Shown piece by piece: positions 1-64,000 of a stretch of DNA of 64,000 nucleotides (position 1 is the first letter of the stretch; each line of letters starts with the position of its first letter). The notes under the pieces were generated by a model, which was not told the DNA's origin, searched no databases, and saw only the letters and a list, made by a program, of their open reading frames with translations. The stretch comes from Zymoseptoria tritici IPO323 (lineage: Eukaryota > Ascomycota > Dothideomycetes > Mycosphaerellales > Mycosphaerellaceae): the NCBI RefSeq assembly GCF_000219625.1, contig NC_018200.1, positions 124,001 through 188,000 on the forward strand, written 5' to 3'. The translations under genes and the position numbers were made by a program.

Positions 1-639
1 GGCCGGCAAAGGATGTTGCTCCATACATCTCGAGAGCCACCAGTTACGCCTCGCGAACAAATCGCACAAAAGTCGCCGCCGATTCCGGAACTCCACGTCC
101 ACGCCGAGACTGGAACGAGCAGGTGAAGCCTCTTGATCAGTCCTCCCCGTGTCTCTCAGCTCTACGAGTCCTCCATCCCGTGGTTTTCGAGAACAAATGA
201 TTGGTTCAAACAAAGCTTTCTCAGCGGCCGCAGCACACGAAAGGTTATCAGCGACGATGCGCCAGGGTCGGGCTCTCCTCCCTCCCGGACGCAGCCTCGG
301 CTCGATCCATCGCGGAGGATATCCTCTTCTATCGGGAAACACGGGCTTCAAGCTGGGAATTTCACCGAAAGATTCGCTGCACACGGACGAGTGTTCGAGG
401 CCGATACTTGGGAATCTGCGATTGGAATGTCAAAGGTCGATCATCCCCAGCAGTCGTCTGAATGTGCCATTCCAACGGCATCTTGCTCGATTGGGACGGA
501 GCTTTACTCCCATGTGTCAGGTACATCGACCAGAACTCCCCGACTTTTTTTGAGTCTCGTCCAGTCTAGACGTTCATGTACAATACTAACGCCTTTCGAT
601 CACACAGTCGAGCTAAACGCCGCAATTCGCTCCGGAGCA
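1..639. other. Unassigned 5' stretch
   Basis: All three plus-strand frames stay open for 85-200 codons here, so openness does not choose between them. The most protein-like reading covers 201-461 and contains RSIAEDILFYRETRASSWEF. I recognise no domain, splice signal or promoter, and cannot say whether anything is expressed. Confidence 0.15.
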
Positions 640-1119
640 CTACAGCCGACGACTCGAGGAGTGCATGTAGCTCGTGCTACAAGTCGCCCCGCGAGCCCTA
701 GTCGGCATCACGGCACCGTCCTCGCAGGCATCCCAACCTAAGGCGAGGCTACTCGGATCTTCACGACCTTGGGCCGACGAGATGAGAGGGCGTGGTGGGA
801 GGACATTAGGATATGTGGATGGAAAGATGGGAGACAGAAATGGAATGCCGCAAGATTGTGCCTGACCTATCCTGTCTACTCCACCCGCCTCCCGAACACC
901 ATGTTTCGACTCTTCCACCTCCCCGTTCTCATCCTCCTCCCAACGCGACAGCCAGGAGCACCGACCGAGACTCCCGACACTCTCTGATGACCCACCCGCC
1001 TTCCTCCAATCCCCAACATCCCTCTGCCCGGAGGACGAATGGCAATCGTCTTGCATCACCGACCGGCAATGTCGCGAGTACAACAGTCCGATATCCGAGA
1101 CCTTGACCAACAGGAACAA
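640..1119 (-). CDS. Weak candidate gene, unknown product
   Basis: An open frame of 159 codons starts with ATG and a short hydrophobic stretch (MFLLVKVSDIGLL), followed by an acidic middle (about residues 60-75) and a Pro/Ser-rich second half. It lies downstream of, and on the same strand as, the 1405-2361 candidate, so it could be a further exon of that gene. The opposite strand is also open. The length is within chance for this base composition and no family is recognised. Confidence 0.2.
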   Translation of the reverse strand: MFLLVKVSDIGLLYSRHCRSVMQDDCHSSSGQRDVGDWRKAGGSSESVGSLGRCSWLSRWEEDENGEVEESKHGVREAGGVDRIGQAQSCGIPFLSPIFPSTYPNVLPPRPLISSAQGREDPSSLALGWDACEDGAVMPTRARGATCSTSYMHSSSRRL

Positions 1120-1404
1120 AGCATACTCCGCTTCTTCGGGAGGTTTTCATGGCAGGAGAAAAAAGAGAGCCTTGCTTGGGAGAGATGTTCCGTAGAACGA
1201 TATCAAAAGCGATTACGCAGGTCTGGGAGTGCATGGCTGTTGGACTTTACTACGAAGGCGGCGAGCAGGCCATGTGTGAGGAGGAGAAGGAAGACGATAT
1301 CGTTGTTCGGAGTAGAAAGAAGGGAGAGAAGTCGCTGTTCCGCGCCGCGATCATCGGCGATTCCTGTCCCTTCATCGGTGGCAACGCCCTTCACACTCCG
1401 GACG

Positions 1405-2361
1405 TCAACCTTGAGCGTTCGGAACAACCTTTGAAATCCACCCAAGATCGACATCGCCGGTCAGATGTTCAATGCTTTTGAGCATGATACGGCCTTGCAG
1501 ACCGCCGGCTTCACTTCCCGATAGCCATGACAGCGCTTCCAGGCCTACGAAACTCCTGCGATGGGGAACCCAACTCAAGTGGACGCCCTCCAACTCGATG
1601 AGGGGAACATCAGCGCTCTCGTCCTCCTCTTGCAGGTAACAGTAGTCCGCATCGCCTTCCAGCAGGTAAAGTTTCCTACCAAGGCACTCCTGCTCGTCGA
1701 CTATTGCGCCTTCTAGACTCGTTCCACGTCTCGCGTTATTCTGGAGACTTATCCTTGCGAGTCCGTAGTTAAGACTCAGCTGCTGGAAGTTTCCCTTCCC
1801 TCTTGAGAGAGAAGCACTCGATGGACGGGGGGTTTCTCTGGGGTATGGAGAAGGTTATGCTGGAGGAGGGTACCGGGATGGCTTTGTCGTGCGCATCACC
1901 TGCTTTCCGGGTCGGACTGGTCGTCTTGATGCGGTTGTCCGGACTCCATTCCCCTCTTCCGAATCGCAGCTTTCGTTCGGGTTCGCTAGACGCCATGTCG
2001 TACCCTTCTGAGTAGCCCTTCTCTCGCTTCTCCAAGTCGTGGGCGGGTTCGTCGGAGTCGTATCTGGTGGAGTCGTGCTCGGTGGAGGCGTGCTCACTGG
2101 AGTCGTGCTCGCTGGAGTCGTGCTCGCTGGAGTCGCTGTCTCTGAACCGGACCTCCGAGCTGGCCCGGTCTGTCCGAATTTCCAGATTGATCTGTAATCG
2201 TCTTCGTGTGTAGGCGTTTCTTGTGCATCTTCATCCCTAGTAACGGATGGTACTGCAGAAGCGTTGCCTACGACAGAAGCCAGAAGTATCACCGGCAACA
2301 GAAACATCACTGGCGACAGAAACATCACTGGCGACAGAAACATCACTGGCGACAGAAACAT
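1405..2361 (-). CDS. Probable secreted Thr/Pro-rich protein, unknown function
   Basis: One minus-strand frame runs for 319 codons with a single stop, TAA at 1855-1857. A candidate intron, 1899 to 1783 (GTGATG...CTTCCAG, 117 nt, a multiple of three), would remove that stop without changing frame and leave about 279 residues. The N-terminus is four copies of a six-residue unit (MFLSPV) running into a hydrophobic core and a signal-peptidase-like ASA end, so it reads as a signal peptide grown from an 18-bp repeat. A low-complexity Thr/Pro/Ser tract follows (residues about 75-105, STTPA-type repeats, mucin-like). The C-terminal 120 residues are a compact-looking region rich in Leu, Tyr and acidic residues (LGRKLYLLEGDADYCY, GVHLSWVP). 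Doubt: another minus-strand frame (about 2233 to 1769) is also open and reads the 15-bp repeat as SSEHD units, so the spliced structure could differ. No family recognised. Confidence 0.4.
2068..2138 (-). repeat. 15-bp tandem repeat inside a coding frame
   Basis: Four to five copies of a GGAGTCGTGCTCGCT-type unit. The period of 15 keeps any reading frame, giving either Thr/Pro/Ser or Ser/Glu/His/Asp pentapeptides depending on frame. Length variation between strains would be expected. Confidence 0.85.
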
Positions 2362-2362
2362 C
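2294..2362 (-). repeat. 18-bp tandem repeat (MFLSPV unit)
   Basis: About four copies of GAAACATCACTGGCGACA on the plus strand. On the minus strand each copy starts with ATG, so every unit offers its own start codon for the candidate secreted protein. The last copies diverge into the hydrophobic core. Confidence 0.85.
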
Positions 2363-2549
2363 GGTAATCGGTGAGCCTCCTTGCACGGACATCCGCCCTC
2401 ACATCACCGCTGGGCTAGCCGACCGTCATGCATGTCTCCCGTATCAGTCTTCTTCGTATCATCTTCATCGTCCATCGTCATCATCATCACTATCTGGAGC
2501 CTGGACAGCATGCCATCTTCATACCAGACAACATTGACCAACTCCAACT

Positions 2550-2801
2550 CTACTTAACCTCTTCCTTCATTGCCGGTTTTACTATCTGGGCTTCGATGTC
2601 TTCGGGCAGTGGGGGAGATAGCAAGGTCGTCAGTACGACGATGTCGGGTCTGGCGGAGAGAGGAGTCTTCAAGATCTGTAGTCGCAGAACCTGTGTCGTA
2701 GCAGTGGTCCGCGGCAAAGTCGTCTTCTCCATCTTACCTGGCCTCCCTATGTCTACCGTCCGGATCTTGCGAACTATGTTCTCCTTCCCAACTAACCTCA
2801 T
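2550..2801 (-). CDS. Short basic open frame, possible upstream exon
   Basis: 83 codons from ATG, rich in Arg, Lys and Thr (MRLVGKENIVRKIRTVDIG...). It stops 189 bases upstream of the ATG at 2361. In a shifted frame the sequence continues into an acidic run (MDDEDDTKKTDTGD, about 2470-2420). A GTTAAG...GCTCCAG intron of about 64 nt would join the two. It may be a separate small gene or the first exon of the next one. No similarity recognised. Confidence 0.22.
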   Translation of the reverse strand: MRLVGKENIVRKIRTVDIGRPGKMEKTTLPRTTATTQVLRLQILKTPLSARPDIVVLTTLLSPPLPEDIEAQIVKPAMKEEVK

Positions 2802-3160
2802 TATCTACACGGCCGACTGATCATCCCGCCGGACGTCCCTCATCTCTCACACAAGCCATAAGAAATCCGCCGGATCCAATCGCATCGTCGTCAAGCCCAC
2901 GGATCAATACCACACTCTCGTTACGAAGGTCCCAGGAACTACCTCACATCTCCAATCCGGTACGACAAGACATCGCAGGGAAGTCCGAGCAAGAACAGCG
3001 CGTCCGAAGGGTTTGATTGATTTGCTTGTGAGGATGACATCTTCATTTTTAAAGACGCATCGCTTTGATCCTTCTTCACCGATCTAAACCCACCCCACAT
3101 CAAGCACTACGACTCGTTGTCTCTTTGCATTTCTCGCTTTGAACATCTAAGGCCGCAGTC

Positions 3161-3730
3161 CTAATCATAGGAGGTGCAGGAGACGCGGTTGAGCCGAAAC
3201 CGCTCGTTGTAGCAACGAGAGCAGGACGGCAGCGTGGCGCCGGTCAGCGGCAACGTGATCAAAGTCCAGGTCGCAGTGTCGTAGTATCTCGGATTACGGC
3301 GGTAGAAGTTCGTTACAGAGACGACTGTTGCTCAGCAATATGAGGAAATCGTGTGTGACTGACATGGTTTGAGTTCTGCCAGGCCTGCTAGACGTTGGCA
3401 TTTGTTGGAGAGGCTGTAGTCGATGTATTTGTCTCCGCTCTGCTTTCTCCGCCACTCGCGGCCGATGCTTACCACCCGCTCCCTTGGAGACATGTCTTCC
3501 GCAGATGACGGTGCGGTACCGTGGTCTTCGAATGATTGCAGTCCCGGAGGCGTCGTCGCTGTTGAAATGAACGAATCTGCGAGAGCATTCGATCCGCCTT
3601 ACGTCTTGCCGCGTACGCCTAGAAGGGTAAAGTGCATATTCTTTGCCGTCCCTTCCGCATCGATATCAGCATTTCGTTCGTCGGCATCGTATATCACCAT
3701 CTTACTTCTCGGCATCGTCGTGGTCAACAT
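3161..3730 (-). CDS. Small Tyr/Cys-rich protein gene, unknown function
   Basis: Reading starts at the ATG at 3730 and ends at TAG 3163-3161. The middle contains DKYIDYSLSNKCQRLAGLAE. After a candidate 39-nt intron (3363-3325, GTCAGT...CAACAG; the split codon joins as TTC) comes the most protein-like tail in this part of the window: NFYRRNPRYYDTATWTLITL, then LPSCSRCYNERFRLNRVSC, with a CxxC pair and many aromatics. An in-frame TAA at 3599-3601 remains unexplained; it coincides with a GTAAGG that could be a donor, or the gene is broken. The intron is short for an ascomycete. The C-terminal CxxC...C hints at a metal or disulfide site. The family is not recognised. Confidence 0.42.
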
Positions 3731-4145
3731 TCTTATCCTTGCTATTCTCCTCGTCGTTGTGTTCTTGTTGCTCCTCCAATTCCTCGTCCGACTAGCCTAA
3801 GACCGGGCATTGGTCTCGTAGTGGTCGGATGGATATGTGTTCTTCAAAAGAGGAGCATTATGAAGATAGTCCCGCGCAACACTCTCCCGCTTCCTTAATG
3901 GACTCTTCGATAAGCTAACGAGACGAACAGGAACAAACAAAACAACTACGACAGCATTTATACGCCTGTTCGGTGGAGACAGAGAAAGAATCTCGTAGTG
4001 TCGCACCTCATCGACCGTCCGCCTTCACCTCCTCGCCGCCCTTAGCCCTGCGTTGATCACATCTCGCCGCCGCCGACGAGGGTCCTTTGCAGTTAAGTTC
4101 CAGTGCCCCGAGAGTTGCGAGTAATAATAATGGAATTCCAGTGGA

Positions 4146-4760
4146 CTAAGGAGGTCGATCTTCACATACTTGAGTAAAGTGGTTGTGTATTGGCGAGGTG
4201 CTATGTAGTATCCCAATCATCGTGACCGCACGCGCCGTCGCCCGCCCGTTCTTCACACACCGCTGCCTGTCGACTGTTGGTCGTCGCCTTAGGAGCTTCG
4301 CCGCAACACAAGACCTGAGGATTCCTACGACTACTAAGCCCAGCAGCGCCTTTCCCGGGTTAATACCAAGCTCGGCACCATCTTGGATACCCTGGTAACC
4401 TCGAGCCTTGTCCCCAGCATGCGGTATAATCATCTCTTCAACTATGGTAAGTCCTGGAAGATTCTGCGTAATCCTGATAGCATCCGTGTTGGTTCTCGTA
4501 GACATGGACGGTAGCCTCTTCGTAATGTCAATGCACAAAATTTCTCCGGAAGGACGTAGCCAAAGCCGGAGCAGAACTGTGCAAAGGCGTACAGAGGTAA
4601 CCATGTTTTTTACGACTTTGTTCCAGGGAGCGGGCAACGGGATTCGAGTGCTGAGTAGGGTAGTACGGTGGATGGAAGTCGATGTTGCTTCGATAGCAAT
4701 CAGCAGTGTAGCACGCACTTCAAATGAAGTCGACAGTCGTTTGTGGCGGGCGGCCACCAA
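4146..4760 (-). CDS. Candidate gene segment, unknown product
   Basis: An open frame of about 200 codons containing GEILCIDITKRLPSMS and GLTIVEEMIIPHAGDKARGY, with a hydrophobic patch (GKALLGLVVVGIL) near residue 150. The antisense strand is open for 119 codons, so the strand is not certain. It may continue the minus-strand reading at 4808-5578 through an intron or frame change. No known domain. Confidence 0.25.
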   Translation of the reverse strand: MVAARHKRLSTSFEVRATLLIAIEATSTSIHRTTLLSTRIPLPAPWNKVVKNMVTSVRLCTVLLRLWLRPSGEILCIDITKRLPSMSTRTNTDAIRITQNLPGLTIVEEMIIPHAGDKARGYQGIQDGAELGINPGKALLGLVVVGILRSCVAAKLLRRRPTVDRQRCVKNGRATARAVTMIGILHSTSPIHNHFTQVCEDRPP

Positions 4761-4807
4761 ACGTTAAAGGTTGTTTTGGAGGAATAGACCTTTGAAAAGA
4801 GCAGGCA

Positions 4808-5578
4808 TTAACGCCGTTGGACCAAGGGTAGATCAGAGCAAGCGACATGAAGTGTCATTCCCGAGGCGATCAAGGGAGAGTAGGAGACCCCGATGTTCCT
4901 ATACGGTAGAGAACGTGCATAGGCGGGACTACGCTTCACCTCGAGTCGATCAAGATCAGTCTTAGAATCAGGCAATCTCTGCATGATCTGCTTCCGAACG
5001 GCGACCGGATGGTCCAGAACGTGAGCTGTAGTTTCCAAAGTGGTCGGTGCGTGCTCATGCTGCTTGAGTGGCGGAGCTGAGTTACCTATCCATTGGTCGC
5101 TCAGATTGGAACCATGGCTGTCGCGCGAGGGACGACCTTGGGACATTCGGTGCTCTGATCTCGGAAAGGACTCGGGAGATAGCGATGGTGACATTCTCGG
5201 CGCTGCTTCAGAGCGTGGCTTTCATAGGAGATATTGGAGAGAGGATAGTGCGGTCGGGGTGGTGAGGCTGCCGGGTGATGATTTGTCTAACTCGTTTTAC
5301 CTCTTGCTGCCGTGCAGACCTGCGAGAAACCCCAGCCGCAGACTGAACCCCTGGCCAATCTATCACCATCAACACTGGGACGTCAGACCGGCACCGTCCA
5401 ACACTGCCAGCAGCCAAGCTGAAGTCCCAAAGTCTGACAGCCCATCCGCAACCCGAGAAAGGGGGTGCTGGCTCCCCCCAAAATGTACTTCAGTCATCGA
5501 GCCCAAGTCGACAGCTTCAACCGGTAGGATCCCTTGAACGGACGGGACTCGCCTGTCACCAACAAGCCAGCGATTCAA
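4808..5578 (-). CDS. Candidate gene segments, unknown product
   Basis: Two stretches in the same minus-strand frame: 5578-5369 (contains MTEVHFGGSQHPLSRVADGL) and 5194-4808 (starts MSPSLSPESFPRSEHRMSQG; hydrophilic, Ser/Arg/His-rich). Several stops lie between them, so they would be separate exons or pieces of a decayed gene. A plus-strand reading at 5068-5265 is also plausible. Confidence 0.25.
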
Positions 5579-6600
5579 TCCGCAGCGCGGGAGACACGAC
5601 CATCGACATCATCATTATCGTCGAAAAGAGGCGGCGGCCCGTACTGCAATGCGAAGCTTCTCGTCCACCGCAGAGAGAGCAGAAAGATATCAAGCCTTAC
5701 AGACAAACCTGCTACGACATCGCTTCTTCCTCGTCGCCTCATCTCTATCGCAACCCTCTTCCACACACACACACACACCCCCGCCTCGACGCCTCCGCCG
5801 AATCCAAGCCCTACAACTAACCAACGTATGAGTACAATCGAAAAAGACTTCCCATCCGCCGTCCGCCCACCCGCCAGCCCGCCCGGCAGAACAGCAGACT
5901 AAGAAGGAAAGCAGAAAAACCACGCACACCATCTCTCCAGATAAATCGAAACCGACCTCGAACGGTCCTCCGCGCAGGGTTGCACCACCGGTCCGAGAAG
6001 GAAGGAAGTCACCCGATCGATCACATCTATGCCGCCGCCACACGTACGCCCGCCAGCCAGGGTGTTGCGTGTCCTTCGAAACTTGGCTGGTCAATTTTTT
6101 TTTCGTATGTACACGCGGCGATGTGCGGACCAATGTGCTTCTTACTCCTTCTCGCCCACAGCCGCGAGAGTATCCCTGGCTTGGCTTGGGGCGAAGTCAT
6201 CGGAGGAGGGGAGCCAAGGCGGGGATTGTGCGAAAGAGGGTACATACCAGGTGGGACTCGGGGACGTTGCGGGCGTAGGTGGGTAGGCGTACGATGAAGC
6301 CACGATGGGGCGAGAGGGTCGAAGAATGATGACGAGGTGAGTGCAAAGTAGTGATGGTACGATAATACGCTAGGCCCGGTGGTGGTGAGGTTTCCGTTCC
6401 TTTGAGCAAATCGTTGGTGGCATTTCCTCTGTCAGGCAGTAGTATCGGAAAGTCTCGTTCCGCGGCGGTCAGAGCATCGTATAACCCTCCGAGTAGTCGC
6501 AGGCATTGATCAAAGAGCCAGAAGCTGCAATACTTATCCTATTCATGGTAGTGGATTGGCCGAGTCTGCTTGAACGAAGTCCAGGGATTTCATACGAAGA
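5579..6600. other. Low-complexity stretch, no supported gene
   Basis: Contains a (CA)n microsatellite at 5762-5779, a T8 run near 6096-6103, and a purine-rich segment around 6190-6330. Open frames on both strands are Pro/Ser- or Gly/Arg-rich, as expected of low-complexity DNA. I see nothing I would call a gene. It could be an intergenic or promoter region. Confidence 0.4.
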
Positions 6601-6677
6601 GCGGTGGTGATGGAAGCAATGCAAAGACAATGCCGAACAGTACCAAGGCCAATCCCGTCGGGAGATGACAGGAGAGG

Positions 6678-7154
6678 ATGCTCATGCCATGTCCAATCCG
6701 GATTCATATTCCACCCGCTTCGCATTCTCTGTATCGATCCACTGCCATCACCCGGCCAGGACCATCTCACTCCACCCATCACGAGCTGCTGGTTTCTCCT
6801 CCGCAGTCGTGCGATTTCATGGACCTGCTAGCAAAGCTGCGAGCAGAAAGAATGCCGGATGACAGAGTCGCCTTCACTTTGATTCTGGTTCATGGTATGC
6901 ATGGGGTCTGTTCTGACAGGACCCGCGGCATGCGGAGGGAGGGTATTGGCCCGTTCGTCCAGACCGGCCTCCACGAGGTCATTGACATCAGCTCCGTGGA
7001 TGAGTCGATGTTCTGGGCAAGGGTCATCGCTCTGGGGTTGTTGCCGACTGATCCCAGCCATGTCAACTTGCTTCCTTCGATGGGACGTCTGCTCTCCAGT
7101 TCCACCTCCATTGGGATATGCGACAATCACTGCAAGAGCCGTGCGTCAGAATGA
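6678..7154 (+). CDS. Ambiguous open frame
   Basis: 158 open codons; the last 115 contain GLHEVIDISSVDESMFWARV. Both other strand/frame readings of the same DNA are also open and equally protein-like (minus-strand frames 6890-7126 and 6828-7130), so this is listed only to mark a stretch that may be coding. Confidence 0.17.
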   Translation: MLMPCPIRIHIPPASHSLYRSTAITRPGPSHSTHHELLVSPPQSCDFMDLLAKLRAERMPDDRVAFTLILVHGMHGVCSDRTRGMRREGIGPFVQTGLHEVIDISSVDESMFWARVIALGLLPTDPSHVNLLPSMGRLLSSSTSIGICDNHCKSRASE

Positions 7155-7304
7155 TGCAGCAAGAATCGGTTCATCAGCGGTGACATCGTCCGCGGTCTTG
7201 CGCCTCTTCCAGCAGTGAGCGCGGTCAGCTTCGTTCGGATCGCGGAAATGGCTTTCCGTTCGCGGCGGGCGAGGCACTGATGCCTCGGCGGAGCTCAATA
7301 CACC

Positions 7305-8273
7305 TCAATACCGCGCCGGCAGACGTGGTTCTGAGCGCCATCGACATGCTACACGTTCCTGTCTGTCAGCGCGACAACGCCCTGGAACGCGCATCTTAAC
7401 TTGCCTAGCGATTTCTCCATCGAGCCACAACTGGAATGGGCGAAGAGGAGGCACGGCTTTCCGATAGTCTTGAAACCAGGCAGTCCTCCTGGTAGGCGGC
7501 TTTGCGTTGTTCCAGACCTTGTCGAAGTACGTCTTGTACGCTTGTGCGAAGCCTTTCATGTACCGACAGACTGATTGGCCCGCTTCTGCGGCGGATGCAA
7601 CCCGATCAACATCCGTGCAGCTGCGGTCGATGATTCTTCGCATTATCTTCAACTCACCGACTCCTGGTCTCAAGATTGGTAGGCATTTCAATTGTGAGAG
7701 ACCCTGATGGGATTCTTCTACCAGGCGTAGCTAGTAAAGGCGATAGCTTCTCGGGGATACCGTTTGCAAGCCGCGGCCGACGTGGGTGACGCTGAGAACT
7801 TAACAAGGTCGACGTCGTGCAATCGCACTCCCGAAGTCGTAGGTCGCTGCGGATAATCGCGAGAGGCCTCTATCGGTCCGTGAAACTCCAGACATGGTCT
7901 ATACTCGGTATTAATGACGGAGGACCGTAGGTCGCTGTCAGGAGTTTCGAATCGCTGGATGAAGTTTTGTACCAACGCGGTGGTGGAGTGCTGCGGCCCA
8001 AGTCCCACAGCATGCGAATCCCTCACCAAGTCGCGGCGAACGCGAGTCGACAACAGAGCAAATTCCATGGTTTGTTCCGCAGCGATCATCGCACGTGGCC
8101 GCGCAGCCTCCCTCTGCTGCCGCCAAATCCTGCCCGTACACCTCGGCGGCATCATCCTTGGCAATGCGACGGCGGCGACGACTGTTATCCCGGCGGCGTG
8201 CTTCGGCCTGTTTCCTCGATTTCTCAAAATCCTCTTCACTCAGCTTCGTGACCGTGGCGATCCACCTCTTCAT
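7305..8273 (-). pseudogene. Frame-broken gene, unknown product
   Basis: Three successive minus-strand pieces read as one protein if frame changes are allowed. The first starts at the ATG near 8273 (MKRWIATVTKLSEEDFEKSR, then an Arg-rich helix). The second, from about 8088 to TAG 7718, contains LVQNFIQRFETPDSDLRSSV and ends FTSYAW. The third, 7691-7305, contains YMKGFAQAYKTYFDKVWNNA and FQLWLDGEIARQVKMRV. A 58-nt GTAGAA...ACCAG segment between the second and third pieces looks like an intron but does not restore the frame. This suggests at least two single-base indels, genuine or from sequencing. Family not recognised. Confidence 0.33.
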
Positions 8274-8605
8274 GGAGAGTGTCGCTCGGTTCGGGGTGGG
8301 CCATAGTATTCGGCCCTTCGGACGAGTCGTCACGTCTGAATCATGACTGCTGCCTGCGAGCGAGGCATTTGAGGCTTGTGCAGCTGGTAACTGAACGGAT
8401 CAAGCCAGGTCGTACGAGATCGGAATTCAGGGTGATGGCTCCGGACGGAGAGGAAGATGTCGCGGAGAAAGGCGTGGATAAGGTAGAGAAGAATGCGCCG
8501 GCGCGGTGTTTGGCACGACTGCTAGAGGCCAGGCGGGGATGCGACAGCGGTTGGCGAGGCATGTTGCTCGGTCGGCGGATCTCACCAGCGGCCTAGTTCT
8601 AGCCT

Positions 8606-8666
8606 GGCTTTGCCAAAATCCGAGCGTTTTTCTCCCAAGATTTGACTAGCGGCTTTGCCAAAATCC
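8606..8666 (+). repeat. Short direct repeat GGCTTTGCCAAAATCC
   Basis: The 16-mer occurs at about 8606 and again at about 8651, 45 bases apart, with flanking similarity (AGCCTGGC and CTAGCGGC before it). It may be the footprint of a small duplication. No gene is assigned between 8300 and 9300; open frames on both strands there are unconvincing. Confidence 0.6.
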
Positions 8667-9330
8667 AGTTCTCACTGTGGCCTCAGGCACCCAAGGTCGT
8701 GAGGATGCGAAGATTACGCCCAAGACAACGCCTTCACCTCCCACTCGACTTCGGTGAGATCATCGCCACATCACATCGACCCTCCCACCCGCAGATCCAT
8801 CCTCTCTCTTCCGATACTCCGCATCTCACCCAGCACAGATCGTACGACAGTGGACAGTGCATCCGCAGACTTCCAAATCCTCGCCGCAGGTCGAAGTCGA
8901 TGGGTATCCCGATCACGGCAAGGAGTGCAACCTCGAGTTCTGCGTCGACCTGGTCCAGCATCCCGACACCCCGCGCCGAATACAATGGCGGGGATCGAGC
9001 CGCGAGAGAGAGCGCCTGTGAGGAAGAGGTGTGAGGAAGAGGTGTGAGGAAGAGAGAGTGGTAATGGATGGAGCGAAGCAAGACGAGGAATCGGTGCGGC
9101 GATCGCTTCATTGCAAGGAGGTGTGCACAGAAGTGGGATCAAGTACCACGGCCGAGAGCGACGGCGTTGGACAAGTTGGAGGGGTTGGGCGACCGGAGAG
9201 ATGCGCTCGATGGAATGGAGATACCTAACATCCCCTCTCTCTGCCCTTTGTCTATACAGAATAAAGCTCCCTTGCAAAAAAGAAGTACTTCTTCCCGCTC
9301 TTCAACTTCCTTCCAGTGACTATAGCTTCG

Positions 9331-9590
9331 AGCACTGAAATCGAAAGCAAGTCTTCCTCCACGATCGGCAGTAGAAGCGGTCAGACCTCCCTCACATCTC
9401 CGAATCGACACCCGAGAACAAGTCTTCCTCCACCATCGGTAGTACCGGTAACAGCGAGACCTCCTTAAATACCGTCGCCAGAGCTCGACCTGCGTTGCGA
9501 GATGGCTTTCTCCCCATTGAATCCCGTCAAGTCCTTCCGGCGAGCAGAAGTGCAAAAGTACCGCTCAAGAATCTTGCATCGCTGATCTGA
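9331..9590 (+). pseudogene. Ser/Thr-rich remnant with 72-bp duplication
   Basis: A block reading ESKSSSTIGSRSGQTSLTSP is followed 72 bases later by ENKSSSTIGSTGNSETSLNT (nucleotides 9346-9373 and 9418-9445 match closely). The two copies are read in different frames, so at least one frame change separates them. The second frame continues to a stop at 9588-9590. Low-complexity Ser/Thr regions are common in fungal regulatory proteins; no specific family can be named. Confidence 0.3.
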
Positions 9591-9639
9591 TAATGTCAAC
9601 CTCGTGCCGTTCGATAAAAATACGCACATGGTACCCAGC

Positions 9640-9784
9640 CAGCCAGCCAGCCAGCCAACCTGCTAGCCAGCAAGCATCCCGTCTCGCCTCGCCGTGAACG
9701 AAAACCACAGTCCATCTCCCTCACCAACAGCCCACAACAACAAAAACCAGCACGACTCGTAGGAAAGTCAGTCAGTCAGTCAGA
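9640..9784. repeat. Tetranucleotide microsatellites (AGCC)n and (AGTC)n
   Basis: CAGCCAGCCAGCCAGCCAGC near 9640-9675 and GTCAGTCAGTCAGTCAGA near 9766-9783. They lie just outside the 3' end of the minus-strand K' remnant. Confidence 0.9.
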
Positions 9785-10150
9785 CCTGCCTGCCTAGCTG
9801 CGGCGTTCGCTGCGATTGTCGACTTCAAGTGCACGGCTTCTATGCCGTGGCCGAGACAAGTCACCGATAATACCAAACGACAGCATGCCGACGAAAGCGA
9901 CACGAGCTCACTTACCTGGTCATCAAGCTCTTTCTTGCTCAAAGAGAGAGGCAAAGACGGAGGAAACAATACTATCGATTGCTTGATTCGTCTTCCCCGA
10001 GGTTTCCGGGCTGATATGCTGTTGGTCACAAGTGTGATGTCCGGTGCGCCATTATCCTCAAGATGTGCCATCATCCTCCAGCTGCTCAACCATGCCGCTC
10101 AGCTCAGCCAGCTTCGATCGCTGCATTCGAGGCCTGCCGCCTCGCGCCTT
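9772..10150 (-). pseudogene. K': inverted, truncated relative of gene K
   Basis: Bases 10116-10150 read on the minus strand match 10902-10936 of gene K at 32 of 35 positions. In K's frame all three differences are at third codon positions and silent (GARRQASNAAI). TGA then stops this frame three codons on. In another frame the minus strand continues KLAELSGMVEQLEDD, which matches K's KLADMRGMVEELEDE near 11240-11280. A strong splice donor, CAG|GTAAGT, lies near 9940 with a GTGAC branch-like site and GGCATAG acceptor downstream. I read this as a shortened, frame-shifted paralogue of K in opposite orientation. The small open frame 9772-10089 may be its surviving 3' part. Confidence 0.45.
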
Positions 10151-10555
10151 GTAGCTGATAAGAAGTTTTCGTCGAGTCGAGATTGGTGCCTGAGGCCAGA
10201 CTCCCCCGCTTCAATCCGGACCCCTCTCACACTCTCTCTCTCGAATTAATCACCTCCGCGATTCAATCCCCCACCACACCGGAGACACCGCGCCTGACCC
10301 TAAAGGCAACGTCAACAACCGGCCACCAATGTCATGTCGGCCGCCAGTGTCACGGACACATCTGCCACGCCGACCAACGTCTCGTCATCTCCTCATCCCG
10401 ATCTGAACGCGCCCCGAGTCCGACCGAGAGAGCTCGTTTCCTGAACCTGCCTCATCCTTTTTCAACATGCCTCATCCTTCTTCATCAAGGCATTCTTCCA
10501 GGATCACGGTTCTGCACGCCGCAGCACGTCGGTTCCGATCCGTGATGACAGTACC

Positions 10556-11542
10556 ATGTCCGCCGGAGTGAGGGAAAGAGGAGGATGGCAAGAGTATTGC
10601 GCATACACGTGGACGAAACGGGACATGGAGATCAAGCGGGAGCCAGAGTGCGTTCGATGCACGCCAGGATCTCTTAATCCTGCACAACTGTCGGGACTAC
10701 TGGAACACTGCGCTCTTCCGCCCCGGCCCAAGGGCTTTGCAGTTCAAATCAGGAGCCGGCGCATGTTGACCTCACCACCTACAACACATCACCAAGAGCC
10801 CGACTCAAGTTCCCGTCCAAAGTCCATGAGATCGCCAAATCATTGTCGAGCATGCCCTGGATCCTTCAGGAACGAGTCGCTAGGACGCGAAATTTGTTTG
10901 AAAGGCGCGAGGCGACAGGCTTCGAATGCGGCGATCAACAAACTCGTGAAGGAGAACTTTCGATTGAGCGGGGCAGAGCTGAGTGGACTGGTGGAAATGG
11001 TTGAAAGATGGAGTCCACGTCGAAGATCGTGTTTTGAAGGGAAGTCATGGAGAAGGAGAGGATAGTCCAACCGAGCCGCCAGCAATCTCACGAACGGCAA
11101 CTCAGCCATACCGCGAGCGACAACCATTCGGCGACATTATGCAACATGCGCGAATGCGCGCATTCGCGGACGGAAGAGCTTTTCCGCAGCAGACATTGGA
11201 TACCGATACCATGGTCATGATCAGATCACTGGCAAGCTGGCGGACATGCGCGGCATGGTTGAAGAGCTCGAGGACGAGGAAGTTTCGAGCGAGCGGACAG
11301 CAGTTTCGAGCGGGACAAGGAACGGATACTCAGCCCGAGTCGCCAGCAGTGCCGAGGACAGCCACCTGGAGACGGCGCATACGGCACAGTGTGACGGGCG
11401 AGGCGGCATCGAGCTCAGCATTATATCACATCTCGCTTCCCACCGTATCCCACACCTCACCGGCGCGAACTCGAAGTCTGGAATCAACGCCAGGCTCGAC
11501 ATTATCGCTTCCTCCGACACAGCCGACCGACATAAAGGCTGA
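10556..11542 (+). CDS. Gene K: coiled-coil protein, unknown function
   Basis: One plus-strand frame runs 329 codons from the ATG at 10556 to TGA 11540-11542 with a single internal stop, TAG 11063-11065. Features in order: an N-terminal third with several Cys/Trp/Tyr (residues 1-50), a basic linker, a helical block (GARRQASNAAINKLVKENF, then AELSGLVEMVERW, residues about 117-150), and after the TAG a second helix with heptad-like spacing (KLADMRGMVEELEDE, residues about 227-242) followed by a Ser/Ala/His-rich tail. Silent differences from K' show that this frame has been under protein-level selection. The TAG may be a recent nonsense change, an intron remnant or an error. A longer overlapping frame (10983-11807) is rejected as a shadow. 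Confidence 0.48.
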
Positions 11543-11699
11543 CGTTCCCCTTCCAGGCCTGTCGTCAATCTCCCAAGAGGAGACATTCAATCATACCTCT
11601 CACCGAAACGAACGTGAGTCAACGGTACTGGTATCCAAAGCTGTGACCACGTTGTTGAGAGACCAAGACGAAGAGCCAAATAATCGGAAAGAGAACATT

Positions 11700-13300
11700 G
11701 CAGCCGAGGAGGCCGGCGACCAAATTGCGATTCGATTGGGCCGCCCATCGCAGCGCTGGTTCGAGCAATGCAATACACTCCATGGCATCCCCGATTGTGC
11801 CAGCTGATTGTCGCCAGGGTGTCCCATACTCACTGCTTTCCAACCCACCAACCATAATCTCGCCGGGCCCAGCTCAGACAGTGCAAAGAGGAAACAGACC
11901 CTCGACACCGGCGATCCACCAGTATTGTCACCAAATCGTCAACCAAGCGACTCATGCGTCAGGACTTTCCGACCCATCCGTCATCTATTAAGACGTGGTT
12001 GGTGTCATCGCAGCTGGCTTCTCTAGCCCTCCTATTCCTCCCCGCCGGTCCGATTAAAAGCATCTGTATCCACATCCGTATGTCTCGGCCGTAAATCCAG
12101 TCGGGCTTTGCATTCGCGTACCTGCCGCGAGAGGCCATGGCTCCATTGTGTCGTCAAACACCACATCTCAAACCTGCCCATGCGGCTAGCACAGAACATC
12201 GTGCCCGAGTACCAACTCCAGCAGCTTCCGCGGAGAAGATTGGATCCAACGATTCTTTTCGTCGGAGCATGAGGCTGTCTCAACGTCCGAACGTCCGCTC
12301 ATCACCAAGAGCTGTCCCAAGTCCCACCCGGTACGAGTTTCTCGCTCCGAATCGTCATCTCTCTTGCGCAACCGCGACGTGGGATTCAGCCAACGATGCT
12401 ACGAGAGGATTGCCAACTCACGGAGGCTATGAGTGTCAGCCGGCGTCCATGCTGGCCTTCTCTCCGGGAACGGCCATGAATTGTATTCCTGTCGCTTACT
12501 CTTCGATCGGAGATTCCTTTGCTGCGCGGTGAGGTGACTTGAGTTTTGGACGTCTTTCTTGAAACGTTCCGTCGGTCAGTCAGTTGGTCGCCGTCGGATA
12601 TGTCGGCGGGCGCGATGGTCGCATACGAGGGGTTGAATGGGGTCGGGACTGTCGAGCGAGGTAGTCGTAGCCGTGGAGCTGGGTTATGCCGACGTTGAGG
12701 ATGGAGGGGACGACTGTCGACGATGACGAGGTTATTAACGAGGAGGAGGAGCTAGGTATAGATGAGGAGAAGGTTATGGTCAGCGGTAAGGTCTTTAGAA
12801 GGAAGTTCTGCATTTGCTCACCAGAACAAAGACTTCAACGATACACGCGCCATGGTCTACAATGTCCACTACTCTCGCCTAACCTACACTCGGTCAGCAT
12901 CGCAGACAAGGAGGGACCTCAACATAGCGCGCCAGAGATACTACTCGCATCTCATCTCCCCCTGCTCCGACCGCAGTGCTATTAGACCTCGTCCGGGATC
13001 CCATCAAACAACGAACGCATCTCCACCCTCCTCCAACCCTTCGCCATCGAGTCAGACTCGGAAGGAAGGATAGCTCGCTGTCCCACCCATCCACCACTCG
13101 ACGGCGAGGTTGAAGACCAGGACGATCAGGCCGGCTTTTACTACGCAGAAGCGCACGGAGACATTTACGAGGCGTGTGAACTGCCCATGCCGGTGCGGGC
13201 CGTCGTTCAAGCGCGAGGCGAGTGCTGGCGGTGGACAACGGTTGAACTGGCACCTTCCGGAGCATGGTTTGTCGGCGACTGCGAGGGCATGGTTGATCAG
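11700..13300. other. No supported gene
   Basis: Short open frames occur on both strands, all of chance length. A plus-strand piece near 11808-12026 (SSDSAKRKQTLDTGD) may be a further remnant downstream of K. Around 12640-12800 purine-rich DNA gives acidic readings on the plus strand (GTTVDDDEVINEEEELGIDE), which may reflect base composition only. Confidence 0.3.
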
Positions 13301-13307
13301 CGACTGA

Positions 13308-13961
13308 GTGACGGTTCATCAGACTTTGGAGCGTCCATCGCCCTCATTTACCACTAAAACGCTCGTCGAAATTGAACGCACGCGCGGTGGTGTCGACCAC
13401 AGTCCTTCCCTCGCGGCCATGGACCATCGAGCGATCCCTAGTGGCGTCAATCAGGTCGTCAAGACCATGTTGAATGTGATGCCGAAACCGGCCGCTCTGA
13501 AGAAAAAGCTGGACCAAGAGCAGGCAGTATGCAGTGCTGGTGGCAGCTTTATCACGGTCGACAAGGTTCGCAATATGAAGCGTCCGGCGGTGAGTAAGGC
13601 TCAAGATGTTAGACGAGCGATCCCGCGTGACGGGGTGTGGGTTCGAGATGGAGTGGGAGATGCAAAGCACGGCGATGTCCGAAAAGAGGAATATGTCGCT
13701 CAAGGAGTATGACCAGTCGCCCGAGAACTTGAACTCGGTAATGATGATGATGATAGTAACGACGATGGGCTTGCTGAGATGAGCTTTCGCCGGCACGGAG
13801 GATATATCCCAATGAGCACACTTCCTTGCACATCTTCTGCACGCCTGCACACCTGTATACGCCTGCACACTGTCTTCGCACCTGCGATGGCATCCAACTA
13901 TTCGATTCGGTAACTCACCTCGTCGTTGCCATTCCATCCTCACGATCATCTCTCGCGTCAT
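13308..13961. other. Open on both strands, strand unresolved
   Basis: The plus strand is open for 134 codons (13308-13712, contains GSFITVDKVRNMKRPAVSKA). The minus strand is open for 205 codons (13961-13344), including a run of Ile from an (ATC)n tract at about 13738-13757. The longer frame is not necessarily the real one, because the antisense of a coding frame is often open at this GC content. Confidence 0.2.
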
Positions 13962-15660
13962 CAGACTCCATTCGATCGCTCGCGTCCGGACAACACGTCT
14001 CGATCAACCACAGTACGGAACATGGCGCTCGCAGAAGCAGACGAAGCCACCAAAAGGAAAGAGATGGCGGTACATACGCTGGATGCGACGAACCGCAGAC
14101 AAATACCATCAAGGCAAGTGAGCAGCAGTATGGAGTATTGAGACCTCCTCGCGCGCATTGCTTCATGCCTAGGTGGAGTGGGAGACACCTCCCGCACGAT
14201 ACTACGACAACAGCCCTAGGACTGCTGACCGACTTCTCGTGGCTCTTTCCTCTCGGGGACGCAGCGCCTCAGGTCGCCACCCCGGTCGTTGAGCCAGACG
14301 ACCCTACCAGGACTTCAAGAAGCGCAAGAAGGTCAGGTCGACGACCAACCTTGAGGAGAACATATAATCGCGGGGAGCATTCCGCATCGTGAGCGTGGAG
14401 GAGTCAATCCTCTGCGACGTGTATGCTCAGTAGCGTATGTCGATATGGGAAAGAAGAACAAATAACACCATGTATCGATTCCATCCTCTCCCTCCCTGTC
14501 TCGGATGTCACTCCTCTCTTTCCTCTACGTATGTCTCTCCGTCTCCGTCTTCGTCTCCCGCCCGTCTCTACCATCGCTCGGCGCCCTGCCCTTGCGGGAA
14601 AGCATTCTTCATTTTCCGACCTGCTCTTGTCCTCGGTGACAGAGAGCTATCGCAATCACTCAGCACACCTCTCCAACCGCACTAGTGCCTCGCAGGAAGA
14701 ATACGGTAGTTGAATCAGCGAGGGCGAAGTATTGTAACGCGGCTCAGTCATCAGGAACAGCTCGTACGAAATCATCGGAGGAGAAGCGTGGAGCAGACGT
14801 GAAAGACACCCACGGTGATGTCGATTAGCATCGAGCAGCTCTTGACAAAGGTAAGACCCTGCCGTGATGGGCTACTTGCATGGTCTGCCCTCTCGTCATA
14901 TTCTCAATACTGACGGAGTTCAAACTCGACTTGAGCAGCTCGTGGACTTTGAGATTGTCAATAGATTCTACTCCGTATATTGACTCGGTGACTGTGCATC
15001 TCCAAAACGCATTCCCGTCTCGATCAAGATCCAAGTTCTCGCGGCCCATCTTGTGATCCCTTTTGATCCATCGACACGACATCTGAAATCGTCCGACTCC
15101 CCGTCGATCGCTCAGCTTGCATCTCAACGTCCGTAGATACCCAAAGCCGACGCCCCACTCATGGTCCCGGACAATCCGTCTGACGGACGAGTAGTACAAA
15201 CTCGACCTGCTGGCGTCTGGCCCAGCCATATCAAGTACATTCTTGAAGCGACGTGGACCGGCGCTGTTGGTCGACGAAATCATTCATCAAGAGCCGGCCC
15301 GCTAAGTCGCAGACTGGGAAGGTGGAGACTTACGGCGTCGATCGTTGGGAGCATAGCAAACCTGGAGCAGGTACCTGCATTCGCAAGTTCACTTTGCTCG
15401 TTGATGCGGGCTGTTCCTGTTCGCATTGAGGTCCGGGCTGTGACGTCTGCCTCTCCAATCTCCATTGCCCGAACTCGTGTGGCGAGGCCGTCTCACGAAT
15501 CCGCCATCGGCACTTTCGCCAGCGTATTCGCCGACGAGATGTAACACACTTCGAAGAGAAAGGTCCTCCGAGCAACAATAGACTTCTAGCGACGTTTCGA
15601 CACTCGGACTCCTCGCAATGTGCCCAGAATCCTCTCCGCCGCCTCTGTCTGTGGCCGAGA

Positions 15661-16121
15661 TTGATCGACGACCGCAAGCTCCTTCTTAGCATTGAGTTGC
15701 ACGTTCGGGCCACGAACGATTCTCCTCCTGTCGCGGTCGGGGAGTTTATATGCGGCTGTGTCGATGGAGAGATGTGGTCCGACATCCGCGCGGCAACGGA
15801 ACTTTGGCGAGGAGATGGATTTATCGCTGGTCACGCCTGGAGCAACTGCAAGTGTCTCGATGGACATCAGGGATAGCGGTGATGGCCGACGATGTCCGGA
15901 ACATTCCAGACCCGAATGCAGGCGAGTTTCTAGAGTCCGACCATTGGATCTTGCTTATCTGCACACTGTCCCAAGACCATGATAGATATATGCACTCTGT
16001 AGTGTGCCTCCAGATCATGCTGCCCAGGGCCTTCAATATGGCACTGTACGGACGACTTTTTCTGGCAGGAGACTGTGAGCAAAGATCTCGCGAGCTGCCA
16101 TCATCAATGAGCTGTCGCTAA
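15661..16121 (+). pseudogene. Frame-broken candidate gene, unknown product
   Basis: Two plus-strand frames join near 15875. The first (15661-15876) contains VAVGEFICGCVDGEMWSDIR; the second (from about 15870 to 16121) contains NAGEFLESDHWILLICTLSQ and MHSVVCLQIMLPRAFNMALY. Both are rich in Trp, Cys, Met and Ile, unlike typical antisense shadows. There is no GT...AG between them, so a single-base change is implied. The minus strand is also open (15867-15586), which lowers confidence. No family recognised. Confidence 0.28.
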
Positions 16122-16199
16122 ACTCGGCCGGCGTACGAGTTTCAGCTTGAGGCACTGATTCGAACGAGTGCTTTCCGTTTTTCCCGAAAACAAAGGACG

Positions 16200-17900
16200 A
16201 GCTCAGGCTTCGACCATGCTCGTCGCAGAGCGAGATACAATGATGTTTGTTTAGTAACTCTCTGTTGCGCTCCAGCACAGACGAAGCCTTCCTCGCCGCC
16301 ATGCGATGTCCTTCTACTCCCTGGTGTATCCTCAGAGAACCGGATCGCCGTTGCGTTTCAGCTCCCATCGATCAATCGCACGCTGTGCGTCTTCAAGGAA
16401 GCCGAGCTGGGCAAAGTCGCAGTCCGATTATTCTTCGACGGCCCGCAAGCCCAGAGTCGTTGTATCAGTAAACGTCGATGCAGATCTGGGCAAGTGGCAC
16501 TGCCATGTGTTTTCTTCTGCGATGCAAGTTTGAGGAGATGTCGCTGCAAGCATCTCCTTCTTCAGTATATCCAGCCCACGCTTCGTCTCTTTCAAGCTCG
16601 AGGGAGGATGTGATGTGATTTCGTGCTCCGTTGAATGAGTCAGTCCTCGGATTTGCAGATGCTCTTGCCTTGGCCGCAATATTTGCAGAGGGATAGGTAG
16701 ATGCGGTATGCACGGCGCATGAGCCTTCTTAGGCTCGTGAATGAGCAGTTCCGCTGGAGCAGACGAGCTCCGAATCGCGCTCCAGTCACACCTCACCCGG
16801 CTCAAAAAGTCGTTGCAGGATATTGATCAAGTTTAGCGGACATCTCGCTCTTGAGGACTTCACGGCGTGGCCATAGAGGATGATTGAGGTGGATCTTCGA
16901 ATGTGCCATGGCGATTGACTTGGAGAAGGGCGTCGAAAGGGCTGCAAGGCGGAACAAGCATCGAGAAATGGGCCAGAAGAGGGAGGAGATGAATGCTCTA
17001 CGAGATTCCATAGCATCTGGAGTATAATGGTCGATGCGATCGTATCCTCGACATGTACGCGCGCAGAAACCGATCGGCGAGATGGCCAGGAGTACGTGGG
17101 CATACTTGTCGGCGGTGGCGGCGCTTCGTTGGAGAAGGCATGGGAACGGAGAAGACTCGATTGACAACTCGCCCTGACCTGGTGGTATGGGCCGTATGGC
17201 AAAGTTCTCTTCGCTATCACAAGGGCGCAAGCAGAAGGCATGCCGCAACAATCATGGACAAACCTTGCAGCCCAACATGCATGATCTGTGCACGCAGTGC
17301 AGGTTGCGTGTAGGAAGTCTCCATCCGGCTCAATGGTTGATCTTGGAATCGTCGGCTTTGTCTCTCTTTACTGCTCATATGCGGCGGAGAGAGCCTCCTC
17401 TGCAGTGGAGGAGTCGGTCCCCAGCGCGGTAGGGTTGGGATGGTCACGACGGGGAGGATATCTGAGATATCGCCAGGCCATCGACGTAGGAGCTCGTTGT
17501 GGCATCGATCACCGAGCATGCAGGGAAAGGTTCGTCCTTCGCGAGTTGGAGGGCAGAGCGATTCTCGACCTTTGATCGCGATCATGGCGTTGCGAGGGTT
17601 GTGGGCCATCGACTCGGAGAAAGAGGGAGCTGTTTGAGCGCGGCCCAACCTTCAGGCAACCGTTCAGCTGGCAGACGGTTGACGTCTAGCTTCGTCGGCC
17701 ATGCTTGTCGAGGAGGCAAGTGGAGGAAGAACCCGAACTTGCGCTGAGCCGTGATCTCGTCTGGCGCAATCACAGTCATCTCTACCTGTAGTGACACTCC
17801 CTTCTCGTAGCCGCCATATTGGTCCGTCACTGCTGGCTCACTGCATTGGCACATCGACCTTCCAGAAGTAGGCCTCAGAGGGCATGATGCCGCGCAGTGT
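16200..17900. other. No supported gene
   Basis: Overlapping open frames of 60-150 codons on both strands, none with clear advantages. I see no repeat, splice pattern or domain signal that would justify a call. Confidence 0.3.
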
Positions 17901-17970
17901 CGGCGCAGCCAGGATCAATGGTCGTGATGCTGTTCCATCTTACGTTCGCTGGACGCCAAGTACATGGTCC

Positions 17971-18539
17971 TCAACGGCAGCCAGCATGCATGCAAACGGC
18001 ACCCGGGTGATCTGTTGACGCCTCACTGCGCTTCTCGACAATGGCCACTGGAGCGTCGTAGGTTGAAGACTGGCCAAGGCGAATCTTCTTCGTGCGGGCC
18101 TCACGAACGGCGACCGCTCGTTTCAAATAGCGATCAGGGCGAGATGGAAGAAGTATGCAGGGAAGACTGGTCGTTGACTGGGCGCTGTCGGACAGTCCTG
18201 TGGCGGCGGGTGATGGAGCGTAGGTGCTGAACCCCAATGTAGCTGGTGGTAGTTTGAAGGGACATGACTGACAACGCCCATGAATGAGTGTTTGACTGTG
18301 GCAAGTACGTCTGCAAGCTCGCCCTTGAATTCCCCATGCAGCTGTCTTTTGCTTCCAGATTTGAAGCCGTCGATTGTCCTCTGCGTGCGGGCAATGGTCA
18401 GCGGACCCGCGATATCTTGCCGCAGTTCTCGCAATGGCGCACGATCTTGACAATTGAGCACCCCAGCATCAACGGCAGTACACTTGACAACAGCTCGCGA
18501 GCTCCGGAAGTCTGATGACTGGTCAGCAGGAGGTTTCAT
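17971..18539 (-). pseudogene. Candidate gene with a frame change, unknown product
   Basis: From 18539 the minus strand reads a hydrophilic protein containing RTIDGFKSGSKRQLHGEFKG and LADVLATVKHSFMGVVS. Around 18220 the better reading moves to the frame that ends at 17971 and contains PSRPDRYLKRAVAVREARTK. An exon boundary or an indel would explain this. No domain can be named. Confidence 0.27.
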
Positions 18540-19200
18540 CCTACCTGTTGCTGAACCGACTTGTTGCTAGCGCACAGGCCTGCCTCAGGTATACCTCCAC
18601 AGTGTCATCAATAAGTCGAAGCCACGATGCCAACGAACGCCATAGTCTCCGAGACAATTAAGTACCGTCTCCTGGTCGCCGCATCCGATCGGGTTGGTCA
18701 TGAGCAGCGTTTCCGTCCACGCTAAGCATCACTGGGTCTGATTTCTTTCGGGATCCAACATCCTGCAGAGTAGTCAGCTTCTACTATTCCTTGCATCCAT
18801 CGACACGTACTACCGAAATCAGACTCCGATGCTAGGGAGCGGCAACGAGGACAGCTGCATCGTCGTCACGCCCATCGTCCTGATCGATGATATGATTGAT
18901 GCGCTGGAGCACGTCTCGCACAGTAGGCCGATCGTACATGACTCTCGCTCAGCTGGACCAGGCGGTACCGCTGGCAGGTATTTATCGATCTAACGTCTGG
19001 GTCCTCTCCAAACGTTTCCACCTGGAGTGCACGTACCTTCATTCCGGACTGATCCAGGACTGTTTCGAGATCGTGAAATGTGACAGAAATTTCATACAGC
19101 TCGAGATAGTAGTGAACTGCCGTGGCTAGCGCGGGTAGCTATATGACGGTGGAAGCGGACACTTGACAAAATGAACACTGCCTGCATATACATGCTTCAA

Positions 19201-19899
19201 CTACCTCGAGCAGTCTCGTTGTCCGTTGTTCCGTCTCGTCCCGCCACCCTGTCCGGCATACTGCGAGGAGAAAGTCAGCGTGGTGGTGAGGACATGACAG
19301 CGGAAGAACGCACAGCTTCGGTCCCATGCATGCTGATTCAAGGCCCGCGGCGTGGTTCTTTGACGAGCAGCTTCGAAGGAGACGTTCAGCGTGCTGCTGT
19401 GAGGGCTGTCGAAGGACACCGCATCTGCGCCGCTGTACATGAGCTCCTTCAAAAGCAACGAACAGTTCCGTCTCGCAATTACCAAATGACGCAGCGGGTC
19501 AAGATTCGCATGGTCATGCGACATGAACTTGCTGCCGCGCTCCATGACTTTGTTCTCGGTACTCGCAGCTGGCCAAAGAGGCACTTTCAGGGAGTGTTCC
19601 GATTGCTTCTCGTACTTTCGGAAGCACTGGTCCACCTCGTCACTGTTGTCAGGCAGGAATTGCTGCTCGTGACGAGTGGTGAAGTGCTCGGGATCAGGGA
19701 CCTCGATCGCGCAGTCCTTAGCAGCTTCGGCATTGCATTAATGAAGGTGAGCATTCCCGAAAGCGCATTGAGGCCGGTGAAGCTATGCTTGCGACAGACG
19801 TCGATTCAGACCAGACCGGGTGGACATGATGGCGCGCAACACAGTACCGAGACTGCTCTGCCGGAGCTTGTCAGAGGCGGCATTGAAGCTGGTGAGCAT
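19201..19899 (-). CDS. Candidate spliced gene, unknown product
   Basis: An upstream minus-strand piece starting at the ATG 19899-19897 reads MLTSFNAASDKLRQSSLGTV (about 35 residues). A 179-codon open piece follows, 19737-19201, containing DPEHFTTRHEQQFLPDNSDE, VDQCFRKYEKQSEHSL and PLRHLVIARRNCSLLLKELM. In the sample I counted by hand, third-position GC is about 68% in this frame against about 55% for the antisense plus-strand frame, which favours the minus strand despite the very long antisense frame. The join between pieces would be an intron ending near 19730 (acceptor GCCGAAG); its donor is unclear. No family is recognised. Confidence 0.38.
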
Positions 19900-20034
19900 A
19901 ATCCTGCCCACTGGTCGGACTCGCCTCGCGCCACTCTCGTCTTCCCGTCATGGCCGTTGTCGTATGCTCGCCGCCAACATATTTCTCCGCCGAAGTATGC
20001 CCTCTTCCGATTCATCCCTTACACATCTTGCAGT

Positions 20035-20120
20035 GACACCTCTTGCCCTCACACCTCTTGCCCTCACACCTCTTGCAGGCACATCTCTTGTCCTCCCACC
20101 TTTTGCAAGCACACCTCTTG
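20035..20120 (+). repeat. 15-bp tandem repeat CACCTCTTGCCCTCA
   Basis: About six copies, degenerating to the right. The period is a multiple of three. In the long plus-strand frame 19171-20262 it encodes TSCPH-type pentapeptides; whether that frame is translated is doubtful. Confidence 0.9.
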
Positions 20121-20895
20121 CAAAGTCTCCATCGCCCTCAATGTATCCATTGCCCTGCCGTACTCGGTAGTCGTGCGGACTCCCAAAACGCTGGAGGAGT
20201 TGTGCCGATGGTCGTCGAGTCGAGGATGCAATCGCAGGTGCAGATGGTCAGGGCTTTCGTAGCACGGGCAGAGGTGTTCGTGGAGGTTGTGTGTCGCCGG
20301 CCCTGGTCCTGGCGGCTCTGGTGAAGTGTTCCTGGTATGAGCTCCCGAGTATCTTCGCCTCGACGTGAGCTATCGGAGGTCGCCGTGCTCTTGCGCTTCT
20401 TCTCCGCGCTGCTGCTCCGTCGCCATCTACAAAGACCGTCTGCAATCGGCCGGTCACTCGGGGTCTTGCTGTTTGGTTAAGGAACTTTGCGCGCCGCGAA
20501 CGATGCGAGACCGGAAGCTCTCCTTCGAAGCTCTCGTTCGTCGCGCGTAGCGAGTCGCAAGTCGCTCATCGCATCGCGGGTCGCTCATCGCAAGTCGCGG
20601 GTCGTCGTGGCTGTCAATGCGCTGGACCATGTCGCCGCGGTGCTCGTGAAGGTGGAGGTAAGGGTAGGAGGTGTCGCTCAAAGGACGTTGCGTGGGTGAG
20701 GGCAACGAAGGCGTTCGCGACAGGATATCCATCGGTAGCGAGGTCTCATTCCTGACGTCAGGAGTTGAGAATTGATTTCGTTCGGTCGCCCGCCCGAATC
20801 TTTACAGATCACAAAGTATGTCCCTTCATTCCACCGGCGAGACATGATAGCCGCCTGTTCCAACTAGTCCAGCCTGCACATGGCCAGATCGCTTT

Positions 20896-21447
20896 ATGTT
20901 TTACCGAGTCCACGGAGTTGTGGGAGCTGTCCTCTTCGATTTCAATCCTCTTCGATCCTCTTCGATCCTTACGAGATCCCGCCAGCCGAGCATCGATGGA
21001 ACGTGTACTCACGACTACCGCAAGCCTCGAGTTCGTTTCAGGCAGCGAAATGTAAGAGAACTGCTACGGGAGATTGAGCAGCGCAAGCACCTCGAGTCGT
21101 CGGTCGGTCCGTCGAAGAAGCAGAAGAAGCTGGGCCCGAAGCGGCAGGAGGAAAGTTTGGCTGTACGGGGAACAGAGCAGCGCAAGAGGCATGGGCACGA
21201 AACGGTGGCATGGCGCAAGAGGCATGGGCACGAAACGGTGGCATGGCGCAAGAGGCATGATTGCAGAACGGCGGCATCGTGCGAGCAGAGGATAAAAGCT
21301 GCCCGTCGAGCTCAGGAAGCGAACGAGCAGAAATCGGCGAGGCGGAAGCTCAGGCAGGAGATACGCGGAGAGGTTCTGGCACACATCAATACGTTCAAGA
21401 CAGAAGACGACTCATCTAGAGCTTTCAGCATTGCGACCAAGGTGTAG
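20896..21447 (+). CDS. Highly charged helical protein, unknown function
   Basis: A frame of about 183 codons. From residue 45 on it is very rich in Arg, Lys, Glu and Gln with few hydrophobics (RNVRELLREIEQRKHLESSV, SEQRIKAARRAQEANEQKSARRK-type), consistent with long helices or coiled coil. It contains two exact and one decayed copy of a 33-bp unit (21181-21279) that keeps the frame as an 11-residue repeat beginning RKRHGHETVAW. Frame preservation by the repeat supports translation. It ends ...TEDDSSRAFSIATKV. A nuclear or RNA-associated role would suit the composition, but that is inference. Confidence 0.42.
   Translation: MFYRVHGVVGAVLFDFNPLRSSSILTRSRQPSIDGTCTHDYRKPRVRFRQRNVRELLREIEQRKHLESSVGPSKKQKKLGPKRQEESLAVRGTEQRKRHGHETVAWRKRHGHETVAWRKRHDCRTAASCEQRIKAARRAQEANEQKSARRKLRQEIRGEVLAHINTFKTEDDSSRAFSIATKV
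21181..21279 (+). repeat. 33-bp tandem repeat, in frame
   Basis: CGCAAGAGGCATGGGCACGA... repeats at 21181, 21214 and 21247; the third copy is diverged in its second half. Within 20896-21447 each copy encodes 11 residues. Confidence 0.95.
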
Positions 21448-21676
21448 GTACGATTCCAATAAGATTCTTGTATTGCACAAGTGCTTCATCAGGTTTGGTT
21501 GGATACACTAGATTGACGTCTGATCCCTGGGGCCCTAGATTTGAACTCCATCACCTGCAAGAGCGTTGAGCTGGCGGACATTCCGACAACCGTTGCAGAC
21601 GGCTCGATCATCGGTCTCTGAACGATCGCAGTCATTTACATTATGACCGAGGGCGTGATCCGCGTGGTGTGGGCTT

Positions 21677-22890
21677 TTGTCGAGCACTGACAACCACCGA
21701 ATAAAGCGGGTAGGGCTTACCTTCGGCATGCCGTTTCTGAACAGTGTGAAGGCAGTCAGTAGCACCGCAGCTCGTCGAATTGAGATTGGAGGTAGTGAAG
21801 GAGAAGGCTGTGTAACAGTGCACGAAGGGCAGCGAGAGGCACGATTTCAAGGTGGAGGAGGATGAGGATGGCGGCAGCAGCAAGCAAGAGGAGATCGAGG
21901 AGGATGGAAGCACTGGTGACGAGGAGGATTACGAGATTGTCGGTGGAGAACATGACGAGAATAGTTCTAACCCGGGCAGCAGCGAGCGGGACGGAGACGA
22001 GAGCAGCGGAAGCTCTGCGTCTGGAGAGGAGGATTTAGGAGTGAACCTAAAGCAGGACCGCAAAGGGCTTACACTTGGCGACGCAACTCCATCGCAAACA
22101 GAAGTGCGCGATGTGAGAGTGGTAGTGAGGTGTGTCAGCCGCAAGAGTTGCATGCCGGGCATGCGATGCGCTACCAGCGGAGCATTACGGCGCTGATTTG
22201 ACCTCCTCCGATAAGAGCTCGCACGACGGCAACGCACGACCCGTGATCACGATCTACTCTTCACTAACCGTCAAAGCCGTCGTCGGACCTCTTGTCCAAC
22301 GACCAAGACAGGCGCTGATTGTCTGGCCAAGGAACGAACACCTAAAAGAGCTGCTCACGCACTATTCCAAAGAACAAGACCCGGAAAGCACGACTCGTCG
22401 CTGGGAACAGGTCACTACGAGATGTTGCTTACGCCAGTATCCTTCACGAGGTCGCACCTCCGGCACTCCGGCCAAATGCACCGCCAAAATGAAGCAGAAC
22501 GGCCAAGCAGAAGGACGAGCAGAGTCCTGGCGGTAGTGGCGGAGGAGGAGGATACCACATGCTGCAGAAGACAACACTCCATCACCACCGTTAGCGTCCA
22601 TTACCACCACCGTCACCACCCGCAGCCACCTAACACCGGCGCTGTGTAGCATCATTCCGCTGCATCCAATCTCAATTCAATCCTCCACCGCAACCTTGAT
22701 GACTTGTTCAGGGAAGTCTTCGCTCTCGAAACCACCACCGCGTCCGATGTAGGAGGTCGTTGCTTCTTACGAGAACTTGTAAGTCTGCGAGGCGAAACGT
22801 GGAACGACCAGCTACTGTAGCTCCTGCGAGGAGACGGATTTCGCTGCTTGTCGTTTACCAGCAGAGGATGGACCTCGACACCGCCTCGAT
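21677..22890 (+). CDS. Candidate multi-exon gene with acidic region, unknown product
   Basis: Plus-strand readings in order: 21677-21850 (FGMPFLNSVKAVSSTAARRI), then an acidic Ser/Glu/Asp/Gly tract (21852-22080, DEEDYEIVGGEHDENSSNPG), then 22132-22536 (ALIVWPRNEHLKELLTHYSK), then 22422 onward in another frame to about 22788 (NLDDLFREVFALETTTASDV). That last piece reaches a consensus donor GTAAGT just after FLREL; a 42-nt intron to CTGTAG would keep the frame for 24 more codons to a stop near 22890. Exon junctions between the earlier pieces are not resolved. Acidic tracts of this kind are common in chromatin and transcription proteins, but nothing specific can be claimed. Confidence 0.33.
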
Positions 22891-22899
22891 TGTGAAGTG

Positions 22900-24100
22900 T
22901 GAGATGGCCTGCTAAGACTTCTAATTGGATTGGTTAAGGGCTACGTCGCACGAGTCCATGCCGTCTTGGAGGGGATGCAATGTTAATGAACAGGAGGAGA
23001 TGAGGAAGAGTCGGGTTGGCAGGCGTGACTTTCTTTAGTATGCAAGATGTGTAGACCTCGAGCAAGACAAGGTAATGTCCTGCGAAGAATTAAGGCAATA
23101 TCAGGAGGTAAATCGATGAAGCGGAAGCAATGCAGAGATAGTCAACGAGTCGGGTAGAAGTTACATTCTTGCTGGGAGATTCGCTGAGGTGGCGTGTATG
23201 CTTGAAGACATATTGAACTGCACACTCTAATCGTCTTTCGACCGATCTCGTCGCCGTCAATATGGACCCATTTGATGCCCGTGAGGTGAGGGTGCATAAA
23301 CAGGCGGCTCTGGAGCTGCAATGCCTGGGTGCGAGGGCTTTGGAACCAAGAGCATCCTTTCGTTTGAACCGCTAACGTCTGCGTCCTCAAAGAGCTCCAC
23401 AACCGATATAGATCGCATCACCGACACTCTCGCCCTCGCCACCTTCTTCTTCCGCAGCAGCGTCATCCTCACTGTCGTCATCCTTGTGTTCGCTCTCCGT
23501 GCCCGCTCCTTGCTCTTCTTGCTAGTCCTCTTCGCGGGCGTACGCTTCACAGCTCGCTCCTTCGCGAACGGCTTGTCTGGCGATCGGGTGAGGTCACTTC
23601 CTAGACGACTCTATGATTGGCGTCGGTGTCTGTATCGAAGACGATGGTGTCGGCGACGGCGGAGGGTCTCGGAATAGTATGTATTAGTTTTGTTCCGCAA
23701 ATTGCGTGCGCTGCGACGAGTGCTGCTGCTGCTGCTTATGTTGGTAATCTCCGTGTCGCCGACGTGCGTGGTTCGGCCTGCCTCAATGCCAGACGTAACA
23801 TCACTTTGGCAGCACAGTACTGTCCATTTCCCAGCTGTCAATTACTCCCGCGGTACCACCCACTCAGCAACACGCACTCCCGACGGTGCCTCCGGTTCCT
23901 CAGTCTGCCCATTCAACGGCACCGCTTCCCCTTCAAACCGCACAGCCAACGCCGCTGCGACACGCACCCGGCGCCAGACCAGCGATTTCCGTACAGTAAC
24001 TCCACGTCGATGATCCAGAGAGCACTTTACAGCGATACAACAATGCTTAGTACAGCTCTAAGATCGAGTAGCTCGAGGACCGGCCGCACAGAACAACTAA
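22900..24100. other. No supported gene
   Basis: A plus-strand frame 23321-23677 has a hydrophobic middle (ATFFFRSSVILTVVILVFALRARSLLFLLVL), but its antisense is Glu/Asp/Lys-rich. That is the usual reason for such Leu/Val runs, so no membrane protein is called. From 22980 to 23150 I see only short purine-rich DNA. Confidence 0.3.
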
Positions 24101-24110
24101 GAACCGCCAT

Positions 24111-27100
24111 ATGGACCTTGGACACACCCAGATGCTCAAGCGGCTTCACCAAAAGAGCACGATATCGACCAGCAGCTCGACGCAGCACTTGCTCGCCTTG
24201 AGCAACGCAACCAGACTGCATGAGCTCGCCATACACCAGCCGATCAGCTCCGTACAGCTGGCCAACTCCGAGCTCAAGCCAGCATGCAAGCCCAGCATAG
24301 TCACCCGCCGTTTGTCGACTACGGTTATAGACCTGGCCCTCCGCAAGCTCGACGAAACCCGCATGTCTAGCAGCATTTCGCCCTTAGTCGAACAAGGCAA
24401 TAGAATTAGCCCTCTCGGCCAGCGAGGGCCACCGGTAGCCGGTCATTTCCGTTGCTCTCTGATAGAAGCGCAGGCCAACCCGCGCAAGGCTTGCGGCTAC
24501 CGCACGGCACCATCACTGTATCCTCCGCTGTCCTTGGATACACGACTACATCGACTCCTCTATGCCTCGTCCCGGCACGCAGCATCATAAACATTCGCAT
24601 TCCCATCAATCATTTACTGCACCACAATCGAGACTACCAATTCTTCCCCGACGAGCCTAACGCTAAACATGGCCTCCGCTTTTTCGATAATCTCACAGAT
24701 GCAAATACTGTCGCAATGCGAGTCCAGAACCAAAGCCAGCGCTCATCCCGGACTTCCGAGGTCAGCACTAAGGCAAAGTTCACGAAGTGGACATAGATCG
24801 GTGTCATCACGCTTCAGAAAAAGACGCCATGCTTCAGCAACCCGATAACATCCTCGCGGATGCACCTCAACACAACGACGCCGACAGATGCCGACACTTC
24901 ACTACCAGAGGAGCCTGAAGTCAAGCCCGATCTGTCTGAAAACCCGTCATTAACTTAGTTGCCAATGGAGTCACGATATACTAAGACGGAGCGGACGCTG
25001 AAACCTTACTAAAGGTAATTAAAAAAAATCTAGAGCTCTTTACAGATGCGGTACGATGGTGGTTTTACTACTACAGCGACACCTTACCGCCCAAGAAAAC
25101 TAAGCTGGCAGGAGACGACACAGTGCTTATAAGTATACCCTTCAGCAGGTCAGGATTTTTCAGCAGTTGCCAAGGTCTTTAACGAACTTCACGAGGGCAA
25201 AGTGGGCAGCACCGGGCGAACTAACGCCTCCGAAGCTCACCGACATTGATTGCGACGGGAAACCTACATCTACGAAGCTTTCTACCACTGCAGTCGCAAT
25301 CCCGCGTCTACGGCAGCTAAGCCAAATAGTAGCAGACCAGCTACTCCAAATCTTATGACCGTTTAGGCAACACAATCTGCATCTACGCCAGCGATCGCCG
25401 AGAGAACTACCCGCAAAGGGAGCTGGCCAGCCGCTATCGAGAGTCCACGGCCTACGTCTACCACTCCTCTAATTCGGAGTAAGATGCGACAGCAAGTGGA
25501 TTACTACAATGTTGCTAACCTCCAGTCCGCGGGATACACCCAAAGGAGAAATTTCCGCCTCACATGGACCTCGCAGGGCCGCATACTCCCTGCCTAGACG
25601 ATTCAAAATCGCGAAAACTTCCCTACGTCGTTCGTAGACGCAGAGCAAACAGCATTATTTTAGCACAGCGCTAATTAAGCTTACTAATATTTCAGCGGGC
25701 ACAGAGTTTCCACCTTTAGTAACCTCGCAGTCTTTACTTTATTAGCCTTATACACACACTTAGTACGTTACTTCGGAATTTCTTACTACTTCGAACATCG
25801 ACTACTAGGCTACACTCGAACTTCCTGAGCTAACAACCACACCGTCTTATTAAGATAGCGTTAAAAGGAAAGCTACGTGCAGCGGCAAGTGCTTAAGCAG
25901 TCGTAGCTAACCGAATCGGACGGCAACGACGGAGGACCATCACGGTCTTGATGACAAGCGCGCCGCCGCGGCATCAAAGAACCTGGCCCTGAAGAGGAGA
26001 GAGTTCAGATGGCGGAGGGACCACATTTCCCTCGTCCCAGAACTCGGCGAGATGATTTTCCGCGCTTGGAGCTCAAAAACTTCAAGCACATCGACAGTCG
26101 CAAGTTCGCCGGAAATACCGGTAGCAACGTGCTCGCCGACGCCAGGACAGCCCCGGCGAAGCAGGTAGACACAGTAACCTTGCGCGAGCGCGAGTTCACT
26201 ATATCTATCTGTGGACAGCGGCACCGTCGAACCACCGCCTCAAGCACGCTCTCCTCGCGCAGCAGGTCTCGATGGCCTTAGCACCAGGTCCGTCCAATAC
26301 AAGTATGGCCAAGGCGCATTCATCCTCCACTCCGCCCCTTAGTAAACGATTTCGGCAATGTAGAACTGTGCCAAGGGAGACGACAAGAAACGCAAGGACA
26401 TAGTTATCCGCACACGAGCCTTCGTTACAGTCCGTCAATCAACTGACCTGCTCGAACAATTTCACCCAGCATGCAACGTCTACCTCCTTCGCCATTACCT
26501 ACTGGGGCTCGAGTTCCTAAAAGAGAACGACTGGAACTCTACGAAACTTTAATGCTTGGACACAGCGCATACATGACATTCAACGAGCCTCACGCCATCT
26601 GGACAGTCACCGGGGAGAAATATCAAATGCGACTTGCCACGCCATCTGGATCTATTAGTAGTTAAAAACACCACTCCCGCTACAACTTTCACGACTCGCT
26701 GCTTGGGGTCCTCCCGGTCAGGATGCTTCGCGAGGAGTTTAAGACTGTCGACTTCAACACATCCCAGCTCCTTGCCAACCGCAACACGGCGACCTGTGCC
26801 TTGCCCTCTCCCTCCTCCGCTACCTCTTAAGCGAAGGCAAAGGAAAACTCGAAGTTGTTCGCATCTACTGATGCTTTCACTTCCAGCGAAAACACGCAGG
26901 CCTTGATCTCAACCTACCTGCGTGACCTGCGTCTGCTTATAACCGATGGCCCGGCGACTTTTCCCACATTGACTCTCTAGGCGACAGTGCGTCACCCTAG
27001 CGTCCAAGCATCCCAGGTCACGTTGTAGCAGAACAACAACGGCAGATCTTTCCAGCTGTTCTCGCAGACTTACAGAATGTCATAAGCACGATTGCAATGT

Positions 27101-28191
27101 AGAGCGGCAACATCCAGTACGTGATCACGAATACACCTTTCACACCTCACCCTGATCAGTGGCGCTGCGAGCTTTCGCTTCTCCGGAATTCATCCGCATG
27201 AAGAGACTATGCTTGGATTGCAACGGCGACATTGTGGCTGTCCCGGACTTCAGAACCACCGCTGTCCAAGCTACACCTATCGGGCCTCAACCGCCCGCCG
27301 CAACTTCAGTCTTTGGACGACCAAACGCCTTCTACGTCTACCGCCGTCAGCGAGGCGACACCCGTACAGTATGAGCCAGATCCAAGACTCGCGTCGAGCT
27401 CAGAGACATCCGGCGTCAAGAAGGAAAAGCGAGACGCAGGAGAAGCTGAGGAGATATCTATATCTATCGACAAGGCTTTACGCTAGCCTCCGGACCCGCT
27501 CTCGCAACGGGCCGATGCTGCTTTAGGAACTTTAACAGTTGCGCAGCATGAGACCGCTATGGAGCAAAATACCGTCAGGCGAGCCGGATGAGAAGCCCAA
27601 ATTCCTCAACTCCTTTTTCACTCGATATCCTGGACAGTGCAACGCTGAAGATTTCGCAGAAAACCTAGCCGACTTAAGAGCCGACAAGTTTAATGCGGTC
27701 GGAGCTCCTTACTTAACAGGTCTTAGACCTAGAGAAGAGAGATTCAAATGTCCAATCAACTTCAGACCTCCGTCTTTCTGACAAGCATACTTAACACGCT
27801 TTGCCGGGTCGCGAATTACTTCCCTGATTTCTGATTTCCTGTTGCCACCAATGACTTAACGAAGTCCAAGCAAGTGCAGTTGAACGCTTGAGCTCTGTTC
27901 AGTAGAGCGGCGTCGAATCCGGACGACCCGAACTTGTCCGTGCTGTTCGGGGCCAAGCTGTACAGAAGCGTCACGGGGCTGCACGCACTGCGCGTGCTAC
28001 TCGGATCCCGCGGTTGTAATAGTGGAGACGAAGTACTGGTTCCGCGGTGGAAAGACGGTGGAGTCTAGGCCTTGGGACGTGCAATACGTGCTAAAGGCGA
28101 CACGCGAGAGGAAGCGGAGAGAATGTACGTCGTACGCAGAGGCAAAGGCATTCGCTTGCTAGAGATCGGGAAGGAGGGAGCTTGTTCTTAG
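24111..28191 (+). pseudogene. Decayed mobile-element-like coding region
   Basis: Protein-like plus-strand stretches are cut by many stops and frame changes. Examples: 24604-24796 (NRDYQFFPDEPNAKHGLRFF) continuing past TAG to about 24955; about 25000-25150 (LELFTDAVRWWFYYYSDTLP); about 26370-26530 (IVIRTRAFVTVRQSTDLLEQ); 27232-27486; 27539-27781 (KPKFLNSFFTRYPGQCNAED); and 27748-28191, one frame of 148 codons with three internal stops (LSVLFGAKLYRSVTGLHALR). Stops are TAG, TAA and TGA, as C-to-T change at CAG, CAA, CGA or TGG would create, and TA content rises towards 28.6 kb. Repeat-induced point mutation of a multicopy element is the natural reading. I could not find reverse transcriptase, integrase or transposase signatures, so the element class is unknown. 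Confidence 0.45.
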
Positions 28192-28675
28192 CTGGACGAG
28201 TCTACCGTTTTAAGTAGTAAGAATAAGGACATTAACTGCAACTCCAACTACAACTTAATCTATCTGATCTCCCTAAGGGGCTAAGTTCATTTATTACACG
28301 CTCCTCCTACTTTTACTACTTTGACCCTTGAGGCATACCTTACCTGCTGCGGATCCTGAAGACACTTTCATATCTACTTAATTGACATTTTTGTTAATCT
28401 ATCGTCCACCCGTCTCCACAAGTCTGGCCATCTCTACTTGTACGCTAGCATAAATCCGCAGAAGTCCTCGAAGCATGCGCCGCGCTAGCTTTGAAGGGCA
28501 TACAGACCGACATTAAACTCTCAAGCCCTTTCTCATTTGACGCATAGACCTTTGCCTCCAGTGCTCTTTCCCGAAAATCCGAACGCTTCCCCCTCGGTAC
28601 CCTTTTCTTATAGCTAGTCTTATGGCCACCTCTTAAACACGACTCCTATCCTCTCTCGCCGCTGTCACACCCGCA
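28192..28675. other. Transition into AT-rich block
   Basis: Base composition falls through this stretch. Many stops occur in all frames and there is no coding signal. It links the decayed coding region to the satellite array. Confidence 0.6.
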
Positions 28676-30790
28676 ACTTAATATAACGAGCCTTCTATAA
28701 TTTTCTTATATTATATAAAGACTGTATATTCTTAATATATAAAGTAAGGGCTGCTATATTAAGTTATTAAGCTAAAAAAATAACCCCTTTATATAGATAA
28801 CTTTAATAAGTTTTAAGTTAGTATCTTAATATAACGGGCCTCCTATAATTTTCTTATACTATATAAATACTAAATATTCTAAATCTATAGAGTAAGGCCT
28901 ATTATATTAAGTTATTAAGCTAAAAAAAAATGTTGTTCTTTTATATAAATAACTTAAATTAATTTTAAGCTAGTACTTTAATATAACAAGCCTCTTATAA
29001 TTTTCTTATACTATATAAATACTAGGGATACTTATTCTAGATAGGAAGGCCTGTTATATTAAGCTATAAAGTTAAAACTAAAATATTACTTTATTACGTA
29101 AATAGCTTTTATTAATTTTAAGCTAGTACTTTAATATAACGGGCCTTCTATATTTTTCTTAGACTATACTTAAAATAATATACTTTTATATTAATAAATT
29201 TAATTATTTTAGAATAGTAGTTTAATATAACAAGCCTCTTTTATTTTTTTTAGACTATATTAATACTAAGGATTCTTATTCTAAGTAAAAAGGCCTATTA
29301 TATTAAGCTATTAAGCTAAAACTAAAATATTATATTATTATATAACAAGCCTCTTATAATTCTTTTATACTATTTAAGTACTATAGACACTTATTTAATA
29401 TAGTAAGACTTATTATATAAAGCTATTAAGCTAAAATTAAAATATTACTTTATTATATAAATAACTTTTATTAATTTTAAGCTAATATATTAATATAACA
29501 GGCCTCTTTTATTTTCTTAAGACTATATAAATACTAAGGATTCTTAATCTATTAAGTAAGGCCCGTTATATAAAGCTATTAAGCTAAAACTAAAATATTA
29601 TATTATTACGCTAATAACTTTAATAGGTTTTAAGCTAGTACCTTTATATAATAGGCCTTCTATATTTTTCTTAGACTATATAGATACTAAATATTCTTAT
29701 TCTATAGAGCAAGGCCCGTCGTATTTAGTTATTAAGCTAAAATTAAAATATTATACTTTTACGCTAATAACTTTAATAAGTTCTAAGCTAGTACCTTAAT
29801 ATAACGGGCCTCCTATAATTTTCTTAGACTATATAAATACTAAGGATTTTAAATATATAGAGTAAGGCCTGTCGTATTAACTCGTTAAGCTAAAACTAAA
29901 ATACTTTATTATTACGTAAATAACTTTAATTATATATAAGTAAGGAGTTAATATAACGGGCCTTCTATAATTTTCCTATATTATATAAATACTAAGGATG
30001 CTTAATATATAGAGCAAGGCCTGTCGTATTTAGTTATTAAGCTAAAACTAAAATATTATATTATTACGCTAATAACTTTAATAAGTTTTAAGCTAGTACC
30101 TTAATATAACAGGCCTCTCTTATTTTTCTTAGACTATATAGATACTATGTACTCTTAATTTATAGAGTAAGGCCCGTCGTATAAAGCTATTAAGCTAAAA
30201 CTAAAATATTATGTTATAATACTAATAACTTTAATAAGTTTTAAGCTAGTATATTAATATAACGGGCCTTCTATATTTTTCTTAGACTATATAGATACTT
30301 AATATTCTAAATATATATAGAAAGGCCCGTTATATAAAGCCGTTAAGCTAAAACTAAAATATTATGTTATTACGCTAATAACTTTAATAAGTTCTAAGCT
30401 AATATCTTAATATAACGGGCCTTCTATATTTTTCTTATACTATATAAATACTAAGGATTCTAATTCTAGATAGTTAGGCCCGTTATATTAACCTATTAAG
30501 CTAAAACTTAAATATAAGGTTATTATATTAATAACTTTAAAAGATTTTAAGCTAGTATATTTATATAACGGGACTTCTTACTTGTTTTAGGCTAAATAAA
30601 TACTAAGGATTCTATATATAAGTAAGGAGGCCTATTATTTTAAACTCTAAAGTAGATAATAAAAAAATACTCTTTTATTCTAAGATTATACTATAGTATT
30701 ATAGGCCTCCCTTATTTTTCTTCTACTATATATAATATTAAGAGATTTTAATATATATATAAAGGCCTATTATATTAAGACATTATACTT
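28676..30790. repeat. AT-rich satellite, about 153-bp units with internal hairpins
   Basis: Units begin with TTAATATAACGGGCCT or a variant at about 28678, 28826, 28978, 29131, 29222, 29337, 29490, 29644, 29796, 29948, 30101, 30254, 30407, 30560 and (decayed) 30698. Most spacings are 152-154; two short units are about 91 and 115. In most units the leading motif is matched about 70 bases on by its reverse complement AGGCCCGTTATATTAA (for example arms at 30407-30423 and 30475-30491), so the unit holds an 85-90 bp hairpin plus a 60-65 bp linker (AAGCTATTAAGCTAAAACTA...). GGCC is the only GC-rich island and is the best conserved part. No coding potential. Confidence 0.96.
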
Positions 30791-30834
30791 ATCTTAATAA
30801 CTTTAATTGTTCTAGAAGTATAATCCTTAAGGTA

Positions 30835-31010
30835 GAAGGTCTATCTTCCTATATTTAGACTAGAGTGTCTAGACTTTCCGGATACGGACTAGCGCGTCTA
30901 GGCATTTCCTTCTAGGAAGGTACTAGAGTGTCTAGACAGTCCCTTTTAGGAAGTTGCTTGTCTAGGAAGGCACTATCTAGATGTTCTCTCTATATAAATC
31001 GAGGTAGAGG
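30835..31010. promoter_or_regulatory. Repeat cluster with TATA box, possible LTR remnant
   Basis: CTAGAGTGTCTAGAC occurs at about 30860-30874 and 30923-30937, with related TCTAGGAAGG copies at about 30912 and 30961, then TATATAAA at 30991-30998. Short inverted TCTAGA motifs and a TATA box just inside an AT-rich block resemble the U3 region of a retrotransposon LTR. No matching second LTR, primer-binding site or target duplication was found, so this is tentative. Confidence 0.28.
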
Positions 31011-31525
31011 AAGTAGAATATTTAAATAATCTTTTTTACTAGACGAATAATAGATATTAGCAGACCTTTAACCTTCTAGGTATAGTCTTATATATAATTT
31101 CTGCTATACTTAACTATTATAGTCTTAGCGTAGTCTTTACTTGTGCTAGACTCTTCGCCTTAAAAATATTAGATCTAGTAGTTAGTAAAGGTACTTTTCG
31201 AGGTATTAACCTTAAACTTTTAATTTAATAAAGCCTAATTAAAGATAACATCGTTACAATTACTGTAAAAAAGTTGTAGAGCAGCAGTTAGCGCCGTCGC
31301 CGAGTAAAACACTATTAAAGTTCGAAATACTAAGCTTTTATAGGTTTCTAAGCAAGTATTTTTATCTCTACTATTAAGATAAAGGTAAATTCTGGAAGGG
31401 GTTAGGCGTTAGTGCTATTTTCCGACTAGTGGATTTTTGAACCGGCGTTAGTAAATAATTATGTCTCCAATTGGGACTAGCGCAGAATCGTACTAGTATT
31501 AGTCGAAAACTCTAGAAAATCCTTT
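31011..31525. other. AT-rich, decayed, no gene
   Basis: Continues the AT-rich block with stops in every frame. A short GC-richer piece (31282-31312, AGCAGCAGTTAGCGCCGTCG...) may be a fragment of an older coding sequence. Confidence 0.5.
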
Positions 31526-32950
31526 CTAAAGGAGATTATGTTCTTCGTTGGAAATGATAGAATGCGATGGACAATGATAATAATAATATAAGAGACGATG
31601 GTGCTGCTGCTGCTGCTGCGATAGGACGGTGGTGGTCATAGGTATGCCCAGTTTCATAAATGCTTTTGAATTGCTCCGATCGAGCAATACAACCCTGGCG
31701 GATTCAGCCTGAGCCTCCCACACATCGATGACCTTTTAAATCTCGCCATGTCCTTTCACCAAGATGCTCAGCGGCCTACCTGACAGCGGCCAATCGCACG
31801 CAATTGAACGAAACAAATGCCCGGCAGACCACTACAAGAACCATCACTATCGAGCCGGACCGCCGTCATTGTCGCCATTCCCGGAGAACGAACATGTGGG
31901 AGGTCAGTCACATGTCACAGCTAAAACACCTCTTATTAGGGCATGATATATATCAGGGTCGTTTCTTAGTTATCTTGTTATCGCCATTCCTCCGGCTTCC
32001 TGTCATCTTCTCCCTCAACTCAATCTACATCTTCCCGTCATCACTCAGCCCTCCACTGCCTCATTACTGACACCGAGGAATCGCAACTACCTTGCCTGCG
32101 CAGAACGACTCGCCATCCAACATGGCAACCTCCACCGCTCTAGCATACCTTCCAAGACACTATTCTCTTGCTGCGTGACCGGATCGGATCCACCAGCGCC
32201 TCCGCCGCCGCCTTGCTTATGCTAATTCATCGCCTACTAGTTGGACGTCGTGGTTAGTGATGTAAACCAGCCCGGACGTGGTGCATTGTCGGAACAACAA
32301 ACAGGCTTCACTTGATTCCGGTCCTCCCCCGAGAGTCCACCTACGAAAGCAGAGAACATTAGAAGGAGACAAATCGCAGCCCTCGAAAGCTGCGGAAAAG
32401 CCGGCGGCTAGGGAGATGTCTGTTCTACAGGGAGATGTCTGTTCTTCGGGCAGCGAGAGGATAACGCTGCAGGCAGAGAAAAAGGTAGCGAAGGAAGGCA
32501 AATGAGATCGAAGGCCAAGCGTAAGGCTAAAGCTTCTCGTCGCAACAATTTCAGTCACGGTATTTCCCTACCGGCACAAACAGAATTGAGCGAACATCAA
32601 ATTCTTGCACCGGACTGGGCACCACGAGTCGCCGTGGTGGCATTCTAAAACGAGGTGAGTTTGTCGAAACTTGTGGTCATCTAGATGTGGATCGTTCTGA
32701 AGCAGGCTCTTGAATTCGTGCCCATATCTCTCTGCTCGGAGGCTCACTTCAATCGAAGCTAAACATGCTCGACTCTGTAATAATTCGATACTTCCCAAGG
32801 CTCATTCTCTTCCATGCGGTAGGCAAATGCGGCGGGCTCAGTCTCCAGATTGGCCGGAAGAAACAAAATGCTGTACTCACAGTGGAGATTAACCATCTGC
32901 ACAACCAGAAGTTTTTCTGCTATCGTGCCGAGTCCTACCCCTGACGCAGA
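31526..32950. other. No supported gene; triplet repeats
   Basis: GC content recovers sharply at about 31560. (GCT)n lies at about 31600-31620 and an AATAAT run at about 31578-31590. Open frames up to 154 codons on both strands are of chance length. Nothing is recognised. Confidence 0.3.
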
Positions 32951-33339
32951 CCGTGACATTGCCCTTGCTACCAACACTTCCTTTGCTACTAACACTCCCC
33001 CTGCTCGCAAGAACCCCAGCATTTCCTCCGCTACACTCTCCTTTGTTCTCCTTCCTATATCAAACTTTCCTTCTCTCCTTTTTGTCCTCTGTCAACCTCG
33101 TTTTCTCATGCTCACCGGGGAGCAAAAGGCCGCTGCCACTCTCGTTCTATCCCACAGTGTACTCAGTCATTCGGCGAATCGCAACTGCCGCCAGCAACAA
33201 GCAAATCGAGACATTCCGACTTACAAAGCACCAACACTTGACGCATCCTCCGCAACACCTTCCCCGGACCTCTCCCTCGAAGACAACGATGTCATATCGC
33301 CATTGCCGGCTTAACGCAGCTCAACTCAACTTAAATCCG

Positions 33340-33640
33340 ACATTGTACCACGTTCCGCGCCGCTCCTGTCTCCTGCGAAACGCTCTACAAAAACCACGGC
33401 TTCGTGCTGACGACGGAGACCCGCGCCCTTACATACATATCGTCCGATACGTGAAGTAAGAGGCCGGCATACGGAATCCTCGAAACTATTCTCTCATCAA
33501 TATTTGCCAAAGGTTTCGGCAAAGACAGCAATATCGACCGGTACAAATACCGTCGAACAACACCTCTCGAGGTGCACTATCTTGACCCTTTCAAAGGCCC
33601 GTGTCGAGCTCATGAGATGCTTGGCCACCGACCATCTCAA
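33340..33640 (+). pseudogene. Possible cytochrome P450-like N-terminal fragment
   Basis: One frame reads GFVLTTETRALTYISSDT, one TGA, then KRPAYGILETILSSIFAKG. This recalls the pattern in many fungal P450s where 'L.TTD.RAL..IL' precedes a 'KP......L..ilGkG' turn. The following WxxxR helix, ExxR and haem Cys motif are not seen, and the frame breaks soon after. This is a weak resemblance made by eye; the stretch may be unrelated. Confidence 0.15.
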
Positions 33641-33892
33641 GGCTGCCATTACCAGCAACAGTCTTAGCTTCGACCCTTGACTTTACAACCGCAATTTCTA
33701 CGACTTGAAGTGCCAAGACACCCGGCACATCGCTCTCCATTATAGTCCCAATGGCAGGAGTCGTCTCACCCTCCCTCGCAACCTTGCGTAGTCTTACCTA
33801 TGACTACTCCATCCCAGCTACCGCAGCAGAGGCAACAGCAGCAGCGGACTCCGTCTTAACCTCGATCACCTCCATCCCACTCCTAAGAGCCA

Positions 33893-34360
33893 GTGCCGCA
33901 GACTCCAAGCCAGCAATACCGTCAGGACTCGCATTCTAGGCCAGCTCCAGCTCCGCATCAAACTCCTGCTGCCGTTGATCCACAAAATACACGACGTAAA
34001 ATGACTTGTCCTTGTCATTTCTCGTTGGTCTTCGCCCACGCCGAAGACTGCGTATCAAAAGAAGCACGCTTTGCGCAGTACGGTTCGGCCACCACCGAGA
34101 AAGCCAGGGAACGACTTGGAGGAAACTGCTCATGCCCGGTGTGCTCAAACCTGAAAAGCGAAGCCGAGACCGTCAATACACGTCATCATCTGGCCGTTCT
34201 ATCCGCTCCATCTACTACTCTGCCGGTTCGAGCAGAGCTACCACAGAGAAGCCGTCAAGCCCTGGGAGCGACAAAAGGGAGATCTGGAGAATATACATAT
34301 CATCTACAAGTGATCCAGCGTCAACAATCTCAGCGCCAGCGACTGGAAAGCAAATGGTGA
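33893..34360 (+). CDS. Candidate coding stretch, unknown product
   Basis: 155 open codons with a cluster of cysteines (MTCPCHFSLVFAHAEDC; LGGNCSCPVCSNLKSEAE, residues about 37-90), suggestive of a metal-binding region, then a basic Gln/Arg-rich tail. It stops at about 34360, before the (GGA)n tract. Other frames are open too, and no Zn-finger consensus fits fully. Confidence 0.25.
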   Translation: MPQTPSQQYRQDSHSRPAPAPHQTPAAVDPQNTRRKMTCPCHFSLVFAHAEDCVSKEARFAQYGSATTEKARERLGGNCSCPVCSNLKSEAETVNTRHHLAVLSAPSTTLPVRAELPQRSRQALGATKGRSGEYTYHLQVIQRQQSQRQRLESKW

Positions 34361-34498
34361 CGTGATTGAGAAGAGGCGAGAAGAAAATCGAAGGCGAGCA
34401 GGAAATCGAAGGCGCAGGAATTGCATAGGAGTGATGGGTCAACTGAGCAGATCCGATGGGCAGAAGTGCCCTGGCTGGCGTTCCGATGGCGCGATGCG

Positions 34499-34531
34499 AG
34501 GAGGAGGAGGAGGAGGAGGAGGAGGAGGAGG
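34499..34531 (+). repeat. (GGA)n microsatellite
   Basis: An uninterrupted AGG/GGA run of about 11 copies. Confidence 0.95.
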
Positions 34532-34705
34532 ACGTCGTTACAATTTTGATGCCGGCTGACGGAGGTTGAGAGAAGGAAGGCTGTCGGCGCATGGCCATGT
34601 CGGCCAGAAGGCGGAGTTGAGAGGAGGGATTCATGATTCATTTTTGTAGCCAGTGCTTCCGGCCACCATTTCATTAATGAGACTAGCTCCCTCGTCAAGA
34701 CATCC

Positions 34706-35584
34706 GTGGTTCGGACACTGTGCGCGCAAGTGTTGGAAGAAGAGGGGGAGAGGGGGAGGCTCGTGGTGGAAGAGACAGCAAGGACGACGAGGAGGACGAT
34801 GATCGGCGTGAATGCTAGCCTGACGAGGCCTGCATTCTCGCTGCAATCGCTTGCTCCAGCCATGTACACCAAGGTAGTTCTCATCTTTCATCTTGGCCAA
34901 CGTGGAGGGGCTTGGGAGCAGTCACAAGAATCATGCAACACACACCATCACACAAGACGAGACGAGACGAGACGAGACAAGACTGCTCCCAAGCCCCGAA
35001 TGGGGGCAGCGGGCGCGGCCCGAGCCTTAGTTCGAGCGCGTTGTACAATGTCAAATCATTTGGCCGATCCACTTTTGTCCCACTTCTCCGACCCTCCGAT
35101 TACACACCGGCGGACATCCTCCTCCTCCTCCTCCGGCTACACAACGGCGACATCCTTCTCCTCCTCCTCCGGCTACATAACAACGGACATCCTCCTCCTC
35201 CTCCTCCGGCTACATAACGGCGGACATCCTCCTCCTCCTCCTCCTCCGGCGCATCCTCTTCGACATGTCACCATCTGGCAGCGCTGCCGAACCAAACTAC
35301 CAAAAGTCCCGCCGCACCGACGAGATCCTGACTTGAATGAGGCCGGCTTGGCCGAGGGAGAACGAAAGAGATGGTGCGGCGCTTCTTGTAAAGGGACCTG
35401 CCGGCGTTCATGCAATCAAGACTACGATACAGCCCACGCGAGATGGTCTGCAATGCATACAGCTCCTACGGACCGCTGGGGAGAAGTTGCCGCGCTGGCG
35501 GATGCCATGGTCGCTTTGGCGAGTGATGCGGAGGACAGGGCCAAGGTCATTGGGAATCCTCGAGGAAATGATGGTGGGAATTAG
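34706..35584 (+). CDS. Long open frame spanning a minisatellite
   Basis: 292 uninterrupted codons, longer than chance predicts for this window, though (CTC)n and (GAGAC)n tracts inside it lack stops and inflate the length. The C-terminal 90 residues are the most gene-like (RWGEVAALADAMVALASDAE). The microsatellite parts encode Ser or Pro runs. It may be two unrelated pieces joined by repeats. No domain recognised. Confidence 0.25.
   Translation: MVRTLCAQVLEEEGERGRLVVEETARTTRRTMIGVNASLTRPAFSLQSLAPAMYTKVVLIFHLGQRGGAWEQSQESCNTHHHTRRDETRRDKTAPKPRMGAAGAARALVRARCTMSNHLADPLLSHFSDPPITHRRTSSSSSSGYTTATSFSSSSGYITTDILLLLLRLHNGGHPPPPPPPAHPLRHVTIWQRCRTKLPKVPPHRRDPDLNEAGLAEGERKRWCGASCKGTCRRSCNQDYDTAHARWSAMHTAPTDRWGEVAALADAMVALASDAEDRAKVIGNPRGNDGGN
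34950..34982 (+). repeat. (GAGAC)n microsatellite
   Basis: Five copies of ACGAG/GAGAC at about 34955-34979, the last changed to ACAAG. Confidence 0.92.
35105..35258 (+). repeat. 36-42 bp minisatellite with (TCC)n cores
   Basis: Four copies of GGCTACANAACGGCGGACAT followed by (CCT)4-6. Copy length changes with the number of CCT triplets and with a three-base ACA insertion in the third copy. Confidence 0.92.
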
Positions 35585-35999
35585 GGCGGACGATGAGTTG
35601 GAGAGGAAGGACGTTGCCAACGGGAGGAGATGTATCAGATAGTAGGATTATGGGAGGTGGTGCGCGAATGCATGCATGGAGATAATGGACGGAGTCTTTC
35701 GCTTTCCTCCGCTTTCGACCAGGCCTCCACTTCCACTGTCTTCTTGACAACCTGCCAGTTGCACGTCACTGGCGACGGCTCCCCTCCCCCTCTCTCTCTC
35801 ACACACACACTCAGCCACGTCGTCAACGCCGATGTCGATAGCTGACCTCCGCTTGATCGAGTAACAGCGCTCTAGATCCCTGGAGAACATGACTCGTGGA
35901 GATGCTCAACTACAATCCCGGACTTGTGCCCATCGCCAGCAGTGAAGACACGAATCTTGCTCTTGTCTACCAGCTTCGCCGAAATGGCCGATGTGTTAC

Positions 36000-37220
36000 A
36001 GGAAGATAAGGAAAATGGAGGAGGCGAGGTAGCTTTCCGAAGAAGAAGGCTGGCGGCAGTAAGGGCATTGCAGACACGTTCATCTAGAACTGCATCCGGA
36101 TCTCACCTCACCTCACTTCACGCGATTGCCGCCTCACTACACCATGTCACTTCTCATCGGCGACATCAACATCGTTCAAGACCAACTCTTCGACCTATCG
36201 ACAGACAGACATTACGCGCTGACTCTCCGACCAACGGCCATCACTAGACCCACTTACTCTGTCGTTCACTTCACATCCCAGTCACTTCCGTCTGACCGAT
36301 CACAATGGCCTGCACCACCGCACCGAAGCTATCGCAGACCATCATCGAGGTCTCATCTAATAAAGGAGAACCCCGACTTCGTGGACCACTTCGCGGTCTC
36401 AACCCGCACAAGAACATGCAGCCTCCTGCCGTGATGCCAGCGACATGCCACACGCGCGAGCAGACACGGTCGATCCGATGTCAGCTACGACACGAAATAT
36501 CATCCAATGGTCAGTGCTCTCAAACTAGCGCGAAAATTCGTCATCTCATGTTTCCTCCAGTGTCAACACGAGATCACCTTCCATCAAACACACTCCTTTC
36601 CATCTTCATCAGTCAGTCGCCAATTATACGCTCAGACCGTCTTCCCTTCGTCGCCCTCCCCTTTCAGACCCGAGTGCCGATCCTGCAGGAGCGAAGCCCG
36701 ACTTCACGTCCTTTACCTCCCAGAGCAGACACCTTTCGCTCCCTCACGCCGGCCAAAGATCCTCAAAGGATACTTTTCTCCGCCGCCTCTTTCTCTGATC
36801 GCGACATCCCCGCTGAATAATCACCCAAGAGAGCCACCAAGGACATTTTTACCCGACCCAACCCGAAAGCGGTCAGAGAGAGGTCGGCATCTGCTCTCGC
36901 TGAGGGCGACGAATATAACGATAAAGAAGGCGATCTGAGCTTGTACCGAGTCAAGACTTCGGGAACGTTGACATCCTTCCGCTCTTTCTTTCTGCGATGT
37001 CATTGTATCAGGACTGCGGTTCCTCATCTCCTGGCGGTTCTTTTTCTATGGAAGCAACAGCTTGCTAAACCTGGTCGCTTTCCAACAAGCCATACTACTA
37101 CCTGTATGGCATCGAAGCAATGTGCATAGCACTTCGATCCACTGAAAAGTTCTTCCGGTTCGCAGGACTCTTGACAACCACAACCTACGGCTGCAGGGCG
37201 GAATTCGGTCGAATTCTGAG
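36000..37220. other. No supported gene
   Basis: Plus-strand frames up to 171 codons (36305-36820) and minus-strand alternatives overlap. None shows motifs or splice signals I can defend. Confidence 0.3.
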
Positions 37221-37222
37221 AA

Positions 37223-37285
37223 GTGCCTGAGGCAGAGACCAAAACGGTCGTCAAAAGTTGACGACCGTTCCTATCGATCAGGCAC
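37223..37285. repeat. Palindromic element P1
   Basis: Nested inverted repeat. The outer arms are GTGCCTGA (37223-37230) and TCAGGCAC (37278-37285). The inner arms are AACGGTCGTCAA (37243-37254) and TTGACGACCGTT (37258-37269), separated by three bases. It carries TGCCTGAGGCAG next to the outer arm. It resembles a small non-autonomous element; related copies are listed below. Confidence 0.9.
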
Positions 37286-37738
37286 CTAAGCAGACAAAAG
37301 ATGAGCGCATTCTTTGCGCTGTTAACTAAGGATTCGACTTGTCATTACGCAGCCTGCGCGGCTGTCTGTCATGTTTCTTTCCGGTCCCGCCAACGGTCGA
37401 CTGCGACTCCTCGCACTGTCTCGATTATTCCATTCCGGGGTTGACACTCCTGCGAGCCAATACAAGGCCGAATGACATGAGCGCCATCCGCCTTCTCTTG
37501 TGCAGTGCTCGTCTCGATGGTTGGCCCAAGGCATTGATGACTGGTGCGTGTGAATCGTCTGGCTGCGCGCAACATAACGATGCGCGCCGGCAACAAGCAG
37601 GCGAGGGAGAGCAAGGGAGAGGAAGCAGCAAGAGTTGGACGTTCTCTTCAGAGTATTTAGTTCGGCGGCGAAGCATCAAGATGGAGCAAATTGTAGTTGC
37701 GAGGAAGAAGACTTGTACGTTGCTTGATACACTGCATA

Positions 37739-37817
37739 TGCCTGAGGCAGAAACAGAAACGGGCGTCAACTTTTGACGCCTATTCCTGGTACCTACCCGT
37801 TTTAGTTGACGCCCGTT
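37739..37817. repeat. Palindromic element P2
   Basis: Begins TGCCTGAGGCAGAAAC (37739-37754). GGCGTCAA (37762-37769) and TTGACGCC (37773-37780) form a hairpin with a three-base loop. A second, longer inverted match joins AACGGGCGTCAAC (37758-37770) to GTTGACGCCCGTT (37805-37817). Same design as P1, 0.5 kb away. Confidence 0.9.
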
Positions 37818-37854
37818 CAGAGCAGAGGTCGAATTCGATCTTCTTCATTCTCGT

Positions 37855-38556
37855 GTGCATCTCTTCACTGCTAGTCCAACACGGCGGCGACGAGATGGCA
37901 GTAAGGTAAGACTCCTCTCCGCTCTTAACAATCTCGTCATGGTCCACATACTCGTGCTCATCCTCACCAGCGACACAGCATCGCATACTGGCATACTGGG
38001 GTACTGGCATCCTCTGCGACTGCGTCTTCCTCATGCATGCACAACTCGACGAAGACTGCTTGCTCGAGAATGGAATGCTGCGGTCATAGTTGTTGACATA
38101 CTGCTCCTGTTCAGGGAGAAGAGAGGTAGGTCCAACGAAGACTCCGCAGGAACAAACGAACAAGTCAAGTCTCGAAGAGAACACCACCCGCGGTCGCGGA
38201 CCTCCGTTACCTTTGCTAATGGAATTCGACCTTCGAGGCCTACCCGCTGCATCACAGCCTTTCCGTCACAGACCAGATCATCGCCATTCTACTATCCTTC
38301 CCGTACAAGGAAACCCGAGAGTACTACGACGAGCGACCGACATGTCCGACATACGCTTCTACTTCCACAGCTTGTTTACTGCGATGCGGTCTGTCCGCGA
38401 CATCAAGCCGACGAACTTCCTCTACTCGCCCTTGTAGCAAAAGGGAGTGCTTGTCGACTTCAGATTAGCAAAGCGGAAAAGTGCGGATCGGAGATGCTCC
38501 TGACCGCGCCGAGAAGATCAACTCGCCGGTCTATGCTTCAGCCAAAGTTGCCTTAA
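37855..38556 (+). other. Ambiguous open frame
   Basis: 234 open codons on the plus strand, just above chance length, basic and Thr/Ser/Arg-rich with no hydrophobic core. Antisense frames are open in parts. Nothing recognised. Confidence 0.18.
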
Positions 38557-38869
38557 GGCACCGCCATTAAACTCCGTCCTATGTCCCTTTTTCCCCCTTA
38601 CCGGTCCATGTCGCTAGCGACAATTCAAGGCCCTCAAGCCGCGTTACTACCGATGCCTCGACCGCGATAGCTCCTCCTGCAGAGCCTTTGATCGAATTGC
38701 CTGCATTTTAGGAGCACCAGCATAGTGCGCAGGAGTATGGATTGTAAGAACGTGAGCGACAATCGGTAGTCACAACTGCAGCACTTTACGCTAAAGTCTA
38801 CTTCGTCTTCCTCCTCTATCCTCCTCCTCTATCTGCCTCCTCTATTCCTCTGCTCCTCCACGGCTGATC

Positions 38870-40400
38870 TTGTACGTCTACGGCTGGTCGTTGCCGGCGA
38901 GCTACGCTAGCAATTTCGGGTCTTCTTACGACCGTTATCCACCGTCAGTATACCGACCAAGCAGATTCAGAAGACACGTCCGGCGCCAGCGCCGGCTATT
39001 ACCAACCCGCGCCTGACTTAATACTAGCGTTAGGGGCAGACTCTTTGTCTTCGAGGCGTGAGTTGTCCACGTTTCCCTTAGCTCGTAGAGTAGACCCAGT
39101 CCACCTCCCTTGCAGCTTAGCAAAACCGAATCGGGTTCTTCCGCAAGAGTCTATGGAGTTCTCGAAAAGAGACAGACGGCATATCGTATAGTCCGATCGA
39201 CGAATGAAGAGGGCCCAATTGTAGCGGGGTTAGTCCTGTTACGAGCAGACATCCGGGCCGCGCTTAAGAGGTAGGCAAGATTACCTGCACGAGTAGGACT
39301 CCGAACAAAGGCGACGTTCTAATAACCGGCTCGACAAAGGCAGCTCTAATGCTCGGATTCGGTTAGTTAGCTATAGAGATAGGAATCGGTGGCTGTTATT
39401 AGTTAGTAGAAGCAACGTAGCAGAGAGGCAAAAGATTCGTCCTGGTGCGAAGGTCGGTCTGTAGGCGAAGCAACTATTCGATAGATTAGCAGTGCTAACA
39501 GCTCGTTAACGGCGCTACCTCCACCGAGAATGCCCCTCGAGCACTGAACGGAACTACCAGGACGGTCCATGACCCGCGACACACCTCTTCCGTCCGATGT
39601 GCCATTAATTAGCACAACCGCGACACACCTCTTTTGTCCGACTTACGATTAATCGGCACGACCGCAACATACCTCTTCCGTCTTGCTATCAGTTAGCAAC
39701 ACTACCTATGGCGGCGCAAGCCCCTCCTACCGCACTCCAGTCTCATTTACTACGCCGAACACAGCCTCGCCTATGAAATGTACTGATCTAGAAAACCATA
39801 TGGTCGACGCTATTAGCATTCCAGATCTGCGACGAACTCTCGACCCACCAAGGAAGCGAGCCAAATCACTCCGGCGTTACGACCGAATCCGAGCCGGAGG
39901 ACGACAGGACATCCCGCTGCTCTGCTAGAACGCCTAAGATCTGCACGACCTACCGTGAACCGGCTTCTCCGGCGCGGGAAGCACATACCTGCCGACTCTA
40001 ATCCGATTCGCGGTCCTATCTCGAAAGCCTAGCAAATTACTCCCGCCAGTTCTAACGTCGACGGCTGGTCGTGCTAGCCTCTCCAACTCAGCCGGGACAA
40101 ACACCGGACACTTCTCGCAGACATCCATGCGTCTTTCCACCGGGTCGTCGGATTTTGAATTGCCTCTAATTCCTGTGCTCGCTTTGCTCCTTAATGAACG
40201 AAGCACGGGCGAAAAAAGCGTCCCTTGTTCTATTAGGCTGACTCTGAAGCTGGGACATCTCCGTCTGCCGCTTAGGCATGGTGCTCTTAGCCACCCTCTT
40301 CTTGTCTCGCCGCTCCCTCTTTCCTTTGACCTGGGGTTTTGCGGCTAAGCTTGGCCCATTCTTCGCGAGCGCACTATTAAGCCGAGACGGGGAGGAAGAA
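38870..40400. pseudogene. Second decayed coding-like block
   Basis: Stops TAG and TAA are frequent, yet protein-like stretches persist. Examples on the plus strand: about 39130-39268 (RIVRSTNEEGPIVAGLVLLR) and 39683-40348, a single frame with three stops (SMRLSTGSSDFELPLIPVLA). On the minus strand about 40300-40160 reads MPKRQTEMSQLQSQPNRTRD. The strand is unresolved. Like the 24-28 kb block it is probably an old mobile-element copy. The class is unknown. Confidence 0.32.
39575..39700 (+). repeat. 44-bp tandem repeat, about three copies
   Basis: CGCGACACACCTCTTCCGTC... starts at 39575, 39619 and 39663 with 70-85% identity. Because 44 is not a multiple of three, the expansion must have broken any reading frame crossing it. 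Confidence 0.92.
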
Positions 40401-43400
40401 TCTTCACGAGCGGAGCGGGACTTAATGGAACGGAGAGCATAAGAGCGAGTGTGTACACTAATTAAGAGGAGATGCCTAGGTGGTTTGTCGGATGGATGTC
40501 TAATGTGTCTATGTCTCTAGTCCTAATCCAAAGCCCGAGGAGCAGCATCTGACCACATCTCGCCGAGCTGAGGCGCAACTTGTGAATGCTTACTATCTCG
40601 GAGGTTGAGAGGTTTTTTCCACGACCAACTTAGGAAAGCCGAGAGCACGCGATCGGGCTTTTCTTCTATACTTTCTGTTGCACACGTCTACTATTCGGAG
40701 TGAGGTTTACCAGTGCAACCCGCTTATGCCAGTCGGCATGGAGAGAAATTCTCTCACGTCGAGCACTGTCACGCCCACCCCGCCCTCTTAATCCAAGTCT
40801 CGACTAGCTGTGACCCGACCTGGTTCCATCTTCGTGGTTGCGTCTCTGGCCCGCTTCCACCATACCCTATGCTACAGCTCATCCAGCCGGATATGCGTGC
40901 GAGTGCGGCTTCCTCTTAAAGACCTACAGAACAGGACAGAGCAGCGCAGAGCAGGGCACATTCAAGAGCATGGCACTTAAGGACAACCGTGTCGTCTCGG
41001 CTCGTCTCCTTAGTCCACCCCTTTCCCAACGACCTTATCGCCGGCGGCACGACCGCCGCTTTCGATGTTGCCTTCTAGTGCAGTCTAGTCCAATGCTGCA
41101 CCTTGCTGTGGGCACTGGCCTCTGCACGGCGACGGCGGCGGGGATCTGGCTGCCTTCATGGGAGGTGTGCCTCATCGTCCAATCGTCAGTTCTATCTTTA
41201 TTAGGTAGGGCGCTGACGCAGCAATGGCCTGGACCAAAACATGGAACTACTCCAGTCCTTCTTATGTAAGCCCTCTTCTTCTTCTTCTCCGACTGGAACA
41301 TCTCAACAGTGTTGCAGTGTCGCAATCTCTCGCCTCCTCTCGCCTCCTCTCAGAGTCAGCTAGTAGGTCCGTCGTCTTTCCGCCTTCCTCTCCAGCAATC
41401 GTGGCTCTGCAGGCGACTGCGACCTTTCTCGGACTTCAGATTTTGGCTACACATCGACAACACCGTCGTGTATAGTACGTAGTCGACCAACCTTTCCAGC
41501 TGCGATCCGTAATATTCCTTGGCACCTCAACTCCACCATCGACCCTAACTTCGCCTCGAACCCCGACTTCACATACTACCACGATCTCACCTACGATTTC
41601 GGCTTACTCAATCATGCAGCGAAAATGGCTCCACTCAGTTGCCCGGGGTTGGAGAGGGGAGTGCTCGAGTCGAAGCGGAGAGTGAGCATCGCGAGCAAAC
41701 TCAATGCGAAGGGCAGCGGGACTTGAATTGGCACGATGATTGGTCATGGACGACGGGTAAGCGACGAACAATACCTGGCTGTTTTCGGTCGAATACTTGC
41801 CTCTTACTGGAAGAGTCCGTGGAATCGAATACTGCATGGTGAGAAGGGGGCCATGCGGTCCGTGTCCATGGGCCGAAGACTGGCTCGATCTATCCCTGTT
41901 GCTTCCTCGGCATGCTCGCATTCCCTCGCCAACTCTCGCAGACGACTTACGGCAAACGGTACAAAGAGTGATGTACGCATGTAGACTGGATAGATACATA
42001 GGTATACATTGCATCGCATCGCGAGATAGACGCATGGATGAATGTATGCATGCATGCATTAGGTGCACGATGCAGCATCCTTGTCGCTCGATGCTAGAAG
42101 AGGGAGTGAGATGCATATAGGTGTACTTCCCGAACAATAGCGGTGACGCAGGTGCATACGGCAGGGTTGATGTGTATTGCGTGGGCAAAAAATTGATCGT
42201 GTCGAAAAAAAAAGGGGGAAAAGTGGTTGATCTGGCCTGGCAACAAGGCCAACCGACTGCCTCTACACACGAGACAACCGACGCCGAACTTCCAAAGGGC
42301 GAACCAAATCCTCCAAGTGTGCACGCAATCGACGCCATCGCGATGCGCTCAAAACGCTCTCCGATCCTGTCCACAAACGCCTTTCACTACAGTCCCCCTC
42401 AAGCCGCGTAGGCATTTTGCCGGCCAACGCCTTTTACTAGTCTTCTCCCGGATCCCCTGCCGGCGAGTCTGCAACGCCCACGAGAGCTTGTGCAGCGATG
42501 ACATGCCACAGGATTGCCTGACCGGCCACGAGCCAAGTGATCGCCGGGGACACCTCGTCGCCAGCCTCTCCATCCCAGTACACACCACCTACCTCCCTGC
42601 CACGGCCAACCTCGCGATCCTTCCGCCTCCAAGCAGTGCTTTGCTGACAATTCAGCCGCGAACCCGATGATCTTGTCTGATATGCCAACGGCATACTCTT
42701 GCCAACTACTGTGTCCCACCGTCGATCTGGTTCTGCCAAGTCTGCAACAGCGGACTACACTTGGCAGGAAGGCCAGCGGCGTGCAGCTCGTGTGCGGATG
42801 GATCGCCGGATGGCTGAGGGGTAGGTTGAGGGAAGAAGGGGGCTGGCAGGACCGGAAGGGACGGTTCGACGACATCGCCAGCCGACAGAGGAGCCGGCGC
42901 TGGCTACTGTTGCCGGCTTGGTAGGGCCGACCGGCGATCTTGGTTGCCAGCTTTGATCGTAGGAAAGTGTCGTTGGTCCTTTTATCAGGGTTAAGGAGCA
43001 CCAACCTGCTCGATTCTGGGCGACTTTCCGTTGACGATTACGTCGCTCCATTACTATTGCGAGCCGTGACATGGTGGCGTACGCATCTTGTGCACACGGC
43101 GTGACTCCATGCGCTTGAGAAGTGTACCCAGCTGTGGGAGGGCTTGGGCAATAAGGCACTCGAGAGGCTTTTCCTTGTCCGCTTCAATAGCTGCTCGCAT
43201 CGCCGGTGCGAAGGTGTTGCACTCGGCCGGATGTGCAAAACAGCATGGTGGAAGATGGGGTGTAGAGTGGGGACTGACGGCTCGGAGGTAGGCCATTGAA
43301 CAGATGAATCCAGTCGCTGCAATGTCGTGAGACGCCACGCTCTGCGAGTTGACGCAGTGATGCCACGGCGAAAGTTCTGGAAACACTATCATTCGGCGCT

Positions 43401-44840
43401 TGCACCTTGCTACGTGCATGGCAGTGAATGCCAGCTTGCCGTGGCAAGGTCTGCAATAGTCGGCCTGAGAGGTAGACGTTCATCGTTTGGACAAAGTTCC
43501 AGCGCCGTAGATTGGCCGGGGTTGTTAGCTTCCTATGCAAGTCGAGTTGCAGCGATTGAGGCAATCGTGCGATAACGTGACGAGGTATCGAGGTAACTTT
43601 CAAACGAGGTCGCAGCACGCAGCGACGAAATCGAGCTCGACATGCTGTTTGTTTGGATTAGTGGTTGTACGGCTGCGTAGTGATGACAGATCGATCGGCT
43701 GGGTTTGCGGATCAAGCTGGCCGCCCGGGTGGGTGAAGGGTGGTGGCACATTGACTTGGTGACGGCGATCGTAGTACTCATCGAGCCGAAGACGCTGGCA
43801 GGGAATCAGTAACGATTGAGGTGGTGGTAATGAATGTATAGCGGTGGAGGGCCGGCTTGTCTCCGCGGCTGGTCATGCCGGTGATGGCTGCAGACTCTAC
43901 CAGATCTGAGAGGCCAGAGGAGACAAGGGAGTCTAGGGACTGTCGCAATAGACCTTCTTTTCCCGTGATTGCACGCGAACAGGGCTGTTCTGCGAATGTC
44001 GCGCTCATCAACGCCTTTCTCCTCGGCTGCACGCACTGCAGGTCCGCGGCCGAAGTGAGTCTTCTTGCTGCGTTGTCGATGATGCCAACCTCTTCGAACG
44101 CCTGGCCGATCCGTTTGCATTGCCTAGAGTGTCCGTGTCCCTGGTCGCTTGTGCTAAGCGGCTGGAAACAGGGCCAGGGCATACCAGAAAGTGAAGGATA
44201 TGTTGGTGGTCGCCGGTTTATCCATTATACCATGTCACAAGCTGAGCGGAGACGAGGAGCATTCCAAAAGCTACAACAGTAGCTTACTACTGATCCTCAA
44301 GGCCCAGCAGTCGAGCTTCACCGCCCGTGCGTACAACGCTATGTGAAATCGACTGGTCCATCCTCTCCTTCTTCTTTCACTCTCGTTGTGCCCTGACCCT
44401 CAACTCAAGCTCCCTCTTCCCGCCATCCCATCCTCTCATCTCTGCCAATTGTGCCTCCGTTCCTCTCCGATCCCATCTTTATCACATTCGGTACCGGACA
44501 GAGCATGACGGCTCCCGTCGAATTCAAGCATGAACCGTAGTCGACTATCGCCGGCTCCGTCGTTGTCGCTGTAGTGGTTGCCGTAGCAAATTCGATGGGT
44601 GTAGGGTAACAAGATCAGGGAGCGGAGCCTGGTAGCGCTGACCAGGACGGAGGAGACGCCGACAACAATGGCGGAGAAGAGGTCTAGATCTGGCTGTCAG
44701 TCGTGGAGAAGGAGGGATGATCTCTCGAAGCTGGTCCGATCAGGTCATGCCAGGTGTTGGTCGATGCTGTAGTATTGTAGGAGAGGCAGTCCAATCCTCG
44801 GCATCTTGATTGGTTGTGAGCCATCTTTGATGCCGGCGCT
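40400..44840. other. No supported gene
   Basis: Both strands carry overlapping open frames, the longest being minus-strand 41604-42374 (256 codons) and 42399-43004 (201 codons). Neither has clear protein features, and antisense frames of similar length exist. A TGCATGCATGCAT run lies at about 42046-42058 and an A-run at 42207-42215. I cannot support a gene here. Confidence 0.3.
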
Positions 44841-44849
44841 GAAACTTTC

Positions 44850-44881
44850 CGTGTCGTGTCGTGTCGTGTCGTGTCGTGTCG
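44850..44881 (+). repeat. (GTGTC)n microsatellite
   Basis: Six copies of the pentamer, just upstream of palindromic element P3. Confidence 0.95.
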
Positions 44882-44925
44882 GTGTTTGGTTTGGGAATTG
44901 GGAATGTGCAGTTTGGGCGTTTAGG

Positions 44926-44940
44926 CGTCAAAGGTTGACG
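44926..44940. repeat. Palindromic element P3 (core only)
   Basis: CGTCAA AGG TTGACG: the same inverted core with a three-base loop as P1 and P2, followed by ACC as in the 57 kb array. The TGCCTNAGGCA part is absent nearby. Confidence 0.7.
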
Positions 44941-47800
44941 ACCATTTGGGGTGGTCCGTCAAGATGTCTGATGATGATATCGTTACCTACCATTCCTCTC
45001 AACCAGCCTCCTCCACCCCCTCATTCTCCTGGTCGGCTTCCGGCGCATGCGTCTCGTGCTACCGCCGCTGCTACTCCTCCTCCGCCAGCGCCCTCGCCAA
45101 CTCCCCATCCGCCCTCGCCCGTCCTCTTACCCGACTTCTGCCTCCCTCTTCGCTGCGTGGAGCCGAGAACAAAACGCATGGACAGAGAACATACGGCAGA
45201 TGGATACTTTGCAGGGTGCAGGATGGGTGGTCGGTCTGGCTTCGTCGAGGGTAGAGTCGGGGATGGATGTTTTTGGATGTCCTGGAGGCAGCGCAGTGCA
45301 GTGCGGTGCAGGGCAGTATAGTGTAGGGCAGTGGATGCGATGTCGTTGTCGTTGGTCATCGGACAGTGGAGATTCTCAAAGGACACAAAAAACCAACTAC
45401 GCCCGTCGCACTGGAAGGGAATCATGCCAGCATTGTTCTGCCACACGTTTTCGAACCCTCTCATCTGCTCCAAAGTGCTCGGATCGAACATGTCCCTGGA
45501 GTGGAGCATAACAAGATGTCTATTCTTGCATCGCGAGGAACTAACAACGTGTTCCAATATGCCTTTACATCTGCTCAGCAACGTCCACGTTCGATCGAAG
45601 CGTCAAGGTGGCCGCCCTTTCCAGCTTCATGCAAAGCTTCAAGCCGCTGGGCTCATACTCGGGTGCTGGAAGAAGAGCTTACTAACATCCAGCCGACATT
45701 GGCCTCCTGAGTGGAAAATCAGCATTCGCCATCCCTTCGACTTCCATATTTTGACCTTCCGATTGAACAGAAACACGCACCTCCGCAAGCATTGGTGGCA
45801 GCAATCGTCACCGGGCATCGATCGTGGCTGGACGTTGGCACATCGTCTGCGGGCGCTTGGCCGAGCGTAGCAGCGAGGCGGTGTGACTTCCCAGGCAGCA
45901 GTACAAAGCATGCGCACGATAGCGAAGCGAGCCGAGCGGATGCCGTACCGGTAGCCAGAGCCTTGAAGACACCGGAATCATGTTCTTGAAGACGCTGCAA
46001 ATCGCTACATACAGCGGATGAAGCCGTTGATAGAGCGGAAGCGATGAGTACTCGAGGGGCATGCTCAGGGAACGACTTGTCACCGTGAGCTGGCGGCTCA
46101 AGGGTCCTGGCATCGTCGTCTGTGAGCCGGCGTGTACATCTGCGGCGGGACATATGATCGCTCAGGCTTCGGACTCTCGAATCGTCTCATACATCGTGTT
46201 GCACTGCGGATGCCAATGGAGCGCTATGCGGAGTTCTTGCGCTGCACATCGCTCGTCATTGTAAGAGGTGATGCTTTGGCATTTCCTATGATGATCAGTT
46301 TGACTGTCGAACACGTCCTCTAAAGACGAGAACGGGACCTGGGCAGTACCGCATGCATGTCGTAGTTCGATGTGACCTCCTGCTGGAGAGGCTGGCTGCT
46401 CGCTTAGGCCGTTGAGTACCACTTTCTCGTTATGCTCCGTGGTGACTTTTTGCGCAGAGCGCACTTCCAAGAAGATACGAGGCATGTCTGGTTGTACAAT
46501 CCGTCACAAGCAAATGCGGTGGCATTATGCTTCGAGGTACATGATTTGAAGCAGAGGTCTTAGCTCGGAGGGATGCAGCTCCGATTGTCTTCACTTCCTC
46601 ACTGCTTCTCCTCAACATGAACTCGCAAACAACGACAACCTCATCCTCATCATCATCACCATCGACGAAGTCCACCATGGCAAGATACGACCTTCGTCCG
46701 AGGTACTCTCCCAGGCACGAAGCAGTGCAGGTCGACTACGCCCCGAATGCGCTCGCTGGCAACAGGCTCCACAGCCGCAGCTACGGAAACATGGCATGAA
46801 GTTTTTGAATGTAGCACGACAGGAGATAGCTGATGTATGCTGTGAAGTGCAAGGGCACGAGAACGTGAAAGGTTGTGAAGCTTTGAATGTGTTTGAGGCA
46901 AAGCACTGTCACGATGGGTATTCAGGGTTGCCTCTCGTTGAACAGGTGCCCAATGTCTTGAAACCAATCCCAAAGTTATTCACAAAAGCTCAAAGTCCCA
47001 GTCAAGATATCCCGCCTCCGCGTTATCACCAGGACACGGTCGGAAGCACTCCGTGACGGTGTACAGCGCTCTCTTGCCCCGAGAACGAGGGTGCGGCAGA
47101 TGCGGGATGAAATTTTTGTACTCGTCAACGAAGTGAACCGCCTTCATCTCCGTTGCGCTGGTTGTGAACAACTTGCAGCATTTCAAAAGAGCGCTGATCG
47201 AAGACCGAGGACGGTGGATTCGTGCCTTCGGGTCGTTCTTGATAGAACGAGCATGGAGAGAGCGTTCGACGTCCGGGCCGCATTATATAAGTGACGATGC
47301 GAGGATTGAATTGTGGGATGGCAGATGTTCTTGTTGAAACCCGTAGATTCGTCGTGTGCAGGCGCCAAGGTTGCGGAATCTCCGTTCGTTGTGTGAGGTC
47401 CTGGAGATTGCAGTGGACAGGCGTGGCCCGGATCGCTCGGGGGATGAAGCTCGCGGTATCAATGGTATGCGACGAGATGTCTCGAGTGAGCCAAGCCAGG
47501 CTCGTGATCGGCTGCATGCCAGTACTGTTCATGGACGGCTCCAATCCATGTGTCGCCTCCAAGTTTGCGGCATTCGTTCTCGATGCAGCTCGCTCGGAGT
47601 AAAGCTTGCTGATCTTCAGCTGAGCTGGTACTGTGAAAGATGAGAGCGCTCAAGTGAGCAAGTGGCCCAGAGGAATATCGCGGTATCCAACGAGATCTCT
47701 TGATTTGACTGGACCGTGCTTGTGGATGGGCTCATCTCGATGCCGTGGTTGAACAGCACCAAGCTCCGCTGTAACGCTCGTTCGTGGTTATCAGACGCGC
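44941..47800. other. Unresolved, several competing frames
   Basis: At 45021-45581 the minus strand reads GMIPFQCDGRSWFFVSFENL, while the plus strand at 45366-45710 reads ALEGNHASIVLPHVFEPSHL. Both look protein-like. A pentamer-rich GCAGT tract lies at 45290-45335. I cannot decide the strand and make no gene call. Confidence 0.25.
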
Positions 47801-47845
47801 GCACTGCAGGAAGGCTGCCTCGGGCCGGAATGCTGATTGAAGAAA

Positions 47846-48870
47846 CTACTGATCCCTTAACCCTTTCTTCTCTTGACTCCGATCAAGGCGCAGCGCTCGT
47901 CGAGCACTTGGAAACAGTAATGACCTTGGCGACCGCGCTGTCTGTCCGAACCGGACGAGACGGAGCAAGCTGGCGATGCCGAACGACCCTCGCAGTCGAG
48001 GAGTGAGTTCCGAGGTGGATGAGCCCGCGAGGGGAGTAACAACTGCGTAGCTTCGTCGCATAGCCTTTGATGGTACTGCAGTTGTTCTAATGTCATGGGG
48101 GGCGTAGCTGTGGCGTTGCGCCGCTTCGCGTATGATCTGTTGGCCCACAGGAGGTTGCCGGGCCCATGCAACAATTGAAGGAGTAAGCTGACCCAAGGCC
48201 TTGCATGTCCGTTTGCAAGCTGCGCCGTCCGGAAGAAGCTCGCAACTTTCCATCCCCGTAGTAGCACAACCTTGATGCACGCCTTGCTCACTCATTGGGC
48301 GCTTCGCTGCGTCTTCATCGCGGAATGCTCGCAAAAAGCCGGTAGTCGTGTGATGGATCCTTGACAGGGTTCCAATTTGAGAGGTTGGTTTCATGGAGTT
48401 TGATCTGTATCGAATCGCTCTGCGGCGTTCTCGTTTTCTGTTTTGCTCAGGTCCACATCTCTCCGGCTCTTCATGCAGCAGCTGACCGTTTCGCCCTGAC
48501 TCATCACGTGGAACATGGCCGTTTGGCAAGATGCCCTTTGTTCTCCGCACACCAATCTCTTTGTCAAATATCCAAGCATGTCATCGACGCTGCGGCCGTC
48601 TCCCTCCTCGTCGCCTGCTTCCTCCGCATTGTCCTCCTCCTCCAACTGCTTGTAACTTCAGCGCCTCTCGAGCGGATTGGCGAGACCCATTGGCTTCTTT
48701 TGCTTCTTGTCCACTTTCTCGTCGTCTGAGTCGAGTTCGGGCCTGGTCAATCTGACCTCAAAAACACCTTCGAGTAGGTTCTTTGATGTTCCCGATGCTC
48801 GTTGTTCGCGTGAACAGGATGCTCTTCCCGATGCTCGTCGTTGCTGTGTGGAATAGGTGGGCCACTGGTC
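47846..48870 (-). pseudogene. Frame-broken gene with acidic N-terminal part
   Basis: From about 48820 the minus strand reads NLLEGVFEVRLTRPELDSDD, a Lys-rich stretch and PMGLANPLERR. It crosses one TGA (48660-48658) and continues with an acidic helix and DMLGYLTKRLVCGEQRASCQ to a stop at 48391. Beyond that the best frames alternate (48550-47846: FLRAFRDEDAAKRPMSEQGV; 48291-47857: MTLEQLQYHQRLCDEATQLL). An element-family copy, P4, lies just upstream at 48935-48950. One nonsense and one or two frame changes are implied. No family recognised. Confidence 0.33.
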
Positions 48871-48934
48871 GACGTATTACGATTGATGAGATTTCGAGGA
48901 ATGGAGAGTGTGGTCTGTACCGTTTCAAGGTTTC

Positions 48935-48950
48935 GTTTCTGCCTCAGGCA
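48935..48950 (-). repeat. Palindromic element P4 (partial)
   Basis: GTTTCTGCCTCAGGCA, the reverse complement of TGCCTGAGGCAGAAAC found in P2. It is followed on the minus strand by GAAACC, as P2 is by AGAAAC. The GTCAA hairpin is not preserved. Confidence 0.75.
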
Positions 48951-48995
48951 TGAACATCTCGACGAGAGACGTCGTGACATCCAATGTCTCACCAC

Positions 48996-50322
48996 CCCTG
49001 AACAACGCTCAACATCACAACATCACAACATCACCAGGGCAATCAAGGTCCTGTGAAGCCCACGTGATCCAAGCTGTTCAATGCAATGCAAGATTATCAG
49101 CAAGCCAGCACGGCATCGGTACGGCCACCCAGCCAGGCATGGACAGACATGCATTCGCGCAACAAAACATCTAGGAACTCTCAGCAGCGAACTCACGCGG
49201 CATTCAATTGGCAACCTCACGATTTTACCCAACTGTAATGCTGGAACATGCGCAGTTGCAGCGACCCCACAGGCCCTCCATCGCGACTTTCAGATCATCC
49301 ATTCCGGCAAGAGATCCGTCCAGTCCAGCGTCTGGACTCCTTCTCCATCTTCAAGGCCAACACATAACGCCGCGAAGCCGGTGCTGTCAGCTCGAACCGG
49401 AGTCGATCTGCTATCGGTCTGGGTAAGTTTACTCCGGCTGCTTTCCGACAACATGCTTGTTGCACCTGAGTTGACGCTCTCATTGTGGCCGCAAGTAAAT
49501 ACGCGATCCGGACCGATGCAGTCGACCTTCGCTCCTATCAAGGAATGTAGGGGATGCGGACAACGTTCCCTGGACTCCATTCAACGCCATGGTTAATTCT
49601 ACAGCCGCAGCCAATCTGCTGATGCATAGCGTTGCGGCGATAGAGCTCAGGGCAACCTTGCGGCCATCAAAAAGCCTCTACAGTCTCTCAACCAGCAGGC
49701 GATGAGTATGTCGATCTCGCACGATTCAGTCGCCTGCGTAGGCGGCGAAACTTGTTGTCGACCGAGGACATAGCAAGAGACAAGAGCGCGAACGCCTGCA
49801 ACCGCAGTGCCGGTGTCACTTTGGCTCAGCACTGGCTGGCGGCGACGATTCGGCATTCCTGCAAGAGGACACCTACTCATTTCGTGTTGCGACCGGCACT
49901 TGCTCCGTTCGTTCACGTCCGGCGTCGTCGCTACAATGGCCACGAAAGAACTTCCTCGACACTTGTTTACGACACCCTCCGGATGTAGCGCAGTTACAAA
50001 TTGTCGACTGTTTACTTGGCTCGGCCTGCGATTCCCTCCCACCCTACGTTTGGATGTACAAATGGACTTACGGAATTCAGCGCTGAAAGGTGCCAGCTGC
50101 GAGGAGTCTTTCGCAGCCGGACCAGACGAAAGACATGTCTGAGTACCTTGCTCTCTGCGAGTGTGTCACTGCGAGTCAGAAGTTGAACTTCACAACAACT
50201 GCTTCTGGGTCACCTCTACCATGTCCCTGGCAGGACCCCAGCACACACGTTGATCAACGCAAGACAATCAACCTAACGATGATCGAGCTTCACCACACAC
50301 TCGTCGGTGGTCTCTCTACGTA
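48996..50322. other. No supported gene
   Basis: Open frames of 60-171 codons on the plus strand and up to 131 on the minus strand overlap without a clear winner. Confidence 0.3.
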
Positions 50323-51136
50323 ATGGCATCGCTATACGTTGTCTGCCCGCAGTGTCCTCTTGCTGGATTAAGTCGACTTCCGCCCGGCATTCGTCTGGAA
50401 TGCAGTTGTACTAGTACTCAGCATCAACGCCCGCCCTTCGGATCTGTGACGCATGCACGGACTCTTGCAACTTTTGCTGCGCATCGAGATCCGGCCACAC
50501 CCCCCGATCATGGTGAATTCGCACAGCCTACGCGCCCAGGACTCTGCCCCCTTTCGCCGAGCAGGCTCGAAATTGGCCCTGCACATATTCTCCGGCTGGC
50601 GCATGGCACTGCGAAGCTCTCGAGCAGTCAGAGGATAGAAGAGTGCCACGACTTGGCAGCAAGTTGTCTCGAGACACTTGCGTCCCACTTTACACCAACC
50701 ACGCGAATGCACCATAGTCCAGGATTATTCCGTCTTCCACAGAGTTCAACGCCCTTCGACCTCGAGAAACTCATGTCAAACCCCTGCAACACCGAGAAAC
50801 CTCCAACACCCTCCATTACCAAGACGATGCCCTGGAGAAGCCGTCGCACCAGGATCGCACAGCAAGATTTCAACCTCATTGGCAACACAACTTCTGGAAG
50901 TGGCTGCGGAAGCTTGTGGCCTGCTGCCTTGTCGCCTTCTTTATATGGTTGCTCTTCCCACCACGCCTGAGCACATCGACGATCTTGTCAAAGCCACCTA
51001 CTATATAGCCTCTGCCCTCGAAGAGCTGAAGAACAACGCCGCCTTGCGTGCACACACTCGAGCATCCGCCTGCAAGCTTATTGAAATCTCGGCAGAACGC
51101 TACCGCGGCCCGTGTTCCCACGCCGTTTTCCGTTAA
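50323..51136 (+). CDS. Candidate gene with possible membrane segment, unknown product
   Basis: Starts at the ATG 50323 and reads 215 codons containing MHHSPGLFRLPQSSTPFDLE and MPWRSRRTRIAQQDFNLIGN. Near 50890 a shifted frame gives NFWKWLRKLVACCLVAFFIW followed by LLFPP, a good single membrane helix preceded by basic residues. A third frame then gives PEHIDDLVKATYYIASALEE and ASACKLIEISAERYRG to a stop at 51136. A basic cytoplasmic head, one membrane anchor and a helical tail would make a type II membrane protein, if the frames are joined by introns or errors. Family not identified. Confidence 0.32.
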
Positions 51137-51393
51137 GCCTGGGCGCCGGCGCACGACAATTCATGATGGTGCTGTCCTCCGCCTCCCTGGGTAAAAGACC
51201 CATACAAATATCCCCGCTTCGACACGCCGGTAGACGAGGACCTGGGCAATCATGGCGTAGAATCCGCGGAGGAGATGTGGTATGTCCAGCCTCTCCTCCT
51301 CTTACTCGCATTGTCAAGAACTGACACTACCTTTCCCACGACAGGAACATTACCCTTATTATCCTCCAGTCCTCCTCCGCTTCCTGCGCCGCT

Positions 51394-52321
51394 ATGCAAA
51401 AAGCCGCCCACGGCGCTTCGCAGATCCAAAGCCTCGCCGTCCGCTCCATCGTCTGCCGCAATGCCCGCACGTATACTCTTCCCTGGCCTATGACGACCTC
51501 TAACCATCCTAGTCCGCTTATGCTCCTTAACTACCAACTCTCCCAGTTCAACTCCACCGTCGCCGCTCTCGCCACACTCCAATCCTCGCTCCTCCCCCAG
51601 CTAGCAGACAGCACAAACCTCTTTGGAGTCCGCTTTGCCAGCTTTACGTCCGCTTTGACAAAACACAAACTCAATCAGCAGCGCGGCCAGGATGTATATC
51701 GCTACTTCTAAGCGGGTTTCAAGGCGTGTTCCGACCCGAGGAAAGCGATCCCGGGCACCCCAACGAAAGGACCAGTGTGTGGCGAGAGGGAGAACACAAC
51801 GGGCCGACGAAGCTGAAAACGGCCTCTGACAATGCACTGTCCATTTTAAAGGACCCAACGTTGGCCAGCCAGACGGGTAGATGGCGGAGCCAAGTGGATT
51901 GATTATGCGCCTTCTTTCACCAGCTTCTCGGGCTGGGGATGGCTTTCCCGGTTTGGGAGGGGGACACGAGGAGGAAGGGAGGCGGCTCGAGGTTGGAGAC
52001 GCCGATGTTGGGTGCTGGAGCAGAGGTACGGCGACGACTGGGGGCACGATGAAGATGACGAGGTGCCACCGGGATTGGAGGTGGACGGATTGGAAGGAGA
52101 TCGGCCGCCGGAGACGCTACGGCAGGTTGTCCGCCGGATGGAGAGAGCGGCAGAGCAGGCGGGGTCGGTGTTGCTGGGGGCTCGATAATCTCTCAGATGG
52201 CTCGACGTCGACGTGGAAGATTCGTTGCAGAAGCGAGGAAAGGCTGCCAGAGTCTCGAGCACGATCTTCTTTTGGAAGAAGGGACGATGACAGGACATTA
52301 ATATTCAAGCGTCGGAGATGA
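51394..52321 (+). CDS. Candidate gene segments, unknown product
   Basis: 51394-51711 reads an amphipathic stretch (LMLLNYQLSQFNSTVAALAT, TNLFGVRFASFTSALTKHKL). Further on, a frame around 52020-52190 reads EQRYGDDWGHDEDDEVPPGL and LRQVVRRMERAAEQAGSVLL before a TAA. The pieces lie on the same strand as 50323-51136 and could be 3' exons of it. Exon boundaries were not resolved. Confidence 0.27.
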
Positions 52322-52503
52322 AAACTGTTCGTGCCATCCTAAGTATATGGGCATTTCAAAACGATTGTCGAAGATCTTTGTTTTTTCCATTCGCTGACTG
52401 ACGCTTTTCAAAACATCCGCGCAACCCATCCTGCCGTTCTCAAGCACTTCGTCAAACGAACATCATATACCTCTCTGCCACATCGGGCAGAACCGATCAC
52501 AAG

Positions 52504-52940
52504 GTGGGGGAGTCTTCTACTGAACGGCCCAAACATTTCCGCCGACCCTCCTTTTCGAGAATCATCACCGCCCGCGACGCTACGTCAGTACGGTCGGGCT
52601 ATGCATCGCAAAGTCCTTGGCTGTACCTCTACCCTCACTCTCACTCGCCACCACGAACCCGACACGAACCTCTTCACGGCCAGATCTGTCTACAACTCTC
52701 CACGGCCGGCCCCGGATCCGGACATCCTCTCCGGCTTGCAGGGCGTGCGGCGGTTCATCGGAATTTGGACTTGTCCATCCGCTTGACAGTCCAGCATCGT
52801 TGATCACGTCATCTTGTTGGTGCTTTAATCTCTCCTCTCCGCTTTCTGGTTGGGTTCCGCTTCTAGGATCGATCCTGCTTGAAGCCGCGGCTTTGGCACG
52901 AAGGGTGTTTCTGCGACGACGGTACGATAAATCTAAGATG
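52504..52940. other. Ambiguous stretch between candidate genes
   Basis: Both strands are open for about 75-120 codons (minus 52807-52580 begins MINDAGLSSGWTSPNSDEPP). No decision is possible by eye. Confidence 0.2.
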
Positions 52941-52945
52941 AGGAG

Positions 52946-53906
52946 TTGGGCTTTCTTAGTAGAGAAGTTTGGTTGGAATTAGTTAGATTGGGCGAGGAGG
53001 GGAAGTGTCCATGGCAGAGGACGAGGATGAAGCCATTCAAGGTAGCAGGTGAAACAGGTGAAGCCGATAAAGCACATGAGACTGGTGAAGTCCGACTGCT
53101 CCACATCGAACCGGATTCAAAACTGATACGCAGTATTTCGTGGGGGTTGGTGGCGGCGAAGATGGAGACGAACAACGACGATGATGATGCAGACGAGGAC
53201 TTTTTGCGTGGTGTCAAGGCTCCACAGTGTCAGCATGGTCGACTCCCGTTGGGATGTCTTCGTCGATCCCTCATCTTCGCGTCACGGCTATGGTGTTGGT
53301 GTTTGCACCCCGAGGTGTGAAAACGAGGGTGACGTGCGGGATGCGAAGGAAGACCTGCTGCTATTTGGTGACATGGGATGGGACGTTGGCCACTCTCCCC
53401 CGCCTCGTCCTTTTCCTTTCCTACCCGAGCGAACCTCAAGCACGACGGCAGTTGAGATAATCCGGCTTAACGGTGATGGTCCGTACGAGACAAAGGTGAG
53501 GCCTTTTGCGGAGTCGGCGTCAGGGTAAAGTCCGCGTCCAGAAGGTTGTTCTCGATCGAGCCTCGAAACTACCGCCGTAGATCCCAACCTGCCGCCCGGC
53601 GTCTCCGAGCTAACGAACATGTGAACTTCTAACATCGAGGACATGGATATCGGTGGCCTAGGCGTACGCAACGGCGCTCGCGGCGTAGATGCTCTACGTG
53701 GAACTACTACGGTCTCACCAGACTTCGACGATGGTGAGGCTGAGGACTTTGGCGAACACCGTGTAGCTGCTGCCCAGGGTGGCAACGAATCGTTCGTTGC
53801 GGCTGGTGGTAAGGACGAGGTTGAGGAGGAAGTCGGTAAGGATGGCTGGGAGGATATCGACGATGAGGCTGCAGCTGGAGCAGGTGGAATGAGCAGCCTC
53901 TTTTGA
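52946..53906 (+). pseudogene. Acidic-tailed protein gene, broken or spliced
   Basis: 52946-53230 reads LGEEGKCPWQRTRMKPFKVA and an Asp run (DDDDADEDFLRGVKAP). From about 53235 the frame starting at 53181 takes over (VDSRWDVFVDPSSSRHGYGV; AKEDLLLFGDMGWDVGHSPP) and runs to 53906 with only two stops, TAA 53526 and TGA 53623. It ends in an acidic tail (EVEEEVGKDGWEDIDDEAAA). The stops are flanked by GTAAAG at 53525 and CTAAC branch-like sites at about 53610 and 53630, so an intron is likely, though the obvious acceptor does not preserve frame. The overlapping 275-codon minus-strand frame is taken as its shadow. Confidence 0.35.
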
Positions 53907-53925
53907 ACGTAGGAGGAGAAGGCTG

Positions 53926-54225
53926 TTGTGGCGAAGACGGTGGTGCTGCATGTCTGCATGTAAACGCATGTCGCGCCAGAGCAATAAGTCTGTCGTGTCA
54001 GAACAACAACTCCTTTGTAAGCGTGCTGGCCGGAAGCGTGACAAGCAGCGAGCGCTGCAGAATCGAAATGCGATACCAGTCGGAACGGGGAGTTCATTGG
54101 GCTCGCGGATAGCACAGCTCTCGATGTTTGGCATTAGTAGAACTAATATGCCTCTCGATCATCCGTGCCCGAACTCCGCTGGTGCCAGACCAAAAACCTC
54201 GTGCCAGAACAAAAACCTTGGCTAA
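53926..54225 (+). CDS. Basic coding-like tail, unknown product
   Basis: 99 open codons with a strongly basic segment (KRAGRKRDKQRALQNRNAIP). It is reminiscent of the basic half of a DNA-binding region, but no leucine zipper follows. It lies 20 bases downstream of the acidic-tailed candidate and on the same strand, so it could be another exon. Confidence 0.22.
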   Translation: MWRRRWCCMSACKRMSRQSNKSVVSEQQLLCKRAGRKRDKQRALQNRNAIPVGTGSSLGSRIAQLSMFGISRTNMPLDHPCPNSAGARPKTSCQNKNLG

Positions 54226-55740
54226 AACGCTGAAACGACGTCGTGAAGTGAAGTCGGCTAGGGAGTAAAGTGTTGGCTATTGTGATAAGTTTCGACAATG
54301 GAAAGAAAACCGAGTCGTCGGGTGATGAACCTGCATCCGTTGTCCGGAGTGTCGTCTTCTCTGGAATGCCAAGATGATCCTTGTCTTTGAAGAAGTTCTC
54401 ACGCTCGGTGCTATTTCCGCCGCGCTGCTTGCACCAGCTCATCTCGGTGTTGAGACACCTTGACTAGCAGAGTTCCCGCCGCACCAGACACACTGGGCGT
54501 TAGTCTCGCCCTCATTCTCCTCGGATCTCGGAAAGCCGCAACCTACGAAATTAAACAACGAGGTACATTTTCAGGCGGGTTATGAGATGAATCGTCAGAC
54601 CGCTGCTGCTGCGACTGCTCACTACTAACCGATCTGTCGAGCTCTGATGCCTCAAACAGCCTGCAGGCGTAGCACACGTCGCGGCGGTCCATCTCCGCCT
54701 GCTCATGGATGTACGTGCTGCTAATCGCGGTTGTAGGGTAGGATTTTACGCAGAGGTAGTAGGAAGGGAGGGAGAGGGGAGAGAGAGGGAAGAGACAGGG
54801 GACGGAGAGAGGAGAGAGCGAGGCACGGAGATAGAAGGATAGAAACGGTATAAAGGGAAGTAGAGAGACGAGTTTGGCGGAATCTTTTGCTCCTCCTATA
54901 GATCGCCAAAGCACGCTTCGCAAGGTACAAAAGGACGTAGATTGGCATACTTGAGATTGGCAGCATCGTTCCCGGACTCCCTATACACTGCTCCCGCAAG
55001 CGCATGCGCCACGGAATTGGAGGACTCTGTGGGTTGGTGCGTGATTATAACGGTAGTTCGGTTGTCTGCTGTGGAGGTCGTGCCTTTCGCTTTAATGATC
55101 GGTAAAGGTCCCGCGGGTGTGGCCATTTGAGCTAGAAACGGAGACTGCGGCGGTCGCAGGGCGAGACTTCGACGACGAAAAGGTGCTGCGCAGGTGGTCG
55201 CTGCAGCCGCGAGACACAGCGCCTCGCCAATTTGACAGGAGCTGGGAGCTTAATCTCAGGGTGATGACGGTCGCGCGAAGGCCAAAGCAAAACACCGAGC
55301 TGCGTAGTGATGGCGAGAAAAGGCCATGGCGTCGAGAAAGCTGACGATAGACGCATGATCAATGCTGAGGTCAGCTATTAAAGCTTGGATAAGGTGGAGT
55401 TCGTGGGGTCTCCAGATCCGAGGTCTTTGAAATGCAGGACGCATACGAGGCGGTGCTTACTAGTGATGGTCCGTCTGCACACCATCCGTTGAGGGTGTTA
55501 CTGCAACCGAGCATGCTTGCGACTCCTTGCTCTCCTCGCTTCCCGTGGCAGTGGGCGTAAGGGGTTTTCGAGTCCGCACGGCGGCGTGGGTAGCCAGAGC
55601 GAGTTGTCGTAATGTCCGAGTCGACTGAAAAGTGAGGCGCGTTCTCGGCGGATGTCGTGTCTAGGAAGTGAGGCGCTGTATTAGTGTGTGTTGTGTCTTC
55701 GTCCTCATCTGTCAGCTAGGATAATAAGAGGAGCTTCTCG
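54226..55740. other. No supported gene; purine-rich tract
   Basis: 54755-54845 is a GA-rich, strand-asymmetric tract (GGGAGAGGGGAGAGAGAGGG...). Its antisense gives Leu/Ser/Pro-rich open frames that should not be taken as proteins. The rest shows only short frames. Confidence 0.35.
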
Positions 55741-55746
55741 ACACGA

Positions 55747-56866
55747 TCACGCTGGGTGGGACGGGAGGGAGGGTATTGCAATCTGGACCTCGATTGCAAG
55801 CGGATCATCCGCCCTCGCCCCATGTTCGCGATGATCGCCGCCGAGAGATAATACGCTCCATCTATATCTGAACCTCCACTCCTCTGCTTCACCGCCCATT
55901 CCACCTGATGCCACCTGCTTCGCCCACGCCTTTGTCCTCCTCCTACCTCTTCCGATCATCGTTGACTCCACCACTTTTGGTAGTTCTTCTCTCCAGCCGA
56001 TGGCTCGCCTCCTCACTTCCGTCCCGCTTCCGACCTTCCCTGTTCAGCGTCTCTTCCTCGCGGCCCTCCTTCGGACCGTCTTCCTTCCGCACATTCGCGC
56101 ATCCCCGACGATCAGCCCGCGTGTTCGGCCTGGGCGAGCAGAATCGATTGGGACAGTTGTGTATGGTGCAGAAGACCCTTGTCGCTGGCCGCTGGTCGTA
56201 CCGGGGTCCGTGATGGCTGAAAGAGAATTGCGATGCCTTGTGCGGGTGGGTGGAATGAAAGAAGCAGTGTACCCTCTTCAACTCGTGTCTTTTCGATGAG
56301 CTTGCGCGCGCAGCTGCTCGGCGCATGCGCTTGCCAGGGTGTGCAGCTCGACGGCGGATGACGCTCCAGATGAGTCGCCTAGGGAAGCGACGTTGGAAAT
56401 GCCGCCGGAGATGTGGACTGCATCTTCGAATTGGAGACTGAAGGTCCATGTGTGTATGTCCATGGCCGAGAATCGTAATCCAGCGCCCAAGGTAGGGTAG
56501 TACAGGTGTCCAAGCTCTTCACCCTGATCTGCTGGGCTTGAACTACATCAAGGACCCTTCTTGCTTCATTCCTCCGAGTCTCGCTTGCCATTGATTATGC
56601 CGCATTGCACCGGGACCGGGGTAGGAATCTTGACTTTCAAGCCTGAGCTTGCCGATGGCCCTGCCGAAAAGGTAGTCGCTGCCGAGCCGAGCGGTCGGGA
56701 ATCGGCGCGATCTTGATCCTAGGTGTCTGCATTGGCGGATCTTTCGGCGGAGGGTGGACTCGACAAATCTGCCCTGCGATTGGAGACAGTGCAGGGAAAA
56801 TGTTGCACGAGTAGGATCTGATGAGGTGTGGTGTTGGCAATGAGTGCTCGAGTATGAGAGAACCAA
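55747..56866 (-). pseudogene. Frame-broken candidate gene, unknown product
   Basis: Minus-strand pieces in order: about 56720-56543 (LGSDYLFGRAIGKLRLESQD), about 56530-56278 (GLRFSAMDIHTWTFSLQFED; SSAVELHTLASACAEQLRAQ), 56449-55943 in another frame (basic and Glu-rich tail, RKEDGPKEGREEETLNREGR) and 56016-55747 (TMIGRGRRRTKAWAKQVASG). The pieces overlap by design of the frames; true joins are unresolved. The plus strand gives only Ser/Pro/Leu-rich shadows here. Confidence 0.3.
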
Positions 56867-56928
56867 TGCTCGCGTGCCTTACGGGTAATGGAGGTCGTCA
56901 ACTCGTGGAGTTCCGGTCGTGACGGGGA

Positions 56929-57305
56929 AAGTTGACGCCGGCGAGGAAAGGTGACGCCGGCGAGGAAAGGTGACGCCGGCGAGGAAGGTTGACACCCGGC
57001 GAGGAAGGTTGACACCCGGCGAGGAAAAGGAAAGTTGACGACCGGCGAGGAAAGTTGACGACCGGCGAGGAAAGTTGACGACCGGCGAGGAAAGTTGACG
57101 ACCGGCGAGGAAAGTTGACGACCGGCGAGGAAAGTTGACGACCGGCGAGGAAAGTTGACGACCGGCGAGGAAAGTTGACGACCGGCCATGAAAGTTGATG
57201 ACCGGCGAGGAAAGTTGATGACCGGCCATGAAAGTTGACGACCGGCCATGAAAGCTGTCGACCGGCCGGAAAAGGTTAACGACCGGCCGGAAAAGGTTGA
57301 CGTCG
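56929..57305. repeat. 20-bp minisatellite, 19 units (AAAGTTGACGACCGGCGAGG)
   Basis: Nineteen contiguous units of 19-21 bases with no unique spacers. The central eight or so are identical. Left-hand units are GTGACGCCGG and GTTGACACCC variants; right-hand units carry CCGGCCATG and CCGGCCGG variants. The array ends GGTTGACGTCGACCTGCCTTAGGCAGAAAC, which contains the dispersed element motif. Antisense translation gives a 20-residue repeat (open frame 57249-56719), a by-product of the period. Confidence 0.97.
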
Positions 57306-57307
57306 AC

Positions 57308-57324
57308 CTGCCTTAGGCAGAAAC
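57308..57324 (+). repeat. Palindromic element P5
   Basis: CTGCCTTAGGCAGAAAC, a perfect CTGCCT/AGGCAG palindrome plus the AAAC tail of P2, joined directly to the right end of the minisatellite. Confidence 0.85.
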
Positions 57325-57329
57325 ATATG

Positions 57330-58640
57330 ACGCAATGTCTCTTATTGCCATTCCGACTTGGGCATTCCCGCAAAGACGCAGCAGAGAAGTCGGCTTCAAA
57401 CCGACACTCACGTCACCTCACCTCACCTCATCTCCCCACTGCATCACTGTTCATCGTCCATCTCCTCTTCCGCAAACGCCCTCTTGCGATTGGACGAACC
57501 GCATGTGGCATTTCGTTTTCACTGTCGTCCGAGTCGCCTCGTCCACCGCTGGTTGCCATGCCTATATCTCCGACACCTTGCGGTCTGCCCACCTCGTGCC
57601 TACATCCCCGTCCGTCAACTCTTCCTTCCTTGCTCAACTGTGTCGCGCCGCGTCCGAGGTCTGCGAGGTTACAACACCCTGCGCCACACCTTCACCGGCA
57701 CGCGAGTACAGGACAGACCGCCGCATCGTCCGTAGCATCCAGAGAGGCCCTTTCTGATTCGGCGAGACGACAGCGGGCGAGATCGGGAGTCAAGGTTGCC
57801 CTGGGCACGCAGACTACCCCGACAGACGTGGAGCATGTATTCCGCTCACCTGACATGTTCCCTCCATGCCCCAATCGACTCGACTAGGCGCTGCCTACAC
57901 CTCCTGCCACGACGGCACCTCCGAGGACGACGAGCCCGAGCAACGCGCCATCTCCGCGTATAAGAGTCAACGCCGACGACGATTGCCCACCGAAAACCTC
58001 TACCAGCTTTAGGCTTGCTTCCCTTCTCCTCCCACATAGCCTTCCCGGAAGCTCCAGTCGTCTATCGATGTTAGGATTGTCGGCGTTGTTAGCAGCACGC
58101 CGTGGCTCGGTCGGTGGGCGGGCGGTGATGTGTTCCAGGAAGCCGAAGGTAGGTTCGAGTACCACGTGGAGTGTAGGAGGGGTCCTTGTGCAAGACGGTC
58201 AAGTAGAGGAGGGTAAAGTTCTGGAGGTGCAATATCGCGGCAGAGAGTCTGTCGGTTAGGTTGAGAGATGGATCGCAATTGGCCTCCACGTCGAGAGCTC
58301 GGAGAGGTGAGGTGAGAGTATACCGGTATGGTCGGGATCTGACCACATGTCGAGATCAGCCCCCGGAAGCTTGACCACGTTTGAGATGTGCAGGCACAGC
58401 GAATGCTTATATCAAGTTCTGAAGGTAGTTGATGGAATCGCGATTTGTCACAAGGACTGACCAGCATATCAGCGTGACTTCGAATTGCGACTGATCTATT
58501 TCCAGGACGCAGCCATTCGTGTGCGGCTCCATACGCGCAGTGCCCATCAGCTCCATGCCACCACGAAGATGAGTGGTCAAGGCCGCATTGACCGACGCCT
58601 CCGCCGAAACTCGGGCTCTCATCCACCCTGCCCAACGCTA
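57330..58640. other. No supported gene
   Basis: A short TCACC repeat lies at about 57411-57427. Plus-strand frames near 57300-57890 and a 285-codon minus-strand frame (58866-58009, Ser/Pro/Arg-rich, no domain) are open. The latter exceeds chance length slightly but has an antisense-like composition. No call is made. Confidence 0.25.
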
Positions 58641-58643
58641 TGG

Positions 58644-58988
58644 CTAACGGACTGCAGCGAGGTAGTAACGGACCTTGCAAAGCCGCATAACACAACAACG
58701 ACTGTGCCGGGGGTCGGGTACGTCGGGAAGAGGAGGAGAAGTACACATGCTTCGACGGAGAATTAACCGGAGAGTAGTACGAAATTTGGTATCTACTGCA
58801 CACTGGAGGCTCTCCTGACGATGCTTCTTTTGCCCTCCCTTGAAAGAACCGGCTGTGCTGTTCCAAGGGTACACGTTCTTGTCGAGAGATGTCGTCGGCA
58901 AGATTTGGTTGCTGTCGGGTGTTTCTGTAAGAACCATCTCTGGCCCATTCCCGTCTTCATGCCCGTCTTCAGCGCGTCGGGGATCCAT
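58644..58988 (-). CDS. Weak candidate, unknown product
   Basis: 114 codons from a possible start: MDPRRAEDGHEDGNGPEMVL, then NQILPTTSLDKNVYPWNSTA and a basic stretch. The composition is protein-like. A 177-codon plus-strand frame (58821-59354) covers part of it. No domain. Confidence 0.2.
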   Translation of the reverse strand: MDPRRAEDGHEDGNGPEMVLTETPDSNQILPTTSLDKNVYPWNSTAGSFKGGQKKHRQESLQCAVDTKFRTTLRLILRRSMCTSPPLPDVPDPRHSRCCVMRLCKVRYYLAAVR

Positions 58989-59103
58989 ATAGAGTCAGAT
59001 CATTGCGGAAAAGACCAGCTTTCATGCCTGAGGCCAGTCATGAACAGCTTTCATGTTGTCGAAAGCAGGGAGCTTTACTCCCTGGATTCGAGTGGGTGCC
59101 TAA

Positions 59104-59132
59104 CCCGCCCCGCCCCGCCCCGCCCCGCCCCT
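59104..59132 (+). repeat. (CCCCG)n microsatellite
   Basis: Five copies of CCCGC/CCCCG. Confidence 0.93.
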
Positions 59133-59310
59133 TCTCCGATTCCAGGGAATGCATGGCATAGGCTTCTTAGTCGTCATCTTTGTCGGCATCAAAAATCCGC
59201 CGACAAAGCTTATCCGTCCACAGCTCACTTGGGAAGAAAACGCGCAACTGGTCCAACATCATTCATAGACACTGAGTGTTCTTGCGCCTTCGACTTGACC
59301 CATCTCGCGA

Positions 59311-60063
59311 ATGCGCGCGGAATCGAGAGCATCGAAAGAGAAACCAGCCACTGACATTGTTGCAGTAGAACGATGCTCCATCCGCCAAAACCGCGAACTC
59401 GAGAAGACCTCCTCCGTCAGAACCGCGAACTCACCCAGACCTCCTCCGCCAAAACCGCGAACTCACAAAGGATGGCTCCGCGCAATCCCTTCAGATTGAA
59501 AGCCTCGAGCTCGAGATTGGCAAGCTGCTATGGAACAATCTGGAACTTGGGAACGAGTGCTGCGGCAAGCCTCGGTGGAAGAGCTAGAGGATGATGGCAC
59601 ACTACCGATTCTGAACGGGGAGTGGTAGAGGAGGAACGGATCCTCAGGCCGAGGTGACAGCAATATCGAGAGCGACAACCTCCCGCCGAGCTCATGCGCG
59701 GCACGATCCACGATCACCTCCATCTCATTCGTGCGCAGAACACTGCCGACCGTGTGCTTCCTGCCACCTCACACGACCGGCGAATGGCATTCCAATGCTA
59801 CAAGACAATGCCTCCAAGTCTCCGTGTCTCCGCGCACTCCACGTCGGCCTCTTCACCACTCACAAACCCGCGATCCCCCCAAACCCGGCCTTCTCTCTTG
59901 CGCACAATTTCCCGCCTGTACAGCGCAAGCATCGGACGAATGCAGTCCGCCGGCTACCGAGCATGCGTGCAACGGCGCCTTCGGGATCAACGTCAGAAGC
60001 AACCCCCTCAGGTCGGTTCGGAGGCGACCATCATTGGAGGAGTCGGGCTTCGAGCAGGATTAG
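59311..60063 (+). pseudogene. SGO1: Shugoshin-like gene, frame broken
   Basis: Shugoshin protects centromeric cohesin through a conserved N-terminal coiled coil. Seen here: LLRQNRELTKDGSAQSLQIE (from 59441) continuing ESLELEIGKLLWNNLELG, then in another frame ERVLRQASVEELEDD to TAG 59626. This matches the family pattern RQNRE(L/I)...S.QSL.I.SLE.E...LL..NLELRE. Reading from upstream (59311, frame 1) reaches the first RQNREL at about 59383. Two extra copies of a 32-bp unit then add 64 bases and throw the frame off. The coil is read in frame 2 until about 59548, where frame 1 resumes. After the TAG, frame 1 is open to 60063. A CTGAC branch-like site and TTGCAG at 59349-59365 suggest an upstream intron. 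I did not find the C-terminal basic SGO motif. No intact product is possible from the sequence as given. Confidence 0.55.
59381..59476 (+). repeat. 32-bp tandem triplication
   Basis: TCCGCCAAAACCGCGAACTC... starts at 59381, 59413 and 59445, exactly 32 bases apart. Each copy encodes RQNREL in a different frame, because 32 is not a multiple of three. Confidence 0.97.
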
Positions 60064-61000
60064 TGGCGGGTGATAATTGTGCAGATACATTGGTCCCTTA
60101 CTATGTCAATCGAGGTCTGACCGACGGAAGATGTGGACATACAGCAAGACGGCTGTGCCTTTGTGGCGGTCATGGGCTTGGTGCGATTGGGATACGGCGG
60201 ACAATGTGGTGGTGTCGGAGAGATATCTCAGTCCCCGCGAGTCTGAGATCGGTATCTTTGGCAAGCTCTTGATATGCTGCTTGAGCCAAAAAAGGAAGGA
60301 AAGTCCCGTCTACCGACAGACAGGTAGATTCCCAGCGTGTACCAAGAGCAGCGTGAACGAGCTCCGCATCAGTGGAACTGAGCTCGATGGCTTGGTCTCG
60401 GCCACGGCCTACGGTAGTTTGGCGGTTGGGGTTTTGGATGGAGAGTCCCGCGAGGGAACGGTTGAGGGCGGAGAGGGTGAGGGGGATCTTTGGTGGGGAT
60501 TCTGGGCAGGGGAACGGGGAAGAGAGTGAGTGAGAGGGGCGTGGGAGGGAGAGAGTGGAAGCTGGGCCCGACGGGAAGTTCAGGATGACGAGTTTTCAGG
60601 ATGTGGGTGTGGAGGTGCAGAGGAGCGGGGAGGGTGGCATGGAAAGAAAGCCGAGCAATGGTCAAATCAAACGCATATTCGACACTCTGCACATGTCACT
60701 TCCGGTCTGAGCCATCATGACGGCAGTTCATCTCACCCAACCGCACAGCTCATCGAAAACGGTGGCCGGAACGAAGCAGAACAAGTCCGTGGTGACTTGT
60801 GCATGTGCAGACCGCACAATGTGGCTTGTGAATGTGCAGACTCGTGGCAAATATCTTCAGCAACCGCACTACGATTTGGGAACTCAACGTCCGATCGTCG
60901 AACGTTGTGCAAGTGTAGGAAAGCACATGGCGACTTTGACGAGACTCCAGCCTTTTAGACCAGCGAGAGTGAATTGGACCACTGTTTATGATTGAAAGAG
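60064..61000 (+). other. Possible plus-strand coding, unresolved
   Basis: 60077-60529 is open for 150 codons (VNELRISGTELDGLVSATAY, then a Gly/Glu-rich tail from purine-rich DNA). 60717-60995 reads RKYLQQPHYDLGTQRPIVER. Minus-strand alternatives exist. Nothing recognised. Confidence 0.2.
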
Positions 61001-61333
61001 CCGAGAATGCCGGTCGACGATCGTACCCACGCATCTCAGAACGCCGTTAAGCTCCTGGAGGCTGATCGCAGCATTACAATCTGGTCGATCATCAGCAACA
61101 TCCTCGCTGCACCCTTAGGACCAGGTCGATCGATCGGCATGCGCGGCCAGCAACATCACAGCAAGACCGTGTTCTGGCAAAAAGTCAAGTTCAACGTCGA
61201 TCAAGAAATGCTCTTTCGCTTTCAAGGACCCTTTGTCTCGCCCTCAGCCTCCTCAGCCTTCTTAGTCTCCGCTACCAGACCCGACCTTCACTACCAGAAT
61301 GCAACTATGTACCGTCTCTGTTTGTCGGCCTGA
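60992..61333 (+). CDS. Candidate coding stretch, unknown product
   Basis: 113 codons, ATG at 61007: MPVDDRTHASQNAVKLLEAD, SITIWSIISNILAAPLGPGR, KTVFWQKVKFNVDQEMLFRF. The middle is rich in aromatic and aliphatic residues, which favours a real protein over an antisense shadow. No flanking exon found; family unknown. Confidence 0.27.
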   Translation: MKEPRMPVDDRTHASQNAVKLLEADRSITIWSIISNILAAPLGPGRSIGMRGQQHHSKTVFWQKVKFNVDQEMLFRFQGPFVSPSASSAFLVSATRPDLHYQNATMYRLCLSA

Positions 61334-61836
61334 GTTCTCGGACTTATGCACCGTGAAGTAACGAGATCAAGATCGCCAGCCCAGCGCAAGTCAGTCATAG
61401 ACGGTTCACCGAGTGCACAGCTTGAATGGGCCTTCCGGAGCCTCGCTGGTCTGATGCTCGCGAGGCACGCCTCGTCAAATTCGTGGTCTGCGAGGGTATC
61501 ATTGCGGCAGGTATATCTCTCCACCCCTCCGGAGCAGCGTTGACGGGATGAATACGTGCTTCTCGCCAGGATCACTTCGCTGCCATTGTCGCTGCTGTAC
61601 AGTGCAGCGCTGCCGCCAGCCTCCTGGCCTCTATGGTGGCATCCTTGGGAGATTCAATCCTGCACGATCTAGCTTATCGCGCGAATTCCGGCGAAGACGA
61701 TAGTGATCACCCACCTAGGTGGAGGAGTTTGCGGTTCGCTCAAGAATCGAACGTTGGCAGAGCTCTCGGCTGCGGCATCATCGACGTAAGCTCGTGGGGC
61801 AGGTGGACAAGAATGTTGTCCCTCAAACTTCCCAGC

Positions 61837-62130
61837 CTACTTCATCCTCATGGTATCGACCGTCCTGCAGGAAGAGCGTACGCCCGAGCCCCAATCCGTC
61901 AGAAGCGCAGTCGCAACTTTTGGGAGTTGCTGTTGTAGCCATTTAACATCAATGTTCTTCGTGGGCTTGCCGCACTGCTCGAGCCATGTCCTGACCATAT
62001 CGAATTCGCTTGCATATGACCGCCTATTTGCTTCGCGGTTGGCAACTCTGTCTTCCAATCCGAGGCCATAATTCTGCAGTGGGCGAATTTGTTCTCGCCA
62101 TTTTGATATCCTAAGAGGAGGCTGAGCAAC
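61837..62130 (-). CDS. Candidate exon, unknown product
   Basis: Open from just after TAG 62133-62131 to TAG 61839-61837: SKWREQIRPLQNYGLGLEDR, NREANRRSYASEFDMVRTWL, KNIDVKWLQQQLPKVATALL. Trp-rich, helical and well balanced in composition. It may be the last exon of a gene whose upstream part lies at 62414-62140 in another frame. No family recognised. Confidence 0.32.
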   Translation of the reverse strand, partial: VAQPPLRISKWREQIRPLQNYGLGLEDRVANREANRRSYASEFDMVRTWLEQCGKPTKNIDVKWLQQQLPKVATALLTDWGSGVRSSCRTVDTMRMK

Positions 62131-62413
62131 CTACTCCGTCCACCCAAAAGACAGGTGGAAAGCGATCTCGCGCATTGTAAAGCCGTTGTCGTTCGGACCA
62201 ATTGGGACGAAGTCTGGCTCGGATTGGAATGCAAAGTGCATACGGTGGGCGGCGGCAGAGCTTCATCCCCACGACCATGCCCGCCAGACCAAGTATAGCG
62301 AGGGCAACTGCAAGTCCACGCAGCAGCGTTCAAACCGATGCGTGCCATGTCTTTCGCCGCGCTCGAATCCTGTCTTATTGTGGTGGTGCTCTCAAGGGAT
62401 GATGCGTGAGGCA

Positions 62414-62713
62414 CTAGTCATCTCTCACCAGGAACACCAGCTCGCGTGTGCCTAGCTCACCCGACAAGCTGATACGTCGGGAGCGGTCTGGTCTCGATGA
62501 GGGGTGTGCTGCAGGAGGAGGTGGTTGAACACGAGGCGTCGCTGTTCCAGGCGGTCGCTGCCCGGGCGGACGATGCTGATTAGGAGTCTTCGGGCGAGGT
62601 AGAGTGGTGGGCGGCCAGGGCGCATTGAGCTTTTCTGGGCTCGAGTTCGAGATGGGCGTTGGTTCCGCTGCTGGAGGTACGTCCTTTGTCCGCACAGATG
62701 TCTGCGCTGTCAA
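62414..62713 (-). CDS. Pro-rich candidate exon
   Basis: 99 codons with a disordered Pro/Ser/Arg-rich body (RPKTPNQHRPPGQRPPGTAT) and a short ordered end (GELGTRELVFLVRDD). Upstream in the same frame, across two stops, lies a hydrophobic stretch (LFFSLAVSPCTALGASL), so a signal-anchor exon is possible. Confidence 0.22.
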   Translation of the reverse strand: MTAQTSVRTKDVPPAAEPTPISNSSPEKLNAPWPPTTLPRPKTPNQHRPPGQRPPGTATPRVQPPPPAAHPSSRPDRSRRISLSGELGTRELVFLVRDD

Positions 62714-62838
62714 TCATCTGAGGGATGCACCGAGTGCGGTGCACGGGCTTACAGCCAACGAGAAGAACAATCAAAGAGAGCAGCAACGAATACTTGGCCC
62801 GATAAATTGCAGGTCGTTCTGTGTTTGACTGAGAGCGA

Positions 62839-64000
62839 GTGGATGTCGACTGGCGCCATGAAGGACCCGCGGACGTTCGGAGTGGAAGCAGGCGTTACTG
62901 GACTACACCCTTGAGGACTGTAGGAACTCCTGGTCCGCCAACGCGACAACACTCTTACCGTGTGATAAATGACCGAACACATCTCGACCGTCTTGAAAAC
63001 CGTGTATCGACAACGACGACCGAAGTCCAAAGCGCAGCCAGCAAGTTGAGCGTGTGTCAATCAAAGTCTCGCAAGCCGCCCGAGGATGCGAAACAGAGCG
63101 CGGAGTTGCCAGAAAACAGTCAAAAGGACTCCAGCAAGATCCGCAAGGATGAACAAGACTCGGAACGATGACCCCCAACCAGCTGATCTTTCGCTTTCGA
63201 CCATCCAGCGGCATGAAATTCACATCACAAACTCCGATCCATATGGAGCAAAGCCGTTGATTGCGGTTGCAGTAAAACTGGGAGAAGTTTCCCAGCTCAC
63301 AGGAGATGATGTTGATGCGGATGGCTCAGCACAGGGCCCGCTTCCATTCCACCATCGGGAGGAGAGCGCTGCTGAGGTCGACCCTCTGAATGAGGCTCGG
63401 GCGGCCGCCGTGGCCGGACCTCGATCAATTGCGCCGCAGAAAAGTTCGCTCGAACCGACCGTGGTCAGCAATGCACTTTCGGCTCCTAAGCAGCTTCCGG
63501 CGAAAGGATCCCGAGAGATCGGACTCGGATCAGCCGAAGGGAATACTGTTACCGTTCGAGACGTCGCATGTCTCTTGAAAGTTAATATGGATCTGGGAGA
63601 CAACATTGACCAACTGGATGACAGAACGATCTGCGTCGGACCGAATCGTGCCGCGAAGATCTTGCGCATGAAGTTATCTGGTCTCCAGGTGTTGTAGACG
63701 TTTGTCGTAAAGGTACATGCTGTCCATTTCTCCTTCCCGTCGATAGCAATGAAACCGAAGTCGTGGATCGGATAGTGGGAGTACTCCGTATCCGGAGCAA
63801 TACCAGCGCAGTAGTTGTAGATGCGAACATTCCCGGCGATCGTACGAAATGGGAAATGCGTAAATCTTTTGCTTCAGCTGCTCTTCGCGGCTCGCACCAC
63901 TCGGAGCGGCTTGTAGGAGAACCAGTTGTATCCTGCGCGTTCCATATCCGGCTCTTCTGTCCACACGATTTCGGCTTACCCTGCTCGCTCGAGCATCGTG
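62839..64000 (+). pseudogene. Gene fragments running off the window
   Basis: 62839-63171 reads a hydrophilic, Lys/Ser/Glu-rich tail (SKSRKPPEDAKQSAELPENS). 63086-63697 is open for 203 codons (HEIHITNSDPYGAKPLIAVA; TVRDVACLLKVNMDLGDNID). A third stretch is open from 63622 to the window end (SNTSAVVVDANIPGDRTKWE). Frames alternate 1-2-1, so indels or introns are implied. The minus strand at about 63868-63660 competes with a Tyr/Asn/Trp-rich reading (GNVRIYNYCAGIAPDTEYSH), so the strand is not settled. Confidence 0.25.

What the first reader, a model, noticed from the sequence alone, without database searches (positions are those of the whole stretch)
37223..57324. Dispersed palindrome family: TGCCTNAGGC plus GTCAA-nnn-TTGAC hairpin
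TGCCTGAGGC, a 10-mer expected about 0.1 times in 64 kb on both strands, occurs at 10187, 37224, 37739, 48941 (minus) and 59025, with CTGCCTTAGGCAG at 57308. P2, P4 and P5 share the AAAC tail. P1, P2 and P3 share an inverted GTCAA/TTGAC core with a three-base loop, and in P1 the whole is nested in outer 8-bp arms. This looks like a small non-autonomous or structure-defined element that I cannot place in any known family.
Basis: seen in the sequence. Interest (0 to 1): 0.8.

Follow-up and report, generated by a model that had tools for sequence, protein, structure and literature searches.

The report
Accessory-chromosome palindromes, probable promoter modules
Two short mirror-image DNA words in a wheat-pathogen fungus look like paired docking sites for gene-switch proteins; one is a common fungal promoter word, while the other occurs almost only on the dispensable chromosomes, hinting that these chromosomes may have their own gene-control signal.

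Summary
The two palindromes are different things. Palindrome A (TGCCTNAGGCA) is genome-wide: 213 TGCCTSAGGCA sites against 4 for the reversed control. It matches a promoter motif reported in Aspergillus, CCTNAGG / CTGCCTGAGGCA, assigned there to an SltA homolog. Palindrome B (consensus AACGGKCGTCAA-NNN-TTGACGMCCGTT) is the new part. Its core CGTCAANNNTTGACG has 22 places, 21 on accessory chromosomes, which make up 11.6% of the genome. The 3-bp spacer is strongly preferred there (14 of 19 listed places). B and A co-occur: 11 of 21 accessory B sites have CCTNAGG within 100 bp, against 4.2% of random window positions. Two of six loci of an accessory-only ORF family carry full A+B modules just upstream of the ATG; a third has A plus a B half-site. 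Related copies have different ends, so a transposon is unlikely. Best reading: composite promoter modules bound by two dimeric proteins, B being nearly private to accessory chromosomes. Binding and activity are inferred, not shown.

The parts
37224..37234 (.). Palindrome A (TGCCTGAGGCA)
37243..37269 (.). Palindrome B, perfect 27-bp form with 3-bp spacer; centre 27 bp from the centre of A
37278..37285 (.). Outer arm TCAGGCAC (extra AGGCA half-site), partner of GTGCCTGA 37223-37230
37739..37749 (.). Palindrome A with GAAAC tail
37758..37784 (.). Palindrome B; centre 27 bp from the centre of A
37804..37817 (+). Right half of a second B palindrome; 41 bp present in the C17 and C15 copies are missing here
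37715..37922 (+). Segment with partial copies at C17:205,469-205,694 and, in two pieces, C15:534,859-535,017
37895..37910 (+). Putative first exon ATGGCAGTAAG and splice donor GTAAG, identical in the C17 copy, not shared by C15; no gene model tested
44920..44946 (.). Palindrome B without CCTNAGG within 100 bp
48940..48950 (.). Palindrome A with AAAC tail on the minus strand, no B half-site within 60 bp
56926..57287 (+). 20-bp tandem array (about 18 copies) carrying the B half-site GTTGACGACC
57309..57319 (.). Palindrome A (TGCCTTAGGCA) with GAAAC tail, beside the half-site array
10187..10196 (+). Partial A (10-mer only)
59025..59034 (+). Partial A (10-mer only)
8680..8689 (-).

Best explanation
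The motifs are composite cis-regulatory (promoter) modules. Palindrome A is an inverted AGGCA pair of the kind known in Aspergillus promoters and probably recruits an SltA/Ace1-type zinc-finger protein. Palindrome B is a 27-bp inverted repeat of the half-site AACGGKCGTCAA with a strongly preferred 3-bp spacer, the geometry expected of a dimeric DNA-binding protein. B is used almost only on accessory chromosomes, alone, in tandem, or near A, and probably upstream of genes there. Shown: sequence, spacing preference, chromosome distribution, co-occurrence, and position upstream of some ORFs. Inferred: that proteins bind, that they act on transcription, and which proteins they are.
For: B core: 21 of 22 places on C15, C17, C18, C19, C21, control 1; 16 of 17 clusters accessory, binomial p 2e-14 for an 11.6% share. 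The lone core site (C7) lacks the extended flanks. Spacer: of 63 places with spacers 0-10, 50 were listed (to C18:405 kb); spacer 3 has 14 accessory and 1 core, all other spacers 5 accessory and 30 core. GGTCGTCAACTTTT: 6 of 6 accessory, three of them in one C18 array. GGGCGTCAAAA: 17 of 23 accessory, control 6. ACGGKCGTCAA: 26 of 65 accessory, clustered; the 39 core hits are about what the reversed control (41 genome-wide) predicts. CCTNAGG within 100 bp of 11 of 21 accessory B sites, full TGCCTNAGGCA of 8 of 21, against 4.2% of random window positions for CCTNAGG. A: 213 against 4; known promoter motif. Core A sites avoid ORFs: 3 of 23 lie in ORFs of 150 aa or more, against 43% of random positions. 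Full modules lie about 70-260 bp upstream of the ATG at two loci of a paralogous ORF family (C17:210k, C21:73k); a third, decayed one (C17:127k) has A plus a half-site about 120 bp before its matched coding stretch.
Against: No gene models, transcripts, footprints or binding data were available. Three of six family loci show no such module in the stretch read, including the open C19:439k copy, and the C21:73k copy has an in-frame stop. B clusters are only weakly depleted from ORFs (6 of 17 inside an ORF of 100 aa or more, against 61% of random positions) and weakly enriched upstream of ORF starts (9 of 17 within 300 bp, against 40%). Ten of 21 B sites have no CCTNAGG within 100 bp. The 3-bp spacer is a preference, not a rule, and the other spacers together (41 of 63 places) also exceed the reversed control of 10 for the whole pattern. 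Genome-wide, CGTCAA within 30 bp before CCTNAGG is only modestly above control (139 against 89); the 100 rows listed all lie on C1-C12, 39 were not listed. Some B clusters are duplicates of one another.
Confidence: 0.65

Rival explanations
1. A small non-autonomous transposable element (MITE-like) that carries both palindromes and has spread over accessory chromosomes.
For: Partial copies on C15, C17 and C19 sharing about 160-200 bp; near-restriction of B to accessory chromosomes.
Against: The copies have different ends and no target duplication was seen by eye; by BLAST the B clusters fall into about ten groups that do not share flanks (my grouping; window-against-window matches were not examined); copy number, order and spacing of motifs vary; A is genome-wide in unrelated contexts.
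Confidence: 0.1
2. B is a chromosome-maintenance element (replication, segregation or meiotic drive) private to accessory chromosomes.
For: Near-exclusive accessory location and palindromic, iteron-like arrays. Habig 2018 speculates about replication origins on these chromosomes, and reports chromosome 14, which has no strict B, as the exception to drive (passages).
Against: Chromosome 20 shows strong drive (passages) but has no strict B, only one half-site; C16 has no strict B either. Clusters sit near the promoter motif A and some lie upstream of ORFs. The window B sites lie about 1.8 kb or more outside Cen19.
Confidence: 0.1
3. B is a relic promoter word of a donor species that supplied the accessory chromosomes by hybridization, and may no longer be used in Z. 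tritici.
For: One accessory chromosome is reported as exchanged between Z. tritici and Z. ardabiliae (PMC13059725, abstract); the extended B was not seen on core chromosomes.
Against: Some B sites are intact, near-perfect palindromes, which argues for continued use or recent origin; no donor genome could be searched here.
Confidence: 0.12
4. Chance and local minisatellite-like duplication of short words, without function.
For: Tandem arrays at 56.9-57.3 kb, C15:524k and C21:73k; duplicated segments.
Against: The spacer preference, the separate contexts, the accessory restriction and the co-occurrence with CCTNAGG are not explained.
Confidence: 0.05

Closest known systems
CCTNAGG promoter motif of Aspergillus nidulans (PMC4046813, passages seen)
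   Same: Same 7-bp palindromic core; non-coding, upstream tendency
   Different: Here often the longer TGCCTNAGGCA form, and partly coupled to palindrome B; distances to transcription starts not measured
CTGCCTGAGGCA footprint motif of A. niger, assigned to an SltA homolog and active in synthetic promoters (PMC8419926, passages seen)
   Same: Palindrome A is the same sequence
   Different: No footprint or reporter data in Zymoseptoria; the SltA assignment is not tested here
SltA/Ace1 C2H2 factor site AGGCA (passages of PMC10449517 and PMC11750091)
   Same: A contains two inverted AGGCA half-sites
   Different: The sites described in those passages are single AGGCA; binding to the inverted pair not tested
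Transcription-factor sites enriched on accessory chromosomes of Fusarium oxysporum (PMC5140021, passages seen)
   Same: DNA words enriched on accessory chromosomes, proposed partial transcriptional independence
   Different: The Fusarium motifs are short and occur throughout the genome; B is long, palindromic and nearly exclusive. No cognate factor known

Membership tests
CCTNAGG / CTGCCTGAGGCA promoter element | Sequence match | tested here: met
CCTNAGG / CTGCCTGAGGCA promoter element | Over-represented in the genome | tested here: met
   213 against 4 reversed control
CCTNAGG / CTGCCTGAGGCA promoter element | Lies in non-coding sequence upstream of gene starts | tested here: inconclusive
   Depleted in ORFs, mildly enriched upstream of ORF starts, n = 23 core sites, no gene models
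CCTNAGG / CTGCCTGAGGCA promoter element | Drives transcription | not testable with these tools
   Needs a reporter assay
SltA/Ace1 binding site | AGGCA half-site | tested here: met
   Sequence of A against passages
SltA/Ace1 binding site | Factor encoded in this genome and bound to the site | not tested
MITE / non-autonomous DNA transposon | Copies share defined ends with terminal inverted repeats | tested here: not met
   Ends differ among the C19, C17 and C15 copies
MITE / non-autonomous DNA transposon | Target-site duplication | tested here: inconclusive
   None seen by eye flanking the one shared segment; no formal test, no empty sites available
Accessory-enriched transcription-factor site (as in F. 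oxysporum) | Enriched on accessory chromosomes | tested here: met
   21 of 22 places
Accessory-enriched transcription-factor site (as in F. oxysporum) | Known cognate factor | not testable with these tools
   Needs DAP-seq, one-hybrid or binding arrays

The most novel reading that the evidence does not exclude
Z. tritici accessory chromosomes share a private transcriptional signal: palindrome B, read by a dimeric factor possibly encoded on those chromosomes, which together with the common factor at A switches accessory genes as a group independently of the core genome.
Probability: 0.3. Interest if true: 0.75.

Novelty: new variant of a known kind. Interest (0 to 1): 0.5.

Why it matters
Why dispensable chromosomes persist, and whether they regulate their own genes, is an open question in fungal pathogens. 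A DNA word that is nearly exclusive to several different accessory chromosomes, with a preferred dimer-like geometry and frequent placement near a known promoter element, gives a concrete handle: it can be footprinted, its binding protein fished out, and its presence in relatives used to ask where the accessory chromosomes came from.

Tried and rejected
Transposon reading: disfavoured for lack of common ends. Centromere element: the B sites are about 1.8 kb or more outside Cen19. Protein domains in ten ORFs near the sites: no match above Pfam's cut-off. The accessory-only ORF family: two members scanned, no Pfam match above cut-off; no homologue at E 0.001 among 7,989 scored candidates; one of five predicted models fairly confident (mean pLDDT 78, the others 50-53) with no PDB match at E 0.001 or better, so no function is claimed. 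CGTCAA-to-CCTNAGG proximity genome-wide: only modestly above control. Literature string search for B half-sites: 1,382 papers held at least one string; I saw the listing of 30 and opened none of them for this, so it is uninformative. I saw no description of B in the listings of searches, which is weak evidence of absence.

Dropped before counting: nine distinct core A sites in one dispersed repeat family were set aside (23 of 32 kept) and by the same filter; these 32 come and from the 30 loci cut, which cover C1 and C2 only. The lone core B site (C7) was left out of the matrix and of the site counts. In one search the 17 positions are 16 accessory B clusters plus the 57-kb array.

Full report
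IDENTITY. The genome has 39,686,251 bases in 21 contigs, and the window is C19:124,001-188,000. The contig lengths seen in locus listings (C1, C2, C7, C9, C11, C12, C15, C17, C18, C19, C21) equal those printed for Z. tritici IPO323 (PMC4589918, section 6 with Table 1 read); the printed lengths sum to 39,686,251. Chromosomes 14-21 are accessory. Cen19 is 148,227-159,387, window 24,227-35,387.

OBSERVATION.

PALINDROME A. TGCCTSAGGCA occurs 213 times genome-wide, reversed control 4. TGCCTNAGGCAG gives 110 + 94 strand-matches, control 4 + 4, but part of the TGCCTAAGGCAG form belongs to a dispersed repeat: 9 of 32 distinct core sites examined, nearly all from C1 and C2. The other 23 lie in ORFs of 150 aa or more in 3 cases, against 43% of random positions, and within 300 bp upstream of such an ORF start in 8, against 19% (ORFs, not gene models). 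The same word is reported as a promoter motif in A. nidulans (CCTNAGG, about -70 to -120 from the start; passages) and as an accessible-chromatin footprint motif in A. niger, CTGCCTGAGGCA, assigned to an SltA homolog and active in synthetic promoters (passages). SltA/Ace1 bind AGGCA (passages), and A is an inverted AGGCA pair. So A is a known kind of promoter site.

PALINDROME B. CGTCAANNNTTGACG has 22 places, control 1; 21 lie on C15, C17, C18, C19 and C21. They form 17 clusters (joined within 300 bp), 16 accessory, p 2e-14 for an 11.6% share. The symmetric consensus is AACGGKCGTCAA-NNN-TTGACGMCCGTT; the one core site (C7) does not fit the outer part. With spacers of 0 to 10 there are 63 places, control 10, of which 50 are listed: spacer 3 holds 14 accessory and 1 core place, the other spacers together 5 accessory and 30 core. 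GTCGTCAAN{0,30}TTGACGAC has 7 places, control 0; 6 are accessory, five with spacer 3 and one nested longer match. Half-sites cluster on accessory chromosomes but are near control level on the core. A matrix trained without the window finds the three window sites and the 57-kb array in the window, and nothing in 93 kb of core loci.

MODULES. Eleven of 21 accessory B sites have CCTNAGG within 100 bp (8 of 21 the full TGCCTNAGGCA), against 4.2% of random window positions for CCTNAGG; ten of 21 have none. The A-B centre distance is 27 bp at both window modules, at C17:205k and at C17:210k; other distances to the nearest CCTNAGG run from 19 to 97 bp. C21:73k has three A sites at 54-bp steps interleaved with two B sites. 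In the window 3 of 4 full A sites have a B half-site within 60 bp, against 4 of 23 core A sites. The genome-wide half-site proximity test was weaker (139 against 89 control).

NOT AN OBVIOUS TRANSPOSON. The window module at 37.7 kb has partial copies on C17 and C15. C17 and C19 share from GTACGTTGC through the splice-donor-like GTAAG; C15 shares a shorter stretch with other ends; C19 lacks 41 bp that the other two have. By BLAST the remaining clusters share no flanks apart from C15:524k with C17:210k, the C21 group, and the coding match between C17:210k and C21:73k (window-against-window matches were not examined).

GENE CONTEXT. An ORF downstream of the C17:210k module has relatives at five other loci, all on accessory chromosomes (C15, C17 twice, C19, C21; counts are lower bounds). 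Full modules lie upstream of the C17:210k and C21:73k ATGs; at C17:127k A plus a half-site lies about 120 bp before the matched coding stretch; the C19:439k, C15:339k and C17:435k members have none in the stretch read. Four of the six loci have in-frame stops, C21:73k and C17:127k among them. For all B clusters taken together the upstream signal is weak.

MECHANISM. Preferred spacing, inverted symmetry and pairing with a known promoter site are best explained by two dimeric DNA-binding proteins acting at promoters. Binding, regulation and the identity of B's reader are inferred. A role in drive or replication is less likely but not excluded: chromosome 14 lacks strict B and is the reported exception to drive, which fits; chromosome 20 drives without strict B, which does not (passages of PMC6331196). 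An origin by introgression remains open (abstract of PMC13059725).

VERDICT. A is known; B, near-exclusive to accessory chromosomes, is a new variant of a known kind, with the closest precedent in F. oxysporum, where sites of some factors are enriched on accessory chromosomes (passages of PMC5140021).

Noticed in passing
28678-30613: About 30-33% GC block with 115-153 bp tandem repeats inside the published CenH3 region of chromosome 19 (window 24,227-35,387), although that centromere is described as lacking transposable elements.
   Followed up: partly
L063 1501-3552 and L064-L069: Protein family with six loci, all on accessory chromosomes (open copies of about 680-700 aa on C17 and C19, four loci with in-frame stops); no Pfam match above cut-off and no homologue found.
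   Followed up: partly
L009, L012, L024, L028, L031, L033, L035, L037: Dispersed repeat on core chromosomes carrying TGCCTAAGGCAGG within a shared flank, which inflates raw counts of the motif.
   Followed up: partly
L044-L051 (C17:196.7-212.0 kb): Five B clusters within about 12 kb of C17, and three groups of B sites or half-sites (524.1, 529.7, 534.9 kb) within 11 kb of C15.
   Followed up: no
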